Below, in pieces: positions 1 to 39,405 of a DNA stretch of 39,405 bases. The translations under genes were made by a program, and so were the position numbers. Within the stretch, counting starts at the first letter, position 1; each line of letters opens with the position of its first letter. The DNA is taken from IMG/VR virus record IMGVR_UViG_3300041964_000080, positions 1 through 39,405 of that record. The stretch is one strand, 5' to 3'. Origin of the DNA: a virus. The notes below the pieces were generated by a model. The model worked only from the letters and a program-made list of their open reading frames with translations, made no database searches and was not told the DNA's origin.

Positions 1-672
1 AACTCGGACGTAGGGTCACGATCGTCTGCTCAAAGTCGCGGGCGTAAACCACGCGAGGGAACCAGATATGCTTCTTCGTTCTTGTCCCCTTCACAATCCC
101 CTTAAACGCACAGTAACCGTAGCTAGCAGGGGCAGCAGTGGCACCGATTACCTTGACAGCAGTCTTAGTTTCCAGGTAGTAGAAAGCTACGACCGCACCC
201 GCTTGAGCCGAGTGGAACGTCACCGTATCAGCCGTGATCTTAAAGCCGCCATCTGCGACAGCAGTCGCGCCCGTTGCCTGAGTCAAATATTGTGGGTTGG
301 TGTCGCTAAGAACGGTGGCGTAGCAGACCTGATCCACCGTCAAGCCTGTGACAGTGACGGTGAACGGTCCAGTAGCAGGCACATTTAGTCTTGTCTGCTC
401 TCCAGGCAGTTGAATGCTGGCGATTGTCGCCTCTCTCTGATCCAACAACAGTTGGAAGTCAAGCCCGTCGATCGATTGCTGCGTGAGGTTCAGCGTGTAA
501 TTCTCTTGCCTGATAGCGCTGTCCAGTTTCTGCGATGGTCCCACATCAAACGGGAACCCGAAGGCTTCAATCTTCTCGCCTGTTCGACCGTAGCCAACTG
601 GCTAGGCTTCAGCACATGAACGACCTGTTGATCTGCCGAAACAAACATCAATCGACCCGCTTGATATAGCAC
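1..672 (-). CDS. phage structural (probably tail) protein, 3' end outside window
   Basis: The frame is open from a GTG start at 672 to the left edge, so the C-terminus is missing. An AGAGG sits 8 bases before the GTG. Near 588-592 the frame changes: reading one extra G in TTGG joins residues ending KPSQL to GYGRTGEKIEAFGF, and the sequence then stays open for about 195 codons. The product is rich in Thr, Val and Gly and short beta-like stretches (TGPFTVTVTGLTVDQV), as in tail tube or other virion proteins. I cannot name the family. It is the first gene after the 53-bp promoter-like repeat and follows other tail genes, so a virion role is inferred from position and composition only. Confidence 0.6.
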
Positions 673-685
673 TACGTTCGCCTCT

Positions 686-738
686 AAATGTCAGGGTTTG
701 CTGACATTATGCCCTTTACCAATCGGATGTACTACTGT
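686..738 (-). promoter_or_regulatory. 53-bp promoter-like repeat, copy 1
   Basis: This 53-base segment recurs at 9847-9899 with 49 of 53 identities. Read on the minus strand it holds a CATAAT -10-like box followed by an inverted repeat AATGTCA/TGACATT with an 8-base gap. It ends 13 bases before the GTG of the structural gene at 672 and overlaps the reconstructed stop of the HicB-like gene. No good -35 box is visible, so an activator-dependent late phage promoter with an operator is one reading. Confidence 0.55.
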
Positions 739-1094
739 AATGGCTCAAAGTCCACAAAATCGAACTCGATCTTCAAGCTCCAGATCAGCAATAACTTGTA
801 AAGCCAAAGCCTTGACCTTGGTAATTGCCTCTTCCTTGGATGCTCCATACGCCAGTACGCCAGGTAGCTCTAAAACTTCAGCTATCCAGCGTCCGTCATC
901 CTCTACCTCTACCTCAATTTTCAGTTCTGCGAGACTTTGGCTAGTCACTTCAGAAGGAGCAGGCAGACTCTTGATGTAATCCCGCAGGAGTTCACTGATC
1001 GAAAGACCACGCCGATCGCTCTCCTGTTCAGCGCGTGCATACTCTTCATCGTTAACTCGGATCTCAATTCGTTTCTTACGTTTTGTACTGCCAT
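732..1094 (-). CDS. RHH-HicB fusion antitoxin-like protein (frameshifted)
   Basis: Two domains are visible. The N-terminal part (KRKKRIEIRVNDEEYARAEQ...GLSISELLRDYI) is a ribbon-helix-helix DNA-binding segment. The C-terminal part (DDGRWIAEVLELPGVLAYG followed by ASKEEAITKVKALAL) is a HicB fold. HicB proteins neutralise HicA mRNA interferases and repress their own promoter, but no HicA gene is next to this one, so it may be an orphan regulator. The uninterrupted frame runs 745-1275 but has no convincing start and invades the opposite-strand HNH gene. An ATG at 1094 fits if one A is missing in AAAA near 1082. Near 760-770 another shift gives an ending FDFVDFEPLQ and a stop at 732. The gene diverges from the HNH gene at 1147. 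Confidence 0.6.
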
Positions 1095-1120
1095 TTGTCG
1101 GACAAAGTGTTATGATTAAG
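1095..1120 (+). promoter_or_regulatory. palindromic operator and extended -10 between divergent genes
   Basis: TTGTCGGACAA (1095-1105) is a perfect odd palindrome lying directly against the ATG of the RHH-HicB gene. TGTTATGAT just downstream is an extended -10 for the plus-strand HNH gene. Autorepression by the RHH-HicB protein is an inference. Confidence 0.35.
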
Positions 1121-1146
1121 GGGGTGTTACGTACATCGTACCGTAC

Positions 1147-1593
1147 ATGAATAAAGACTTTTACAACCGCTACATCAGCTCTGAAGATTGGAAGGTTAAG
1201 CGTCGGCAGATTCTGGAGCGTGATGGCAATTGTTGCCAAACTTGCTTGTCTAATGAGTGTCTTGAGGTGCATCACAAGACCTATGAGCGGTTAGGTAATG
1301 AAGCCCTAAAAGACTTGATCACGCTCTGTCATGACTGTCATGAAGCAATAACGACAGTCATCCGTAGACGCAAATATTCAGGCAGGGTGATTGAGGTTGT
1401 AGATGTCGATCGCAGAACACCAACATTAACTATCGAGGTTAAAACAAATGGCACGGCAGACATTGAAATTCAAACTCACATCAGAAGCACCCCTGCTCCT
1501 TCACAACGGGCAGACCGCCGATCCCTTGAACAAGTTTGCCAAGGCGATGAAGCAAATCAGTTCAAAGCGCGCCAAGACGGACGCAGATTTTGA
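1147..1593 (+). CDS. HNH endonuclease
   Basis: A small HNH nuclease. Visible elements are RDGNCCQTC (first CxxC), LEVHHKTYERLGNE (the HH of the ββα-metal core) and LITLCHDCHEA (second CxxC and final His). The fold cleaves DNA; phage HNH proteins serve as homing enzymes or help packaging. The motif is complete by about residue 75. The remaining 70 residues of the open frame overlap the next gene in another frame and look non-coding. A single shift near 1425 would end the protein at 1443, five bases before the next ATG, which is the more natural gene end. It sits in the cargo block between tail genes, so a homing or moron role is possible. Confidence 0.75.
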   Translation: MNKDFYNRYISSEDWKVKRRQILERDGNCCQTCLSNECLEVHHKTYERLGNEALKDLITLCHDCHEAITTVIRRRKYSGRVIEVVDVDRRTPTLTIEVKTNGTADIEIQTHIRSTPAPSQRADRRSLEQVCQGDEANQFKARQDGRRF

Positions 1594-2022
1594 AGAGATG
1601 GCGCGGCTTGAGTGGTATGCCTCCCTCTACATCGATCAAGGACGTGTTTGCATTCCTTCTGAAGTGATGGAAGCCGCGATCGTCTCTGGTGCTAGGAAGC
1701 TTAAGCTTGGCAAACAAACGCAAGCTGGCTTGTTTGTTAAAGACAATGCTCTTTTAGAGTTTGATGGGTGTGAGCTAACCCCTGATCAGTTGTGGGAAAG
1801 AGATGTCAATCGTTTTACTGTTGGGGTCAAGATCGGGCAGTCGAAGGTAATGCGTACCGCTTTCGGGTTGATAGCTGGTCTACTACGTTTGAAGTTTTAT
1901 TTGATGACGGTATGCTGAATGCTGCTCAAGTGGCAGATATGATTCAAGCGACTGGTGAGCAAGTTGGGTTGTGCGACTGGCGACCAAAGTTTGGACGGTT
2001 TGTGGCTGAGTTTGTGGCATAG
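1448..2022 (+). CDS. conserved phage-type protein of unknown function (frameshifted)
   Basis: ATG at 1448 follows GAGGTTAAAACAA. The frame stays clear to about 1855, where one missing C in ACCGC switches it; the second half (FRVDSWSTTFEVLFDDG... to FGRFVAEFVA) reads to the stop at 2022. Repaired length is about 191 residues. The N-terminal segment LLLHNGQTADPLNKFAKAMK and the following Lys-rich helix have the look of a widely distributed phage protein I have seen only as hypothetical. No catalytic motif is evident. It follows the HNH gene tightly and is followed by a pentamer array and a hammerhead ribozyme, so its mRNA is probably trimmed downstream. Confidence 0.65.
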
Positions 2023-2033
2023 TAAGTTTTCAT

Positions 2034-2099
2034 GGCGCGGATGGGCGCGGATCGGCTAGGCACGGTTTGGCGTGGCAGGGAGTGGCAGGGAGTGGCAGG
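2034..2099 (+). repeat. pentamer array 1 (NNNGG in strict 5-nt register)
   Basis: Thirteen consecutive pentamers place GG at positions 2034/35, 2039/40 and so on to 2094/95 without a break, while the three other bases vary. It begins after AGTTTTCATGGC, a header shared with array 3, just downstream of the stop at 2022. The period of 5 is neither codon periodicity nor a simple tandem duplication. Confidence 0.75.
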
Positions 2100-2154
2100 C
2101 GAAACGGGGAGAAATCCCGTCCGGTAGAGTAACCGACTACCGCTGATGAGCTAG
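2098..2154 (+). ncRNA. hammerhead ribozyme, type II (stem II open)
   Basis: All invariant core parts occur in circularly permuted order. GAA (2101-2103) is followed by stem III, ACGGG (2104-2108) pairing with CCCGT (2116-2120) over a 7-base loop. Then comes the cleavage-site C2121 (GTC). Stem I is CGGTAG (2122-2127) with CTACCG (2137-2142), 9-base loop, followed by CTGATGA (2143-2149). Stem II closes with G2150-C2100, C2151-G2099 and a T-G wobble, then is imperfect. Predicted self-cleavage lies between 2121 and 2122. Hammerheads are established self-cleaving RNAs, and type II permutations are known from bacterial and phage DNA. Weakness: stem II has only three contiguous pairs. Confidence 0.75.
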
Positions 2155-2161
2155 GTTTCGT

Positions 2162-2243
2162 GGACAGGCGGGGTCAGGCTTTGCTTGGACAGGTCGGGTT
2201 TGGCGCTGTTAGGCATGGACGGGCGATGTGAGGTTAGGCATGG
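2162..2243 (+). repeat. pentamer array 2 (GG every 5 nt)
   Basis: GG recurs in one 5-nt register from 2162/63 to 2242/43: 14 of 17 slots are GG, two are TG and one is TG-shifted. It begins just 3' of the hammerhead and runs into the start codon of the next small gene at 2240. Confidence 0.65.
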
Positions 2244-2499
2244 ATTCAACAGAAGATCTCAGAAGGGCATACGAAGCGGCTGACATACTCTCTCAGCATT
2301 GCCATCTTGACCATCCTATCTGATAGTTGAACGTTTTCGGTATGAGCGAAAGGTGTTTACATCTATACCGTTATCAGAATGGGAAGACTCAATGTATGAG
2401 GACAGAACTGGAGATGAAATCATTGTGAAACCTTTGAATGGTGTTCGCACTTTCTCTTGCGCTGAAGCATGGAAGATCGCTATTCAGTTACACAGATGA
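2240..2499 (+). CDS. small hypothetical protein (frameshifted)
   Basis: An ATG at 2240 opens a helical N-terminus (MDSTEDLRRAYEAADILSQH). The frame stops after 26 codons but continues in the neighbouring frame as YLIVERFRYERKVF, then SIPLSEWEDSMYE, to TGA at 2497-2499. One missing C in CATCC near 2314 joins both into about 86 residues. No family is recognised. It lies directly upstream of a HicB-like gene, so a toxin role is conceivable, but it lacks the short dsRBD-like HicA signature. The 5' end of this mRNA would be the hammerhead 3' product. Confidence 0.45.
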
Positions 2500-2539
2500 C
2501 TCAAAAGCGGTTAGAACACCCAACCAAGAGAATCATTCG

Positions 2540-2794
2540 ATGCTGACCCACTATATTCAGGCAGCAATGCACAAAGCGACTTACGAGTTTTTAGAGGATT
2601 CCGAGGCTGCTTTTTATGGCGAGATTCCTGACTGCCCTGGTGTGTGGAGCACTGGTAAAACCCTGGAAGAATGCCGGGAACTGCTGCAAGAAGTGCTAGA
2701 AGGTTGGCTTTTGCTAGGTTTTCAGTTGCACCATCACACCCCCGTCATTGACGGGATTGATCTCAATCCACAACCGCAGTTAGAGGTTGCCTGA
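2540..2794 (+). CDS. HicB-like antitoxin/regulator
   Basis: 84 residues from ATG 2540. The HicB fold is recognisable: HKATYEFLEDSEAAFYGEIP, then DCPGVWSTGKTLEECRELL, then EVLEGWLLLGFQLHHH, ending in VIDGIDLNPQPQ. This is the common cyanobacterial single-domain HicB type, which lacks a separate DNA-binding domain. HicB proteins bind and inhibit HicA toxins. No HicA is adjacent; the only neighbour is the unknown gene at 2240. A longer frame back to 2438 exists but covers the end of that upstream gene. Array 3 and a strong hairpin follow. Confidence 0.7.
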   Translation: MLTHYIQAAMHKATYEFLEDSEAAFYGEIPDCPGVWSTGKTLEECRELLQEVLEGWLLLGFQLHHHTPVIDGIDLNPQPQLEVA

Positions 2795-2797
2795 TGC

Positions 2798-2884
2798 CAG
2801 TTTTCACGGCAAGGTTTGGAAAGGATCGGCATGGATCGGCAAGGCAAGGCGGGGCACGGTAGCGTCCGGCTTGGTATGGAGAGG
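2798..2884 (+). repeat. pentamer array 3 (GG every 5 nt)
   Basis: After the header AGTTTTCACGGC, GG falls at 2808/09, 2813/14 and so on to 2883/84, 15 of 16 slots (the exception is CG at 2863/64). It starts four bases after the HicB-like stop, just as array 1 starts shortly after the stop at 2022. Confidence 0.7.
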
Positions 2885-2913
2885 GTAAGAGGTTTAGGCT
2901 TCTTACCCTCTCC
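2878..2913. terminator. 12-bp hairpin between convergent genes
   Basis: GGAGAGGGTAAG (2878-2889) and CTTACCCTCTCC (2902-2913) form a perfect 12-bp stem with a 12-base loop, between the plus-strand HicB-like gene and the minus-strand tail gene. There is no long T-run, so it may act as a transcript-end hairpin rather than a classical intrinsic terminator. Confidence 0.5.
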
Positions 2914-3349
2914 TATTGCAGCGGTTCAAAATCGATAAAATCAAATGTGATCTCAAAGAATGGGATCAAGCCATCTTTAAAGCCAAGGATGCGATTCGCG
3001 ACACTTGAAATCGTAGGGACGGCTCAATCTGCCCAAGTGAAGTCTGGTTCATCCAGGTTGCGGAGAATCTTGCAGATTGCTAGCTGCATCGTCCGAAATT
3101 GCCCCGGCAAGCGCTCCTTCTCGGTCTGCGAGAGCATCAGATACCGCACAATACCCTTGCAGCGCTCCAGTGCCTCACCGCTTGCTTCCGTGCGGTGTAC
3201 AACCAGATAGGGATAGGCAGCAGGGTCAGAGGGTACATGGTCAATGGCTGAGATTTGCGCACAGAGCCTTGCCATCTGTTGTTCAGTTGCTCTTGTAGCA
3301 GTAGGGCGATCGCTTGCGTCGTAGCATCACAGCTAGGGCTAACGGGCAT
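2913..3349 (-). CDS. tail-completion/terminator-like phage protein (frameshifted)
   Basis: Pieces in two frames join into about 145 residues. A start at 3349 gives MPVSPSCDATTQAIALLLQ; a single missing base near 3283 leads into MARLCAQISAIDHVPSDPAA and onward to EPDFTWAD. A TGA at 3024-3026 then interrupts the frame, but the same frame continues as a coding-like segment to FDFIDFEPLQ and a stop at 2913. Either that TGA is a point change or two nearby indels compensate. Size, position after the gpG-like gene and the aromatic beta-rich C-terminus suggest a tail-terminator or completion protein; this is inference from gene order. The C-terminal decapeptide is nearly repeated at the end of the RHH-HicB gene. 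Confidence 0.55.
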
Positions 3350-3811
3350 TTACCGTCCCTCCACGATGAACTGCTCCCAACGGTTAGCGATCGCGCTGGT
3401 CATGCTATCCGTCACAAACAAAAACTCGCGCTTTTTCTGCAACCCGCGCCCCTTGGGGAGTGCCGTGCCGAAAGTGAGCGTGTCGCTGTTGGCAGTGAGG
3501 ATGTTGCGCTTACCGCCCACGGTTAATGATCCAAGCAGCTCACCTGTGTCTCTGAGGATCTGACCGCCACGCCGATCGGGTCGTTGCTTGAGGTAGGCAT
3601 CCGTCAGCGCTGGCCAGGTTCTACCGCCCTGTACCGTGCCACCTGATTCGGTGCCAGGAGAACTGTTGAAAACTTCATCCACTTCGCTCTGGATGATCAG
3701 CCCCGTGTCACGCAGCAGCTCAGTCGTCACATTCGCAGCGCGACCCTGGATCTTTGCCAGCCGATCGAGCACCCCTTGAACGCCTAAAACTTCAACACTG
3801 AACTCGGTCAC
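3350..3811 (-). CDS. virion morphogenesis protein (Mu gpG-like tail protein)
   Basis: About 153 residues from GTG 3811, which has AAGGGGGG upstream; the frame is open further back to 3871 without a better start. The sequence (VLGVQGVLDRLAKIQGRAAN, then IIQSEVDEVFNSSPGTES, WPALTDAYLKQRPDRRGGQI, LRDTGELLGSL, and a C-terminal AIANRWEQFIVEGR) follows the pattern of Phage_tail_S / phage virion morphogenesis proteins: an N-terminal helix, then W...L...Y, then ILRDTGxLxxS. Members act in tail completion or head-tail joining. It abuts the tail-completion gene downstream. Confidence 0.75.
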   Translation of the reverse strand: MTEFSVEVLGVQGVLDRLAKIQGRAANVTTELLRDTGLIIQSEVDEVFNSSPGTESGGTVQGGRTWPALTDAYLKQRPDRRGGQILRDTGELLGSLTVGGKRNILTANSDTLTFGTALPKGRGLQKKREFLFVTDSMTSAIANRWEQFIVEGR

Positions 3812-3824
3812 GCGATCGCCCCCC

Positions 3825-4259
3825 TTAAATCTTTTCAATCTTGCCAGTGCTAAGGAACTTGATCGGCACATTGGAGGCGGTTGCGATCGCGTTCCAGGCT
3901 GCTACTTCTGCTGTAGTTGCCTTACTCAGCAAGGTTGTCGCATCAATCAACTTATTCCACACAATCACCAGCGCATCAACATTAAGCGGGTCCATCGTGA
4001 CGCACCCAACTACCTTTGCAAACTGAGTGTGGTCCTGAGCGCCAAGACGATCGATACCTGCATCACTCAACAAAGACAGCCTGAACTTACTCCAATCAGG
4101 CTCAGGGCTGGATGGGGCAATGGCAGGAATCAAAGCCTCTTCACCTGGGAAGTAGTACCGCCATTTTTGCCCAGTGCAGTAAGCGTAAATATATCCGTCT
4201 GGAGGCTTTTCGGCAGGGTATTGCACCCCATCTTTTACGACTAAGGAGATTTCTAGCAT
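3825..4259 (-). CDS. hypothetical phage protein
   Basis: 144 residues with ATG at 4259, whose first base overlaps the stop of the upstream gene. The N-terminus (VQYPAEKPPDGYIYAYCTGQ, then WRYYFPGEE) is aromatic and beta-rich. The C-terminus (WNKLIDATTLLSKATTAEV, then AAWNAIATASNVPIKF) is helical. No family recognised. Its place among tail-fibre-like genes suggests a virion or assembly role. There is no signal peptide and no membrane segment. Confidence 0.6.
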   Translation of the reverse strand: MLEISLVVKDGVQYPAEKPPDGYIYAYCTGQKWRYYFPGEEALIPAIAPSSPEPDWSKFRLSLLSDAGIDRLGAQDHTQFAKVVGCVTMDPLNVDALVIVWNKLIDATTLLSKATTAEVAAWNAIATASNVPIKFLSTGKIEKI

Positions 4260-4911
4260 TACGGTATGAGTAGAATTTCAAACAGTTCTAACCTGATATT
4301 GTCGGCACTGTTGGTAAGCGTACCGAATACATCAATGACAACATCTTGGGTGGTGTCGATCGTTAGTATTGTCGGAGCGATGTTCGCTGCTCCAGTCGCC
4401 GTATAGTTGGGCGATCCAGCAGGCAAATTCAGAATTTGAGCATTTGACGCATTTCGATTAGCGACAAGACGAAAGACATATCCGGTTTGCGAAGTGCTGA
4501 AACCCGTCGCAATCACCGACTGCCCGCCGAATCTTACTGTCAAAGTTTTGGTGTTTGCGTTGTTGTTGAAACTTGTACCTACTCGAATCTCGATCGCGCT
4601 ATTCACCCCCATCGTATTGGCAGGCATCGTGTAGGATGCGCCAGCAATTGGGTCTGAGTGGTCGTACCCGTGATTGTCTGCTGCGTGTGCAGAGAAAATA
4701 GTCGCCTTACTGCGTCCGTCCCTCCACCAAGCTGGGAGGTGAGCGCTAGAGTGCCCGACGCATCAGGCAGCGCGATCGTGCGGTTAGCGGTCGGATTCCA
4801 TTGCAAATCGCCACTGAACCCATTAAAGAAGCGCAACGTTTTGCTGCCAGCACCGATGCCAAGCTGAAAGATATTAGTGATCGCCCCTTGTAAATCTGCC
4901 AGCTTGCCCAT
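4259..4911 (-). CDS. tail-fibre/receptor-like virion protein (frameshifted)
   Basis: Two frames join into about 217 residues when one A is restored in CAATT near 4650: the first half ends QTQ and continues IAGASYTMPANTMGVNS. The first half carries NPTANRTIALPDASGTLALT, a short motif typical of phage tail fibre and appendage proteins. The second half is Asn/Thr/Ala-rich and beta-predicted. The start at 4911 overlaps the stop of the next gene upstream. It forms a block with two similar neighbours (4911-5608 and 5615-6280), consistent with a host-binding appendage. Confidence 0.65.
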
Positions 4912-5608
4912 TAAGACGGCACCACATAATCAATTTCAATCCGTGCGGCTCCAGCCGATGCGCCCCCTGCGGCATAAGTGGCAATCAGGTTCTCAGCGGT
5001 AGTGTTTGCCGCTAGACCGGGATAGACCTCATAGATCGTGTTTGCTGCTCCCGTCAACAGAACCTGGGTAGCTCCCATATATTTGCTAGTCGTGCCTGCC
5101 ACGCCGATCGACAGTGACGGAGTGCCGTTAAACGGAGTGTCGATAATGACCCGCACGGCTTCGACTACCGCATTCGCAGGCAGCGTGAACAGCGTTAGTG
5201 GTGAAGCAGTACAAACGCCAGAGAGGTGGTGTCAACTGCAAGTTGATTAGTCGAGCCACCCACCGCTGCTAGTTCTAGCTCCAGCACTCCCGCCCCTGTC
5301 CCTGCCTTTTGCCTGAGTACGTGCCCATCCGTGCCTTTGGCGGGCGGCGTGACAATGGTGAGGGCAGCAGTAGCGGCGGCATTGCGTTGCAAGGTGAGCA
5401 GCCAATCAGCGCCCGTGTTAGCTGCATCTGAGTTGATCACAATCTGATCACCTGACACGTTCGCCTGACTGACCGTAATGGCAGCATCAGCGCTGTCTGC
5501 TGGGTTGCGTACGAGCAGATTGCCGGCTGAGTTCTTGAGGTTCACTCCCCCGATCGCAATCTGCAATCTAGAAAGCGAAGTACCGAGCAAGTCGAGAAAC
5601 TTTGACAT
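4911..5608 (-). CDS. tail appendage-like virion protein (frameshifted)
   Basis: About 232 residues once a missing T in GCGTTTG near 5211 is restored; DTTSLAF then runs into CTASPLTLFTLPANAVVEAV and on to EIDYVVPS. The N-terminal MSKFLDLLGTSLSRLQIAI and the Ala/Thr/Asn-rich repeats resemble the neighbouring fibre-like genes. The centre (DQIVINSDAANTGADWLLTL) is typical of trimeric beta-structures. Function is inferred from composition and context; no enzyme motif is present. Confidence 0.6.
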
Positions 5609-5614
5609 TAGACC

Positions 5615-6280
5615 TTAGACCTCCAGAAGGACATAACCCGCGCCTTGAGTTGCCCCCGCGCCTGGTGTGATTGTGAGCAGGATCTCAGTAGGGAGAGTGT
5701 AAACGTGCCCTGCGTTGGCTTCGTATTCCGCTGCAAACGATGGATCGATTTGGGTGGGTGCAAGCAACCGTGAGGGCTGTACGGCATCCCCAAGCTGGAG
5801 CGCTGCCCCGATCCCGTCGAATGGTGTGGTGATGACGATCGTGGCAGTGGCAATCAATCCTGCCTGCGTGGTGATCGCTTTTGGTGTTGCGTCCCCATAA
5901 GCAAAGGCAACTTTGAGCAATGAGCTACCTCCTGACGTTGGTGCTGGAGTCAGACCTTGAGTGATAGAGGGGCGGACAATCACATCGCCTTCATAGACAT
6001 AAACAACCGTCTGACTGGCTAGCTCCAGGATCTTGAGGTCGTAGAGGAAGCGTGAGGCTCTCAATGCTTGGCTACTAGGATGCTGCACAGTCACCAGTCC
6101 AGGTGCAAGCGCTAGCAGAAATTCGCTCTCTTTCAGCCCGTCCAGGCTGCGAATCTCAGCTTTAGCGGCATGGGTGGCTTCATCGAGCAGCAGAGGCAAG
6201 CCGTCGAGCGATCGCACTGGCAAACCCACGGCATAGTCCTCCCCCTGCTTAAACTCATGGCGGTAATAGGTGCCTACCAC
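5615..6280 (-). CDS. tail appendage/virion protein
   Basis: An intact 221-residue gene. The N-terminal half (MVGTYYRHEFKQGEDYAVGL... AEIRSLDGLKESEFLLALAP) is a compact domain. The C-terminal half (TIVITTPFDGIGAALQLGDA ... NAGHVYTLPTEILLTITPG) closely resembles in style the C-termini of the two downstream fibre-like genes, notably the TPFDG/TPFNG element shared with the 4911-5608 product. This suggests related receptor-binding or fibre subunits. The start overlaps the end of the connector gene by a few bases. Confidence 0.65.
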   Translation of the reverse strand: MVGTYYRHEFKQGEDYAVGLPVRSLDGLPLLLDEATHAAKAEIRSLDGLKESEFLLALAPGLVTVQHPSSQALRASRFLYDLKILELASQTVVYVYEGDVIVRPSITQGLTPAPTSGGSSLLKVAFAYGDATPKAITTQAGLIATATIVITTPFDGIGAALQLGDAVQPSRLLAPTQIDPSFAAEYEANAGHVYTLPTEILLTITPGAGATQGAGYVLLEV

Positions 6281-6743
6281 TGCACAAACCTCGCATCGAT
6301 CCGAGTGTCAGAGATGATGACTGCTCTCTGTCCCGCGATCGTCAGATTACGTGCGATCGGTGGTGGCGGTTCCGTGGCTGGCAGCTCACCCTCTAGCGCG
6401 ATCGTGCCACTGATGATCGCCTCTAGCTCACTAGCAAACTGGGAGCACATAAGCTTCCCAAAGCCGCCCGCTCTCCGTGCCTCTTGCCCCACGAAATGCG
6501 TGCCCATCAACTCGCAGATCACGCCCTTTTCCACGACTGAAGCCAGCAGGGGAGAAGATAGAAGAGTAAGGGCAGTTTGTAGACCGTGCCGAGCCGCGCA
6601 TTCACCCGCGCCTCAACCTGCAAGCCAACCTGCTCCAGCAGGTTATTGTCTACCGTGGTTGGTGCAAACGGCACTTGGGAACCGCCAACAGTGAGCCGTC
6701 CTTTGAGCCGATTGGCGATCGCTTCTTTGGTGGTGTAGAGCAA
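6274..6743 (-). CDS. head-tail connector, gp36/DUF1320-like (frameshifted)
   Basis: One missing C in CCCTT near 6565 splits the gene; repaired length is about 156 residues. The N-terminal half (MLYTTKEAIANRLKGRLTV ... NLLEQVGLQVEARVNARLG, then TVYKLPL) matches the usual outline of small connector proteins: an initial helix followed by a helix ending in R...Y.LPL. The second half holds CELMGTHFVGQEAR and a hydrophilic tail. Gene order after the major capsid gene fits a head completion role. Family assignment is by pattern and moderate. Confidence 0.6.
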
Positions 6744-6751
6744 AGTGCCAA

Positions 6752-7844
6752 TTACGCCACCTTACGAGCAGCTAAGCGACGTGGGTCAGCAGCTAGGGGG
6801 ATCATATTTCCGACCGCTACCGTTCTTTCCTGTCTTGGCGCGTCATTCAGTACGCGAGAATTTTGGTAAAGACCAGGAGCAAAATCTTTCTCAACGGTGG
6901 GCACAAAAGCCTGCTCTAGAAACCCTGGACTGCCGAAAAAGTACCAATTTTCTTCGAGATAGTATTTGTCCGTTACATCACCCGCTGAGTTCTCTTCCGA
7001 GTATTGCGCGTCAAAGATTTCGACGGACGTGCAACGTGTGCGCTCCCTGATCAGGTCTATGACCTCTTGATCAGAGAGGTACACACTAGCCAGGTCTGTG
7101 CTGGCAGTGTTCGATCCCATCTTGGCAAGCTTGGCAGTCTTTGCTTCGTTCGTGTTGGCAATTTGCCTCAGCGAGGTGAAGTGCAGAACCAAGGTCGGCA
7201 TCCACATTCCAAGATTGTCATAGATGATCCGTGCGTGATCCTCTAGGTTTTTAAGTGGTGTTGCAGTTGCCGCTTGAGACCATCGGGCAGCGCCAGTCAG
7301 AGGTGCTGGAAGGTGAGCCGGAACGATGTCGGGATAGCTCAGTGTGAACTTAGCGCCTGTGATTGGATCGGTGAAGGTTGCGACCTGTCCAGTCGCGACT
7401 CTCATTGTCAGAACGAGCGCTTTCTCATTGATTGCGGGCACCAAATCAGCCACAGCACCGAAATAATGCTTCTCCAACCCAGCAACTACCTGAGTGCCTA
7501 AATAGCCCATTGCTGATGCCATCATCTTCATCTTCTGCATCATCTCGAAGTCACGGGCAAGCCATATGATCTGCTTGCCTAGCTTGCAGTTGCCAAGCAG
7601 ATCCTCAGTCATCTGCGCTCGTGGGCGGGAGGCTGGGATCTCCTGCTCTTCAGCAACCAGCGATGGCCTACTGTCGGGCGGTGGTTTTTCATCTTGAGAT
7701 CAGGAGCGAGCGATCGACATAGCTCGTTCTGGGCATGAGCGCATCGATCGGGGCTGTCCCTTCTAGGAGGCGAAAGAAGGTTTGATCAACAATTTTGTCG
7801 ATCTTGCGCTTTTCTCGGTTCAGGTATTCAACAACGGATGGCAT
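6752..7844 (-). CDS. major capsid protein, phage capsid E-like (frameshifted)
   Basis: ATG at 7844 opens MPSVVEYLNREKRKIDKIVD; one surplus base near 7700 shifts the frame into DEKPPPDSRPSLVAEEQEIP and then MTEDLLGNCKLGKQIIWLAR, which runs to 6752. Repaired length is about 364 residues, normal for capsid E-type major capsid proteins. Recognisable elements are MKMMASAMGYLGTQVVAGLE, FTLSYPDIVPAHLPAPLTG and the C-terminal PGLYQNSRVLNDAPRQERTV. It lies next to a decoration protein and a connector, the standard capsid order. The N-terminal 45 residues would be missed by a gene caller that does not allow the shift. Confidence 0.75.
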
Positions 7845-7907
7845 ATTTTTGGGTAGGTGAGGGAGTAGTAGAGAAGCTCAGAGTGAAGGGTTGAGAAGAT
7901 GGAAAGC

Positions 7908-8482
7908 TCAGACGAGCGTGATCTCAGGCAACTTCGCCTGGAGTTCATCGTTCCAGAAGGGGAGGCGATCGCCGTACACGCTGCATGAGGTGTAGCAAGC
8001 CACATCGTTGCTGAACGCAGACAGGTCGATCACACTCAGCACCATGCCCAGAATGTCATCTACTGAGCCAGCGTCAGCAGCTAGCAACGCATCACCCACA
8101 GCCACCGCTACCGCTGCATTCGCCGTGAGCATGATTGTCCCCGCACCAATCGCCTCGACAGTACCGACAGTTGTGCCTGCGGTTGAAGTCAACTTGATGA
8201 CATCCCCAGGCTTGAACAGGTTCGCGTTCCGCACAGTTAGCGTGTCGCTACTGGTAGGGGTGGCAGCTTTTGACTTGTGGTAGCTGGATAGAGGCGACCA
8301 TACCCATTCGGCAATTTAGTCACCAATGAACCAGGCAGGATAACTTGCTGCCCGTTAGGGTCAAGTGGAACAGTCGTTAAATCAATGGTCTTCATCCGTG
8401 GCGATCGCAATCCCTGCTCAGAGAACAGGACATTGAGATCGGTCTTTTCAAAAGACGTAGAGCGGAGAAACATATCAGGCAT
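7908..8482 (-). CDS. head decoration protein (frameshifted)
   Basis: Repaired to about 191 residues by restoring one A in CAAAAG near 8275, which joins YPATTSQ to AATPTSSDTLTVRNANLF. The middle has the alternating beta pattern of small decoration proteins: LFKPGDVIKLTSTAGTTVGT and then GTIMLTANAAVAVAVGDAL. It sits between scaffold/protease and major capsid, the classic place for a gpD-like cementing protein. A C-terminal YGDRLPFWNDELQAKLPE is conserved-looking but unrecognised. Confidence 0.65.
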
Positions 8483-8524
8483 GGCAGTTACTCAATGAGG
8501 GTGAAAAGCGACAGGGCGACGGGT

Positions 8525-9848
8525 TTAGTAGAGCTTGGGCGGCGTGTACTCAGCGACGAACGCCGCCACCTCTTTGTCTACCTCGTCTGCCGTAGGGGCG
8601 GTCAAATCACGCTCGATCGGCATCCCAAACTTGACCGTTGGGGCAAACTTATCAAGTTGCCCCAAGTAGTATTCCAGCCCTGTCAAGTTCTGCTCAAAAC
8701 TATTCAGCGTTGTCTCTGCTTCTTCCACTTGAGCCGCACTGAACTGAGCGATCGTAGGAGCCGCTTGGGTCGCAAATTTGTCGTCGAAGTCAGCGGGGGT
8801 CATCTTGCCAGCAGCAACTAGCGCTGTGCCTTTTGTACGAGCAGCAGTGAAGCGATCGCCCAAAGATTCGCGACGAGAGAACAAGGCAAGCTGGCGATTC
8901 TGCGCCGCTAGTTGCTGCTCGGTAGCAGTCTTGCCTTCCTCTAACGTTTTGATTTGTGCTGCCATCTGTTCTAAATTCATGTTCTTTCCAAAGAGGGGGA
9001 TAGTGGTCAACGGTTCAGGTGTGGGAGCAGGAGCGGACACTTGCAAGCGGTTGCGGAGTTGAGTGATGTATTCCTCCACCGCTTTGGTTCTCAACGCTTC
9101 AGGGGTTTCCCCGTTGAGCTGGTCAGGGTTCTCGCTGGCTGTTTCACGGATGTCAAACAGCGTGTCCATAAAGGCATGGAAAAGATCCCAGAGTTGCATC
9201 TGAGCGCGCTCGATCGCATCCTCTTGTAACTGGTCGCTTAGCGTCAGGGCATAAGCAAGCATCGCTTTGAAGTGCCCGATCGCTTGCTCTGGTGACGGAG
9301 GACTGCCAGTGGAAAACAGCGCCGCCCCTGCAGTGAAGGGATGGAAACAGCGCTGACCTCTACGATTTCATTGTTTGGCGTGATGCCGACTGATAGCTCC
9401 TTGAGCCTGCCATCACGGTACTGATCAACGTTTGCCGCACCAGAGATTTGCACCATCCCGAAGATGCCAACTTTGCCAACGAGGTCAGTGAGTCCCGGTA
9501 GTGGCAGGTTATCGGCGCTGATCTCCTCAGCCGTCACATCGCCCAGTCAAGAACCCGATCGTGCTGCTCTGCGAGATGTAGTGATCCTGACTGCCAGCGT
9601 ACAGCTTGACCCGCCGCCCACCTGCCATCCATTTGTTGGTTGCGTCCGCGATCGCCCGAATCTTGGCAGCGTTGTAGGTGGTTGCCTTGCCCTCCATGCT
9701 CGTGTGCTTGCCTTCGTAAAACAGCAGGCAGCGCACTTGCTAAGGTATCGCTAGCAGGCGCGTCAGTCGCCAGTAATCCCGCTGTCTGGAAGTGAGCTTT
9801 CGGCTGGAGCGGTGCTACATAGTGGAAGGACAGAGGGCATGGGCGCAA
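8525..9848 (-). CDS. prohead protease fused to scaffold (three frameshifts)
   Basis: The N-terminal part has the look of Mu gpI-type proteases: FYEGKHTSMEG, RAIADATNKW, VGIFGMVQISGAANVDQYRD, GRLKELSVGITPNNEIVEVS. The C-terminal part is a helical, Gln/Glu-rich scaffold (MNLEQMAAQIKTLEEGKTAT ...). Frames change near 9730, 9540 and 9308. The middle junction reads FLTG-DVTAEEIS and the last SLQG-AALFSTGSPPSP. Net shift is +1, matching the gene length modulo 3. The start is TTG 9848 or an internal ATG a few codons later. The protease would trim capsid proteins during head maturation. An internal scaffold-only start (LFGKNMNLEQMAAQ) is plausible. If the indels are real the enzyme is dead. Confidence 0.65.
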
Positions 9849-9899
9849 ATGTCAGGGTTTCATGACATTATGCCCTCTATCAATCGGATGTACTACTGT
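9847..9899 (-). promoter_or_regulatory. 53-bp promoter-like repeat, copy 2
   Basis: This is the partner of 686-738, with four mismatches. On the minus strand it contains CATAAT and the AATGTCA/TGACATT inverted repeat and ends directly at the start of the protease/scaffold gene, downstream of the split-intein C-terminal gene. Position suggests a second late promoter that restarts transcription after the inserted endonuclease gene. Confidence 0.55.
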
Positions 9900-9918
9900 T
9901 CCAATGAAATTGGGCGTG

Positions 9919-10254
9919 TTAGGTGTTCCAACCTTTGGGCAATGGCTCTAACTTTCGATTGGCTAACTGTCTGTCTGGGTCTGCCGCCCATTCTCCGTGA
10001 GTCGGGTTGATGCTGCCAGAAAGTACTGGGCTGAGCGTACTCCTACAACGTCCGTGGAGACTGGGCTTGTTGGCTGCGATCGCTGCTTGGTCTGTCACAG
10101 GTATGACAAGCCCGTTACGAGATCGACAGATGGCGGAGTTGTGAAGTACAACACCATGAACGATGAAGCTTTCATCTTCATCAACCTCAATGTCATAAAC
10201 ATCAACTCCGTCTTCAACTTCAAAGATTTCGACGCTGACTACCCGTGTTCCCAT
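9919..10254 (-). CDS. C-terminal split intein plus MuF C-extein
   Basis: From ATG 10254 the first 39 residues (to 10138) are an intein C-fragment: VDVYDIEVDEDESFIVHG with block F/G features and the terminal VVLHN. The next residue, Ser+1, begins the C-extein SAICRSRNGLVIPVTDQ, ending in HGRCRSTLSP and a short tail. After splicing, the extein completes a MuF head-morphogenesis domain: D.RT from the N-part meets ..C...G, and the HxxCR end is present. The start overlaps the HNH gene by 16 bases, so translation is probably coupled. A longer frame to 10317 lies inside the HNH gene and is less likely. The catalytic His-Asn pair and Ser nucleophile are intact. Confidence 0.85.
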   Translation of the reverse strand: MGTRVVSVEIFEVEDGVDVYDIEVDEDESFIVHGVVLHNSAICRSRNGLVIPVTDQAAIAANKPSLHGRCRSTLSPVLSGSINPTHGEWAADPDRQLANRKLEPLPKGWNT

Positions 10255-11117
10255 AAGGCAAGCGGCAACTGTTTGCACTGGATTTTGTGTTCTTCCACAA
10301 GATGACACGTTTTGCAAAGGCTAATCAGGTTGCTCAGGCGATTGGCTTCTTTTGCCGTAGCAAAATTGTGAAACGGCTCAATGTGGTGAACATCAAGCAA
10401 GCGTCCAAACGTCTCCTGAGTAATGCCGCAATGCTGGCATTTGTGACCATCGCGCTTTCTGGCTTTGGCTGCGATCGAACGCCATCCCCTAGTGCTGCAT
10501 CTGCCAGTGCGGTTGTTGATGGCGGTTAGTCCACCTTTCCACATTGGCGATCGTTCACCAGCCGTAGCAATGCCGATTTTTCGCTTTCGCTCTTCGTTAT
10601 TGGAAATCCAAGCAAGAGCACAGGCATCAGAGCAAGTCATCCTGCGCTTGTAAACTATTTTGGTCTGTCCGTGACTGTTGAGCCGGAAGGCGACACCTTG
10701 AAACAAAACACCGCAGTTAAGGCAATGGACAGGCTCAGGTCGATTGCTGGCAATCTTGCACTCCTGAGAGCAGTAGATTGGCTTAGACTTTTGCCTGCCA
10801 GCGTAGGTTTCGATCGCAGTGTCACAGCCTTTGCAGTTGATAAATGTTTTGGCTGTATGGACAGCAAGGTAGCAAGTGCGTGAGCAGTAGCAATTCTCCT
10901 GAGGAGAGCCATCTCTCTGCTTTTGATTTTGCCGCCTGTACTGCTTGCCGCAGTGAGAGCAAAGCTTGGGCGGATTCTTGAAAGGATACTTACCTTTGTA
11001 TGCGCCCGCTTTTCTGGCTGTAAAATAACAGGCTTGACTGCAATACCTGTTAGCCTTTCGCGATCGTGGGCTAAAGCTGGTGCCACAAACAAGGCACTGT
11101 AAAATTGAATTGGTCAT
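10239..11117 (-). CDS. free-standing HNH homing endonuclease with zinc fingers
   Basis: 292 residues, ATG 11117 with GAGGAAG upstream. The N-terminal two-thirds contains four CxxC...CxxxC units (CLVCG, CSHCGKQY, CKGCDTAI, CLNCGVLF), likely zinc-binding modules for DNA recognition. The linker has GERSPMWKGGLT, an NUMOD-like motif seen in homing enzymes. The C-terminal HNH core is KCQHCGITQE, LDVHHIEPFHNF, NLISLCKTCH. The gene is placed between the two halves of a split intein in MuF, so it can spread the cassette by cutting intein-free alleles. It overlaps the C-intein gene. This matches the reported fractured-gene arrangement of split inteins with an intervening endonuclease; the enzyme family here is HNH. 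Confidence 0.85.
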   Translation of the reverse strand: MTNSILQCLVCGTSFSPRSRKANRYCSQACYFTARKAGAYKGKYPFKNPPKLCSHCGKQYRRQNQKQRDGSPQENCYCSRTCYLAVHTAKTFINCKGCDTAIETYAGRQKSKPIYCSQECKIASNRPEPVHCLNCGVLFQGVAFRLNSHGQTKIVYKRRMTCSDACALAWISNNEERKRKIGIATAGERSPMWKGGLTAINNRTGRCSTRGWRSIAAKARKRDGHKCQHCGITQETFGRLLDVHHIEPFHNFATAKEANRLSNLISLCKTCHLVEEHKIQCKQLPLALWEHG

Positions 11118-11147
11118 CGTACTGCTTCCTCAGTAGGTTGACTATTG

Positions 11148-11170
11148 CAGGGGTGCTGATAACACCCCTG
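11148..11170 (-). other. hairpin abutting the stop of the N-intein gene
   Basis: CAGGGGTG (11148-11155) and CACCCCTG (11163-11170) form a perfect 8-bp stem with a 7-base loop. The hairpin begins at the base next to the stop codon of the MuF/N-intein gene and lies upstream of the HNH start. No T-run follows, so it is more likely a translational or RNA-stability element than a terminator. Confidence 0.5.
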
Positions 11171-12222
11171 TTACAATTTTAACACTTCGTCAATCTGCAT
11201 ACCAGGCTGTAATGCCTGCGCTTCAACCCATTCAGCGTTTGACAAGTACAAATGATCGTCTGTAGAAACAATCTGAGCGCCATTGGATAGAGTGACACGC
11301 ACCATACGTTTTTTTCTGGCTTTCTGGGTGGCTATCACCTGTCTTGGCTGCCTAGAGCCACCCATCACCATTTCTTTTGCCTGAATATCAACGATCGCCT
11401 TTTGGCTACCGTCAGCCATTGTGATCAGGGTTTCAGCAACTAAGCAAGTGCGTTGATCGCTAATCGCCAGAAAACGGAAGTGAGTCACGATCGACGATTG
11501 TAGAGCGGTTGTAACACGCGATGTATTATAACTTGTCGTTAATTCCGTCCTGGCGATCGTCTGCGCTCTGACTCTCCCCACATTCAGATCAGCCTGAATC
11601 CTGTCTAACAACTCTTTCCGGCTCAACACTTTCCCAGATGCATCAGGTGAGATTGCGCCAATCAGTGACACCTTGAGCTTCGCCAGTTGGTCATCCCCAA
11701 AGTTGCCAGCGAGTTGAATCGTGCGCCGTAACACTGCCTGTTCTGCTGCCGTGTTGACGATCGCTCCCGGTTGTAGTTTCAGGAGAGCCGCGATCGCATC
11801 CTTCTCCTGAGCCGTGGCAAAAGCTTGAGGGTGAGGAGTGAGGAGTGAGGAGTGATGAGTGATAGCGAACCTTCTGCCTTCTGCCTTCTGCCTTTCACTC
11901 TCTGGCACCGCCGCAATCATCTCCCTGATCATGTGAGCGCTGCCAAGTTGCCAGCCGAGCGACCATACCGAGAAGATCGGAGCCTGAAGCGCCACGCCTG
12001 CGCTCCATTCGAGCGACTGGATGCCTGCCACATCTCGCGCTGCCAGAACACCCCTGCTCTCTCTAGCAGGCTATTGGTCTGCTCCATCAAGATGCGAGTT
12101 GTTGCTCAATGCTGGCGTTCTCGAATGGCATCCAGCGCTTGCTCAATGTCCGCGATCGGGATGAGGGGGCGATCGCTTTCAAAGGGTACTTTCAGGGCTG
12201 CCGTAAAGACGCTATCAAACAT
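11171..12222 (-). CDS. MuF head protein N-extein plus N-terminal split intein (frameshifted)
   Basis: The N-extein starts at ATG 12222 (MFDSVFTAALKVPFESDR) and reaches the frame 11171-12031 after three one-base shifts near 12110, 12090 and 12045. It continues through LNVGRVRAQTIARTELTTSY to FLAISDQRT. Cys1 of the intein is at 11446. The 91-residue N-intein shows block A (CLVAETLITMADGSQ) and block B (NGAQIVSTDDHLYL, TxxH present), then ends at a stop after QIDEVLKL. MuF proteins act in capsid assembly, near the portal; without trans-splicing to the product of 9919-10254 the conserved Cys-containing MuF core would be incomplete. A cyanobacterial heptamer repeat is embedded in frame at 11827-11894. 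Confidence 0.85.
11827..11894. repeat. cyanobacterial heptamer repeats (STRR-like) inside MuF gene
   Basis: On the plus strand GTGAGGA/GTGATGA heptamers (11827-11865) are followed by CTTCTGC heptamers (11871-11894). Such short tandem heptamers are a hallmark of filamentous and other cyanobacterial genomes, usually between genes. Here they are translated as a Lys/Arg/Ser/His-rich insertion in the MuF N-extein. Confidence 0.65.
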
Positions 12223-12329
12223 CTGAGACGCAATGATTGTGTACTAACGTTGTACCACCCATGTCTAGCGCTAAGATGTTTGTACTAATGGAACTGTATT
12301 GCGATCGTGCGGGGCTGTGCGATCGCTTT

Positions 12330-12560
12330 TTATTGCCGCTCCAGCCTCGCCCGCACAAAACAGTCCTTAGCCTCAAGCAGCTTACGCATTCCTGCCGACT
12401 TCTCAGCGCTGTCTGGCAAAGCGTCTTCCATGAATTTTTGTAGTTCTGCCACAGGCTTACTAACTTCTTGGAGCGATTCGGGAAGATGTTCGTAAGCAAA
12501 AAACTTATCGACGTTAGTAGGCATAGGTTCGCAGGGTAGTACGGTTGCTGCATCTATCAT
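12330..12560 (-). CDS. Acb2/Tad1-hook-like small protein (candidate anti-CBASS sponge)
   Basis: 76 residues from 12560, or 64 from the internal ATG at 12524. The core runs FAYEHLPESLQEVSKPVAEL, then FMEDALPDSAEKSAGMRKLL, then EAKDCFVRARL. The arrangement F-Y-x-H-P...LP-x-x-x-E-K-x...LxKLxEA...R/A resembles the hook-like helical fold of phage Acb2 proteins, which bind cyclic nucleotides to block CBASS defence. The match is by pattern memory, not alignment, and this version is a diverged branch, so the function is a hypothesis. It lies between the portal-linked coiled-coil gene and MuF. About 100 bases without a gene separate it from MuF. Confidence 0.5.
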   Translation of the reverse strand: MIDAATVLPCEPMPTNVDKFFAYEHLPESLQEVSKPVAELQKFMEDALPDSAEKSAGMRKLLEAKDCFVRARLERQ

Positions 12561-12573
12561 ACGCAGCGGTGGG

Positions 12574-12819
12574 CTATTGCCGCTCGATCGCCTCAGCTTT
12601 AGCGATCGCTGCCAGTGCTGTTTGTTGCCAGCTTGCCGCCTCTAGCTTCCATTCCAGGGTCAGATCTAACCAGCGTTGCGCCTCTGCATCCTTCGCTTTG
12701 AGCGCTGCCTCTAGCTGTACTAGCTGGAGCCGTAGCTCAGTGTTGCGGTGGAGGAGTTCAGAGTTTTGCTGCCGCATGGTGCGGATGTACTCAGCGAGTG
12801 AGCGTAGCACCATTGCCAT
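12574..12819 (-). CDS. small coiled-coil phage protein
   Basis: 81 residues from ATG 12819, which follows GGAGGGGA. The sequence is one long heptad pattern: IRTMRQQNSELLHRNTELRL, then QLVQLEAALKAKDAEAQRW, then the amphipathic LEWKLEAASWQQTALAAIA. No catalytic residues. The start lies inside the end of the portal gene in another frame, so it is translationally coupled to it; a scaffolding or portal-associated role is inferred. The open frame extends back to 12969 but that part is shadow of the portal gene. Confidence 0.6.
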   Translation of the reverse strand: MAMVLRSLAEYIRTMRQQNSELLHRNTELRLQLVQLEAALKAKDAEAQRWLDLTLEWKLEAASWQQTALAAIAKAEAIERQ

Positions 12820-14086
12820 TCCCCTCCATTTTCCAGTAGTCAACACTGCCGCCGAACAAACGCCCCATTGCTGCGATCGGGGTTTCTGGTGGTTCCATCC
12901 CCAGCAGTTCATACCCCCGATCGACCAGTCTTTGATCCGCTGCTGACATGAAGCCCTGCTGCACGGCATTGGTGAGTGCTGCCAGCAGAGCCGATCGCTG
13001 CTCTAACGTCTCCTCGCTTTCAGGTTCAGGGAAGCTGCCGAAATCCGTCACGCTGTCGCCTTTGTTCCACGTGATCAACCGTCTGACGGGGTTCTCAAGG
13101 ATGACTTCTTTGATCTGCCCGACCAGTGAATTGATGATGAGTCCCAGCGTCGATCGATGACCTGTGTTGAGGTTGCTATCGCCCACCCCTGTCGCGGTCA
13201 AAATCGACTCAGGGAACAGCAGTCCCATCAGTTGCAACTGTTGGAGCAGGCGACAAAGCTCGATCAGGAAGGTGCCGTTTGTTTGCTGCTGCAAGGCTTC
13301 GATCCGGTTGGTGATGTCAGTGCTGATGACCGATCGATTGTCCAGGGATTGCAGTTGCGCCAGCATCGCGGTGGGAGCTTGGATGACGACAGGATTGTTC
13401 TCGGCATCCAGCACTGGCGCGCCCGCAGCATCCAGCAAGGGTACGGTGATCTGGCTGTCGGAGTAGCCCACAAGGATCGGGGTTGCTTGTCTCTGAGCTG
13501 CGACCAGGATCTCACCAATCACAATCTTCCAGGCTTTCCACGCTGCCATGACGCGCCGTAGTGCTGCCACGCCGAACGGGTCGCGGAAGGTTAGGTGACG
13601 TTGGTTCGTCACATGGATGATCCTGCCATCCTCACCGCTGTAGGGGATGCGCTCATCCTTCGTACCGCCTCTCACAACCACGTTCTCGATCGCGCCTAGC
13701 TTGCCCTCGAATGAGTAATCAGCAGGGTTGAGAATCTGAATGTCAATCAGTCGATACTCACCCCCTGCCTGATCTACTCCCCACTGAGAAGCGGCGTAGC
13801 CGAACGGGAAGACGCTCATCAGTTCTTCTAGCGAGAGGGCGAGAGAGCCGCGCATCCGCTCAAAGTTCATCCGCATGAACTGCTGGATCTCCTCGTCGGG
13901 GTGAGTGTATTCACCCAACTGCAAGACCGCTAACTGAGTGATCACCTGGAGGGCAGAGCCGACGATCGGACTCGTCTTTGCCAGGTCGAGGTAGTCAGCG
14001 ATCGTGTTTGTGTCGTCACTGGCTACCTCTGCCAGCAGATCGGCAATGAGGCTTTTAATCGCTGGCAGTAAGTTATCTGACGGCAT
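12791..14086 (-). CDS. portal protein, DUF935/Mu gp29-like
   Basis: 431 residues, intact, ATG 14086 adjoining the stop of the upstream gene. Visible landmarks are the helical N-terminus (SLIADLLAEVASDDTNTIAD), then SPIVGSALQVITQLAVLQLG, LEELMSVFPFGYAASQWGVD, YRLIDIQILNPADYSFEGK, and ALRRVMAAWKAWKIVIGEIL. The last is the stem-like region typical of portal proteins. Portals form the dodecameric DNA channel at one head vertex. Position directly downstream of terminase and next to MuF supports the call. Length fits a compact Mu-type portal. Confidence 0.75.
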   Translation of the reverse strand: MPSDNLLPAIKSLIADLLAEVASDDTNTIADYLDLAKTSPIVGSALQVITQLAVLQLGEYTHPDEEIQQFMRMNFERMRGSLALSLEELMSVFPFGYAASQWGVDQAGGEYRLIDIQILNPADYSFEGKLGAIENVVVRGGTKDERIPYSGEDGRIIHVTNQRHLTFRDPFGVAALRRVMAAWKAWKIVIGEILVAAQRQATPILVGYSDSQITVPLLDAAGAPVLDAENNPVVIQAPTAMLAQLQSLDNRSVISTDITNRIEALQQQTNGTFLIELCRLLQQLQLMGLLFPESILTATGVGDSNLNTGHRSTLGLIINSLVGQIKEVILENPVRRLITWNKGDSVTDFGSFPEPESEETLEQRSALLAALTNAVQQGFMSAADQRLVDRGYELLGMEPPETPIAAMGRLFGGSVDYWKMEGNGNGATLTR

Positions 14087-14382
14087 TAGGCGGGTTCGTA
14101 AGTGGCTTCAAAGATGTCGGGTTTGCAAGGGTAAAGCTCTCCCTTCACACCACAAATAATCCAATCATCGACATCAGCCCTCATAGTGCCTTCAAGGGTC
14201 ACGATTTCTATAGCAGATGGGTGGTTAACGCCAATGATTGTTTTTACGCCAGCCTCGTTTCTGCCTTCGTAGGCATTCCGAAACCATTCTGGAAGGGACT
14301 TCCAATCCGAACCCATCAGACGATGAGCATCTCGACAGCGTATAGCCTCAATCACCACAGGCTTCTTTCTAAACTGACCCAT
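14086..14382 (-). CDS. conserved small phage protein (KPDIFEATYE type)
   Basis: 98 residues from ATG 14382, with a strong AAGGAGG five bases upstream, preferred over the upstream frame to 14445. It starts FRKKPVVIEAIRC and ends VKGELYPCKPDIFEATYEP, the two signature ends of a very common phage family of unknown function. The middle contains IEIVTLEGTMRADVDDWIIC. It is usually an accessory gene; here it lies between the portal and a coiled-coil gene. No membrane or signal segment. Confidence 0.75.
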   Translation of the reverse strand: MGQFRKKPVVIEAIRCRDAHRLMGSDWKSLPEWFRNAYEGRNEAGVKTIIGVNHPSAIEIVTLEGTMRADVDDWIICGVKGELYPCKPDIFEATYEPA

Positions 14383-14383
14383 G

Positions 14384-14791
14384 TTAAGCCTCCTTAGCAG
14401 CGGGTTTGGGTTCAGTGCGTTGGTCAACAATGGGCGCGATCGCATCCGTCAAAGCGGCATCGATCGTGTCCTTCAGTTTGGGGTCATCAGTGGGGAATGT
14501 GGTTGGCAAGGCAGAACCATCAACCAGCAATGCCAACTCACTGGAGCGGTTCTCAATGGCTACGGGCACATCCATCACGCTAAACGTGGCATAGGGAACA
14601 CTGCTCTCCCCATACTTTGCGGTTGTCACTTCGCCCTTAATGCCCAGTTCTTTCACCAGCTTCGAGATCTCAGTGGTTGCGTCAGCGAAGGCTTTCTTGC
14701 TCTCAGCTTCTGCTTCTGCTGCTGCCTCTTCCTGAGCTTTACGGGTGGCTTTGATCGACTCAAGGCGTTTCTTGATGTTGGCTTCTAGCAT
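14384..14791 (-). CDS. phage protein with N-terminal coiled coil
   Basis: 135 residues, intact. Residues 1-50 are strongly helical and charged (RLESIKATRKAQEEAAAEAE), the rest is a small mixed domain (GEVTTAKYGESSVPYATFSV). The last residues (RTEPKPAAKEA) are a flexible tail. No family recognised. It sits between terminase and portal and may be a packaging accessory or scaffold. Its end lies one base from the next start. Confidence 0.6.
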   Translation of the reverse strand: MLEANIKKRLESIKATRKAQEEAAAEAEAESKKAFADATTEISKLVKELGIKGEVTTAKYGESSVPYATFSVMDVPVAIENRSSELALLVDGSALPTTFPTDDPKLKDTIDAALTDAIAPIVDQRTEPKPAAKEA

Positions 14792-14827
14792 GGGGTGGGT
14801 GCCTAAAACGGTTGTACTAAGTATGCA

Positions 14828-16162
14828 TCAGAAAATCTTTCGTAGCGTGTTGGGGTTGACAGAAGCGGGGCGGGGTGTGGGTGCTGCCTGCTGCGTCTTG
14901 TGGTTGCGGATGAGAGGTGCATGGCTATACCGAATCGAATCCCAGCAGTGGTTCCATTTATCAACGATCGCTGGCAGGATGTCGCCCGCCGCATTGGTTT
15001 TGTAGCTGTAGAGCCGTGCTTCCTCGATCGTGCGTTGGCACCGTTGGTGGATAATGATCGCGTCAAAATTGCGAAGGTAGGCGATCCCATCTTCCACGCT
15101 GCCCGACCACTTCTCAGCCGCCGTGAGCTTGGGTATGCCGTGGCGCTTGACGTAGCTGATCGTGTCCGGTCGCGAGCAGTCAGCCCGCACAATGTACTGC
15201 TCAATGCCAGGGATGTCGCGATGCCAACGAGCGGCTGTTTCATCCAGCTCTAGCCCAATCTCCCAGGACTCATATTCAATCCAGAGGCAGCGATCGTAGA
15301 TCCAGCTACGAGTAGCAGCAGTTGGGTCAGCCGCAAACCCCCAGTCGCCACCGTGGTAGGGTCCATCCCAACCCTTTCCAGGCTCGAACTCATCAATGCG
15401 CCATTTGCCGCCCAGCACCTGCAACTGTGACTTGATGTTGTAGCCACCCATCCAGACGTGGTTGAAGTAGTCCGTATCGCGCTGGCGATCGAGTTCCATC
15501 TCTGCCAGCGACTCAGCAGGCACCCTAGGATTGTCGCAGTAGTTAACCGACACAACGATCGCGCCCTTGGGTGGTCCTTCTTCGCTCCGAAAGAATTTAT
15601 CGACAGCATCGGTTGGCTGCTCTGGATTCCAACTGAACCAGATCTCAGAACCAGGCGCTCGGATGGTAGGACGCAGGAGGGAGAGCGATCGGGAGCTCAG
15701 GTTCTGCGCCTCTTCCACCCAGGCGATACCAAAGCCCTCCAATGATTTGATTGAGTCTGCTGTGTGGTCTTGCATCCCCTGGAAGATGATGATGCCACTA
15801 CCACCCTTGCGCCGAATCTCGGAGGTCAGGATCTCAAACTCACCGCTCACGCCAAGCTGCTGAATCTTTTTCTCAATCAGCGCCTTAGCGGAGAACTTGA
15901 GCGACTTCTGAATTTCACGGATGCACACCGATCTCAGGTTACTATCCTCGACCATGCGTTGCACCAGTCGCTCTGCAAAGTGGTGAGACTTCCCGCCCGA
16001 TCTGCCACCGTGCGCCCCTTTGTAGCGTGAGGGTTGCTGTAATGGCACTGCCCACTCAGGCACGTCGATCGCGGCGGCTAGGGACTGCGATCGTACCTTG
16101 ACTGGCGGTAGCCATTTATTGAGCTTGCGCTCTTTCCGCTCTAGCCGCTCTAAGCCTTTCAT
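14828..16162 (-). CDS. terL: terminase large subunit
   Basis: 444 residues, intact. The motor of DNA packaging. Walker A is GGRSGGKS (around residue 54), with the nearby RYKGAHG. Walker B is FGIAWVEEAQ (about residue 145), followed by the coupling segment WFSWNPEQPTDAV. The nuclease domain begins near GGDWGFAADPTA and has YIVRADCSRPDTISYVKRHG. This is the PBSX/Terminase_3-6 layout. The start overlaps the small subunit by 47 bases, so the pair is co-translated. The C-terminal Pro/Thr tail may contact the portal. Confidence 0.9.
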   Translation of the reverse strand: MKGLERLERKERKLNKWLPPVKVRSQSLAAAIDVPEWAVPLQQPSRYKGAHGGRSGGKSHHFAERLVQRMVEDSNLRSVCIREIQKSLKFSAKALIEKKIQQLGVSGEFEILTSEIRRKGGSGIIIFQGMQDHTADSIKSLEGFGIAWVEEAQNLSSRSLSLLRPTIRAPGSEIWFSWNPEQPTDAVDKFFRSEEGPPKGAIVVSVNYCDNPRVPAESLAEMELDRQRDTDYFNHVWMGGYNIKSQLQVLGGKWRIDEFEPGKGWDGPYHGGDWGFAADPTAATRSWIYDRCLWIEYESWEIGLELDETAARWHRDIPGIEQYIVRADCSRPDTISYVKRHGIPKLTAAEKWSGSVEDGIAYLRNFDAIIIHQRCQRTIEEARLYSYKTNAAGDILPAIVDKWNHCWDSIRYSHAPLIRNHKTQQAAPTPRPASVNPNTLRKIF

Positions 16163-16502
16163 CCACTACCTTTTGTGTCATGGCTATATCTGCCAGCGTG
16201 TCAGCAGCACTGGAAATTGCGGCGATCGCATCTGGGTCAGTGCGATTGGCAAGCTGTCCAGCCTCCTTCAAAAAGTTAATGCAACTAGAGAGAGCCGCAG
16301 GTAATTCGACCGCCCAGTTCTCATCCTTTGCCTGCCTCAAATCCTGGAAAAAAGCCGCAAAAGACTCGTCTGTGTCAAGCCGCGATCGCCAGTTTTCGAT
16401 GGTTCTGAGCGACACGCCATACTTTTTTGCAGCCTCCTGATCGCCCATCAGGATGGCATCGACTAACGCTTTGGCGGCTCGGTCTTGGTTGAAGGTTGGC
16501 AT
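16116..16502 (-). CDS. terS: terminase small subunit
   Basis: About 128 residues from ATG 16502; a second ATG five codons upstream at 16517 is possible. It carries a helix-turn-helix (ILMGDQEAAKKYGVSLRTIE, then NWRSRLDTDESF) that would recognise the packaging site, followed by a long helical oligomerisation region and a basic-acidic tail (QKVVDERLRAARAERAQAQ). It overlaps terL as expected. The lysis genes lie immediately upstream on the same strand. Confidence 0.8.
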   Translation of the reverse strand: MPTFNQDRAAKALVDAILMGDQEAAKKYGVSLRTIENWRSRLDTDESFAAFFQDLRQAKDENWAVELPAALSSCINFLKEAGQLANRTDPDAIAAISSAADTLADIAMTQKVVDERLRAARAERAQAQ

Positions 16503-16546
16503 TTTTCCATCATGCACTCTGAGGGGCGATCGCAGACAGGTGAGAA

Positions 16547-17074
16547 TTACTGTTTCCCAATGCGATGGAGCCAGATGTCTTTAGGGTTTGCTTCCGATTC
16601 GGGGCTGCATACCCTGGCAATCAACCCGTTACTGTAGTGCAGACCCTCGCCTGAAACGCTAGTGTCATAGCCGCTCGAATGCCATTCACCCCATGGATCG
16701 TTCACAATAAAGCCGCCCCGATCGTAGCCCTTGACGACGATGATATGTCCGAACCGGGTGAAGTACCCATGCAAAACACAGGGCAGACCGTCATCGATCG
16801 CGTCTCTGATGTCTGTCAGCGTGCCACTGGTGGTTAAGTGATCCTTAAGCTTGTAGGACTCGACCAGGCATTGCAGCCCATAGGGGTCGTGGCGTGACCA
16901 GCCTTGATGAAGGCAGCGATCGTACAGTTGATCCTCTAACTGCGGGAAACTACCATCCCCTCTGATGCCGAAATAGTGCAAGCACATCCCGATCGAGGTC
17001 ACGTTGCAACTACCACTGGGATTGAGTTGATTATCGCGCTGGCTGAAGTAAGGGAAGTTTTTGAGTACTGGCAT
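16547..17074 (-). CDS. C39-like peptidase-fold endolysin candidate
   Basis: 175 residues from ATG 17074; the open frame to 17131 adds a non-homologous stretch overlapping the preceding gene. The papain-like C39 fold is clear: an aromatic entry (LKNFPYFSQRDNQ), Cys nucleophile in GSCNVTSIGMCLHY, His in FGHIIVVKGYD and the Asp/Asn site in FIVNDPWGEW. In phages this fold is used in cell-wall hydrolases, here probably cutting peptidoglycan cross-links at lysis. It follows a membrane protein gene by ten bases, fitting a lysin next to a holin-like partner. Confidence 0.75.
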   Translation of the reverse strand: MPVLKNFPYFSQRDNQLNPSGSCNVTSIGMCLHYFGIRGDGSFPQLEDQLYDRCLHQGWSRHDPYGLQCLVESYKLKDHLTTSGTLTDIRDAIDDGLPCVLHGYFTRFGHIIVVKGYDRGGFIVNDPWGEWHSSGYDTSVSGEGLHYSNGLIARVCSPESEANPKDIWLHRIGKQ

Positions 17075-17084
17075 GGGTTGACGG

Positions 17085-17845
17085 TTAAGCGGATTTGTTA
17101 GTAGTGCCCAGTTCCTTGCGCTGTTTCTCAAAATAAATGGCGATACCGCCGCTCACAGCCGTAGCAGCCGCATTGGTCAACAGTTTGCGACTGTCACTGT
17201 CTCCGCCTAAGAGGCTAGCAATAACAACGATCGCCGAAATACTGCTAAAAATAACTGTAAACATCCGGTTGAGACGCTTCTCGGTTTGCAGCAGCCGCTG
17301 TTCCTGATTGTCATCGAGCGCGTTGCGGTGGGCAAGCTGTTCTGCCAGCGAAGCCACTTGTGCTTTTACCTGCTCGTTCTGCTCTACCAGCACCAACACC
17401 TGCTCTTGCAGCAAGCCTAGTAGGTCATGCCCTGTGTAGGTGTCAGAGGAGCGATCGCCTTCGGTGTCAGGGTCATTGATAATCAGCGAGACTTTAGCCG
17501 AGCCGCTCTTGAACAGCGTTAGCTCTAAGCCTGGGTGGAGGGCGATCGCGCCCTGGATCGGCTCACCATGTACCCAGATACCGTTAGTGCTTACCGTTTT
17601 TCGCGACTGCCATCAATCAGCACAATGCCGTCGCCTGTGGACTCGATCGTCGCCTGCACACGGGCAATGCCTTTCGCCCAATCGCCTAGCGTTTTACCGA
17701 TCGGGTAGGTGCAAGTTTCGGAGCGTCCCAGAGTGATTTGCTGTGGGGGGTCGAGGTTGAGCACCTGCTTCGATCGCTCGATCGCTCCCATAAACTCGCG
17801 CAAGGTGGCTGTCAGCATTGAGATTGCCTCGCTTACTGCCTCCAT
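17085..17845 (-). CDS. FHA domain - coiled coil - two-helix membrane protein (holin-like, frameshifted)
   Basis: Restoring one A in the AAAAA run near 17597 joins two frames into about 254 residues. N-terminal: an FHA fold with QITLGRSETCTYPIG, the Ser-Arg-type loop region, then VSTNGIWVHGEPI and LELTLFKSGSAKVSLI. Middle: coiled coil (VKAQVASLAEQLAHRNALDD). C-terminal: two hydrophobic segments (MFTVIFSSISAIVVIASLLG and LLTNAAATAVSGGIAIYF), then a basic tail. FHA domains bind phosphothreonine peptides. The two C-terminal helices beside a lysin look like a holin. Such a fusion is unusual. ATG 17845 or GTG 17854 may be the start. A coiled-coil gene diverges from it at 17902. Confidence 0.65.
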
Positions 17846-17901
17846 AATACCCACGCTAGTACAGATGGTCAGGCAGAATGAAGGCAGCGTGAGGGTTAAC
17901 T

Positions 17902-18084
17902 GTGGACGTACAGCGCTTACTGACGGAGCTTGATCAATTAGCAGAACTCAGGGGGCGCATCCGAGAGTTGGAGGCAAAGATTCACAGGGCTGACGACGCT
18001 GAGTGTCGTGCGATCGGGCAAGAGTTGAAGGAGTTAAAGGCAGAGTTAGCCACCTACGCAAAAACCCCGACTGAGCGATCGTAG
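17902..18084 (+). CDS. short coiled-coil protein
   Basis: 60 residues from GTG 17902. The whole product is a leucine/glutamate heptad helix (VQRLLTELDQLAELRGRIRE, then LEAKIHRADDAECRAIGQEL) ending TPTERS. It diverges from the FHA/membrane gene. Its last 19 coding bases recur exactly at 19469-19487, at the end of a 20-residue remnant that looks like a paralogue's C-terminus. Function unknown. Confidence 0.55.
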   Translation: MDVQRLLTELDQLAELRGRIRELEAKIHRADDAECRAIGQELKELKAELATYAKTPTERS

Positions 18085-18142
18085 TATTAGCCGTGTAGAC
18101 TAGCGTGTTATTATGTAGATTAGTTTATTAAACACAGTGTTT

Positions 18143-19384
18143 ATGGCAACTGCGGCGGCTCAAAGCGCATGGAGACATCGGCAGCGATTAGGGCTTGAGG
18201 TTCGGCGCTGTAAATGCGGGAAAAAGTTAAGGGCAGAGTCAGGTGAGATTTGTCAAACTTGCTGGAGGAAAACGCCAGAAGGGAAAGCGTACAACCAGCA
18301 TCAAGTAGCAACCACGATGGCTAAGTTTGATCAAGTTCAAACGGCTAAAGCGATCGCCTCTAGATTCTCCTCTGAGCTAGGCTTTGTCAATGCAGCAGCG
18401 CTTACAGAGTCGGTATCGAAAGGATCGCTTGAAGTTATCCCTGATGTTGGTTTTGTCCACTACCATCATCGTCGTGATGGACAGACAACCATTTATAGTC
18501 TTGCTGTCTTGAAAGAATATCAAGGGCAAGGGTGGGGTAGGCTGCTGCTCTATCGCGTGATTTGCAGTTTGGTTGAATACCGCAACCAACACGATCGGCA
18601 AGGTAAGCATTTCTCGATCGTGGCAAAATGCCCTGAAAATTTGCCATCAAACGGCTTCTATGAATCTGTTGGGTTTGAGTTAATTGCCACTGAACCAGGC
18701 AAGAAAAGAGCGCTGAACGTGTGGCGCTATAACGTTGATCTGCCCCTACTGTTTTTCTGTGGCGGCGGCGGCAAATCAAAACATGATATCAATGCCAAGT
18801 CTGAAGGCTGGCGCTTAGGGTTGCGATCGAATGGCAGAAATCTAGCCCATGAACATATGCAAATGATTGACAACGAATGGGGCAAAGCTTACAGGCATGA
18901 GCAGCATTTAGAATGCGTGAAGCGCAATAAGCCGCTGGTTGCCACTGTGCGAGACATTGAATCGATCGAGCAGTTACCTGAAGCGCTGAAACACGCCAGA
19001 GAGCTTGCTAAATATTGCGGCAGAGTCTTGCTAATCCCAAAGGTGAAAAGCTGGTTGCCAAAAGAATACTGGTTAGCTTATTCAATCCCAACGTCGCACG
19101 GTGGCACACTGATTGAACCGGAGTGGTTTGGCGATCGCTTAGTCCATTTGTTAGGCGGTAATGCCAATGCTCAGGCAACTTACGCCAAACTGTTGAACGT
19201 AGTCAGTTTGGATCACAATGCAGCAATGGCGATCGCTGATTTTGGTTTATCAATGTACCAGGGAGCTTCCAATCACGGCAGAAAAGAAGCTAATGGGGTT
19301 TACGCCGCTATGCAAGTTTCGTTTCAAAAGCAGCGTGAATACTGGCGCGATCAATCAAAGATCTATCAAATCAGCTTTCTTTAA
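18143..19384 (+). CDS. GNAT acetyltransferase fused to DUF6610-like domain
   Basis: 413 residues, intact, ATG 18143. Residues 1-45 hold a possible zinc ribbon (RRCKCGKKL ... EICQTCWRKT). Residues about 80-200 are a GNAT fold: TIYSLAVLKEYQGQGWGRLL with the acetyl-CoA loop QGQGWG, and NGFYESVGFELIA. Residues about 205-413 begin FFCGGGGKSKHDINAKSEGW and contain LVATVRDIESIEQLPEALKH, VLLIPKVKSW, SIPTSHGGTLIEPEWFGDR, VHLLGG and VSLDHNAAM. I recognise this as the cyanobacterial/phage DUF6610 type, which may be a TIM-barrel related to base-exchange enzymes (low confidence). A role in DNA, tRNA or nucleotide modification is a hypothesis. It is flanked by 19-bp direct repeats and looks like inserted cargo. 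Confidence 0.65.
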   Translation: MATAAAQSAWRHRQRLGLEVRRCKCGKKLRAESGEICQTCWRKTPEGKAYNQHQVATTMAKFDQVQTAKAIASRFSSELGFVNAAALTESVSKGSLEVIPDVGFVHYHHRRDGQTTIYSLAVLKEYQGQGWGRLLLYRVICSLVEYRNQHDRQGKHFSIVAKCPENLPSNGFYESVGFELIATEPGKKRALNVWRYNVDLPLLFFCGGGGKSKHDINAKSEGWRLGLRSNGRNLAHEHMQMIDNEWGKAYRHEQHLECVKRNKPLVATVRDIESIEQLPEALKHARELAKYCGRVLLIPKVKSWLPKEYWLAYSIPTSHGGTLIEPEWFGDRLVHLLGGNANAQATYAKLLNVVSLDHNAAMAIADFGLSMYQGASNHGRKEANGVYAAMQVSFQKQREYWRDQSKIYQISFL

Positions 19385-19423
19385 CACGATCAGTGTCGGC
19401 ATTTACACCAGTATCCAACTTAA

Positions 19424-19486
19424 GTGATCAAGGAACTGAGTGCGGCGATCTCTGACTACGTGAAAGCGCCGACTGAGCGATCGTAG
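19424..19486 (+). pseudogene. C-terminal remnant paralogous to the 17902-18084 gene
   Basis: Twenty codons (IKELSAAISDYVKAPTERS after GTG) parallel the end of the 17902 product (LKELKAELATYAKTPTERS). The final 19 bases are identical in both. No upstream part of the paralogue is visible, so this is a truncated copy left beside the GNAT-DUF6610-like gene. Confidence 0.55.
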
Positions 19487-19552
19487 TGGCATCACGGCGG
19501 GCAAGCAGGAGTCAGTTGCTTAAGGTAAGGGTTCCTGAAGCCTGAGATCGTT

Positions 19553-19669
19553 ATGACTGTTCGCTTGTTGACTTGTTTTTTGTGTCTTGTGCTGATCCTG
19601 GAGCATAAGGGTGTACCAGGGCGGCGTGTTGGGGGTGGCACTCGCGTTGCTGCGGGGAGTGTGCAGTGA
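19553..19669 (+). CDS. tiny secreted-like protein (uncertain)
   Basis: A 38-residue frame from ATG 19553 begins with a hydrophobic stretch (MTVRLLTCFLCLVLILE) and then PGRRVGGGTR, which resembles the motif of cyanobacterial DUF928-type secreted proteins. The 19487-19811 gap holds nothing else convinc­ing except a second overlapping 48-codon frame (19669-19815) and a hairpin at 19753-19775. It could be a fragment. Confidence 0.3.
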   Translation: MTVRLLTCFLCLVLILEHKGVPGRRVGGGTRVAAGSVQ

Positions 19670-19752
19670 TGGTGGTCGCTATGGATGAGATCGCGCTCTA
19701 CTGGCTGGGTATCAATGGCTGTGCTCCGGTGAGGGCGAGGGTGAAGAGGGTG

Positions 19753-19775
19753 AAACCCGACACGGTGACGGGTTT
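19753..19775. terminator. possible hairpin terminator
   Basis: AAACCCG (19753-19759) and CGGGTTT (19769-19775) pair over a 9-base loop, at the 3' end of the minus-strand HNH gene. A similar unit without a full right arm (AAACCCGACACCGTGACGG) follows the Rad52-like stop at 29142. Confidence 0.35.
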
Positions 19776-19811
19776 GAATGGGGTCACGCAAACAGCAACC
19801 GGAAAGCCAGG

Positions 19812-20196
19812 TTAACCACGTTTACCCAGCTTGGCTCTGCGTTTGCGGGGGGAACGCTTGCGGGCTTTTTTACGGGCACTAGCGAGGCTTGCAACCGCTC
19901 CACAAAGGCAGGCTGATTGTGGTTGCCTAGCGTTGGATTCTGTTTGTCCCACACCCAGTTCTGGGCGCATGGGCTTCCTTGTGATGCTTAAGGCAGAGCG
20001 GGAAGACATCAATCAGGGGACGTTCCTTGCCCGCAATACTCACCCATCTTTTACCGTCCCAAACGGCATAGCGGACATGGTGCACCTGCTTTGCCTTGCC
20101 ACCGCAGAGCGTACATTTGCCGCCCGTAGCGTCGAAGGTGGCAGTGCGGATCTGATGCCAGTTGGCAGCGTAGCGATGGGGAAACGATTGTTTCAT
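19812..20196 (-). CDS. HNH endonuclease (frameshifted C-terminus)
   Basis: ATG 20196 overlaps the stop of the upstream small gene. The HNH core is complete: FDATGGKCTLCGGKAKQVHH, RYAVWDGKRWVSIAG, and LIDVFPLCLKHHKEAHAP. After that the first frame ends at 19927, but a shift near 19975 continues QNWVWDKQNPTLGNHNQPAF, typical of this HNH family's tail. A second shift near 19880 gives a basic end (RKKARKRSPRKRRAKLG) and stop at 19812. In a phage this enzyme could be homing, or aid packaging or recombination. It is the last gene of the 24.5-19.8 kb operon. Confidence 0.65.
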
Positions 20197-20387
20197 TAGT
20201 GGTTGCGTGCGTGCGCCCAAACCGCTTGACAAAGCTTTGTAAGACCAGCGTTCTCTAGGACGGTGCCATCTGGCATCTCCGCTCTGTAGCCGCAGACTTC
20301 ACCGCCGATTAAAACCTCTTGAAAATCAACGCCCTCAAAAACTGCTCTAGCAGCACCGAGCTTAATCGTGTCTTTTGCGTATGCCAT
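20196..20387 (-). CDS. small hypothetical protein
   Basis: 63 residues, ATG 20387 with AAAAGGAGAATGAT upstream, a strong ribosome binding site. Sequence includes KLGAARAVFEGVDFQEVLIG and then CGYRAEMPDGTVLENAGL. No membrane segment or Cys pair. Its stop overlaps the ATG of the HNH gene. No family recognised. Confidence 0.6.
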   Translation of the reverse strand: MAYAKDTIKLGAARAVFEGVDFQEVLIGGEVCGYRAEMPDGTVLENAGLTKLCQAVWAHARNH

Positions 20388-20435
20388 ATCATTCTCCTTT
20401 TGGTTTTGATGTTTACTTGGCGCGTGTCCAGACTG

Positions 20436-21824
20436 TTAGACCTTTACTGCGATAGACCGCGATCGCTCGTCTCTGGCACGTTGAAAAAGACGGCTGGTTG
20501 AACCGCGTGGGTAGCCCCAGAAAGCTTCCACAAATGCGGTGGGTGATTTGATGCCGTGGTCTAAGGCAAGGTCTACGATCGCGTGCGCTAGTGCTTCGTC
20601 CTCTACCCCGTCAATTTGCTCAAATTCGGAGTCTTCTAGATTGTCAGCACTAGCACCAAACTCTTCAAAGTCCTCGTCCCAAGGGTCTTCTGGGTCGTGC
20701 TGAGTCGAATCGGTCAAAGCGTCTGTGCTGCCATCGTGCTGCCCTGGTGCCAAGCCGAAACCGCCAGAGAGCGATCGGCTAAACAAATAGAAGCCCATCG
20801 GTGCAAGCGTCGTCAGGATGAGGGTTTCGTTGAACTCTTGTCCGCGCAAGCCGTCAAGCTGCTCCTGATAGTCCTTCGCCTTTTTGCCCTTGATTTGGTA
20901 CTGGATGAGATCCTCGATTGAGTCGTAGGCACCTTTGCGCCCTAGCGCCAGGAAGGAGACGCTATCTAGTACGCCCGTATTCCAGCCCCAATCTTCCACG
21001 CGGGAGGTGTGGGAGCTGCCACGGAAGTAGATCTTCTCGCCCGCCCCTTGCAGCAGAATGCGCTTCGTCTGCGGCTGAACTGAACGGCTTTCTCTCTGCC
21101 CTTCGTCTCACCCTGAGTCATCATCAGAGCAGGTATCGCGGACGAGGTTGAACTCGTCAATGAAGAGGCTGATGGTTTCGCCCTTCCCGCCTTCTTGCCG
21201 TCGCCTGAGTTCGGTCAGCAAGCGATCGAGCAGGTTGAAGAGGTCAGCAACCTTCTCCGGTGAATTGCAGTGGAGATAAGGCACCCCAGCAGACTGGCAA
21301 AAAGCCCGCAAGTCTTGTCTCCCTTGCCCGTCGATCACATAGACCGTATGCCCTGCCTGGAGTGTGTGAGCGATGGTTTCGATGAAGAGGGTTGTCTTCC
21401 CTGATCTCGTCTTTGATACCAGTGCTATTTGCCCGTCTAGCGCTGCGATTTCTGCCGCTAGGTTGCGGTGTGAGGGGAGTGCGGCAACCAGAGCAGGGGC
21501 GTCTTGCGGCTCGATGTTGTACTGAATTTCTTTGGCTGTCAGTCGATCGTACAGAGTCTTTTGCAGAGCGCTGAGGTAGACCGAATCAATATCGTTTTTG
21601 AGTCTGCGTGTAGCTTTCAGGGTTCGCACGCTGGGGCCAGAGACAAACTGCACAGCCCACCACCCCGCACCAAACAAAGCTGTCCGTGATGGCTCAGCGC
21701 TGCCTACAAAGAGGGAGGCCAGCACGATCGACCAGCCTAAGAAGTTAGCCTGCCAGAGGGCTTTCTCAGCATGGTCGATCGTGGCTTGTTGAGCTTGGTG
21801 AGTGGCGGGGTGGAAGTCTTGCAT
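20436..21824 (-). CDS. FtsK/VirD4-like membrane-anchored ATPase (two compensating frameshifts)
   Basis: About 463 residues from ATG 21824. Near the N-terminus a membrane region (LGWSIVLASLFVGSAEPSRT, then ALFGAGWWAVQFV) is followed by Walker A SKTRSGKTTLF in the P-loop ATPase domain (around residue 140) and Walker B SLFIDEFN (around 212). A TGA at 21108 seems to end the frame, but adding and removing one base on either side gives GETKGREKAVQFSPQTKRIL, then LLQGAGEKIYFRGSSH, back in frame for VEDWGWNTGVLDSVSFLALG. The C-terminus is acidic and helical. Relatives pump DNA or substrates across membranes (conjugation coupling proteins, FtsK/HerA). It is co-operonic with two membrane proteins. Confidence 0.65.
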
Positions 21825-22258
21825 TAGCGTTGGGTGGCAGCTTTCAGGTAGGTGGAGAGTTCCTGGTAATAGGCAAGGCAAACGCCGATTGACAGCCAGA
21901 ACAATCGGTAGCCAATGAAGAAGCGCGAGGCTGGAATCTTTTGCACGGCATACGCACTCAACAGCACACCCGCGATCAGCATCATGGCGAAGGGGATGAT
22001 CACTTGAGGGATGAAGGAGACGAGCGATCGCATGACGCTGACGACGAACGCCATACCAAGCGTATAGCTCAAGAGTTGGAGGTTGATCTCAGCGATCGTG
22101 GCGGGGATAGCCAATGATTGCAGCCATTCCCACCGCGTCTCTGCCGCTTGATCAATGCGGTTAGTGTCGAGCTTAATCGCTTCCGGCTTCAAGCCAGTGT
22201 TGACGACGATATTGGGCACGCCTGGGGCGGCTTGAGTTGGTTGCTTGTCACTCATCAT
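21824..22258 (-). CDS. three-helix membrane protein in ATPase operon
   Basis: 144 residues; ATG 22258 with the stop overlapping the ATPase start. An N-terminal hydrophilic region (AAPGVPNIVVNTGLKPEAIK) is followed by three hydrophobic helices: about residues 60-82 (LLSYTLGMAFVVSVMRSLV), 85-108 (VIIPFAMMLIAGVLLSAYAV) and 115-135 (FFIGYRLFWLSIGVCLAYY). No known family. Tight coupling suggests it anchors or partners the ATPase. Confidence 0.65.
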   Translation of the reverse strand: MMSDKQPTQAAPGVPNIVVNTGLKPEAIKLDTNRIDQAAETRWEWLQSLAIPATIAEINLQLLSYTLGMAFVVSVMRSLVSFIPQVIIPFAMMLIAGVLLSAYAVQKIPASRFFIGYRLFWLSIGVCLAYYQELSTYLKAATQR

Positions 22259-23168
22259 TGCCCTCCTCGGTGGGTTCTAAACTTGCCCACCAATGGCAAC
22301 CGCCAAACATAACGAGCGTGAAGACGGTCGGGACAAACGCGCCTGTAGCGATGCTGACACCGCAGAAGATTAAGTTGATCCAGCCCAGTCCTTGGAGGGT
22401 AGGGCTGTCAATTCTGATGTATAGGGTACGTCGGAGCATGGTTGTTACGGGGGCTAGAATGGCTGAATTGATGTAAAGGCTAAGGAAGAAGACAGGGACG
22501 GCAATACAGGTGAAGAGCAAGCCAATGCTGACGCGCTCCCAGGTCTGGCGCGAGATAGTGGGTAAGCTCCGCCCCTCGCTCGTTTGCACGGTGTAGTTAA
22601 TCGTGCCTTGGTTGATAATCACGGAGCCACCTACACGCTTCGGCATACCTACCCGCAGTCCTTGAAAGCCCAGCAAATTAGGGTTAAACGGCTGATCTAC
22701 CCGCGCCAACTCGCCGCCGCTGTTATCGTCAACGTGCCAGTCAGAAGCCTGGAGTGGGGAGGCTTTCGGCTCCAATCGTTGCAACTCACCACCATCATCG
22801 ACTCGCGCCATCCGGTAGGTAGTGTCAACGGGGGTAACTGCTTGAGGTTGAGCAATGACGATCGCGCCAGCGTCAGCATTGTCAGCGCGGTGAGATCTGA
22901 CCAAACGGGCAAACTCCAAGGCTTTCGGGGTGTTGAGCTTTTGAGCGATCGCCTGAATGCCTGACTGGGTGTAGCAAATGCGCTTTGAGTTGTTCTGGGC
23001 TGGGTCGCGATACTCTAGCCAATCTTGCCCCTGCTGGAGATTGGAGCGAAAGCCCTTCATTTTGTCGCCAGAGGTGCCTAAGCCAAGAGCGGCATAGGTT
23101 TGAGCGAGAAGCCAGGGGTATCCTTTAGCGGTGAAAGCTTGCTTGAGGGGGTGTTGCGTTGCGTTCAT
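22248..23168 (-). CDS. membrane protein with N-terminal DNA-binding-like domain
   Basis: 306 residues, intact. Residues 1-90 (PLKQAFTAKGYPWLLAQTYA, then SGIQAIAQKLNTPKALEFAR) resemble small DNA-binding domains in cyanobacterial mobile elements, although I cannot assign a family. A Pro/Asp-rich linker follows, with GSVIINQGTINYTVQTSEGR. Two to three hydrophobic helices close the protein: VSIGLLFTCIAVPVFFLSLY, then INLIFCGVSIATGAFVPTVF, then TLVMFGGCHWW. Ends EPTEEGNDE. It overlaps the next gene by 11 bases. The combination could tether DNA to the membrane for the ATPase. Confidence 0.6.
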   Translation of the reverse strand: MNATQHPLKQAFTAKGYPWLLAQTYAALGLGTSGDKMKGFRSNLQQGQDWLEYRDPAQNNSKRICYTQSGIQAIAQKLNTPKALEFARLVRSHRADNADAGAIVIAQPQAVTPVDTTYRMARVDDGGELQRLEPKASPLQASDWHVDDNSGGELARVDQPFNPNLLGFQGLRVGMPKRVGGSVIINQGTINYTVQTSEGRSLPTISRQTWERVSIGLLFTCIAVPVFFLSLYINSAILAPVTTMLRRTLYIRIDSPTLQGLGWINLIFCGVSIATGAFVPTVFTLVMFGGCHWWASLEPTEEGNDE

Positions 23169-23231
23169 GGTGACAGCGGGGGTAGAGGGTGGAAAGGAGG
23201 AGTGCGATCGCCCCTCCGATAGCGAGGAGGA

Positions 23232-23764
23232 TTAGGACTTTCCCAGGTCTTGCAATGCCGCTAAGGACTGCTGCAAAGCATCGGTTTCACTGGTCTGAGC
23301 GGTGTCAATCATGTGAGTCTGCTGCTGATAGAGCCGCTTCTCCAGGTGCAACTCAGCCGCCTTCTTAGCAATCTTCTCCTTCGCCTGTCGCGTCTGATTA
23401 AGCTTGGCTTCGCGCCGCTGGATGTCTTGCTGCATGGCGCTTGTGACCATATCTGCCGCTTCAAAAATTGATTAGCAAGCGTCAGTGGATCTTCAAGCTG
23501 GATTGACTCATCCGATCGCAAGCTGTCGAGCGAAAAGGTTTGCGGTAACTGGGGATTGCCCATCACGATTTGATGGTTGCCTACTTCCACCGTGATCTCA
23601 GGGGTTTCAACTGTCGGCTCTAGGTCGAACTCATGCAGCAGGGTTTGCAGATCAACGGGCGACAGACCATCTGTCGTGTCAATCTGCAATTCCTGACAGC
23701 GGCGGTAGACGGTGGATTTAGGAAGGCTATGGTCTTTGGCGAATTTGGTGAGTGATGTTTGCAT
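23232..23764 (-). CDS. HTH - coiled-coil protein (frameshifted)
   Basis: About 177 residues after restoring one T in the TTTTT run near 23468, which joins DPLTLANQF to EAADMVTSAMQQDIQRREAK. N-terminal HTH: LTKFAKDHSLPKSTVYRRCQ followed by the recognition helix region. Middle: acidic linker (DLEPTVETPEITVEVG). C-terminal: coiled coil (KEKIAKKAAELHLEKRLYQQ). The start at 23764 lies just downstream of the cluster of GTTCCA sites, so the protein is a candidate autoregulator of this operon or a partition-type protein acting with the ATPase. Confidence 0.6.
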
Positions 23765-23803
23765 AAAACCTCAAAAGGGTTGATAGAACGGGGCTACAAA
23801 ATT

Positions 23804-23879
23804 TGGAACGGGTTGGAACACGATTCTCTCGTTCCACTTTGAGGAAAGTCAGTTTCCATCGCGTTCCAAGGGCGTTCCA
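23804..23879 (-). promoter_or_regulatory. GTTCCA/TGGAAC operator cluster
   Basis: Five exact hexamers in 76 bases: TGGAAC at 23804 and 23814 (10-bp pitch), GTTCCA at 23831, 23863 and 23874 (11-bp pitch for the last two), plus a near match TTTCCA at 23853. The pairs point toward one another. The cluster lies just upstream of the minus-strand HTH-coiled-coil gene. Confidence 0.5.
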
Positions 23880-23903
23880 TTTCTCTATCACCCTTCCAAA
23901 GTA

Positions 23904-23932
23904 AAAGCCGCCCATGTGATTTGAGCGGCTTT
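23904..23932 (-). terminator. intrinsic terminator, minus strand
   Basis: AAAGCCGC (23904-23911) and GCGGCTTT (23925-23932) form an 8-bp stem with a 13-base loop; reading on the minus strand the right arm is followed by TTTTAC. It separates the BRO-HTH genes from the operon starting with the HTH-coiled-coil gene. Confidence 0.6.
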
Positions 23933-23967
23933 AAGGAGCGGAGATTATGGATAACGCAGAAAATACG

Positions 23968-24279
23968 TCAGTTGTCTGTCCGATCGCTCATCTCCTCCAG
24001 CTCACCAAAAAGAGTAGGGGCAGCTTGCCGTTGCACTAAATACCAGTGCGCTACACCCAGCAGCTTTTTCTGAGTCAGGTTTGGATCGCGGTGATGGGCA
24101 CCTGCCGCAAACCAGCAGTGGACGGTATCAACATGGCAGCCAACAATCTCAGCCAGTTGGTCACGGCTAAGTTCTGGATGGAGCGCGAGAAACTCTTGAG
24201 GGGTCATGGCGGCAACGGTGAGGAATTGCTTGAGGCTCCTCCAATGTTGCCTCAAAGAAGTGTGATTCATACTCTCCAC
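23968..24279 (-). CDS. helix-turn-helix protein
   Basis: 103 residues, first ATG 24279 (a second ATG three codons on is possible). The HTH is in the middle: HPELSRDQLAEIVGCHVDTV, then HCWFAAG. The C-terminus has LLGVAHWYLVQRQAAPTLFG. It resembles cyanobacterial regulators with a single HTH of this type. It overlaps the upstream gene by 13 bases and is followed by a terminator. Confidence 0.65.
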   Translation of the reverse strand: MESMNHTSLRQHWRSLKQFLTVAAMTPQEFLALHPELSRDQLAEIVGCHVDTVHCWFAAGAHHRDPNLTQKKLLGVAHWYLVQRQAAPTLFGELEEMSDRTDN

Positions 24280-24518
24280 TCCCCTGCTTTCAGCCTTGCC
24301 ATTGTGTAAGCAACGAACTGTTTACCCACGGCGATCGCGCCTTCCATTGATTGGTAGACGTTGGGATAGTCGCCCAATTCCTGTCCGTCAGGATCAAAGG
24401 CACCGAAGGCGAAGTAGTTGCCACGTTGGACAGGAATCACCAGCCAGTTGCCATCAGGATGAGGGACTAGCGTGGCGTGGTTGTAGAGGTAAGTCGAACG
24501 GCTGTCAAAGAGACTCAT
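24267..24518 (-). CDS. small hypothetical protein
   Basis: 83 residues, intact. Beta-rich, aromatic sequence (YLYNHATLVPHPDGNWLVIP, then GNYFAFGAFDPDGQELGDYP) with a short helical end (AVGKQFVAYTMARL). The end GEWRV lies in the start of the HTH gene, so translation is coupled. No family recognised; it travels with the BRO and HTH genes. Confidence 0.6.
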   Translation of the reverse strand: MSLFDSRSTYLYNHATLVPHPDGNWLVIPVQRGNYFAFGAFDPDGQELGDYPNVYQSMEGAIAVGKQFVAYTMARLKAGEWRV

Positions 24519-24521
24519 GGG

Positions 24522-25679
24522 TTACGCCTCCACTGCTAGCGCGATCGCACTCTCAACCAGATCCCAATCTGAAGCAGGGTACAGATTCACCTGACAGATG
24601 GAACCGTTGATGGCGACAGACTTTTTCGGTGGATTCTCACCGCGTCTGTTGCGGTACATCCTTGCCGCCTGCAACCCTGCCTGCTGCGCCTGGTAAGGGC
24701 TGAGTGTTCTGCCGTTGAGCTTGGCAAAGTCAGCGACGCTCAAGGGGTCTGGTTGAACAAGCGGAGGTTTGGGTGGTGCCGACTCCATCGCTTCGGTCAG
24801 GTCATTGAAAGTCAGCAGTTGGAGGGTGCGTGAAAGCTGATTGGTGAGAACCGCTTTCAGGCTGGAGCCATCGGGCAAGGCTTCGATCTGGGTGGCAGTC
24901 GCGGTTGCCTGGTGGAGGATGTTGAGCGCACGTAGCTTGGGGTTGTGTTCGACGGGTGGCGGGGCGGCGGGTGGTAGCTGCTTACGTGTCTTGGGTTCGG
25001 TACGGCTGAGGACACGCAGCGCGGCGGTGAGTGTATCAACGCCTGCTGCCTCTATTTCTGCCCAGCGTCTACTGATGCGAATGTAACGAGCAATGACAGC
25101 ATTCCCTAACGGCTTGCCTGTGTTGGGGCTGATCAAGTTAGCACGGCAGAAGGCTTCCCACTGTCCATGCTTGTGCTGGTCGCGGAGCTGCGACAGGCGA
25201 TCGCCAATCTGCTTTGCCAGCTGCAAGCAACGTCGCTTGTAATTCACGGGCGCTTGCTCTAGCTGCCCAAACAAATGGTTGATCTGGTTGATGAGGACGC
25301 GATCGGGCGTGTCGGGGGCGGGGCTAGCGTCCGACACAGTGTAGCTGCCTGTACTGCGGATGGAGGGTAAGACTTCGTGAAACACCCAGCGTTGGAAACG
25401 TTTGGCAACGGGTTTGCGTGATTTGAAGATGAGGCGGAAGAGTCCAGGCTCGGTCACGGTGAGTACTTCTTGGTTGCCGCCAGGGGTACTGACAATGGCA
25501 GTACCCTTCTCGTCATCGTCTAAACCTGAACCAGGGCGATCCGGTCTGCCGTTAACAGCTAGCGATGTATCTAGAGCTAATACTGTACAAACGTCAGTAG
25601 CCACCCATTCAGGCTTTTCTAGCGAACCGACGAAGCGAACATTCTGACCTTCAAACGCGAAGACTGATAAATTAGACAT
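24522..25679 (-). CDS. BRO-N domain antirepressor-like protein
   Basis: About 385 residues from ATG 25679 (AAAGGAA upstream); the frame extends to 25751 without better signals. Residues 1-110 are a BRO-N domain: LSVFAFEGQNVRFVGSLEKP, EWVATDVCTVLALDTSLAV, EVLTVTEPGLFRLIFKSRKP and the end FQRWVFHEVLPSIRSTGSY. The rest is a helical region with a central domain (FCRANLISPNTGKPLGNAVI) and a Pro-rich linker. In phages this family includes Ant-type antirepressors. Being divergent from the plus-strand secreted gene and upstream of the ATPase operon, it may induce the lytic switch. Confidence 0.8.
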   Translation of the reverse strand: MSNLSVFAFEGQNVRFVGSLEKPEWVATDVCTVLALDTSLAVNGRPDRPGSGLDDDEKGTAIVSTPGGNQEVLTVTEPGLFRLIFKSRKPVAKRFQRWVFHEVLPSIRSTGSYTVSDASPAPDTPDRVLINQINHLFGQLEQAPVNYKRRCLQLAKQIGDRLSQLRDQHKHGQWEAFCRANLISPNTGKPLGNAVIARYIRISRRWAEIEAAGVDTLTAALRVLSRTEPKTRKQLPPAAPPPVEHNPKLRALNILHQATATATQIEALPDGSSLKAVLTNQLSRTLQLLTFNDLTEAMESAPPKPPLVQPDPLSVADFAKLNGRTLSPYQAQQAGLQAARMYRNRRGENPPKKSVAINGSICQVNLYPASDWDLVESAIALAVEA

Positions 25680-25857
25680 GGCTATTCCTTTGAGTAATTG
25701 CGGGGAATGGGCAGGCGGGTCGCAACTTTGACCGGGCGCGACTCGCTTCAAACTTTCATTACTTACGCCTCACCTCCTTTGTGAAAGCTTCATGACAAAG
25801 CTGGGGGTTTTCTCTGATGACTGGGAACTGTTTAAACAGAACTCACCCGGTCAAACC

Positions 25858-26376
25858 ATGAAACTTTTACGCTGCCTCGCGCTGCCAACTGCCCTAGCTG
25901 CAATCTTTCTGCCTTCCCTCAGCGCTTCTGCCCAATTCGCAGAACCTGATCACCCTTGCTATATGCGGACGGCATCGGGGCGCGTGATCAATCTGACAGT
26001 GGCAATGTGCGGAGGCACTGCTTCAAACACTGCTGTAGCAGTGCCTGCTAACGCTTTAGCAGCTTCTAAGCAAGAAGAAGAAAGCAGCCCACTGAAGATT
26101 ACTGGCATCAAAATCAAGCGATCGGCGGCGGCAGGCTTAATTCAAATCACTGGTTACGTTGTGAATCCAACCAATGAAGATCAGAAAGTGAACCGGATTA
26201 AGTACAGGCTGATTGACAAGCAAACACAACGGACAGCAGCAATTGATTCTACGTTTGTTGCGAAGACCATTCCACCGGGCGGTAGAGTCGCTTTTGAAAC
26301 ATTCGTAGACAGGAAGGATGTAAACAAGGTGCCTACTAACCGCATGTTGTTTAGCGTGGTCAGCATCAACGAATAA
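25858..26376 (+). CDS. secreted cyanobacterial-type protein (lysogenic-conversion candidate)
   Basis: 172 residues from ATG 25858; the longer frame from 25792 adds a tail without homology. A signal peptide is clear (LLRCLALPTALAAIFLPSL, cleavage after SASA-Q). The mature part starts with CYMRTASGRVINLTVAMCG, a short Cys-pair motif common in secreted cyanobacterial proteins. It ends in a beta-sandwich (LIQITGYVVNPTNEDQKVNR, then IPPGGRVAFETFV) similar to FxLYD. It has its own terminator and a neighbourhood of regulatory genes, so it could be expressed in the lysogen. Confidence 0.7.
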   Translation: MKLLRCLALPTALAAIFLPSLSASAQFAEPDHPCYMRTASGRVINLTVAMCGGTASNTAVAVPANALAASKQEEESSPLKITGIKIKRSAAAGLIQITGYVVNPTNEDQKVNRIKYRLIDKQTQRTAAIDSTFVAKTIPPGGRVAFETFVDRKDVNKVPTNRMLFSVVSINE

Positions 26377-26403
26377 CCAGCCGTCAAACTCAACCTTTCA
26401 CTC

Positions 26404-26436
26404 AACCCTCGATCGCTCGATCGGGGGTTTCTTTTT
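26404..26436 (+). terminator. intrinsic terminator, plus strand
   Basis: ACCCTCGATCG pairs with CGATCGGGGGT, followed by TTCTTTTT. It ends the secreted-protein gene. Confidence 0.7.
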
Positions 26437-26438
26437 GG

Positions 26439-26564
26439 CTATTTGTCGGCATACTTCCACACCAGCCAAGCACCCACCATCATGATGACGAGGGCATAAG
26501 CGACCAGCGCCCAATCAGGGTTAAGGGATTCGATCGAGTCAATGGCAGAGGGGCGATCGTTCAC
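26439..26564 (-). CDS. 41-residue membrane protein coupled to the repressor gene
   Basis: GTG 26564 overlaps the TGA of the repressor gene and has GGAGGTGGCAG in front, a strong site for coupled translation. The product has a hydrophilic N-terminus (NDRPSAIDSIESLNPDW) and one transmembrane helix (ALVAYALVIMMVGAWLVW), then KYADK. No family known. Coupling with a repressor suggests lysogenic expression, perhaps superinfection exclusion, but this is inference. Confidence 0.55.
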   Translation of the reverse strand: MNDRPSAIDSIESLNPDWALVAYALVIMMVGAWLVWKYADK

Positions 26565-26815
26565 CCTGCCACCTCCAGTTCGTCTGGCTTAAATTCAATG
26601 AGATCATTCGGAGTGCATTTCAGCGCGTTGCAAAGCCTATTGAGGGTATCGCCTGAAATCTGCTTTAAGTCGTCTGATTTTTTCAACTTAGAAATTGTGA
26701 CCCTATGAAGTCCCGAAAGCTCTGAAAGCCTCTGGTTGCTGATATTTTGTTCAGCCATCAGAACGCGCAGTCGCCAACGGATCATCAAGGGAGTCCTTTT
26801 AATTGCTACTCCCAT
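26561..26815 (-). CDS. XRE-family repressor
   Basis: 84 residues from ATG 26815 (GGAGG upstream); a start four codons earlier at 26827 is possible. An HTH_XRE fold fills the protein: LRVLMAEQNISNQRLSELSG, LHRVTISKLKKSDDLKQISG, DTLNRLCNALKCTPNDLIEF. No C-terminal dimerisation or cleavage domain is present, so it resembles small Cro/CI-like or plasmid repressors. Divergent promoters with GTAGC sites lie just upstream. Confidence 0.8.
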   Translation of the reverse strand: MGVAIKRTPLMIRWRLRVLMAEQNISNQRLSELSGLHRVTISKLKKSDDLKQISGDTLNRLCNALKCTPNDLIEFKPDELEVAG

Positions 26816-26840
26816 AGTTTCCTCCAAGATTTGGTAAAGC

Positions 26841-26965
26841 GGTAGCCCTCTCGCTACCTATGTAGCCACACTTTACTTTCTACTGTGTAGCCTGTCAAGT
26901 AATTATGAAGGTTAAAAAGTTATTTGGTAGCTTGTATTGACTTTTGGTAGCCAGCCAGCTACATT
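26841..26965. promoter_or_regulatory. divergent promoter/operator region of the repressor switch
   Basis: Minus promoter: TTGACA (26893-26898) and TAAAGT (26870-26875), 17-bp spacer. Plus promoter: TTGACT (26937-26942) and TACATT (26960-26965), 17-bp spacer. GTAGC sites: palindrome GGTAGC-6-GCTACC at 26841-26858, single sites near 26862, 26887 and 26926, and GTAGC-6-GCTAC at 26947-26962, which lies in the plus-promoter spacer. Layout is that of an autoregulated phage switch. Confidence 0.7.
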
Positions 26966-26979
26966 AAGGACATAGGAAA

Positions 26980-27057
26980 GGCGCTCCACTCCCGCTAAGA
27001 AGAAAGCGCCCCTCCCAATAAGTCCCATTACTGGAACCCCTCAATGTTAGCAACACA
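26980..27057 (+). ncRNA. structured 5' leader, copy 1
   Basis: GGCGCT (26980-26985) pairs with AGCGCC (27005-27010). After it comes AAGTCCCATTACTGGAACCC, identical in the second copy, up to and past the ATG at 27044 (38 identical bases, 27020-27057). No Shine-Dalgarno is visible before the ATG. Confidence 0.5.
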
Positions 27058-27283
27058 GATCAGCTTTCCAGCACTCGACGCACCCGCCCTGAAGACTCAT
27101 GCCCACCGCGTCACCCTGGTCAACCACGCTCAGAACCAGAGTATGCAGCTCGAAGTCTTCACCCTCAGCGATAGCTTTAGCGCCGTGTGGCGTGAGGTCA
27201 ACTACCAACGCCAACAACTCAATCTCAGAGGCTTCGTCATGGATCATGAAGCCGAGATTGAGTGCCTGACCACACCGTTCTAG
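27044..27283 (+). CDS. small early protein, paralogue A
   Basis: 79 residues, ATG 27044. It begins LATQISFPALDAPALKTHAH and RVTLVNHAQNQSMQLEVFTL and ends GFVMDHEAEIECLTTPF. A clear paralogue lies at 27888-28136, with the same order of motifs. No Cys/His cluster or membrane segment. Being first after the repressor-controlled plus promoter, it is probably an early regulator or host-takeover protein. Confidence 0.65.
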   Translation: MLATQISFPALDAPALKTHAHRVTLVNHAQNQSMQLEVFTLSDSFSAVWREVNYQRQQLNLRGFVMDHEAEIECLTTPF

Positions 27284-27342
27284 ACCGCACAGGGGCAGCA
27301 ATGCCCCGCTCTAATCCCGCCACCGCAGCTTCGATCGGTGCC

Positions 27343-27361
27343 AGTCCCAAGCCTGGAACCC
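27343..27361 (+). repeat. third copy of the leader core motif
   Basis: AGTCCCA-3-CTGGAACCC occurs here with the same spacing as in the two leaders, 45 bases before the next ATG at 27406. The outer stem is not evident. Confidence 0.35.
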
Positions 27362-27405
27362 AAGGGAGAGGGGAGCAAACCCAACCACTACACGGGGACA
27401 CTGAA

Positions 27406-27774
27406 ATGCAAGACCTTCTCACCGCCGCCGCTACCGCTACAGAAATCGCCGCGATCGCACTTCTCTTCACCAGCTTCGTTTCCGCCTGGACTCGCACCGC
27501 ACCCACCGCTACTGCTCCTGCCGCTGCCATCCCTACACCAGCCGCCACAGTCGAGCCAGTTGCACCCACTCCTGCCCCAGCCGTTGAGCCAGAGCCAATT
27601 GTTGAGTCGACCTTCACCGCTGACGAGCAGATCACCACAACGATCGCACCCGACTATCACGCGATGACGCTGACCGAACTCAAAGCGATCGGGAAGCAAC
27701 GCAAGATCAAGGGATGGCAGGTCTGGAAGAAACCAGCCACCGCGATCGCCAAACTGGAGGCACTCGCTGCCTAG
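27406..27774 (+). CDS. membrane-anchored protein with Rho_N/SAP-like C-terminus
   Basis: 122 residues from ATG 27406; the frame is open back to 27262 but carries low-complexity sequence. N-terminal hydrophobic segment: TEIAAIALLFTSFVSAWTRT. Then a Pro/Ala/Val linker (APAAAIPTPAATVEPVAPTP). C-terminal about 36 residues (TLTELKAIGKQRKIKGWQVW, then KKPATAIAKLEALAA) match the Rho N-terminal / SAP-type nucleic-acid-binding motif. So it may hold DNA or RNA at the membrane. It sits between the two paralogous small genes. Confidence 0.55.
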   Translation: MQDLLTAAATATEIAAIALLFTSFVSAWTRTAPTATAPAAAIPTPAATVEPVAPTPAPAVEPEPIVESTFTADEQITTTIAPDYHAMTLTELKAIGKQRKIKGWQVWKKPATAIAKLEALAA

Positions 27775-27822
27775 ACTGCTGCTGCCTGCGAACAGCGTTA
27801 GCGATCGCACCTCAAAGCAAAA

Positions 27823-27901
27823 GAGCGCTCCCGACTCCAATCAGAAAGCGCTCTCTCACAACAAAGTCCCATTACTGGAACCCCTCAATGTTAGCAACAC
27901 A
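27823..27901 (+). ncRNA. structured 5' leader, copy 2
   Basis: GAGCGCT (27823-27829) pairs with AGCGCTC (27847-27853). The stem bases differ from copy 1 yet pairing is kept: G-C in copy 1 is replaced by A-T in copy 2. The downstream 38 bases (27864-27901) are identical to copy 1. Confidence 0.5.
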
Positions 27902-28136
27902 AGTCAACTTTCCCGCGATCGCCCTTGACGCACCCGCTCTGAAAACGTTTAAGCATCGCGTCACCCTGGTCAACCATCAGCTCGATCGCAGCCATCAGAT
28001 CGAAGTGACTACCTTCTCTGACAGCTTCAATGCCATTCAGCGCGAAGTTGCTTACGTACGATCGAACTGTCCCGCTTTGAAAAGCTACGTCATGGCTGAT
28101 GTTCCGGTTGAGCTAATCAGCGGTAGTACATTCTGA
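27888..28136 (+). CDS. small early protein, paralogue B
   Basis: 82 residues from ATG 27888; the longer frame to 27714 is a shadow of the upstream gene. Homologous to the 27044 product: LATQVNFPAIALDAPALKTF, KHRVTLVNHQLDRSHQIEV, FSDSFNAIQREVAYVRSNC. A two-residue Ala-Leu insertion near the N-terminus distinguishes it. Function unknown; shared leader suggests the same post-transcriptional control. Confidence 0.65.
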   Translation: MLATQVNFPAIALDAPALKTFKHRVTLVNHQLDRSHQIEVTTFSDSFNAIQREVAYVRSNCPALKSYVMADVPVELISGSTF

Positions 28137-28227
28137 TTCCCTCCTAACGACCACTGCGATCGGGCGCACAGACTACACACCCACCGCTGACACCCTTCCC
28201 TGTCAGCTTCCCTACTCCCTCACAGTC

Positions 28228-29142
28228 ATGAGTTTCACAGAAATCATCAATCGCTTAAAAGAACCGTTTCCACCTGAGCTGCACGTAGAGCGCGACCTTC
28301 CTGGCGGCGGTAAATGGTTTTACGTCACCTGGCAACGCATCCGTGAACGCCTGGATGATGTTTGCCCTGAGTGGCGCATCGAATACGGCACTCCGTTCTA
28401 CCTGGACAAATATTGTGTGGTCAGTTGCAAGCTGACGATCGCAGGTATTAGCCGCGAGGCACTGGGCAATGCCGAGATTGAATTGCTCAGCAAATCTGGC
28501 AAGGATATGAGCCGAGGGACAGCGATCGAACGTGCCCTAGCCGATGCCTTTAAGAATGCTGCCGAAGCGTTTGGGGTCTGCCGCTACTTGGACGAGCAGA
28601 GCAAAGACAAGCGCGAGTTTACCATCCGCTATTTGCAAGCAAAAGGCGATGGGCGAGGCGTCAAGGTTGCTGCTGAAAACGGCTGGCTCCCTGGCAACCT
28701 CAATCCTGAAGCCACAGAAGCACGCAAAAGGGCAGAGTTTGCTGCCAAGCATCCACTGCCTAAAAGTGCTGCCAGTGCCAAGCCAATGCCGGCACGCCCA
28801 GCGCCCGTTCACGTAGAGCCATTGACCACCAACCGCGATCGCTTCATCCGGCTTCGCACTTTGACGGGTCACGCCTCAGAGCAGGTCAAAACGTTGTGTC
28901 AGGAGTTAAACATCCCGCCTGCTGCCAATAGCCTTAATGCCGCTCAATGCTTGCAGTTGCGTGATGCCATGCTCACTGACTGGGCGATGGGTCAACAACG
29001 GTTCAAGCATCTCAACCATGCCCAAAACAGTTTCAACAATGTGCTTGTGCAGTTTGAGCAGCCGCCAGATGACGATCAGCTCTGGGTGGTCTGGGAAACG
29101 AAGGTACTGGAAAAGCCTGTACTGGAAGAAGTGACAGCCTAA
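28228..29142 (+). CDS. Rad52/22-like single-strand annealing protein
   Basis: 304 residues, intact. Residues 1-120 are the Rad52-type annealing core: LKEPFPPELHVERDLPGG, FYVTWQRIRERLDDVCPEW, then DMSRGTAIERALADAFKNAA, EAFGVCRYLD. The rest is a Pro/Ala linker and a helical C-terminal region (HASEQVKTLCQELNIPPAAN). Phage Rad52-like proteins anneal ssDNA in recombination-dependent replication. It is an early gene directly after the paralogous pair, upstream of the PAS-like gene and a terminator. Confidence 0.85.
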   Translation: MSFTEIINRLKEPFPPELHVERDLPGGGKWFYVTWQRIRERLDDVCPEWRIEYGTPFYLDKYCVVSCKLTIAGISREALGNAEIELLSKSGKDMSRGTAIERALADAFKNAAEAFGVCRYLDEQSKDKREFTIRYLQAKGDGRGVKVAAENGWLPGNLNPEATEARKRAEFAAKHPLPKSAASAKPMPARPAPVHVEPLTTNRDRFIRLRTLTGHASEQVKTLCQELNIPPAANSLNAAQCLQLRDAMLTDWAMGQQRFKHLNHAQNSFNNVLVQFEQPPDDDQLWVVWETKVLEKPVLEEVTA

Positions 29143-29239
29143 ACCCGACACCGTGACGGATCTCAACCGCCATTTTGCGGATACCTGTGTCCTTTTGTAC
29201 TACTCCAGGGTGTTTTCTTCCTACAATGTCTAGAGCCAT

Positions 29240-29261
29240 GCCACCCGTTGCGGTGGCTTTT
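29240..29261 (+). terminator. intrinsic terminator after rad52-like gene
   Basis: GCCACC (29240-29245), loop CGTTGC, GGTGGC (29252-29257), then TTTT. It lies between the annealing-protein gene and the PAS-like gene, so it ends that transcript or attenuates the next. Confidence 0.7.
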
Positions 29262-29300
29262 GCTGCCCACTGCGGGGCGGCTCTTAGAGAAATCATCATC

Positions 29301-30023
29301 ATGCATGCTTCTACTGCCCCGCTCGTTGAACGGTTTCTTTATCTATGCTCCTTTGATCAGCGCCTCCGATCGTCGATCGCCAGCCTGACCATTGACACGC
29401 ATTCGGAGGGCATGATCGCCCTCATCCGTGCCATGCCGCGCCAATCCCCCTGGCTTAGCTACTTCATGCCTGAAATCGTCGGTTTTTTGTGTCAGCTTGG
29501 GAACTTTCGAGCGATCGTCATCCAGACAGACAACCACTGTTTGCCGTTTGAGATGAGCGATTTGTTAGCCACGTTTCCCCTGGCTGGGCACAAAGAGCTA
29601 GCACACGATCGCAGCCATCTACTAGAGGTTAAAGCCATGCGAGGCAGCCAGAATTTTGAAGCCTTGGCAAGTTACGCAACCCGTGACCATCACGTTTTCT
29701 TGATCAGCACCGACGGGCGTTATGTGGATGCCAGATTGCAGCGGGGCAGCCCTGCGACTATCACGCCAGAGCAGATGATCGGTCAGCCGATCGCTGACTT
29801 TATTGGCAGCGTTGGTGCTGCCTATCTGATGGAGCAGTTGCAAGCAGTCTATGAGCAGGGTGGGGAGCGAGAGCTGGTCTATCCCGTGGTGCATCCAAAT
29901 GGCGAATCGCGCACTTACCAGGGCACGCTGATTGCCGTGCCTGGTAGTGAGACGTGCATTTTGCTGAGTCAGCGCGTCAAACCGTCTTCTGCCCGTTCCC
30001 GTTCGTTAGCTGCTCCCCCGTAA
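29301..30023 (+). CDS. PAS-like signalling protein
   Basis: 240 residues from ATG 29301; the frame reaches 29175 but those codons cover the terminator. Residues 1-115 are a helical domain. Residues about 128-225 have a PAS outline: DHHVFLISTDGRYVDARLQR, ATITPEQMIGQPIADFIGS, MEQLQAVYEQGGERELVYPV, then GTLIAVPGSETCILLSQRV. PAS domains bind small molecules or light-sensing cofactors, but no cofactor-binding Cys or His is evident. Its last 47 bases overlap the convergent repressor gene, which may be a frameshift artefact. A sensor for the lysis-lysogeny switch is one idea. Confidence 0.55.
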   Translation: MHASTAPLVERFLYLCSFDQRLRSSIASLTIDTHSEGMIALIRAMPRQSPWLSYFMPEIVGFLCQLGNFRAIVIQTDNHCLPFEMSDLLATFPLAGHKELAHDRSHLLEVKAMRGSQNFEALASYATRDHHVFLISTDGRYVDARLQRGSPATITPEQMIGQPIADFIGSVGAAYLMEQLQAVYEQGGERELVYPVVHPNGESRTYQGTLIAVPGSETCILLSQRVKPSSARSRSLAAPP

Positions 30024-30315
30024 AGGGGTCTAGCTTCCCGCGTAGCGCTTCGCAGATGTCGTTGTAGTCTAGCCGCCTGCTGTCGTTGAACTTGAGAATG
30101 CCAGAGTCCAACAACGCAAACATGTGATTGAAGTCAAACTTTGATGCCCAGGTAGCGTTGACGAGATCCGTCAGCTTTGACTCTGGGATGACGATGCCCG
30201 ACTTTTGGTGGATAAACTTGGCGGCGGCGGCGCGAGACGTAAAGCCAGCTTGATCAATGCAGTGCTGCAAGAAAACGCCAAAACGTTTCTTGCCCTCATC
30301 AGACAACCCATCCAT
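29977..30315 (-). CDS. second repressor-like protein
   Basis: 112 residues, ATG 30315 with AGGAG upstream. The N-terminus (KRFGVFLQHCIDQAGFTSRA, then AAAKFIHQKSGIVIPESKL) has the form of a divergent XRE HTH. The rest (WASKFDFNHMFALLDSGILK, then GKLDPFTGEQLTNG) is a small C-terminal extension as in cyanobacterial XRE-like regulators ending LDPxTGE. It faces an operator region with large inverted repeats, consistent with autoregulation. Confidence 0.65.
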   Translation of the reverse strand: MDGLSDEGKKRFGVFLQHCIDQAGFTSRAAAAKFIHQKSGIVIPESKLTDLVNATWASKFDFNHMFALLDSGILKFNDSRRLDYNDICEALRGKLDPFTGEQLTNGNGQKTV

Positions 30316-30327
30316 AGTGATGCTCCT

Positions 30328-30486
30328 GTGACTCTTTGATGCGCTCCAGCCCGCAAAGAGTCACCCAAACGAGCCAGAGCACATCTCAGTTTTACCCGAT
30401 AAAGTCACCGGAAAAGTGACTTTTCATGAATCGTTTGTGAAGAGTCATTAGTCAATCTTGATTTTTGACTTTTACATCGCTACTGT
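30328..30486. promoter_or_regulatory. second operator/promoter region
   Basis: GTGACTCTTTG (30328-30338) and CAAAGAGTCAC (30354-30364) make an 11-bp perfect inverted repeat. AAAGTCAC (30401-30408) and GTGACTTT (30416-30423) make a second one. Another AAGAGTCA is at about 30440. A plus promoter TTGATT (30458-30463), 17-bp spacer, TACTGT (30481-30486) follows. The half-sites share the AAAG(AG)TCAC core. Confidence 0.65.
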
Positions 30487-30541
30487 GAGGTCATCAGCAA
30501 TGAACGAGCTGATCCTAGTTTCAACCAAGCTTTGCGTCCTT

Positions 30542-30565
30542 CCCGTAGCTCCTGCGGGCTTTTTT
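30542..30565 (+). terminator. intrinsic terminator/attenuator in leader
   Basis: CCCGTAG, loop CTC, CTGCGGG, then C and six T. It lies between the plus promoter at 30458 and the HTH gene at 30598, overlapping a small leader frame from ATG 30500 (MNELILVSTKLCVLPVAPAG). Transcripts must read through it to reach the early genes. Confidence 0.7.
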
Positions 30566-30597
30566 AGAGTTCCAGTGTTGAAAAATCAACAGAAAAC

Positions 30598-30780
30598 ATG
30601 GCAAGCGAAACGACCAAATACCGCAGTCAGGCGATCGCTCTACATAGCGAGGGCTTGAGTTACAGACAGATTGAGGATGCCTTGAGGCGTGAATACGGGC
30701 GTTTAGTCGTTGATTACACGACCGTATGGCGCTGGGTCAAAGCCTCGAAGACGACCAAGACAGAAACAAACGCAGCCTGA
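30598..30780 (+). CDS. small HTH protein
   Basis: 60 residues, ATG 30598. HTH: KYRSQAIALHSEGLSYRQIE, then REYGRLVVDYTTVWRWVK, similar to the resolvase/transposase-type HTH. No catalytic domain. It is the first gene behind the attenuator and ends in its own hairpin, so a Cro-like or early regulator role is plausible. Confidence 0.65.
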   Translation: MASETTKYRSQAIALHSEGLSYRQIEDALRREYGRLVVDYTTVWRWVKASKTTKTETNAA

Positions 30781-30795
30781 TTTCTCAGGCTTTGC
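30775..30795 (+). terminator. hairpin at HTH gene end
   Basis: GCCTGA (30775-30780, including the stop), loop TTTC? and TCAGGC (30784-30789), then TTT. Weak T-run, so termination is probably partial. Confidence 0.45.
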
Positions 30796-30830
30796 AGCCA
30801 ACCTAACCGCGTGAGTGAGACGCGATTCGT

Positions 30831-31217
30831 ATGACACAAACAAACATAACCGACGAAGCCTCAACACTGCTTGCTCAGTTTCAGCAATTGGCTGAGCTGG
30901 AGACCGATCGCTGCCGTATTTTTCCTAACGGTGATGTGGTCGTTTTGCTATCCGAAGATTTGCAGCTTGTTTATGACGTAGATTGTACGCCTTCATTTTC
31001 AGCAGCAGAGCAGGCACTCCTCCAAGCCTCAATACAAGAAGCGATCGCCTCTCATGGCTGGCTCTACCAAGTTGGGAACGCCGTTACTGGGGAGTGTCAC
31101 GCACAGGTATTAAAGCCAATCGATTACAAGTCATTTTCTGGACAGCACAACGAGCCAGCGATCGCACTCCTCTCCGCTTATCTCTTGGCACTGCAAGCGG
31201 AGCAGGCAGCAGCATGA
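30831..31217 (+). CDS. hypothetical early protein
   Basis: 128 residues, ATG 30831. Acidic, with alternating helices and strands: TLLAQFQQLAELETDRCRIF, then PNGDVVVLLSEDLQLVYDVD, then ALLQASIQEAIASHGWLYQV. It ends ALLSAYLLALQAEQAAA. The stop overlaps the ATG of the next gene in ATGA, so translation is coupled. Family not recognised. Confidence 0.6.
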   Translation: MTQTNITDEASTLLAQFQQLAELETDRCRIFPNGDVVVLLSEDLQLVYDVDCTPSFSAAEQALLQASIQEAIASHGWLYQVGNAVTGECHAQVLKPIDYKSFSGQHNEPAIALLSAYLLALQAEQAAA

Positions 31218-31504
31218 ACAACCTCACCTCTCTTACCTGGTGGCAGCAAGCCTGGACTGCCACCCCTAAGCCTGCGCCTCGCCCAACGATCGCCCCCGAA
31301 CAAATCATCCTCGCTGCGTTCAAGGTCGATCACGTTTTGACGCAGGGGATGCTGCTGGATTTGTGCCGACAGCAGGGCGCAAACATCAACTACCCGACAC
31401 TCCGATCGCATCTGGCACGACTGCAACAAGAGGGCGCGATTCGCAGCAGCTTCGTGGATCACATCGTTCCTGGTCTGCCAGTGCTGGTCTATCAGCGCTC
31501 CTGA
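31214..31504 (+). CDS. winged-helix-like early protein
   Basis: 96 residues, ATG 31214. A Pro-rich N-terminus (WWQQAWTATPKPAPRPTIAP) is followed by a winged-helix-like region: QIILAAFKVDHVLTQGMLLD, LCRQQGANINYPTLRSHLAR, LQQEGAIRSSFV. The pattern suggests DNA binding. Coupled to the upstream gene. Confidence 0.6.
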   Translation: MNNLTSLTWWQQAWTATPKPAPRPTIAPEQIILAAFKVDHVLTQGMLLDLCRQQGANINYPTLRSHLARLQQEGAIRSSFVDHIVPGLPVLVYQRS

Positions 31505-31582
31505 CCACCCACAGCAAAAGCAGCGCATCAACGGTCTGCCCTGACCTCCGCGCTGCTCCTACTACCCCAACCACGGAGTGCA

Positions 31583-31685
31583 ATGCAAGCAATTACTCTA
31601 TCAGATTCAACCCGTTTTTGTGCCTTTCCAGAGTGGAACCCTGCGATCGGGCGGTCGATTTGTTGACGGTTCGCACTCGGATTGA
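31583..31685 (+). CDS. very small hypothetical protein (frameshifted)
   Basis: ATG 31583 opens QAITLSDSTRFCAFPEWNPA; the frame stops at 31666, but one surplus base near 31655 gives RRFVDGSHSD and a stop at 31683-31685. Only about 34 residues; called because both pieces read naturally. The space 31686-31750 holds only the ribosome binding site of the next gene (AGGAGACA). Confidence 0.35.
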
Positions 31686-31750
31686 GCCGAGTTTGGTGGG
31701 GGCATGGCAACCAAAGGCAGCAGGCAAACGTAATTTTAGGAGACAAGATA

Positions 31751-31968
31751 ATGACTGTTTCATTGCTGATTGAAGTCCCAGAAGAGTTGCACGACTCGTT
31801 AAAGACGTTCATGGAACATCGTCCCGATTACGACCAGGTTCGGGCGTTCACGGCTGGCTTATCGCTGTTTCTGATGCAGCACCGCACTGAGATGGTCACA
31901 ACGGTTCACAACGGAAAGCTGCGCGATCGTTCCTCAATGCCGTGTTCGGTCGAAGGGGTGAGGGATGA
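31751..31968 (+). CDS. DUF2811 protein (frameshifted at 3' end)
   Basis: ATG 31751 with AGGAGACAAGATA upstream. The N-terminal MTVSLLIEVPEELHDSLKTF, then HRPDYDQVRAFTAGLSLFLM, is the cyanobacterial DUF2811 signature (IPEELH...W/YDQxRxFxAxLSLFL). The frame continues to 32146 but loses sense; a missing T near 31930 gives DRFLNAVFGRRGEG and a stop at 31966-31968 overlapping the next ATG. Repaired length about 72. Function of the family is unknown. Confidence 0.7.
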
Positions 31969-32048
31969 GCCATTACACATTGAAAGCAGCCAGAGACGAA
32001 TATCGCGATCGTCGGGTGAAGCTGCGCGATCGCTTTCCTATTCATTAA
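31965..32048 (+). CDS. 27-residue basic protein
   Basis: ATG 31965 overlaps the stop of the DUF2811 gene and has GGTGAGG in front. Product: SHYTLKAARDEYRDRRVKL then RDRFPIH. Very basic and helical, perhaps truncated by a further frameshift, since a coding-like frame continues downstream (PVRPRLGDGAEIISTQAARTG). No function can be assigned. Confidence 0.35.
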   Translation: MSHYTLKAARDEYRDRRVKLRDRFPIH

Positions 32049-32283
32049 GCCTGTTCGCCCGCGCCTTGGTGATGGAGCGGAGATCATCAGCACTCAAGCA
32101 GCTAGAACGGGCAAGTCGCTCAGCACCTCAGAGCGAGTCAGCTTAAGTTCATCAGCAACAGCATCAATTTTCTCGATCGCAGTCACGGTCAGCATGATTT
32201 GGAGCGCTGCTTGCTCTCTCCCCAACTGCCAGCCTTAACGCGGTAATCCTTGACATCAAAGTGAGCATATAAACACCTACACA

Positions 32284-32343
32284 TTATCTTCACCCACAAA
32301 GATAACACGCATACTTGCAGATGTGTGTATATGTGTATATAGT
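32284..32343 (+). promoter_or_regulatory. promoter with upstream inverted repeat
   Basis: TTATCTT (32284-32290) and AAGATAA (32299-32305) form a 7-bp inverted repeat. Then TTGCAG (32315-32320), a 17-bp GT/AT-rich spacer, and TATAGT (32338-32343) form a good promoter. This is the only clear signal in the 32049-32421 gap. Confidence 0.55.
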
Positions 32344-32421
32344 AAAGGGAGACAAGCAAAAGCCACCCCGCAGTTTTCTCAGGACGGTTGGGAGTGGCAC
32401 CTACTGATAGGCAATTTGATT

Positions 32422-32823
32422 ATGACATTGACAGCCATCCAAGAAAGAACGATCGCGCCCCACCTGGAGATTGTGCAAGTCAAGCACGAGCCAGCGCGAC
32501 GGATCGAAGAAACCTACATCCTGACCGTGAACGACCCTGACAGCATCGCACCGCAAGAGCGGCTCATGGTTCTCGTGCTTGACCACTTTGACGAAGAAGA
32601 AATCCTGTTCGATGTCTTGACGAATAACTGCCGGATCGATGTGCTGATGAGCGCTATTCGTCGGTTCATGAAGGGCACCGATCGCGCCCGGCATCGGTCT
32701 GTTTTGAAGAGAGCTGGACTGCCCGACGCCTTTCTAAAGTTTGCTCCTAGTCACTGGGGCGGCGCGATCGCCCCTTCTTTATTCCTGAGAGTTATGACGA
32801 ATCAACTTTTAGACAAAGACTAA
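32422..32823 (+). CDS. hypothetical early protein
   Basis: 133 residues from ATG 32422 (the frame extends to 32323 across the promoter, so the internal ATG is chosen). Charged, with TLTAIQERTIAPHLEIVQVK, RLMVLVLDHFDEEEILFDVL and NNCRIDVLMSAIRRFMKGTD. The end may be altered, because from about 32770 an overlapping frame becomes the more coding-like one. No family recognised. Confidence 0.5.
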   Translation: MTLTAIQERTIAPHLEIVQVKHEPARRIEETYILTVNDPDSIAPQERLMVLVLDHFDEEEILFDVLTNNCRIDVLMSAIRRFMKGTDRARHRSVLKRAGLPDAFLKFAPSHWGGAIAPSLFLRVMTNQLLDKD

Positions 32824-33076
32824 CAGCAGTTTGTGACGAGATGATCGCTCTTGGCAAGATCGCGATTTCCGTTTGACGAGCTTGAACTGATAGTGCCACT
32901 GAAGCTTCTGAACTGACCGCCGATCCGCACATTGCCAGACTCATCATGCACCTTTGCGAAAACGTGGCGGTGCAGAGCAGGCATTACGCAGGTGGGATGA
33001 ATGAGCCACAAAACTACGCCATGCACAAAATTGACGGCATCGTTTCCCGACTCTTCAGGACAGGAGGCGCGTCATG
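32775..33076 (+). CDS. hypothetical protein in several frameshifted pieces
   Basis: Segments that read as one protein lie in different frames: FFIPESYDESTFRQRLTAVC, then DEMIALGKIAIS, DELELI, DSATEASELTADPHIARLIM and HLCENVAVQSRHYAGGMNEP to the stop at 33074-33076, overlapping the next ATG. At least two or three one-base shifts are needed. The true start is unclear and may lie upstream. It could be the C-terminal part of the preceding gene. No family recognised. Confidence 0.4.
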
Positions 33077-33743
33077 AAACCTTATTTTGAGCGAGAGCAG
33101 CTTATTTGGGGGTCATCGCTGGCACCAACAGAAAAGCTTTTGCTGCTTTGCCTCAATAGTTTCGTTGACGCTAAGGGCGAGTGCTTTCCTGGCAAAGAAC
33201 GGCTGTCAAACATGTGTGGTGTTGACGTAAGACAATCACGCGCACGGTTCAACGGTTGAACGATATCGGAGTGATATCCAAAACCACTAGACGACTTGGC
33301 AGCAGGCAGCAGTCAAACCTTTATCGTGTTCGTTTTTCTGCCATACCGCAAAGCACCAAACCGCTCAGCTTGACGCTGAAGTCAGCAGGACAATTTGCCA
33401 TCCTCAGGCATTTGTCAGCAGGACAATTTGCCATCCTCAGGCATTTGTCAGCAGGACAATTTGTCCAAGTCAGCAGGACAATTTGTCCAAGTCAGCAGGA
33501 CAATTTGTCCAAGTCAGCAGACACTGTGCCCCCCGATCTATCATGATCTATCCATTGATCTATCCAGAGAGAAGAGGGTCAGATCGCTCTCCCTCCGCAA
33601 ACGCTCCGCTTCCCCAATCCGAACCAGTAGCCCCAGCGTTACCCGCTCTGTCCAGCAATCAAACCAGTACTGACGCACCGAGCAGCACTAGCACGGAGAC
33701 AAAAGGTGCCGCCAATTTTCCGAAAAAAGAAAAACCCGAGTGA
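33074..33743 (+). CDS. replication initiator-like winged-helix protein with internal iterons (frameshifted)
   Basis: ATG 33074 follows GGAGGCGCGTC. Residues 1-80 are a winged helix as in phage O/DnaT/HTH_36 initiators: QLIWGSSLAPTEKLLLLCLN, KGECFPGKERLSNMCGVDVR. One missing base near 33228 leads into TITRTVQRLNDIGVISKTTR. The middle contains iterons whose length rotates the frame. A third frame carries on to NFPKKEKPE at 33743 with a Ser/Thr/Pro-rich linker. The same layout, an initiator gene with origin repeats inside it and DnaB next to it, is known from lambdoid O-P regions. Exact reading frame beyond the iterons is uncertain. Confidence 0.6.
33381..33520 (+). repeat. iteron array, candidate replication origin
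   Basis: GTCAGCAG recurs at 33381, 33414, 33447, 33469, 33491 and 33513. The first two units are 33 bp and the following three 22 bp, i.e. three and two helical turns. The 22-bp units contain GGACAATTTGTCC, a near-perfect dyad. Since 22 is not a multiple of 3, the repeats cycle through all frames, which fits DNA-level rather than protein-level conservation. Confidence 0.7.
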
Positions 33744-33747
33744 TCAA

Positions 33748-34065
33748 ATGGGCGATCGCTTCCGTGCTGGGGCTAATCCACATCGCTATCCCGCATTAGT
33801 TCAGGCAGGCTTCGGTGCTGTCTGGGGTTGGTCCTGGGTTCCGTGACTTTGACCCTGAGATCGGAGGGCAGCGTGTCGCCACAAGGCTAAGAACAAGCTG
33901 CAGACGATTACGTGGACGACAGACCTTCATTGTCAACGCCATCCGAGACGAGACTGGGCAGCGATCGAGATGCTGGTCACGGCTGTCGCTGCCAAGCCAG
34001 CACCCTCAGACGCACCCGACTACGAGGTTCTACCGATCGTGCCCATTCCAACCCGATGCAACTAA
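33748..34065 (+). CDS. hypothetical protein, multiply frameshifted
   Basis: ATG 33748 gives GDRFRAGANPHRYPALVQAG then FGAVWGWSWVP. Further pieces are DFDPEI and, in another frame from about 33886, KAKNKLQTITWTTDLHCQRH, RRDWAAIEMLVTAVAAKPAP to the stop at 34063-34065. Two or more indels separate these. Together they look like one roughly 105-residue protein between the initiator and DnaB, a position occupied by helicase loaders in other phages; this is speculation from order only. Confidence 0.4.
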
Positions 34066-34078
34066 CCCGTCAAACACC

Positions 34079-35452
34079 ATGACTGAAGCAAGCCCAAACT
34101 ACGAATCAACGCTGACCTGCTTTTCCTGCGTAACCATCTGCACCGTGCAACCTGGATGCTGAGAGCGCTGTGCTAGGCGGCTGTCTCGTTGACCGAACGC
34201 GATCGGGCGTATTGCATCCAGCCTGACCCCAGACGCTTTTTACTTGGCTGCCCACCGTGAGCTATGGCGATGCTTCCTGGTCTTGCATGAGGAACAGCAA
34301 CCGATCGACCTCATGACGGTCTTGACCTGGCTCAAAGATCGCCAGTTGCTAGAGCGCATTGGTGGTCAGTCAAAGCTTTCTGAATTGCGCTACAACACCG
34401 TCAGTGCCGTCAACATCGACCAGCACGCCGCACTGATCAACCGCAAATATTTTGACCGTCGCTTGATTGCGATCGGGCACGAAATCACGATCGCTGGCAA
34501 CGACAGCACGTTGAGCCAGTCAGCCAAGCTGGAGTTGCTTCAGGCGAAAGTTTTTGCGCTTGCCTCGCAGCAGGTCGAGCAACGCGCCGAACACATTGCG
34601 GACACATTGCAGAGCGTTTACGCCGAGATTGAGCGCAATCAGCAGACCCAGCAGCCCATTGGCTTGCAGTCTGGCTTCTACGACCTGGACAAAATCACAG
34701 GCGGGTTTCAGCGCGCGGATCTCATCATCCTGGCGGCTCGACCGTCAATGGGCAAAACGGCAATCCTGCTCAACATCATGCGGAATGTCGCAGCGGGTGA
34801 GCAAAAGCCAGTGCTGTTTTTCAGCTTGGAAACCAGCAAAGAACAAATTGCCTATCGGCTGTTGGCTTCTGAGGTTCGCACTGCCAGCGGTATCCTGCGG
34901 GCTGGCAAGTTTGCAGAGGCGCAATGGACACCCATCTGTGGTGCTGTGAGCCAACTGTCGGGCTTGCCCATCTACATCTACGACAAGCCCAAACCCTCGA
35001 TCGCCGAAATCCAAGCTGTGACACGCATGGTGCAAGCTCAGGCAGGTGAGATCGGCATGGTGACGCTCGACTATCTGCAACGCATGGATATGGGCGAGAA
35101 CGAAACCCACGGCTTAGGCAAGATTTCCGGTGGTCTGAAGGATCTCGCGCTCGACCTCAAGTGCCCCGTTCTCGCACTCTCGCAGCTTAACCGCAGTGTG
35201 GAAGCAAGGCAGGATAAGCGCCCCATGATGAGCGATTTGAGACAGAGCGGCTGTCTAGAGCAAGACGCTGACCTGATCTTGATGCTTTACCGGGACCAGT
35301 ACTATCACCCCGACACAGTTGACAAAGACATTGCCGAAGTCAACATCAGCAAGCATCGCAACGGCGCAGCAGGCATGATCAAACTTCTGTTTGAGCCTGA
35401 ATTTACGCAGTTTCGCAACCTCGCAGTGAGAAGGCGGGTAGATGACACATGA
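34079..35452 (+). CDS. dnaB: replicative DNA helicase DnaB (frameshifted N-terminus)
   Basis: About 458 residues from ATG 34079. The frame from 34244 is intact; upstream pieces in other frames give NLDAESAVLGGCLVD and IGRIASSLTPDAFYLAAHRE, the DnaB N-terminal signature. RecA-like core: Walker A ARPSMGKT, H1a region RADLIILAARPS, Walker B MVTLDYLQRM, then PVLALSQLNRSVEARQDKRP, MMSDLRQSGCLEQDADLILM and KHRNGAAGMIKLLF, the standard DnaB motifs. It unwinds DNA at the fork as a hexamer. Order with the initiator and iterons supports a self-encoded origin. Confidence 0.88.
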
Positions 35453-35712
35453 GCGCCCTCGCTAAGGATTTGGAGCTGGCTGCCTACAAAGCCTTCCTCG
35501 CCCTCGACCCTTCCCGGTTCCCCACCCCACCCTTCCAGCTCACACCCTGGATTCGCGTTAACGATGCCCGCTGGTTCAGCCTCCTCCGCAACGAAGTTAA
35601 CGCCGCTGCGGACTACCTCGAAGGCAACCGCCTCCAACCCCACCCACGGCAATGCACAGGCGCACTACTTGCCGATCTTCGCCAACTCAAACCTCACCTC
35701 TTAAAACCATGA
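35449..35712 (+). CDS. small hypothetical protein
   Basis: 87 residues, ATG 35449 overlapping the dnaB stop. LAKDLELAAYKAFLALDPSR, then TPPFQLTPWIRVNDARWFSL, then AAADYLEGNRLQPHPRQCTG. It resembles no family I can name. Coupled to DnaB, possibly replication-associated. The following gene's ATG at 35709 overlaps its stop. Confidence 0.6.
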   Translation: MSALAKDLELAAYKAFLALDPSRFPTPPFQLTPWIRVNDARWFSLLRNEVNAAADYLEGNRLQPHPRQCTGALLADLRQLKPHLLKP

Positions 35713-36115
35713 CCACCGACCTTTCCCACCGCGCCTTCCGTGCCCACGCTGCCCAGCAGCTAGCCAGCAGCGCCACCCTAAGAAACAGCGTCTTACACCA
35801 GTTGTACTCACGCCTGTCTCATCGCACCATGACCACGATCGACGCCGCCACTCTCCGCTTCGCCTACGCCCCTGGCGAGGAGCCTTTTCTCATCGTTGGC
35901 TACAGCAACCAGGCAACGATCGCCCTGCCTCAGTACTGGATGGAGTTGAGCGAGTTGTGCTGGGAACCGTCTTTGTCTGTGGCATCAGCCAGTTGCAAAT
36001 CGTCGGCAGGCGCACAGGCAGCTACTGTCGCTGGGTCAGGACGGCAAATGGATCAGGAGGCACTGCAATGACTCAGCCCGTATGCAACCACCCCTCACCC
36101 TGGAGCCAATCATGA
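35709..36115 (+). CDS. hypothetical early protein (frameshifted)
   Basis: About 135 residues once a missing G near 35943 is restored, joining IALPQYWME to RVVLGTVFVCGISQLQIVGR and RTGSYCRWVRTANGSGGT. The uncorrected frame ends at 36071 with no sense. N-terminal part: SHRAFRAHAAQQLASSATLR. No family recognised. Confidence 0.5.
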
Positions 36116-36145
36116 CCACCGCAACACGTAAAAACACGCCGACCA

Positions 36146-37752
36146 ATGTTAGAGACGGAATGGCAGCCGGAAGAAGGCGATCGGGTCAGTGGCACCACGA
36201 TCGAGGGCAATCCCGACCAGGGCATCATCACCCAGATGGGAGCCAAGTACGCGATCCTCAACAACACCTCCCGCCGCGCTTTGACGATCGCCAGCCTCAC
36301 CCTGCTGCAAGCCCAAGCCATCCCCGCCGATCTACTCCACCTCGTAGGACTCGAATGGTCTGAGCAAGTCGATAAGCTGTTCGCCGATCGTGGCATCAGC
36401 AACCTCAGCAACTTCATCGGCACTAAGCCAGAGCCGCAGTTCTTTGAGTCCTGGCGTGGTTGGATTGTCAGCTTCCACAAAACTACCGAGGTACACCTCT
36501 GCAAGGCAGGTCGCCAGCCGCATTCCTGGTTTCTCGTCCTCGCTAAACACCCACAACTCAGAAGCAACGGCGATATCTCTAAGTTTTGCCGCGAAGCGAT
36601 CGATGCGGCAGAAGACGCAACCTCACAAGTAGCAGTGGGGATGGGTGGTCAGGAGTCAGCGGTCAGCGGTCAGCCAGGAAAATCGCCTGATGATTTTCCT
36701 AATGCGGTCGAAGTAGCTGATTCTGTCAACCAAACCGCGATCGCCCCCCTTACCCCACTCGAAACACTCAGCGCTGCCATTGCTGCCCTTTATGCCGATG
36801 CCGAGCAAGCCGAAGCCACCATGCTTAACGCTGGCAAAGCTGCCCTCAGCCTCTACCTGGAGCTAGGCGAAAAGCTGATTGAGGCGAAGGGGCAAGTGGC
36901 TCATGGGCAGTGGCTACCCTGGCTAGAAGAGCAGAAAATTCAGGAGCGCAAAGCACAACGGGCGATCGCGCTCTTCAAAGGCAGAGCCGCACTCGAAGCC
37001 AAAAACGACACACTGACGGATCTGACCCTGACAGAAGCCCTCGCGATCGTCAGCAACAGAAAGCTCAAAACCGCAACGCCAGAGGAACCCCAAACTGAAA
37101 ACGCTCCGATCCCCGCAAATTCTCCCCCTCCTGAAGCGACGGCGCCCGATCGGGTAGCAGAAGATGTCGCGCCAGAAACGGAGCCGCTAGAGGGCAAAAA
37201 TGGGGCGATCGTGATTGATGAGTATGAGTACGTTGAGATGTCGCCCCGCGAGTGCTGGTTTGATCCAGGTGGCGGGGTGGTCGAGGGCAGTGCGATCGCC
37301 CAAAACGGTAAAGGCTTCGTGCGGATCAACTGGGGCGAGGGAAGGCAGAGTGATGTGCCAGGTTCTCGGGTGAGTTGGAGCGACCCAGCTATCACCGCAG
37401 TCGCTGCTGAGATTGAGACAGGGTTAGCAGCGATCGGGCTTAAAGTTTGCCGCCCCTCTATTACTCCGGAGGAGTTCAACTGCGAGATGTGGGGCGATCG
37501 TCCTTTGCTTCCTAACGGGTTAGCTGAGGAACGTCCCACGGGTTCACAGTGGTTGCGGAGGAGGTTGAACGGACAGCACGGATTCAACTGCAAGGGCTGC
37601 TCAAGCACATGGAGCCTAGCGCACTGGTGAAGAGTGCGATCGTGCATTCCGGTTTGAGCTTGCCTGATGCTGTGCGAGTGGTGATTCAAGCGGCAAACAA
37701 AGAAGAGTTTGAGCAGATTTTGGAAGTGTTAGATGGAGGATTGAAAGCATGA
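36146..37752 (+). CDS. DUF3102-domain protein (frameshifted near C-terminus)
   Basis: About 535 residues after restoring one base near 37545. N-terminal 120 residues (QPEEGDRVSGTTIEGNPDQG, TLLQAQAIPADLLHLVGLEW) are an unassigned domain. Residues about 205-300 are DUF3102: AALYADAEQAEATMLNAGKA, LYLELGEKLIEAKGQVAHGQ, WLPWLEEQKIQERKAQRAIA. A Pro/Glu linker leads to a beta-rich domain (GNGKGFVRINWGEGR-like) and the re-framed end AEEVERTARIQLQGLLKHME ... VLDGGLKA. DUF3102 is common in mobile elements beside ParB-like or replication genes. A heptamer repeat block is embedded at 36648-36699. Confidence 0.65.
36648..36699 (+). repeat. in-frame heptamer repeat and hairpin in DUF3102 gene
   Basis: Four heptamers GTCAGGA, GTCAGCG, GTCAGCG, GTCAGCC (36648-36675) precede an 8-bp inverted repeat GGAAAATC/GATTTTCC (36677-36699). 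The unit is translated between two domains. Confidence 0.55.
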
Positions 37753-38071
37753 ATACAGACGACATTATTCACAAGATTGGTAACAGTACAGAAATCCTAG
37801 AATTTGGCACCACTCCCGCCCGCGCTTTTATGCTCATCGGTCATCTCCAACTGGCGCTCAGGCACCCAAGTAACACAGGCGCTAGTGCAGCCTTTGCGCG
37901 GCAGATGGCAGATAATCTCACCGATGCTATCTGTCACTACATCCCTGAAGCCAGAGAGTTAATTGAGCAAGGTTGGCACCTGGTTATGATGTCACTCGCG
38001 AATACTTTGATCTGGAATTTCTTCGTCCTGAATCTAGTGATTGGGAGGACGATCGTGATGAAGCAATGTAA
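37749..38071 (+). CDS. hypothetical early protein (frameshifted)
   Basis: ATG 37749 overlaps the previous stop. NTDDIIHKIGNSTEILEFGT, ARAFMLIGHLQLALRHPSNT, AFARQMADNLTDAICHYIPE is in one frame. A missing C near 37980 gives PGYDVTREYFDLEFLRPESS, DWEDDRDEAM and a stop at 38069-38071. About 107 residues. The helix-rich N-terminal part is a common phage type of unknown function. Confidence 0.55.
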
Positions 38072-38252
38072 TTGGGTCGCAGTCAAACAAGACCTTAAAA
38101 CTCTTGTCTGTCAACGATGCGGAAATACTCACATCATGAGTGTTTCCCTGCCAGCTCCAATAAATGAATATCTGGCAATTTTGAGAGCCGCTGAAAAATC
38201 ATTTACCACATTGCACGAAGACTGTGTTGCAAAGGAGAGCGATCGCACATGA
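38058..38252 (+). CDS. small zinc-finger-like protein
   Basis: 64 residues from ATG 38058 (GGGAGGACGATCGTG upstream). CQRCGNTH and a distant LHEDC give a possible zinc site. NWVAVKQDLKTLV precedes it and EYLAILRAAEKSFTTLHEDC follows. Overlaps the previous gene by 14 bases. Probably a small nucleic-acid-binding accessory protein. Confidence 0.5.
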   Translation: MKQCNWVAVKQDLKTLVCQRCGNTHIMSVSLPAPINEYLAILRAAEKSFTTLHEDCVAKESDRT

Positions 38253-38468
38253 CTGAACCACTAGATCTTTTCTCACCGTCAACGACATTGCAAACAAATG
38301 GTCGATAGTGCCAAAGAATTTAACGCAGGGCAAATGCAAATGGTTTTCCGCAAGGCTGACGACACACCGATCGCGGCAGTGATTGTTGTCAGAGGCGAGT
38401 GGACGCAGCAAGTGTTAGCTGCAATTGAACAACTGGAGCAGGCAGGGGAGAGCGATTGTAATGATTGA
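38249..38468 (+). CDS. hypothetical early protein (frameshifted)
   Basis: ATG 38249 overlaps the preceding stop. MTEPLDLFSP is followed, after a shift near 38280, by VNDIANK and MVDSAKEFNAGQMQMVFRKA, then IAAVIVVRGEWTQQVLAAIE. About 73 residues. No family recognised. A sense frame also starts at the internal ATG 38298. Confidence 0.45.
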
Positions 38469-38682
38469 AAACTGGAAAGTATTTTTATGGGCAGCAGTGC
38501 ATAGTCCGCAATTTAAAGATTGCTACATTAGTTCACCGATCGCTTTTCAAGTTTATAAGCGACACCAATCTACTTGGGTGCTTGAAATTTGCTTCCAGTG
38601 GCGTGGGTTCTTCCCTTTATCCGTGCCTGTAAGTGTGCTAGATGCCTATCTTAATGCTCTTAAGGAGAGCGATCGTATATGA
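38461..38682 (+). CDS. small hypothetical protein
   Basis: 73 residues from ATG 38461, overlapping the previous stop. IENWKVFLWAAVHSPQFKDC, then AFQVYKRHQSTWVLEICFQW, then FFPLSVPVSVLDAYLNALKE. The aromatic content is high; no membrane span. Function unknown. Confidence 0.55.
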   Translation: MIENWKVFLWAAVHSPQFKDCYISSPIAFQVYKRHQSTWVLEICFQWRGFFPLSVPVSVLDAYLNALKESDRI

Positions 38683-38954
38683 CCATCAATACTGCCAAGT
38701 GGGATGACTGCTACGACGACTCTTACGATGACCCTGACGATTTTGATGATGAGTTTGCAGACGAACCTGATTTTGATTGCGGCTTTATCCCTAGCGATGG
38801 TTGCTTGTTAGCGGGCACTGAAGACTGTGATTTTGAGTGCCCATATCGGGACGCTTTAGTAAGAAATCCCAACTACCCAAACTGCTCCATTTTCGGTACA
38901 GACCTCAGTTCTGAAAACGAGCTACCACCAGACGACGTAGTACAGTTGATTTAA
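38679..38954 (+). CDS. highly acidic, Cys-containing small protein
   Basis: 91 residues, ATG 38679 overlapping the previous stop. Asp/Glu make up a large share: WDDCYDDSYDDPDDFDDEFA, DEPDFDCGFIPSDG, then CDFECPYRD with Cys pairs, then ENELPPDDVVQLI. Such acidity is seen in DNA-mimic anti-defence proteins, though a zinc-binding role for the Cys residues is equally possible. No family recognised. Confidence 0.6.
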   Translation: MTINTAKWDDCYDDSYDDPDDFDDEFADEPDFDCGFIPSDGCLLAGTEDCDFECPYRDALVRNPNYPNCSIFGTDLSSENELPPDDVVQLI

Positions 38955-38971
38955 CGCAGGCACCTTGACCC

Positions 38972-39295
38972 ATGCCCCGCACCTATGCCGCCGACAAACC
39001 CGTCCCCCTCCGATCGCTGCCGCCAGTGGCACCGCTCACCGTTAACCGCAAGCAGGCGATCGCCCGACTGCAAGAAGCACTCGGCAATGAATGGACACCC
39101 TGCAACGATCTCAAGACTGGAGCCGCCTTGCTCACTAAAGCGCTCGGTCCCGGCTGGTCGATCGGGGAACTCCGCCAGCTCACCCGCAACGGCACCCTGC
39201 GCCAGGGGCAGCATTGGTTCAAACGTGGCGGACGCTATTCGATCGATGTGGTAGCGATCGCAGAGTGGCACTTTAACCAGGAAGGTGAAGCGTGA
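38972..39295 (+). CDS. DNA-binding excisionase-like protein
   Basis: 107 residues. Pro-rich N-terminus (TYAADKPVPLRSLPPVAP) then a winged/HTH-like region: KQAIARLQEALGNEWTPCND, LTRNGTLRQGQHWFKRGGRY, SIDVVAIAEW. The GxLRxGxHWxxxxGRYxxD outline is that of MerR/excisionase-type DNA-binding domains. A frequent neighbour of integrases, none of which is seen within the window. Confidence 0.6.
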   Translation: MPRTYAADKPVPLRSLPPVAPLTVNRKQAIARLQEALGNEWTPCNDLKTGAALLTKALGPGWSIGELRQLTRNGTLRQGQHWFKRGGRYSIDVVAIAEWHFNQEGEA

Positions 39296-39405
39296 TTGTC
39301 GATGAGTATCAATATCTTCAAGCTTGTGTTGATAGTCGCTACTGGATCGCACGCGCCAAGCTAAACGAATACTATGCAGCAAAAATCAAGCGCGCTTGTG
39401 AGCAG
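39292..39405 (+). CDS. partial hypothetical protein, 3' end outside window
   Basis: GTG 39292 overlaps the stop of the excisionase-like gene. 38 codons are open to the edge: IVDEYQYLQACVDSRYWIAR, AKLNEYYAAKIKRACEQ. Helical and basic; too short to classify. Confidence 0.45.
   Translation, partial: MIVDEYQYLQACVDSRYWIARAKLNEYYAAKIKRACEQ

Follow-up and report, generated by a model that had tools for sequence, protein, structure and literature searches.

A type II hammerhead ribozyme between guide-RNA arrays of a VIPR locus in a cyanobacterial phage or provirus

The purpose of the hammerhead ribozymes in phage genomes is a long-standing question, and it is raised again by the locus described here, in which a type II hammerhead with a pseudoknot (positions 2098-2157, + strand) lies between two runs of GG-containing pentamers. 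The window, i.e., the whole stretch of DNA analyzed, comprises 39,405 nucleotides of the IMG/VR record IMGVR_UViG_3300041964_000080. Its HIP1 sites (48 versus 0.8 expected) and its closest relative, a Leptolyngbya metagenome-assembled genome (MAG), mark the genome as that of a cyanobacterial phage or provirus, and no matches to sequenced phages were obtained by blastn with the locus. An earlier note on this DNA had recognized the ribozyme and proposed that self-cleavage separates an upstream mRNA, encoding an HNH protein and an unknown protein, from a downstream mRNA of a small gene and a HicB-like gene. On the basis of the sequence, we consider it very likely that the ribozyme instead joins the first two arrays, A1 and A2, of a VIPR guide locus and that its cleavage yields separate guides. 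According to the accessible text of a 2026 preprint (PMC13142463), VIPR systems, which are recently described phage-versus-phage systems, consist of the protein Vipr and of vrRNAs composed of YNNGG units, the NN pairs of which read DNA while one base is skipped, and arrays interspersed with hammerhead ribozymes are reported there and stated to be confirmed by sRNA-seq. The placement of the hammerhead has already been reported in outline for these systems, of which the window is a new cyanobacterial member; the new point is the relation of the third guide to the insertion site of the cassette.

Structure and conservation of the ribozyme

The ribozyme is composed of the GAA motif (2101-2103), stem III (A2104-G2109/T2115-T2120), which contains five Watson-Crick pairs and one G-U pair and is closed by the A15.1-U16.1 pair, C17 (2121), stem I (2122-2127/2137-2142) with 6 bp and a 9-nt loop, CTGATGA (2143-2149), and stem II, in which GGC (2098-2100) pairs with GCT (2150-2152) via G-C, C-G, and G-U. 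Stems I, III, and II have 6, 6, and 3 bp, respectively; I and III are loop-closed and II is open, its 3 bp being short as usual (2 bp in the Rfam model RF02276). All core elements, i.e., GAA, CUGANGA, and the UH preceding the cleavage site, are present in the type II order. The parts had been listed in this order by the earlier note, whose 6-bp stem I, G-C closing of stem II, and 5-bp, A-T-closed stem III are all borne out, the G-U pair coming on top. Overlooked by it was a possible pseudoknot between loop I (AACC 2131-2134) and the 3' tail (GGTT 2154-2157). Pairing between loop I and the 3' tail is common, though not universal, in type II hammerheads; among 175 distinct representatives, such a helix with 4 or more base pairs is possible in 58%, compared to 21% (maximum 29%) when the tails were re-dealt.

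A structural scan of the whole window revealed exactly one type II hammerhead, and two loose matches but not a single strict one arose in 300 dinucleotide-preserving shuffles. The search with the type II covariance model that the earlier note had proposed does return the ribozyme, with 27.7 bits and E=3.5e-4 for a 121-nt query, but below the RF02276 gathering score of 37, for which reason a whole-window Rfam scan at gathering thresholds had no matches. With a covariance model of our own, trained on 34 phage hammerheads of equal length, the ribozyme is the only match in the window (44.2 bits, E=5.6e-11), a score that is somewhat favored because the pattern used to gather the training contigs has the ACGGG/CCCGT part of stem III in common with the window. 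Covariation in homologues, the absence of which would have spoken against the ribozyme according to the earlier note, was found in the family for each of the three stems as well as for the pseudoknot, with 140 doubly changed cells versus 33.5 in shuffled data; of the five pseudoknot pairs, which played no role in the selection of the family, four are changed on both sides. The ribozyme of the Leptolyngbya MAG (locus L201) keeps the core and the AACC/GGTT pairing despite divergence in hairpin III and stem I.

The minimum-free-energy fold of the region differs from the hammerhead fold, since a fold with CGAAAC (2100-2105) paired to GUUUCG (2155-2160) is favored by 4.6 kcal/mol over the hammerhead fold when the pseudoknot is left out of the latter, and the activity of the ribozyme may therefore be low or require co-transcriptional folding. 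This pairing of the ribozyme core with the leader of array 2 is also a possible off state; it is not conserved in L201.

With the type II hammerheads described previously (RF02276; PMC3088659), the ribozyme of the window shares the permutation, the core, the short stem II, the location in a phage genome, and the loop I-3' tail pseudoknot, which is known for this type (PMC3088659). It differs from them by its position between guide-RNA arrays rather than between genes, by sharing stem II and the pseudoknot tail with these arrays, and by its RF02276 score below gathering.

Vipr, the HNH protein, and the vrRNA arrays

The conserved phage gene noticed earlier upstream of the ribozyme is vipr (1448-2022, +), in a frameshifted copy. 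The profile phrog_4652 matches it with E=2.7e-32 in frame 1 (profile positions 1-140) and with E=4.1e-15 in another frame (139-191), and SUSP1 Vipr (PDB 36pp_D) matches the two pieces with E=1.5e-15 and 1.2e-6. The intact Vipr of L201, to which the window protein is 75% identical over residues 1-139, matches 36pp with E=3.3e-24. By homology, the gene product is a Vipr, i.e., a homologue of RAMP-type guide-binding proteins. The reading frame of the window copy is broken near 1855-1862, which reflects either decay or an assembly error, and the locus is therefore classed as VIPR by descent and not as a working system.

The start of vipr is overlapped by an HNH endonuclease gene (1147-1593, +; phrog_144, E=1.6e-12), the product of which is a candidate vipr-accessory protein (vap). 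An HNH gene overlaps vipr or lies directly upstream of it in nearly all loci compared, many of which are copies of one another. The solved structures closest to the accessory HNH domain are those of IscB and of CasD-HNH of CRISPR Cascade. A HicB-like (UPF0150) gene (2438-2794, +; Pfam PF21748, E=5.8e-30) is located between A2 and A3; together with a second gene of this kind (745-1275, -), which encodes a ribbon-helix-helix domain, it flanks the VIPR genes.

The two pentamer arrays that the earlier note had placed around the ribozyme are real, and with a further one they make up three arrays, which we identified as YNNGG vrRNA arrays. A1 (2031-2100, +) consists of 14 NNNGG units following the leader GTTTTCATGG, and its last unit, CAGGC, enters the ribozyme. 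A2 (2159-2243, +) follows directly on the ribozyme tail and has 17 units, and A3 (2805-2884, +) has 16 units after the leader GTTTTCACGG. In windows of 12 units, the NNNGG scores are 12/12, 10/12, and 11/12 for the three arrays, the maximum of shuffled sequence being 7. The NN positions are variable as in the VIPR arrays of about 9-16 units, and A occurs in place of Y in several units. A2 is degenerate, with TG in place of GG in three units. Hairpin III would serve as 3' tail structure of A1, and A3 ends in a hairpin of 16 bp (2878-2913, +; -28.8 kcal/mol, z=-6.4); none is clear for A2. A broken vipr frame and a degenerate array with no clear tail hairpin suggest that the VIPR copy of the window, which is probably partly broken, may be dying.

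The leaders of A1 and of both L201 arrays are alike (GTTTTCATGG, AGGTTCATGG), and all three arrays begin with the units CATGG and C/TGCGG, so that these initial units possibly form an invariant 5' handle rather than part of the guide. An ATG in the last unit of A2 opens a frame of 27 codons (2238-2323), so that a truncated gene may begin within the end of A2.

When compared with the systems in the accessible text of PMC13142463, the locus is similar in its Vipr homologue, in the YNNGG arrays with 3' hairpin tails, in the presence of an accessory gene, in a 1-nt-skip match to a related phage, and in the hammerhead between arrays. It differs in that the accessory gene encodes an HNH protein and in the broken vipr frame.

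The role of the ribozyme

Of 85 related loci, most have GG-pentamer arrays near vipr, and the hammerhead is absent from most of the VIPR loci compared. In the window, the ribozyme starts one base past the last GG of A1, and one strand of its stem II is the array's own GGC. The same register of ribozyme and array occurs in L201 and in L207/L208, which were called Mu-like phages by their neighboring genes and the Viprs of which also match phrog_4652. In a third vipr-bearing lineage (L287/L292), the order is vipr, array, hammerhead, array, and terminator. A further hammerhead, in L290, directly precedes an array; no vipr match was found in this 30-kb record. The hammerheads of L201, L207/L208, L287/L292, and L290 are all recovered by our covariance model, and that of L207, with 40.5 bits, lies above the gathering score of RF02276. 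L290 carries arrays at 1691-1750 and 2214-2328, one of which is preceded by the hammerhead, with terminator hairpins as tails, and is possibly a solitary vrRNA locus. Hammerheads near putative arrays in L083 and L012 were rejected, as these arrays were judged to be chance G-rich runs, and CTGATGAG within arrays of L280, L282, L284, L289, and L291, which occurs there without a hammerhead, was set aside as chance or unexplained.

The guide tails of L201 are nearly identical to each other, with CGGGGAAGCAATTCTCCG in hairpin III and CGGGGAAGAAATTCCCCG in the terminator of the last array, and 16 of 18 nt of the window's hairpin III are found again in the terminator tail at the end of the last L201 array. 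After cleavage by the ribozyme, hairpin III would therefore plausibly also act as the 3' tail of a vrRNA. In the mechanism that we propose, the VIPR locus of this cyanobacterial phage or provirus would provide an HNH protein (the putative vap), Vipr, and three vrRNA arrays, and the ribozyme between A1 and A2 is predicted to cleave itself in vivo between C2121 and C2122. Guide 1 would then terminate with hairpin III and carry a 2',3'-cyclic phosphate, its 3' tail being formed by GAA, hairpin III, and C17 (2101-2121, +), and array 2 would start on a separate RNA with a 5'-OH. The guides are presumed to act against related phages.

The separation of mRNAs has to be weighed against this. It would make the ribozyme an ordinary intergenic hammerhead that cuts the HNH/vipr message from the downstream genes, and the cut would indeed part these regions as the earlier note had supposed; the direct neighbors of the ribozyme, however, are guide-RNA arrays, and the "unknown" gene is vipr. 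Phage contigs abound in type II hammerheads (at least 119 stretches matched), which sit between genes, both in the previous survey (PMC3088659) and in the contigs collected here, and the array before the ribozyme is short in L201 (5 units) and L290 (about 2), where the cut mainly parts a coding region from an array. The register with A1, including a stem II built from the array's GGC, the recurrence of the ribozyme between arrays in three vipr-bearing lineages, and the sRNA statement in the accessible text of PMC13142463 argue against this reading, which we regard as quite improbable. Because of the pentamer register of A1 and the recurrence between arrays of unrelated VIPR loci, the maturation of guides fits the observations better.

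The remaining alternatives concern the ribozyme itself. It might be an inactive relic that has decayed or misfolds within a dying VIPR cassette, as the frameshift in vipr, the degenerate A2, the competing fold, and the score below Rfam gathering could indicate. We consider this unlikely in view of the intact core, stems, and pseudoknot and of the retention of the core and of AACC/GGTT in L201, the closest relative, despite its diverged hairpin III and stem I. That a hammerhead-like sequence was merely assembled by chance in G-rich repeats is extremely improbable: the minimum-free-energy fold gives the ribozyme no support, but strict matches are absent from the 300 shuffles, the E-values of both covariance models speak for a true family member, and homologues occupying the same place refute a chance origin.

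Guide targets and the insertion site

Guides were decoded by the 1-nt-skip rule, in which NN pairs are read and one base is skipped. Guide 3, encoded by A3, matches positions 227-274 of L293, a locus of the 51.8-kb relative G391, at 26 of 32 positions, including ten consecutive units without mismatch; shuffled guides reached at most 21 in G391. A search of all IMG/VR with this ten-unit piece returned a single match, the one in L293. The skipped bases of the target are the wobble positions of a tail gene on the other strand. Targets of A1 and A3 were not found in 386 cyanobacterial genomes with up to three mismatches, and pieces of A1 and A2 with a length of 10 to 12 units had no exact match in IMG/VR. 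Among 165 guides compared with related loci, 4 had matches of at least 90% identity at a 1-nt skip, compared to 0, 0, and 2 at skips of 0, 2, and 3; as the targets searched were cassette flanks, the closeness of such matches to cassettes is biased. The guides of L240, L144, and L184 match in-frame coding sequence upstream of a relative's cassette, with a lower score for the copy in the carrier itself than for that of the relative. Two further matches between related metagenomic phages, of L273 (1175-1224) to L156 (4025) at 19/20 and of L160 (3944-3998) to L146 (2514) at 20/22, lie a short distance downstream of the arrays that the target phage itself carries.

The VIPR cassette (approximate limits 777-2925) is absent from the otherwise collinear relative, as positions 1-248 of L293 correspond to 529-776 of the window and positions 241-1044 to 2949-3754. 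Its position in L293 (241-248) lies inside the target of guide 3. A search of G391 with phrog_4652, run without a positive control, gave no vipr match. To the left of the cassette, a remnant of the tail-gene 3' end (739-776, -) represents the left part of the A3 target, and to its right the gene end is present in recoded form (2926-2951, -), the protein ending in ..FFEITFDFIDFEPLQ and that of the relative, nearly the same, in ..FFEIEFNFTDFEPLQ. Guide 3 matches this recoded site of the window at 23 of 32 positions. A nucleotide comparison of 401-1150 with 2781-4000 revealed no significant repeat; the translated tail-gene ends do match. A 53-nt repeat in the tail region (window 686-738 and 9847-9899), which contains the inverted repeat TGTCAGGGTTTGCTGACA and is perhaps a regulatory site, also occurs twice in G391, and the window places share 92% with the G391 copies.

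In a genome of some 50 kb, a random target would fall on the insertion point with an estimated probability near 1 in 1000, a value that applies to one case noticed afterwards. When all guides were tested for split targets in the flanks of their own loci, no general excess was seen (1.9% at p<=0.01), with a few high scores for A3 of the window, L144, L184, and L189, and a general homing rule is therefore not claimed. Guides of other loci match genes of relatives beside the cassette and not its edge, in a searched set biased to cassette flanks; as the junction relation was seen in the window only, homing is treated as a hypothesis. In the main text of PMC13142463, we found no guide that spans, in a relative, the site where its own cassette is inserted.

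Free-standing homing endonuclease genes of phages are involved in homing and in marker exclusion. The cassette resembles them in that it carries a nuclease gene (HNH, 1147-1593, by homology), in that the target in the cassette-free allele spans the insertion point, and in that the end of the host gene is restored in recoded form. It differs in that specificity would reside in a guide RNA and in that homing is putative. In this one case, the A3 target across the insertion point and the recoded gene end suggest RNA-guided exclusion or homing, and exclusion of related phages without homing explains the pattern as well. It is conceivable, though we hold it only tentatively, that the cassette corresponds to a homing endonuclease gene but is guided by RNA: guides processed by the ribozyme would lead Vipr and the HNH protein to the tail-gene allele of related phages that lacks the cassette, so that relatives are excluded or the cassette is copied in, the carrier being protected by its split and recoded target.

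The locus links the question of the purpose of phage hammerheads to a definite task, namely the cutting of guide RNAs in a recently discovered RNA-guided system, and a guide that spans the insertion site of its own cassette makes it testable whether VIPR spreads by RNA-guided homing or marker exclusion.

Follow-up and report, generated by a model that had tools for sequence, protein, structure and literature searches.

A phage MuF head gene fractured by a split intein and an intervening HNH endonuclease gene, with counterparts at the same site in other phages

The window, i.e. the whole stretch of 39,405 nucleotides analysed here (IMG/VR record IMGVR_UViG_3300041964_000080, positions 1 to 39,405), carries three minus-strand ORFs in place of the single MuF gene, a minor head or head morphogenesis gene (SPP1 gp7 family). 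These ORFs encode the N-terminal part of MuF fused to an intein N-fragment (IntN), an HNH endonuclease, and an intein C-fragment (IntC) fused to the C-terminal part of MuF. The core of this phage gene thus probably holds a mobile element that associates a trans-splicing split intein with its own HNH homing endonuclease gene. The insertion site is empty in a near relative, the IMG/VR contig 3300041964_000088 (L002, also L049), and the same arrangement recurs at this site in three phages, with inteins of a common clade and the same HNH. An earlier note had read the locus as a split intein with an HNH gene between its halves in MuF; all the elements that it named are present, and intein, MuF and HNH profiles matched them.

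On the minus strand, the terminase large subunit gene (14828..16162; phrog_3717, 2e-50) and the portal protein gene (12791..14086; PF06074, 4.3e-11) precede the fractured MuF locus. The latter begins with a MuF 5' part (12032..12222, minus strand) homologous to the start of the L002 MuF, the frame of which is broken relative to the rest. The N-extein (11447..12031, minus strand; TIGR01641 and L002 comparison) has 195 residues when counted from GTG 12031, ends with SDQRT and is in frame with IntN (11171..11446, minus strand). IntN starts at residue 196 of this first ORF: its 91 codons (11446-11174) begin with C1 followed by LVAETL, carry the block B sequence STDDH, which fits TxxH, and are followed by a stop at 11171. 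A gap of 53 bases (11118..11170, minus strand), containing a GAGGA motif about 10 bases ahead of the next ATG, separates this stop from the zinc-finger HNH endonuclease gene (10239..11117, minus strand; 292 aa). The final 16 bases of the HNH gene overlap the start of IntC (10138..10254, minus strand; TIGR01443, 2.6e-6), whose 39 residues run from the ATG at 10254 to a last codon at 10138 and terminate in VVLHN. The C-extein (9919..10137, minus strand; TIGR01641 and L002 comparison) follows with 72 residues from Ser+1, including HGRCR (HxxCR), and a stop. IntN, HNH and IntC occupy three different frames. No Shine-Dalgarno-like motif was found before the IntC ATG of the window; the overlap suggests that translation of IntC is coupled to that of the HNH gene.

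The layout is that of a split intein: fragments of 91 and 39 residues encoded by separate ORFs, in different frames and with an intervening stop. The split falls near the position usually occupied by the endonuclease in inteins. The residues of class 1 inteins are present, i.e. Cys at C1, TxxH (STDDH), and terminal Asn followed by Ser+1 (VVLHN|S). When the two halves are joined, they exceed the cut-offs of Pfam Intein_splicing PF14890 (5.5e-9, 36.4 bits for a cut-off of 35.8), TIGR01445 (25.0 for 24.5) and TIGR01443 (24.2 for 15.6), in the intein profile search that the earlier note proposed; the N-part ORF alone scores under its intein profile cut-offs. The closest PDB sequences to IntN are gp41-1 inteins, with weak matches (E 0.0075 and 0.011). 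A weak structure model was also obtained for the N-part (mean pLDDT 46, with higher values across most of IntN), and a fold search with it returned inteins or other Hint domains at all PDB ranks from 1 to 29, gp41-1 being at the top (E 1.1e-3).

The identity of the exteins is supported by TIGR01641, the NCBIfam minor-capsid profile of 109 positions (cut-off 39.65). The N-part matches positions 14-72, this match ending at the intein Cys, and the C-part matches positions 72-108, from Ser+1 onwards. Searched separately, each half scores under the cut-off (28.3 and 21.9 bits), vs 71.6 bits for the intact L002 homologue. L002 is a mosaic relative of the window, in which nearly identical stretches (about 100%) are interspersed with others of 60-80% identity; for example, the portal region is 97.1% identical over 1503 bases without any gap. 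Its MuF is one uninterrupted ORF of 874 aa that reads ...GDARTTPICRSRNG..., so that ...GDART|TPICRSRNG... in L002 faces ...SDQRT[intein]SAICRSRNG... in the window and the empty site lies exactly at T|S/T. The joined exteins of the window are 76% identical to the L002 MuF over 267 residues, with a gapless joint, and MuF-C taken separately is 71% identical across 70 residues.

The same boundary is seen in more distant relatives. The window joint aligns without gap at the splice point to the MuF of Caulobacter phage DMCA and of Pseudomonas phage LKO4, and the joints of two other fractured copies, L012 and L063, align in the same way to those of DMCA, LKO4 and Aeromonas phage pAEv1818. The extein boundary T|S, whose absence from intein-free relatives had been named as a reason to abandon the reading, thus held exactly in the four intein-free proteins (L002, DMCA, pAEv1818 and LKO4). 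MuF is a single CDS in all four annotated GenBank phages inspected (LKO4, MP1412, pAEv1818 and DMCA), and among 50,697 GenBank phage records, 1055 match the MuF-N+IntN ORF of L012 and 1110 its IntC+MuF-C ORF. The L002 protein continues for some 550 residues beyond the point where the window MuF-C stops after 72; since the MuF-C sequence closes with a plain stop, a shorter MuF is possible in the window.

The HNH protein matches PF01844 (8.5e-8) and phrog_1271 (5.2e-26), and copies of its gene are found in L012 (40% identical) and L063 (32%). Most of the HNH cysteines and several histidines are invariant across the three. Its structure model is weak (mean pLDDT 61), and a fold search with this weak model returned nothing at E<=0.001. 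In its two alternative frames, the HNH gene of the window contains 6 and 14 stops, counts equal to or slightly under those obtained after codon shuffling. Compared with codon shuffles, the fractured HNH genes are not clearly poorer in stops in their alternative frames, the lowest case being the IntC frame of the window (14 stops vs a mean of 19.6; 150/3000 shuffles as low).

The first of the two other fractured copies, contig 3300033997_000310 (L012), was found through an HNH query and is the only one of 32 HNH-alignment loci with clear intein halves beside the HNH. It encodes MuF-N+IntN (4942-5931), an HNH with a C-terminal extension (6001-7107) and IntC+MuF-C (7071-7607). Its splice junction NRT|SSICR lies at the same MuF position as in the window. 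This copy is intact, and its joined exteins total 377 aa vs 370-402 aa in intein-free homologues; Ser replaces His before the terminal Asn, the C-part scores under the intein-C cut-off and matched no MuF profile. The third fractured MuF, L063 (N 2597-3199, HNH 3283-4179, C 4163-5380), came from a scan of viral contigs with the DNA pattern [G-h-h-h-H-N | S/T/C-x-I-C-R]. In both L012 and L063, the HNH gene sits between the halves and overlaps IntC. Three fractured MuF copies were found in all (window, L012 and L063).

The pattern scan gave eight loci, seven of which (L057, L058, L059, L061, L062, L063 and L064) are, by reading, MuF inteins inserted at the same site as that of the window, L059 and L062 being near-identical. 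Five continuous ones were searched with TIGR01641: L057 and L064 match positions 72-108 downstream of the intein, in L059 and L061 the match precedes the intein and extends to position 72, and L058 lacks a match to this profile but has exteins that match phage minor head proteins. The eighth locus, L060, is uncertain and was not counted, as a portal profile was the only one matched by its ORF and its C-part matched PF14890 weakly (0.067); it looks like a further decayed case, by reading a portal-MuF fusion with a stop-filled linker and no nuclease ORF. A second pattern scan gave 11 stretches, among which L069 is the L012 contig again, and L065-L068 were dropped because they have no intein ORF at the match. 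The nine matches of the C-fragment numbered L003-L011 are continuous inteins, in other genes by reading.

The inteins of the window, L012 and L063 form one clade (97/95 support in a tree of 14 rows). Between the window and L063, IntN is 48% identical and IntC 57% vs 32% for MuF-C, and no meaningful match was found between their MuF-N exteins. The inteins of this pair being more alike than the MuF exteins that carry them, these sequence comparisons indicate that the fractured-MuF intein element has spread horizontally between phages; they concern the window-L063 pair, the comparison of MuF-N exteins between the window and L012 being too weak for that pair. Three divergent phages carry the three-gene element at this site, and their inteins are monophyletic; this lends indirect support to the proposal of the earlier note that the element homes as a unit. 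Scans of genome contigs with the HNH alignment and with the portal gave no relative, hence no host genome, and a tblastn search of plasmids with the C-part gave no match. The window carries 48 GCGATCGC sites vs 0.8 expected. This palindrome is taken as a mark of cyanobacteria, and a cyanobacterial host is thus supported for the virus, in agreement with the initial view of a cyanophage.

The mechanism proposed for such an element is taken from established intein chemistry. The IntC+MuF-C ORF would probably be translated through coupling to the HNH gene that overlaps it. Where the copy is intact, IntN and IntC would associate and splice in trans through Cys1, the block B TxxH, the terminal Asn and Ser+1, and MuF would be rejoined at DQRT|SAICR. 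The HNH enzyme would cut the intein-free MuF alleles at the extein junction, and repair of the cut allele would copy in the whole 1.3-kb element.

It should be emphasized that the window copy is frame-broken. The earlier note had taken the N-part as one open frame back to 12222, but a stop is reached 38 residues after this ATG. The frame that continues into IntN opens no earlier than about 12070, with GTG 12031 as first start, and length differences of a single base relative to L002 are concentrated at 12049-12125. The copy could thus be inactive or contain errors of sequence, both sequencing error and recent decay being consistent with the breaks, and it is doubtful that it still makes MuF. 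The claim that capsid assembly of the window phage depends on trans-splicing is not supported. MuF-N of L063 is also broken upstream, by an in-frame stop and a frame change. Two of the three fractured copies thus look non-functional as sequenced, so that the arrangement could persist without splicing.

These breaks give weight to another reading, in which the window locus belongs to a decaying prophage: the intein element would have worked once, the MuF protein would no longer be functional and the split would be unused. Rather less than evenly probable, this reading draws on the MuF-N breaks of the window and L063, on the shortness of the window MuF-C relative to that of L002, and on further short interruptions of the frame in the adjacent gene (about 9330-9842). 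However, the latter lie partly within stretches 98-99% identical to L002, as do several of the single-base differences of the window, which fits sequencing or assembly error too. Furthermore, IntN, HNH and IntC are intact, their catalytic residues are kept in three copies at 31-57% identity, and L012 is intact as a whole. Decay of the window copy is compatible with a mobile split intein element for the family overall.

The HNH could also be a free-standing homing gene, independent of the intein, which inserted into its linker and takes no part in its movement. The annotation of zinc-finger HNHs of the same type as separate genes in halovirus genomes goes in this direction, but all three divergent phages have this HNH at one and the same position, flanked by the halves of inteins that belong to a single clade, which makes it improbable. 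An assembly error that would have broken up a continuous intein is scarcely credible in spite of the frame errors close by in the window, because three contigs have this arrangement in common, IntN, HNH and IntC of the window lie in three frames and the other HNH frames contain stops. It is just as hard to believe in a pretoxin-HINT processing domain, of the kind known from polymorphic toxins, in place of an intein: PF07591 (PT-HINT) does match the joined halves just above its cut-off (3.3e-6), and toxin domains are reported to occur on MuF proteins (PMC5576092), but the main text of this paper mentions neither intein nor HINT, and the Hint segment is inserted within the MuF core, where relatives have an empty site, and ends in HN|S.

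Besides the fractured genes, seven inteins were seen to carry a homing nuclease in another frame of the same DNA, four at the MuF site (L057, L058, L061 and L064) and three in terminases (L016 and those of the isolated Gordonia phage Clown and Synechococcus phage S-EIVl), a result more surprising than the fractured MuF itself. L057, L058, L061, L064 and L016 each have a continuous intein ORF and, in another frame, an internal nuclease ORF of 254-325 codons. The nuclease is of GIY-YIG type (PF01541) in L058 (1.9e-7), L061 (4.5e-9) and L064 (2.7e-10), of DUF559/MTES_1575 type in L057 (PF04480, above cut-off) and HNH-like in L016, where it scores 19.0 bits with PF01844 for a cut-off of 21.4. In these five, the intein frame is always nuclease+2 and contains no stop, vs means of 13-21 stops after synonymous-codon shuffling of the nucleases (stop-free 0/5000 each). 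The S-EIVl intein frame is also stop-free (shuffle mean 16.4; 0/5000), as is that of Clown, a weaker case (mean 4.0; stop-free 55/5000). The intein frame is thus stop-free far above expectation in six of the seven cases. As a control, four continuous inteins from other genes (L003, L004, L009 and L011) were examined, and no internal ORF of more than 98 aa in another forward frame was found; a depletion of this size is also absent from the fractured HNH genes. Among the matches listed, the ShiLan domain is the sole precedent for dual-frame inteins (PMC11855218).

At the RT|S site of MuF, the nuclease is absent (mini-inteins L059 and L062), encoded in another frame of the intein, or carried by a separate gene that fractures MuF (window, L012 and L063). 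Fractured inteins may, as a hypothesis, have arisen from dual-frame inteins. A recent conversion of this kind is not supported for the window by frames and residual stop counts, the frame of IntN relative to the HNH being +1 in the window and L063 and +0 in L012, not the +2 of the dual-frame inteins. That RT|S is a hot spot with three modes of nuclease carriage, that dual-frame inteins are a new type and that continuous inteins become split by loss of the read-through frame is, taken together, a tentative and rather unlikely proposal.

With MuF, a head-assembly gene joins the list of genes fractured by split inteins. Thanks to the intact L012 and the intein-free relatives, splicing and homing are open to direct testing, and the new split-intein clade could be of use in protein engineering. 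Since inteins of the continuous, dual-frame and fractured forms all occupy a single insertion site, they offer a natural series for studying the origin of split inteins.

Fractured genes with split inteins and intervening homing endonucleases were reportedly described by Dassa et al. in 2009. Like the window, these have halves that end with IntN or start with IntC and a free-standing homing endonuclease gene between them, whereas the host gene of the window is MuF and its nuclease a zinc-finger HNH. The gp41-1 intein (PDB 6qaz and 6riz) is the best PDB match of IntN in sequence and in fold, but has only about 22% identity in the structural match and a different extein; its fragments are similar in length to IntN and IntC. 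In the isolated Pseudomonas phage MIJ3, the halves of a split intein borne by separate ORFs of the DNA polymerase B flank the HNH orf154, as in the window; unlike in the window, the host gene is a polymerase, block A starts with Ser and not Cys, and a single phage is concerned (PMC6892783). The earlier note was thus right that such fractured genes are a known kind, but the MIJ3 case shows that they are not confined to metagenomes, from which they had been said mainly to come. The Mu-like phage AB09 has, like the window, an intein and a homing endonuclease in a minor head protein, described just as a 0.8-kb homing endonuclease insertion (PMC7468147). The ShiLan domain resembles the dual-frame inteins in that an HNH gene lies in another frame of a stop-free insertion, but its host is a methylase and its authors describe it as without splicing domains (PMC11855218); the window HNH is not such an out-of-frame insertion, given the stops in its two other frames. 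Among the matches listed, the titles and beginnings of abstracts on inteins in head, minor capsid or MuF genes describe no fractured MuF. A fractured gene with a split intein and an intervening nuclease is thus already known, and what is new here is MuF as its host gene.

In four phage contigs with a continuous intein at the RT|S site of MuF, the minor head or head morphogenesis protein, a homing nuclease is encoded within the intein in a different reading frame. Such ORFs lie at 886-1824 in L057, 11829-12593 in L058, 4160-5137 (minus strand) in L061 and 6080-7030 (minus strand) in L064. The same arrangement is found in the terminase intein of another viral contig, L016, at 303-1241. In all five, the intein frame contains no stop, and none of 5000 codon shuffles was stop-free in each case.

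The MuF gene of L061 (3054-6041, minus strand) seems to carry two inteins, one at RT|S and the other, a second Hint domain, at HIN|CRS, within the HxxCR motif. In L060 (5654-9226, minus strand), an uncertain MuF-site contig, a portal-MuF fusion appears to be split by an intein whose linker is rich in stops and lacks a nuclease ORF.

The IMG/VR contig 3300041964_000088 (L002/L049) is a near relative of the window with an intein-free MuF. Over positions 6581-17739, the window changes roughly every 1 kb from about 100% identity with this contig to 60-80% and back, which reflects either strong mosaicism or a mixed assembly. The gene downstream of MuF (9262-9848) is broken up over several frames in the window, whereas the relative has a single 433-aa ORF; intact copies of this gene exist. 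Compared to the relative, the N-terminal extein part of MuF also contains a short repetitive insertion (11820-11905) that keeps the frame.

In the Pseudomonas phages LKO4 (L053, 2427-3014) and MP1412 (L054, 2466-3053), a gene annotated as GIY-YIG or putative endonuclease lies immediately upstream of an intein-free MuF gene and overlaps it.

Among isolated phages, out-of-frame zinc-finger HNH genes are hidden in the terminase inteins of Gordonia phage Clown (MT771343; 2400-3527, inside CDS 1817-4576) and Synechococcus phage S-EIVl (KJ410740; 2524-3483, inside CDS 1941-4481), and both records annotate these regions solely as terminase.
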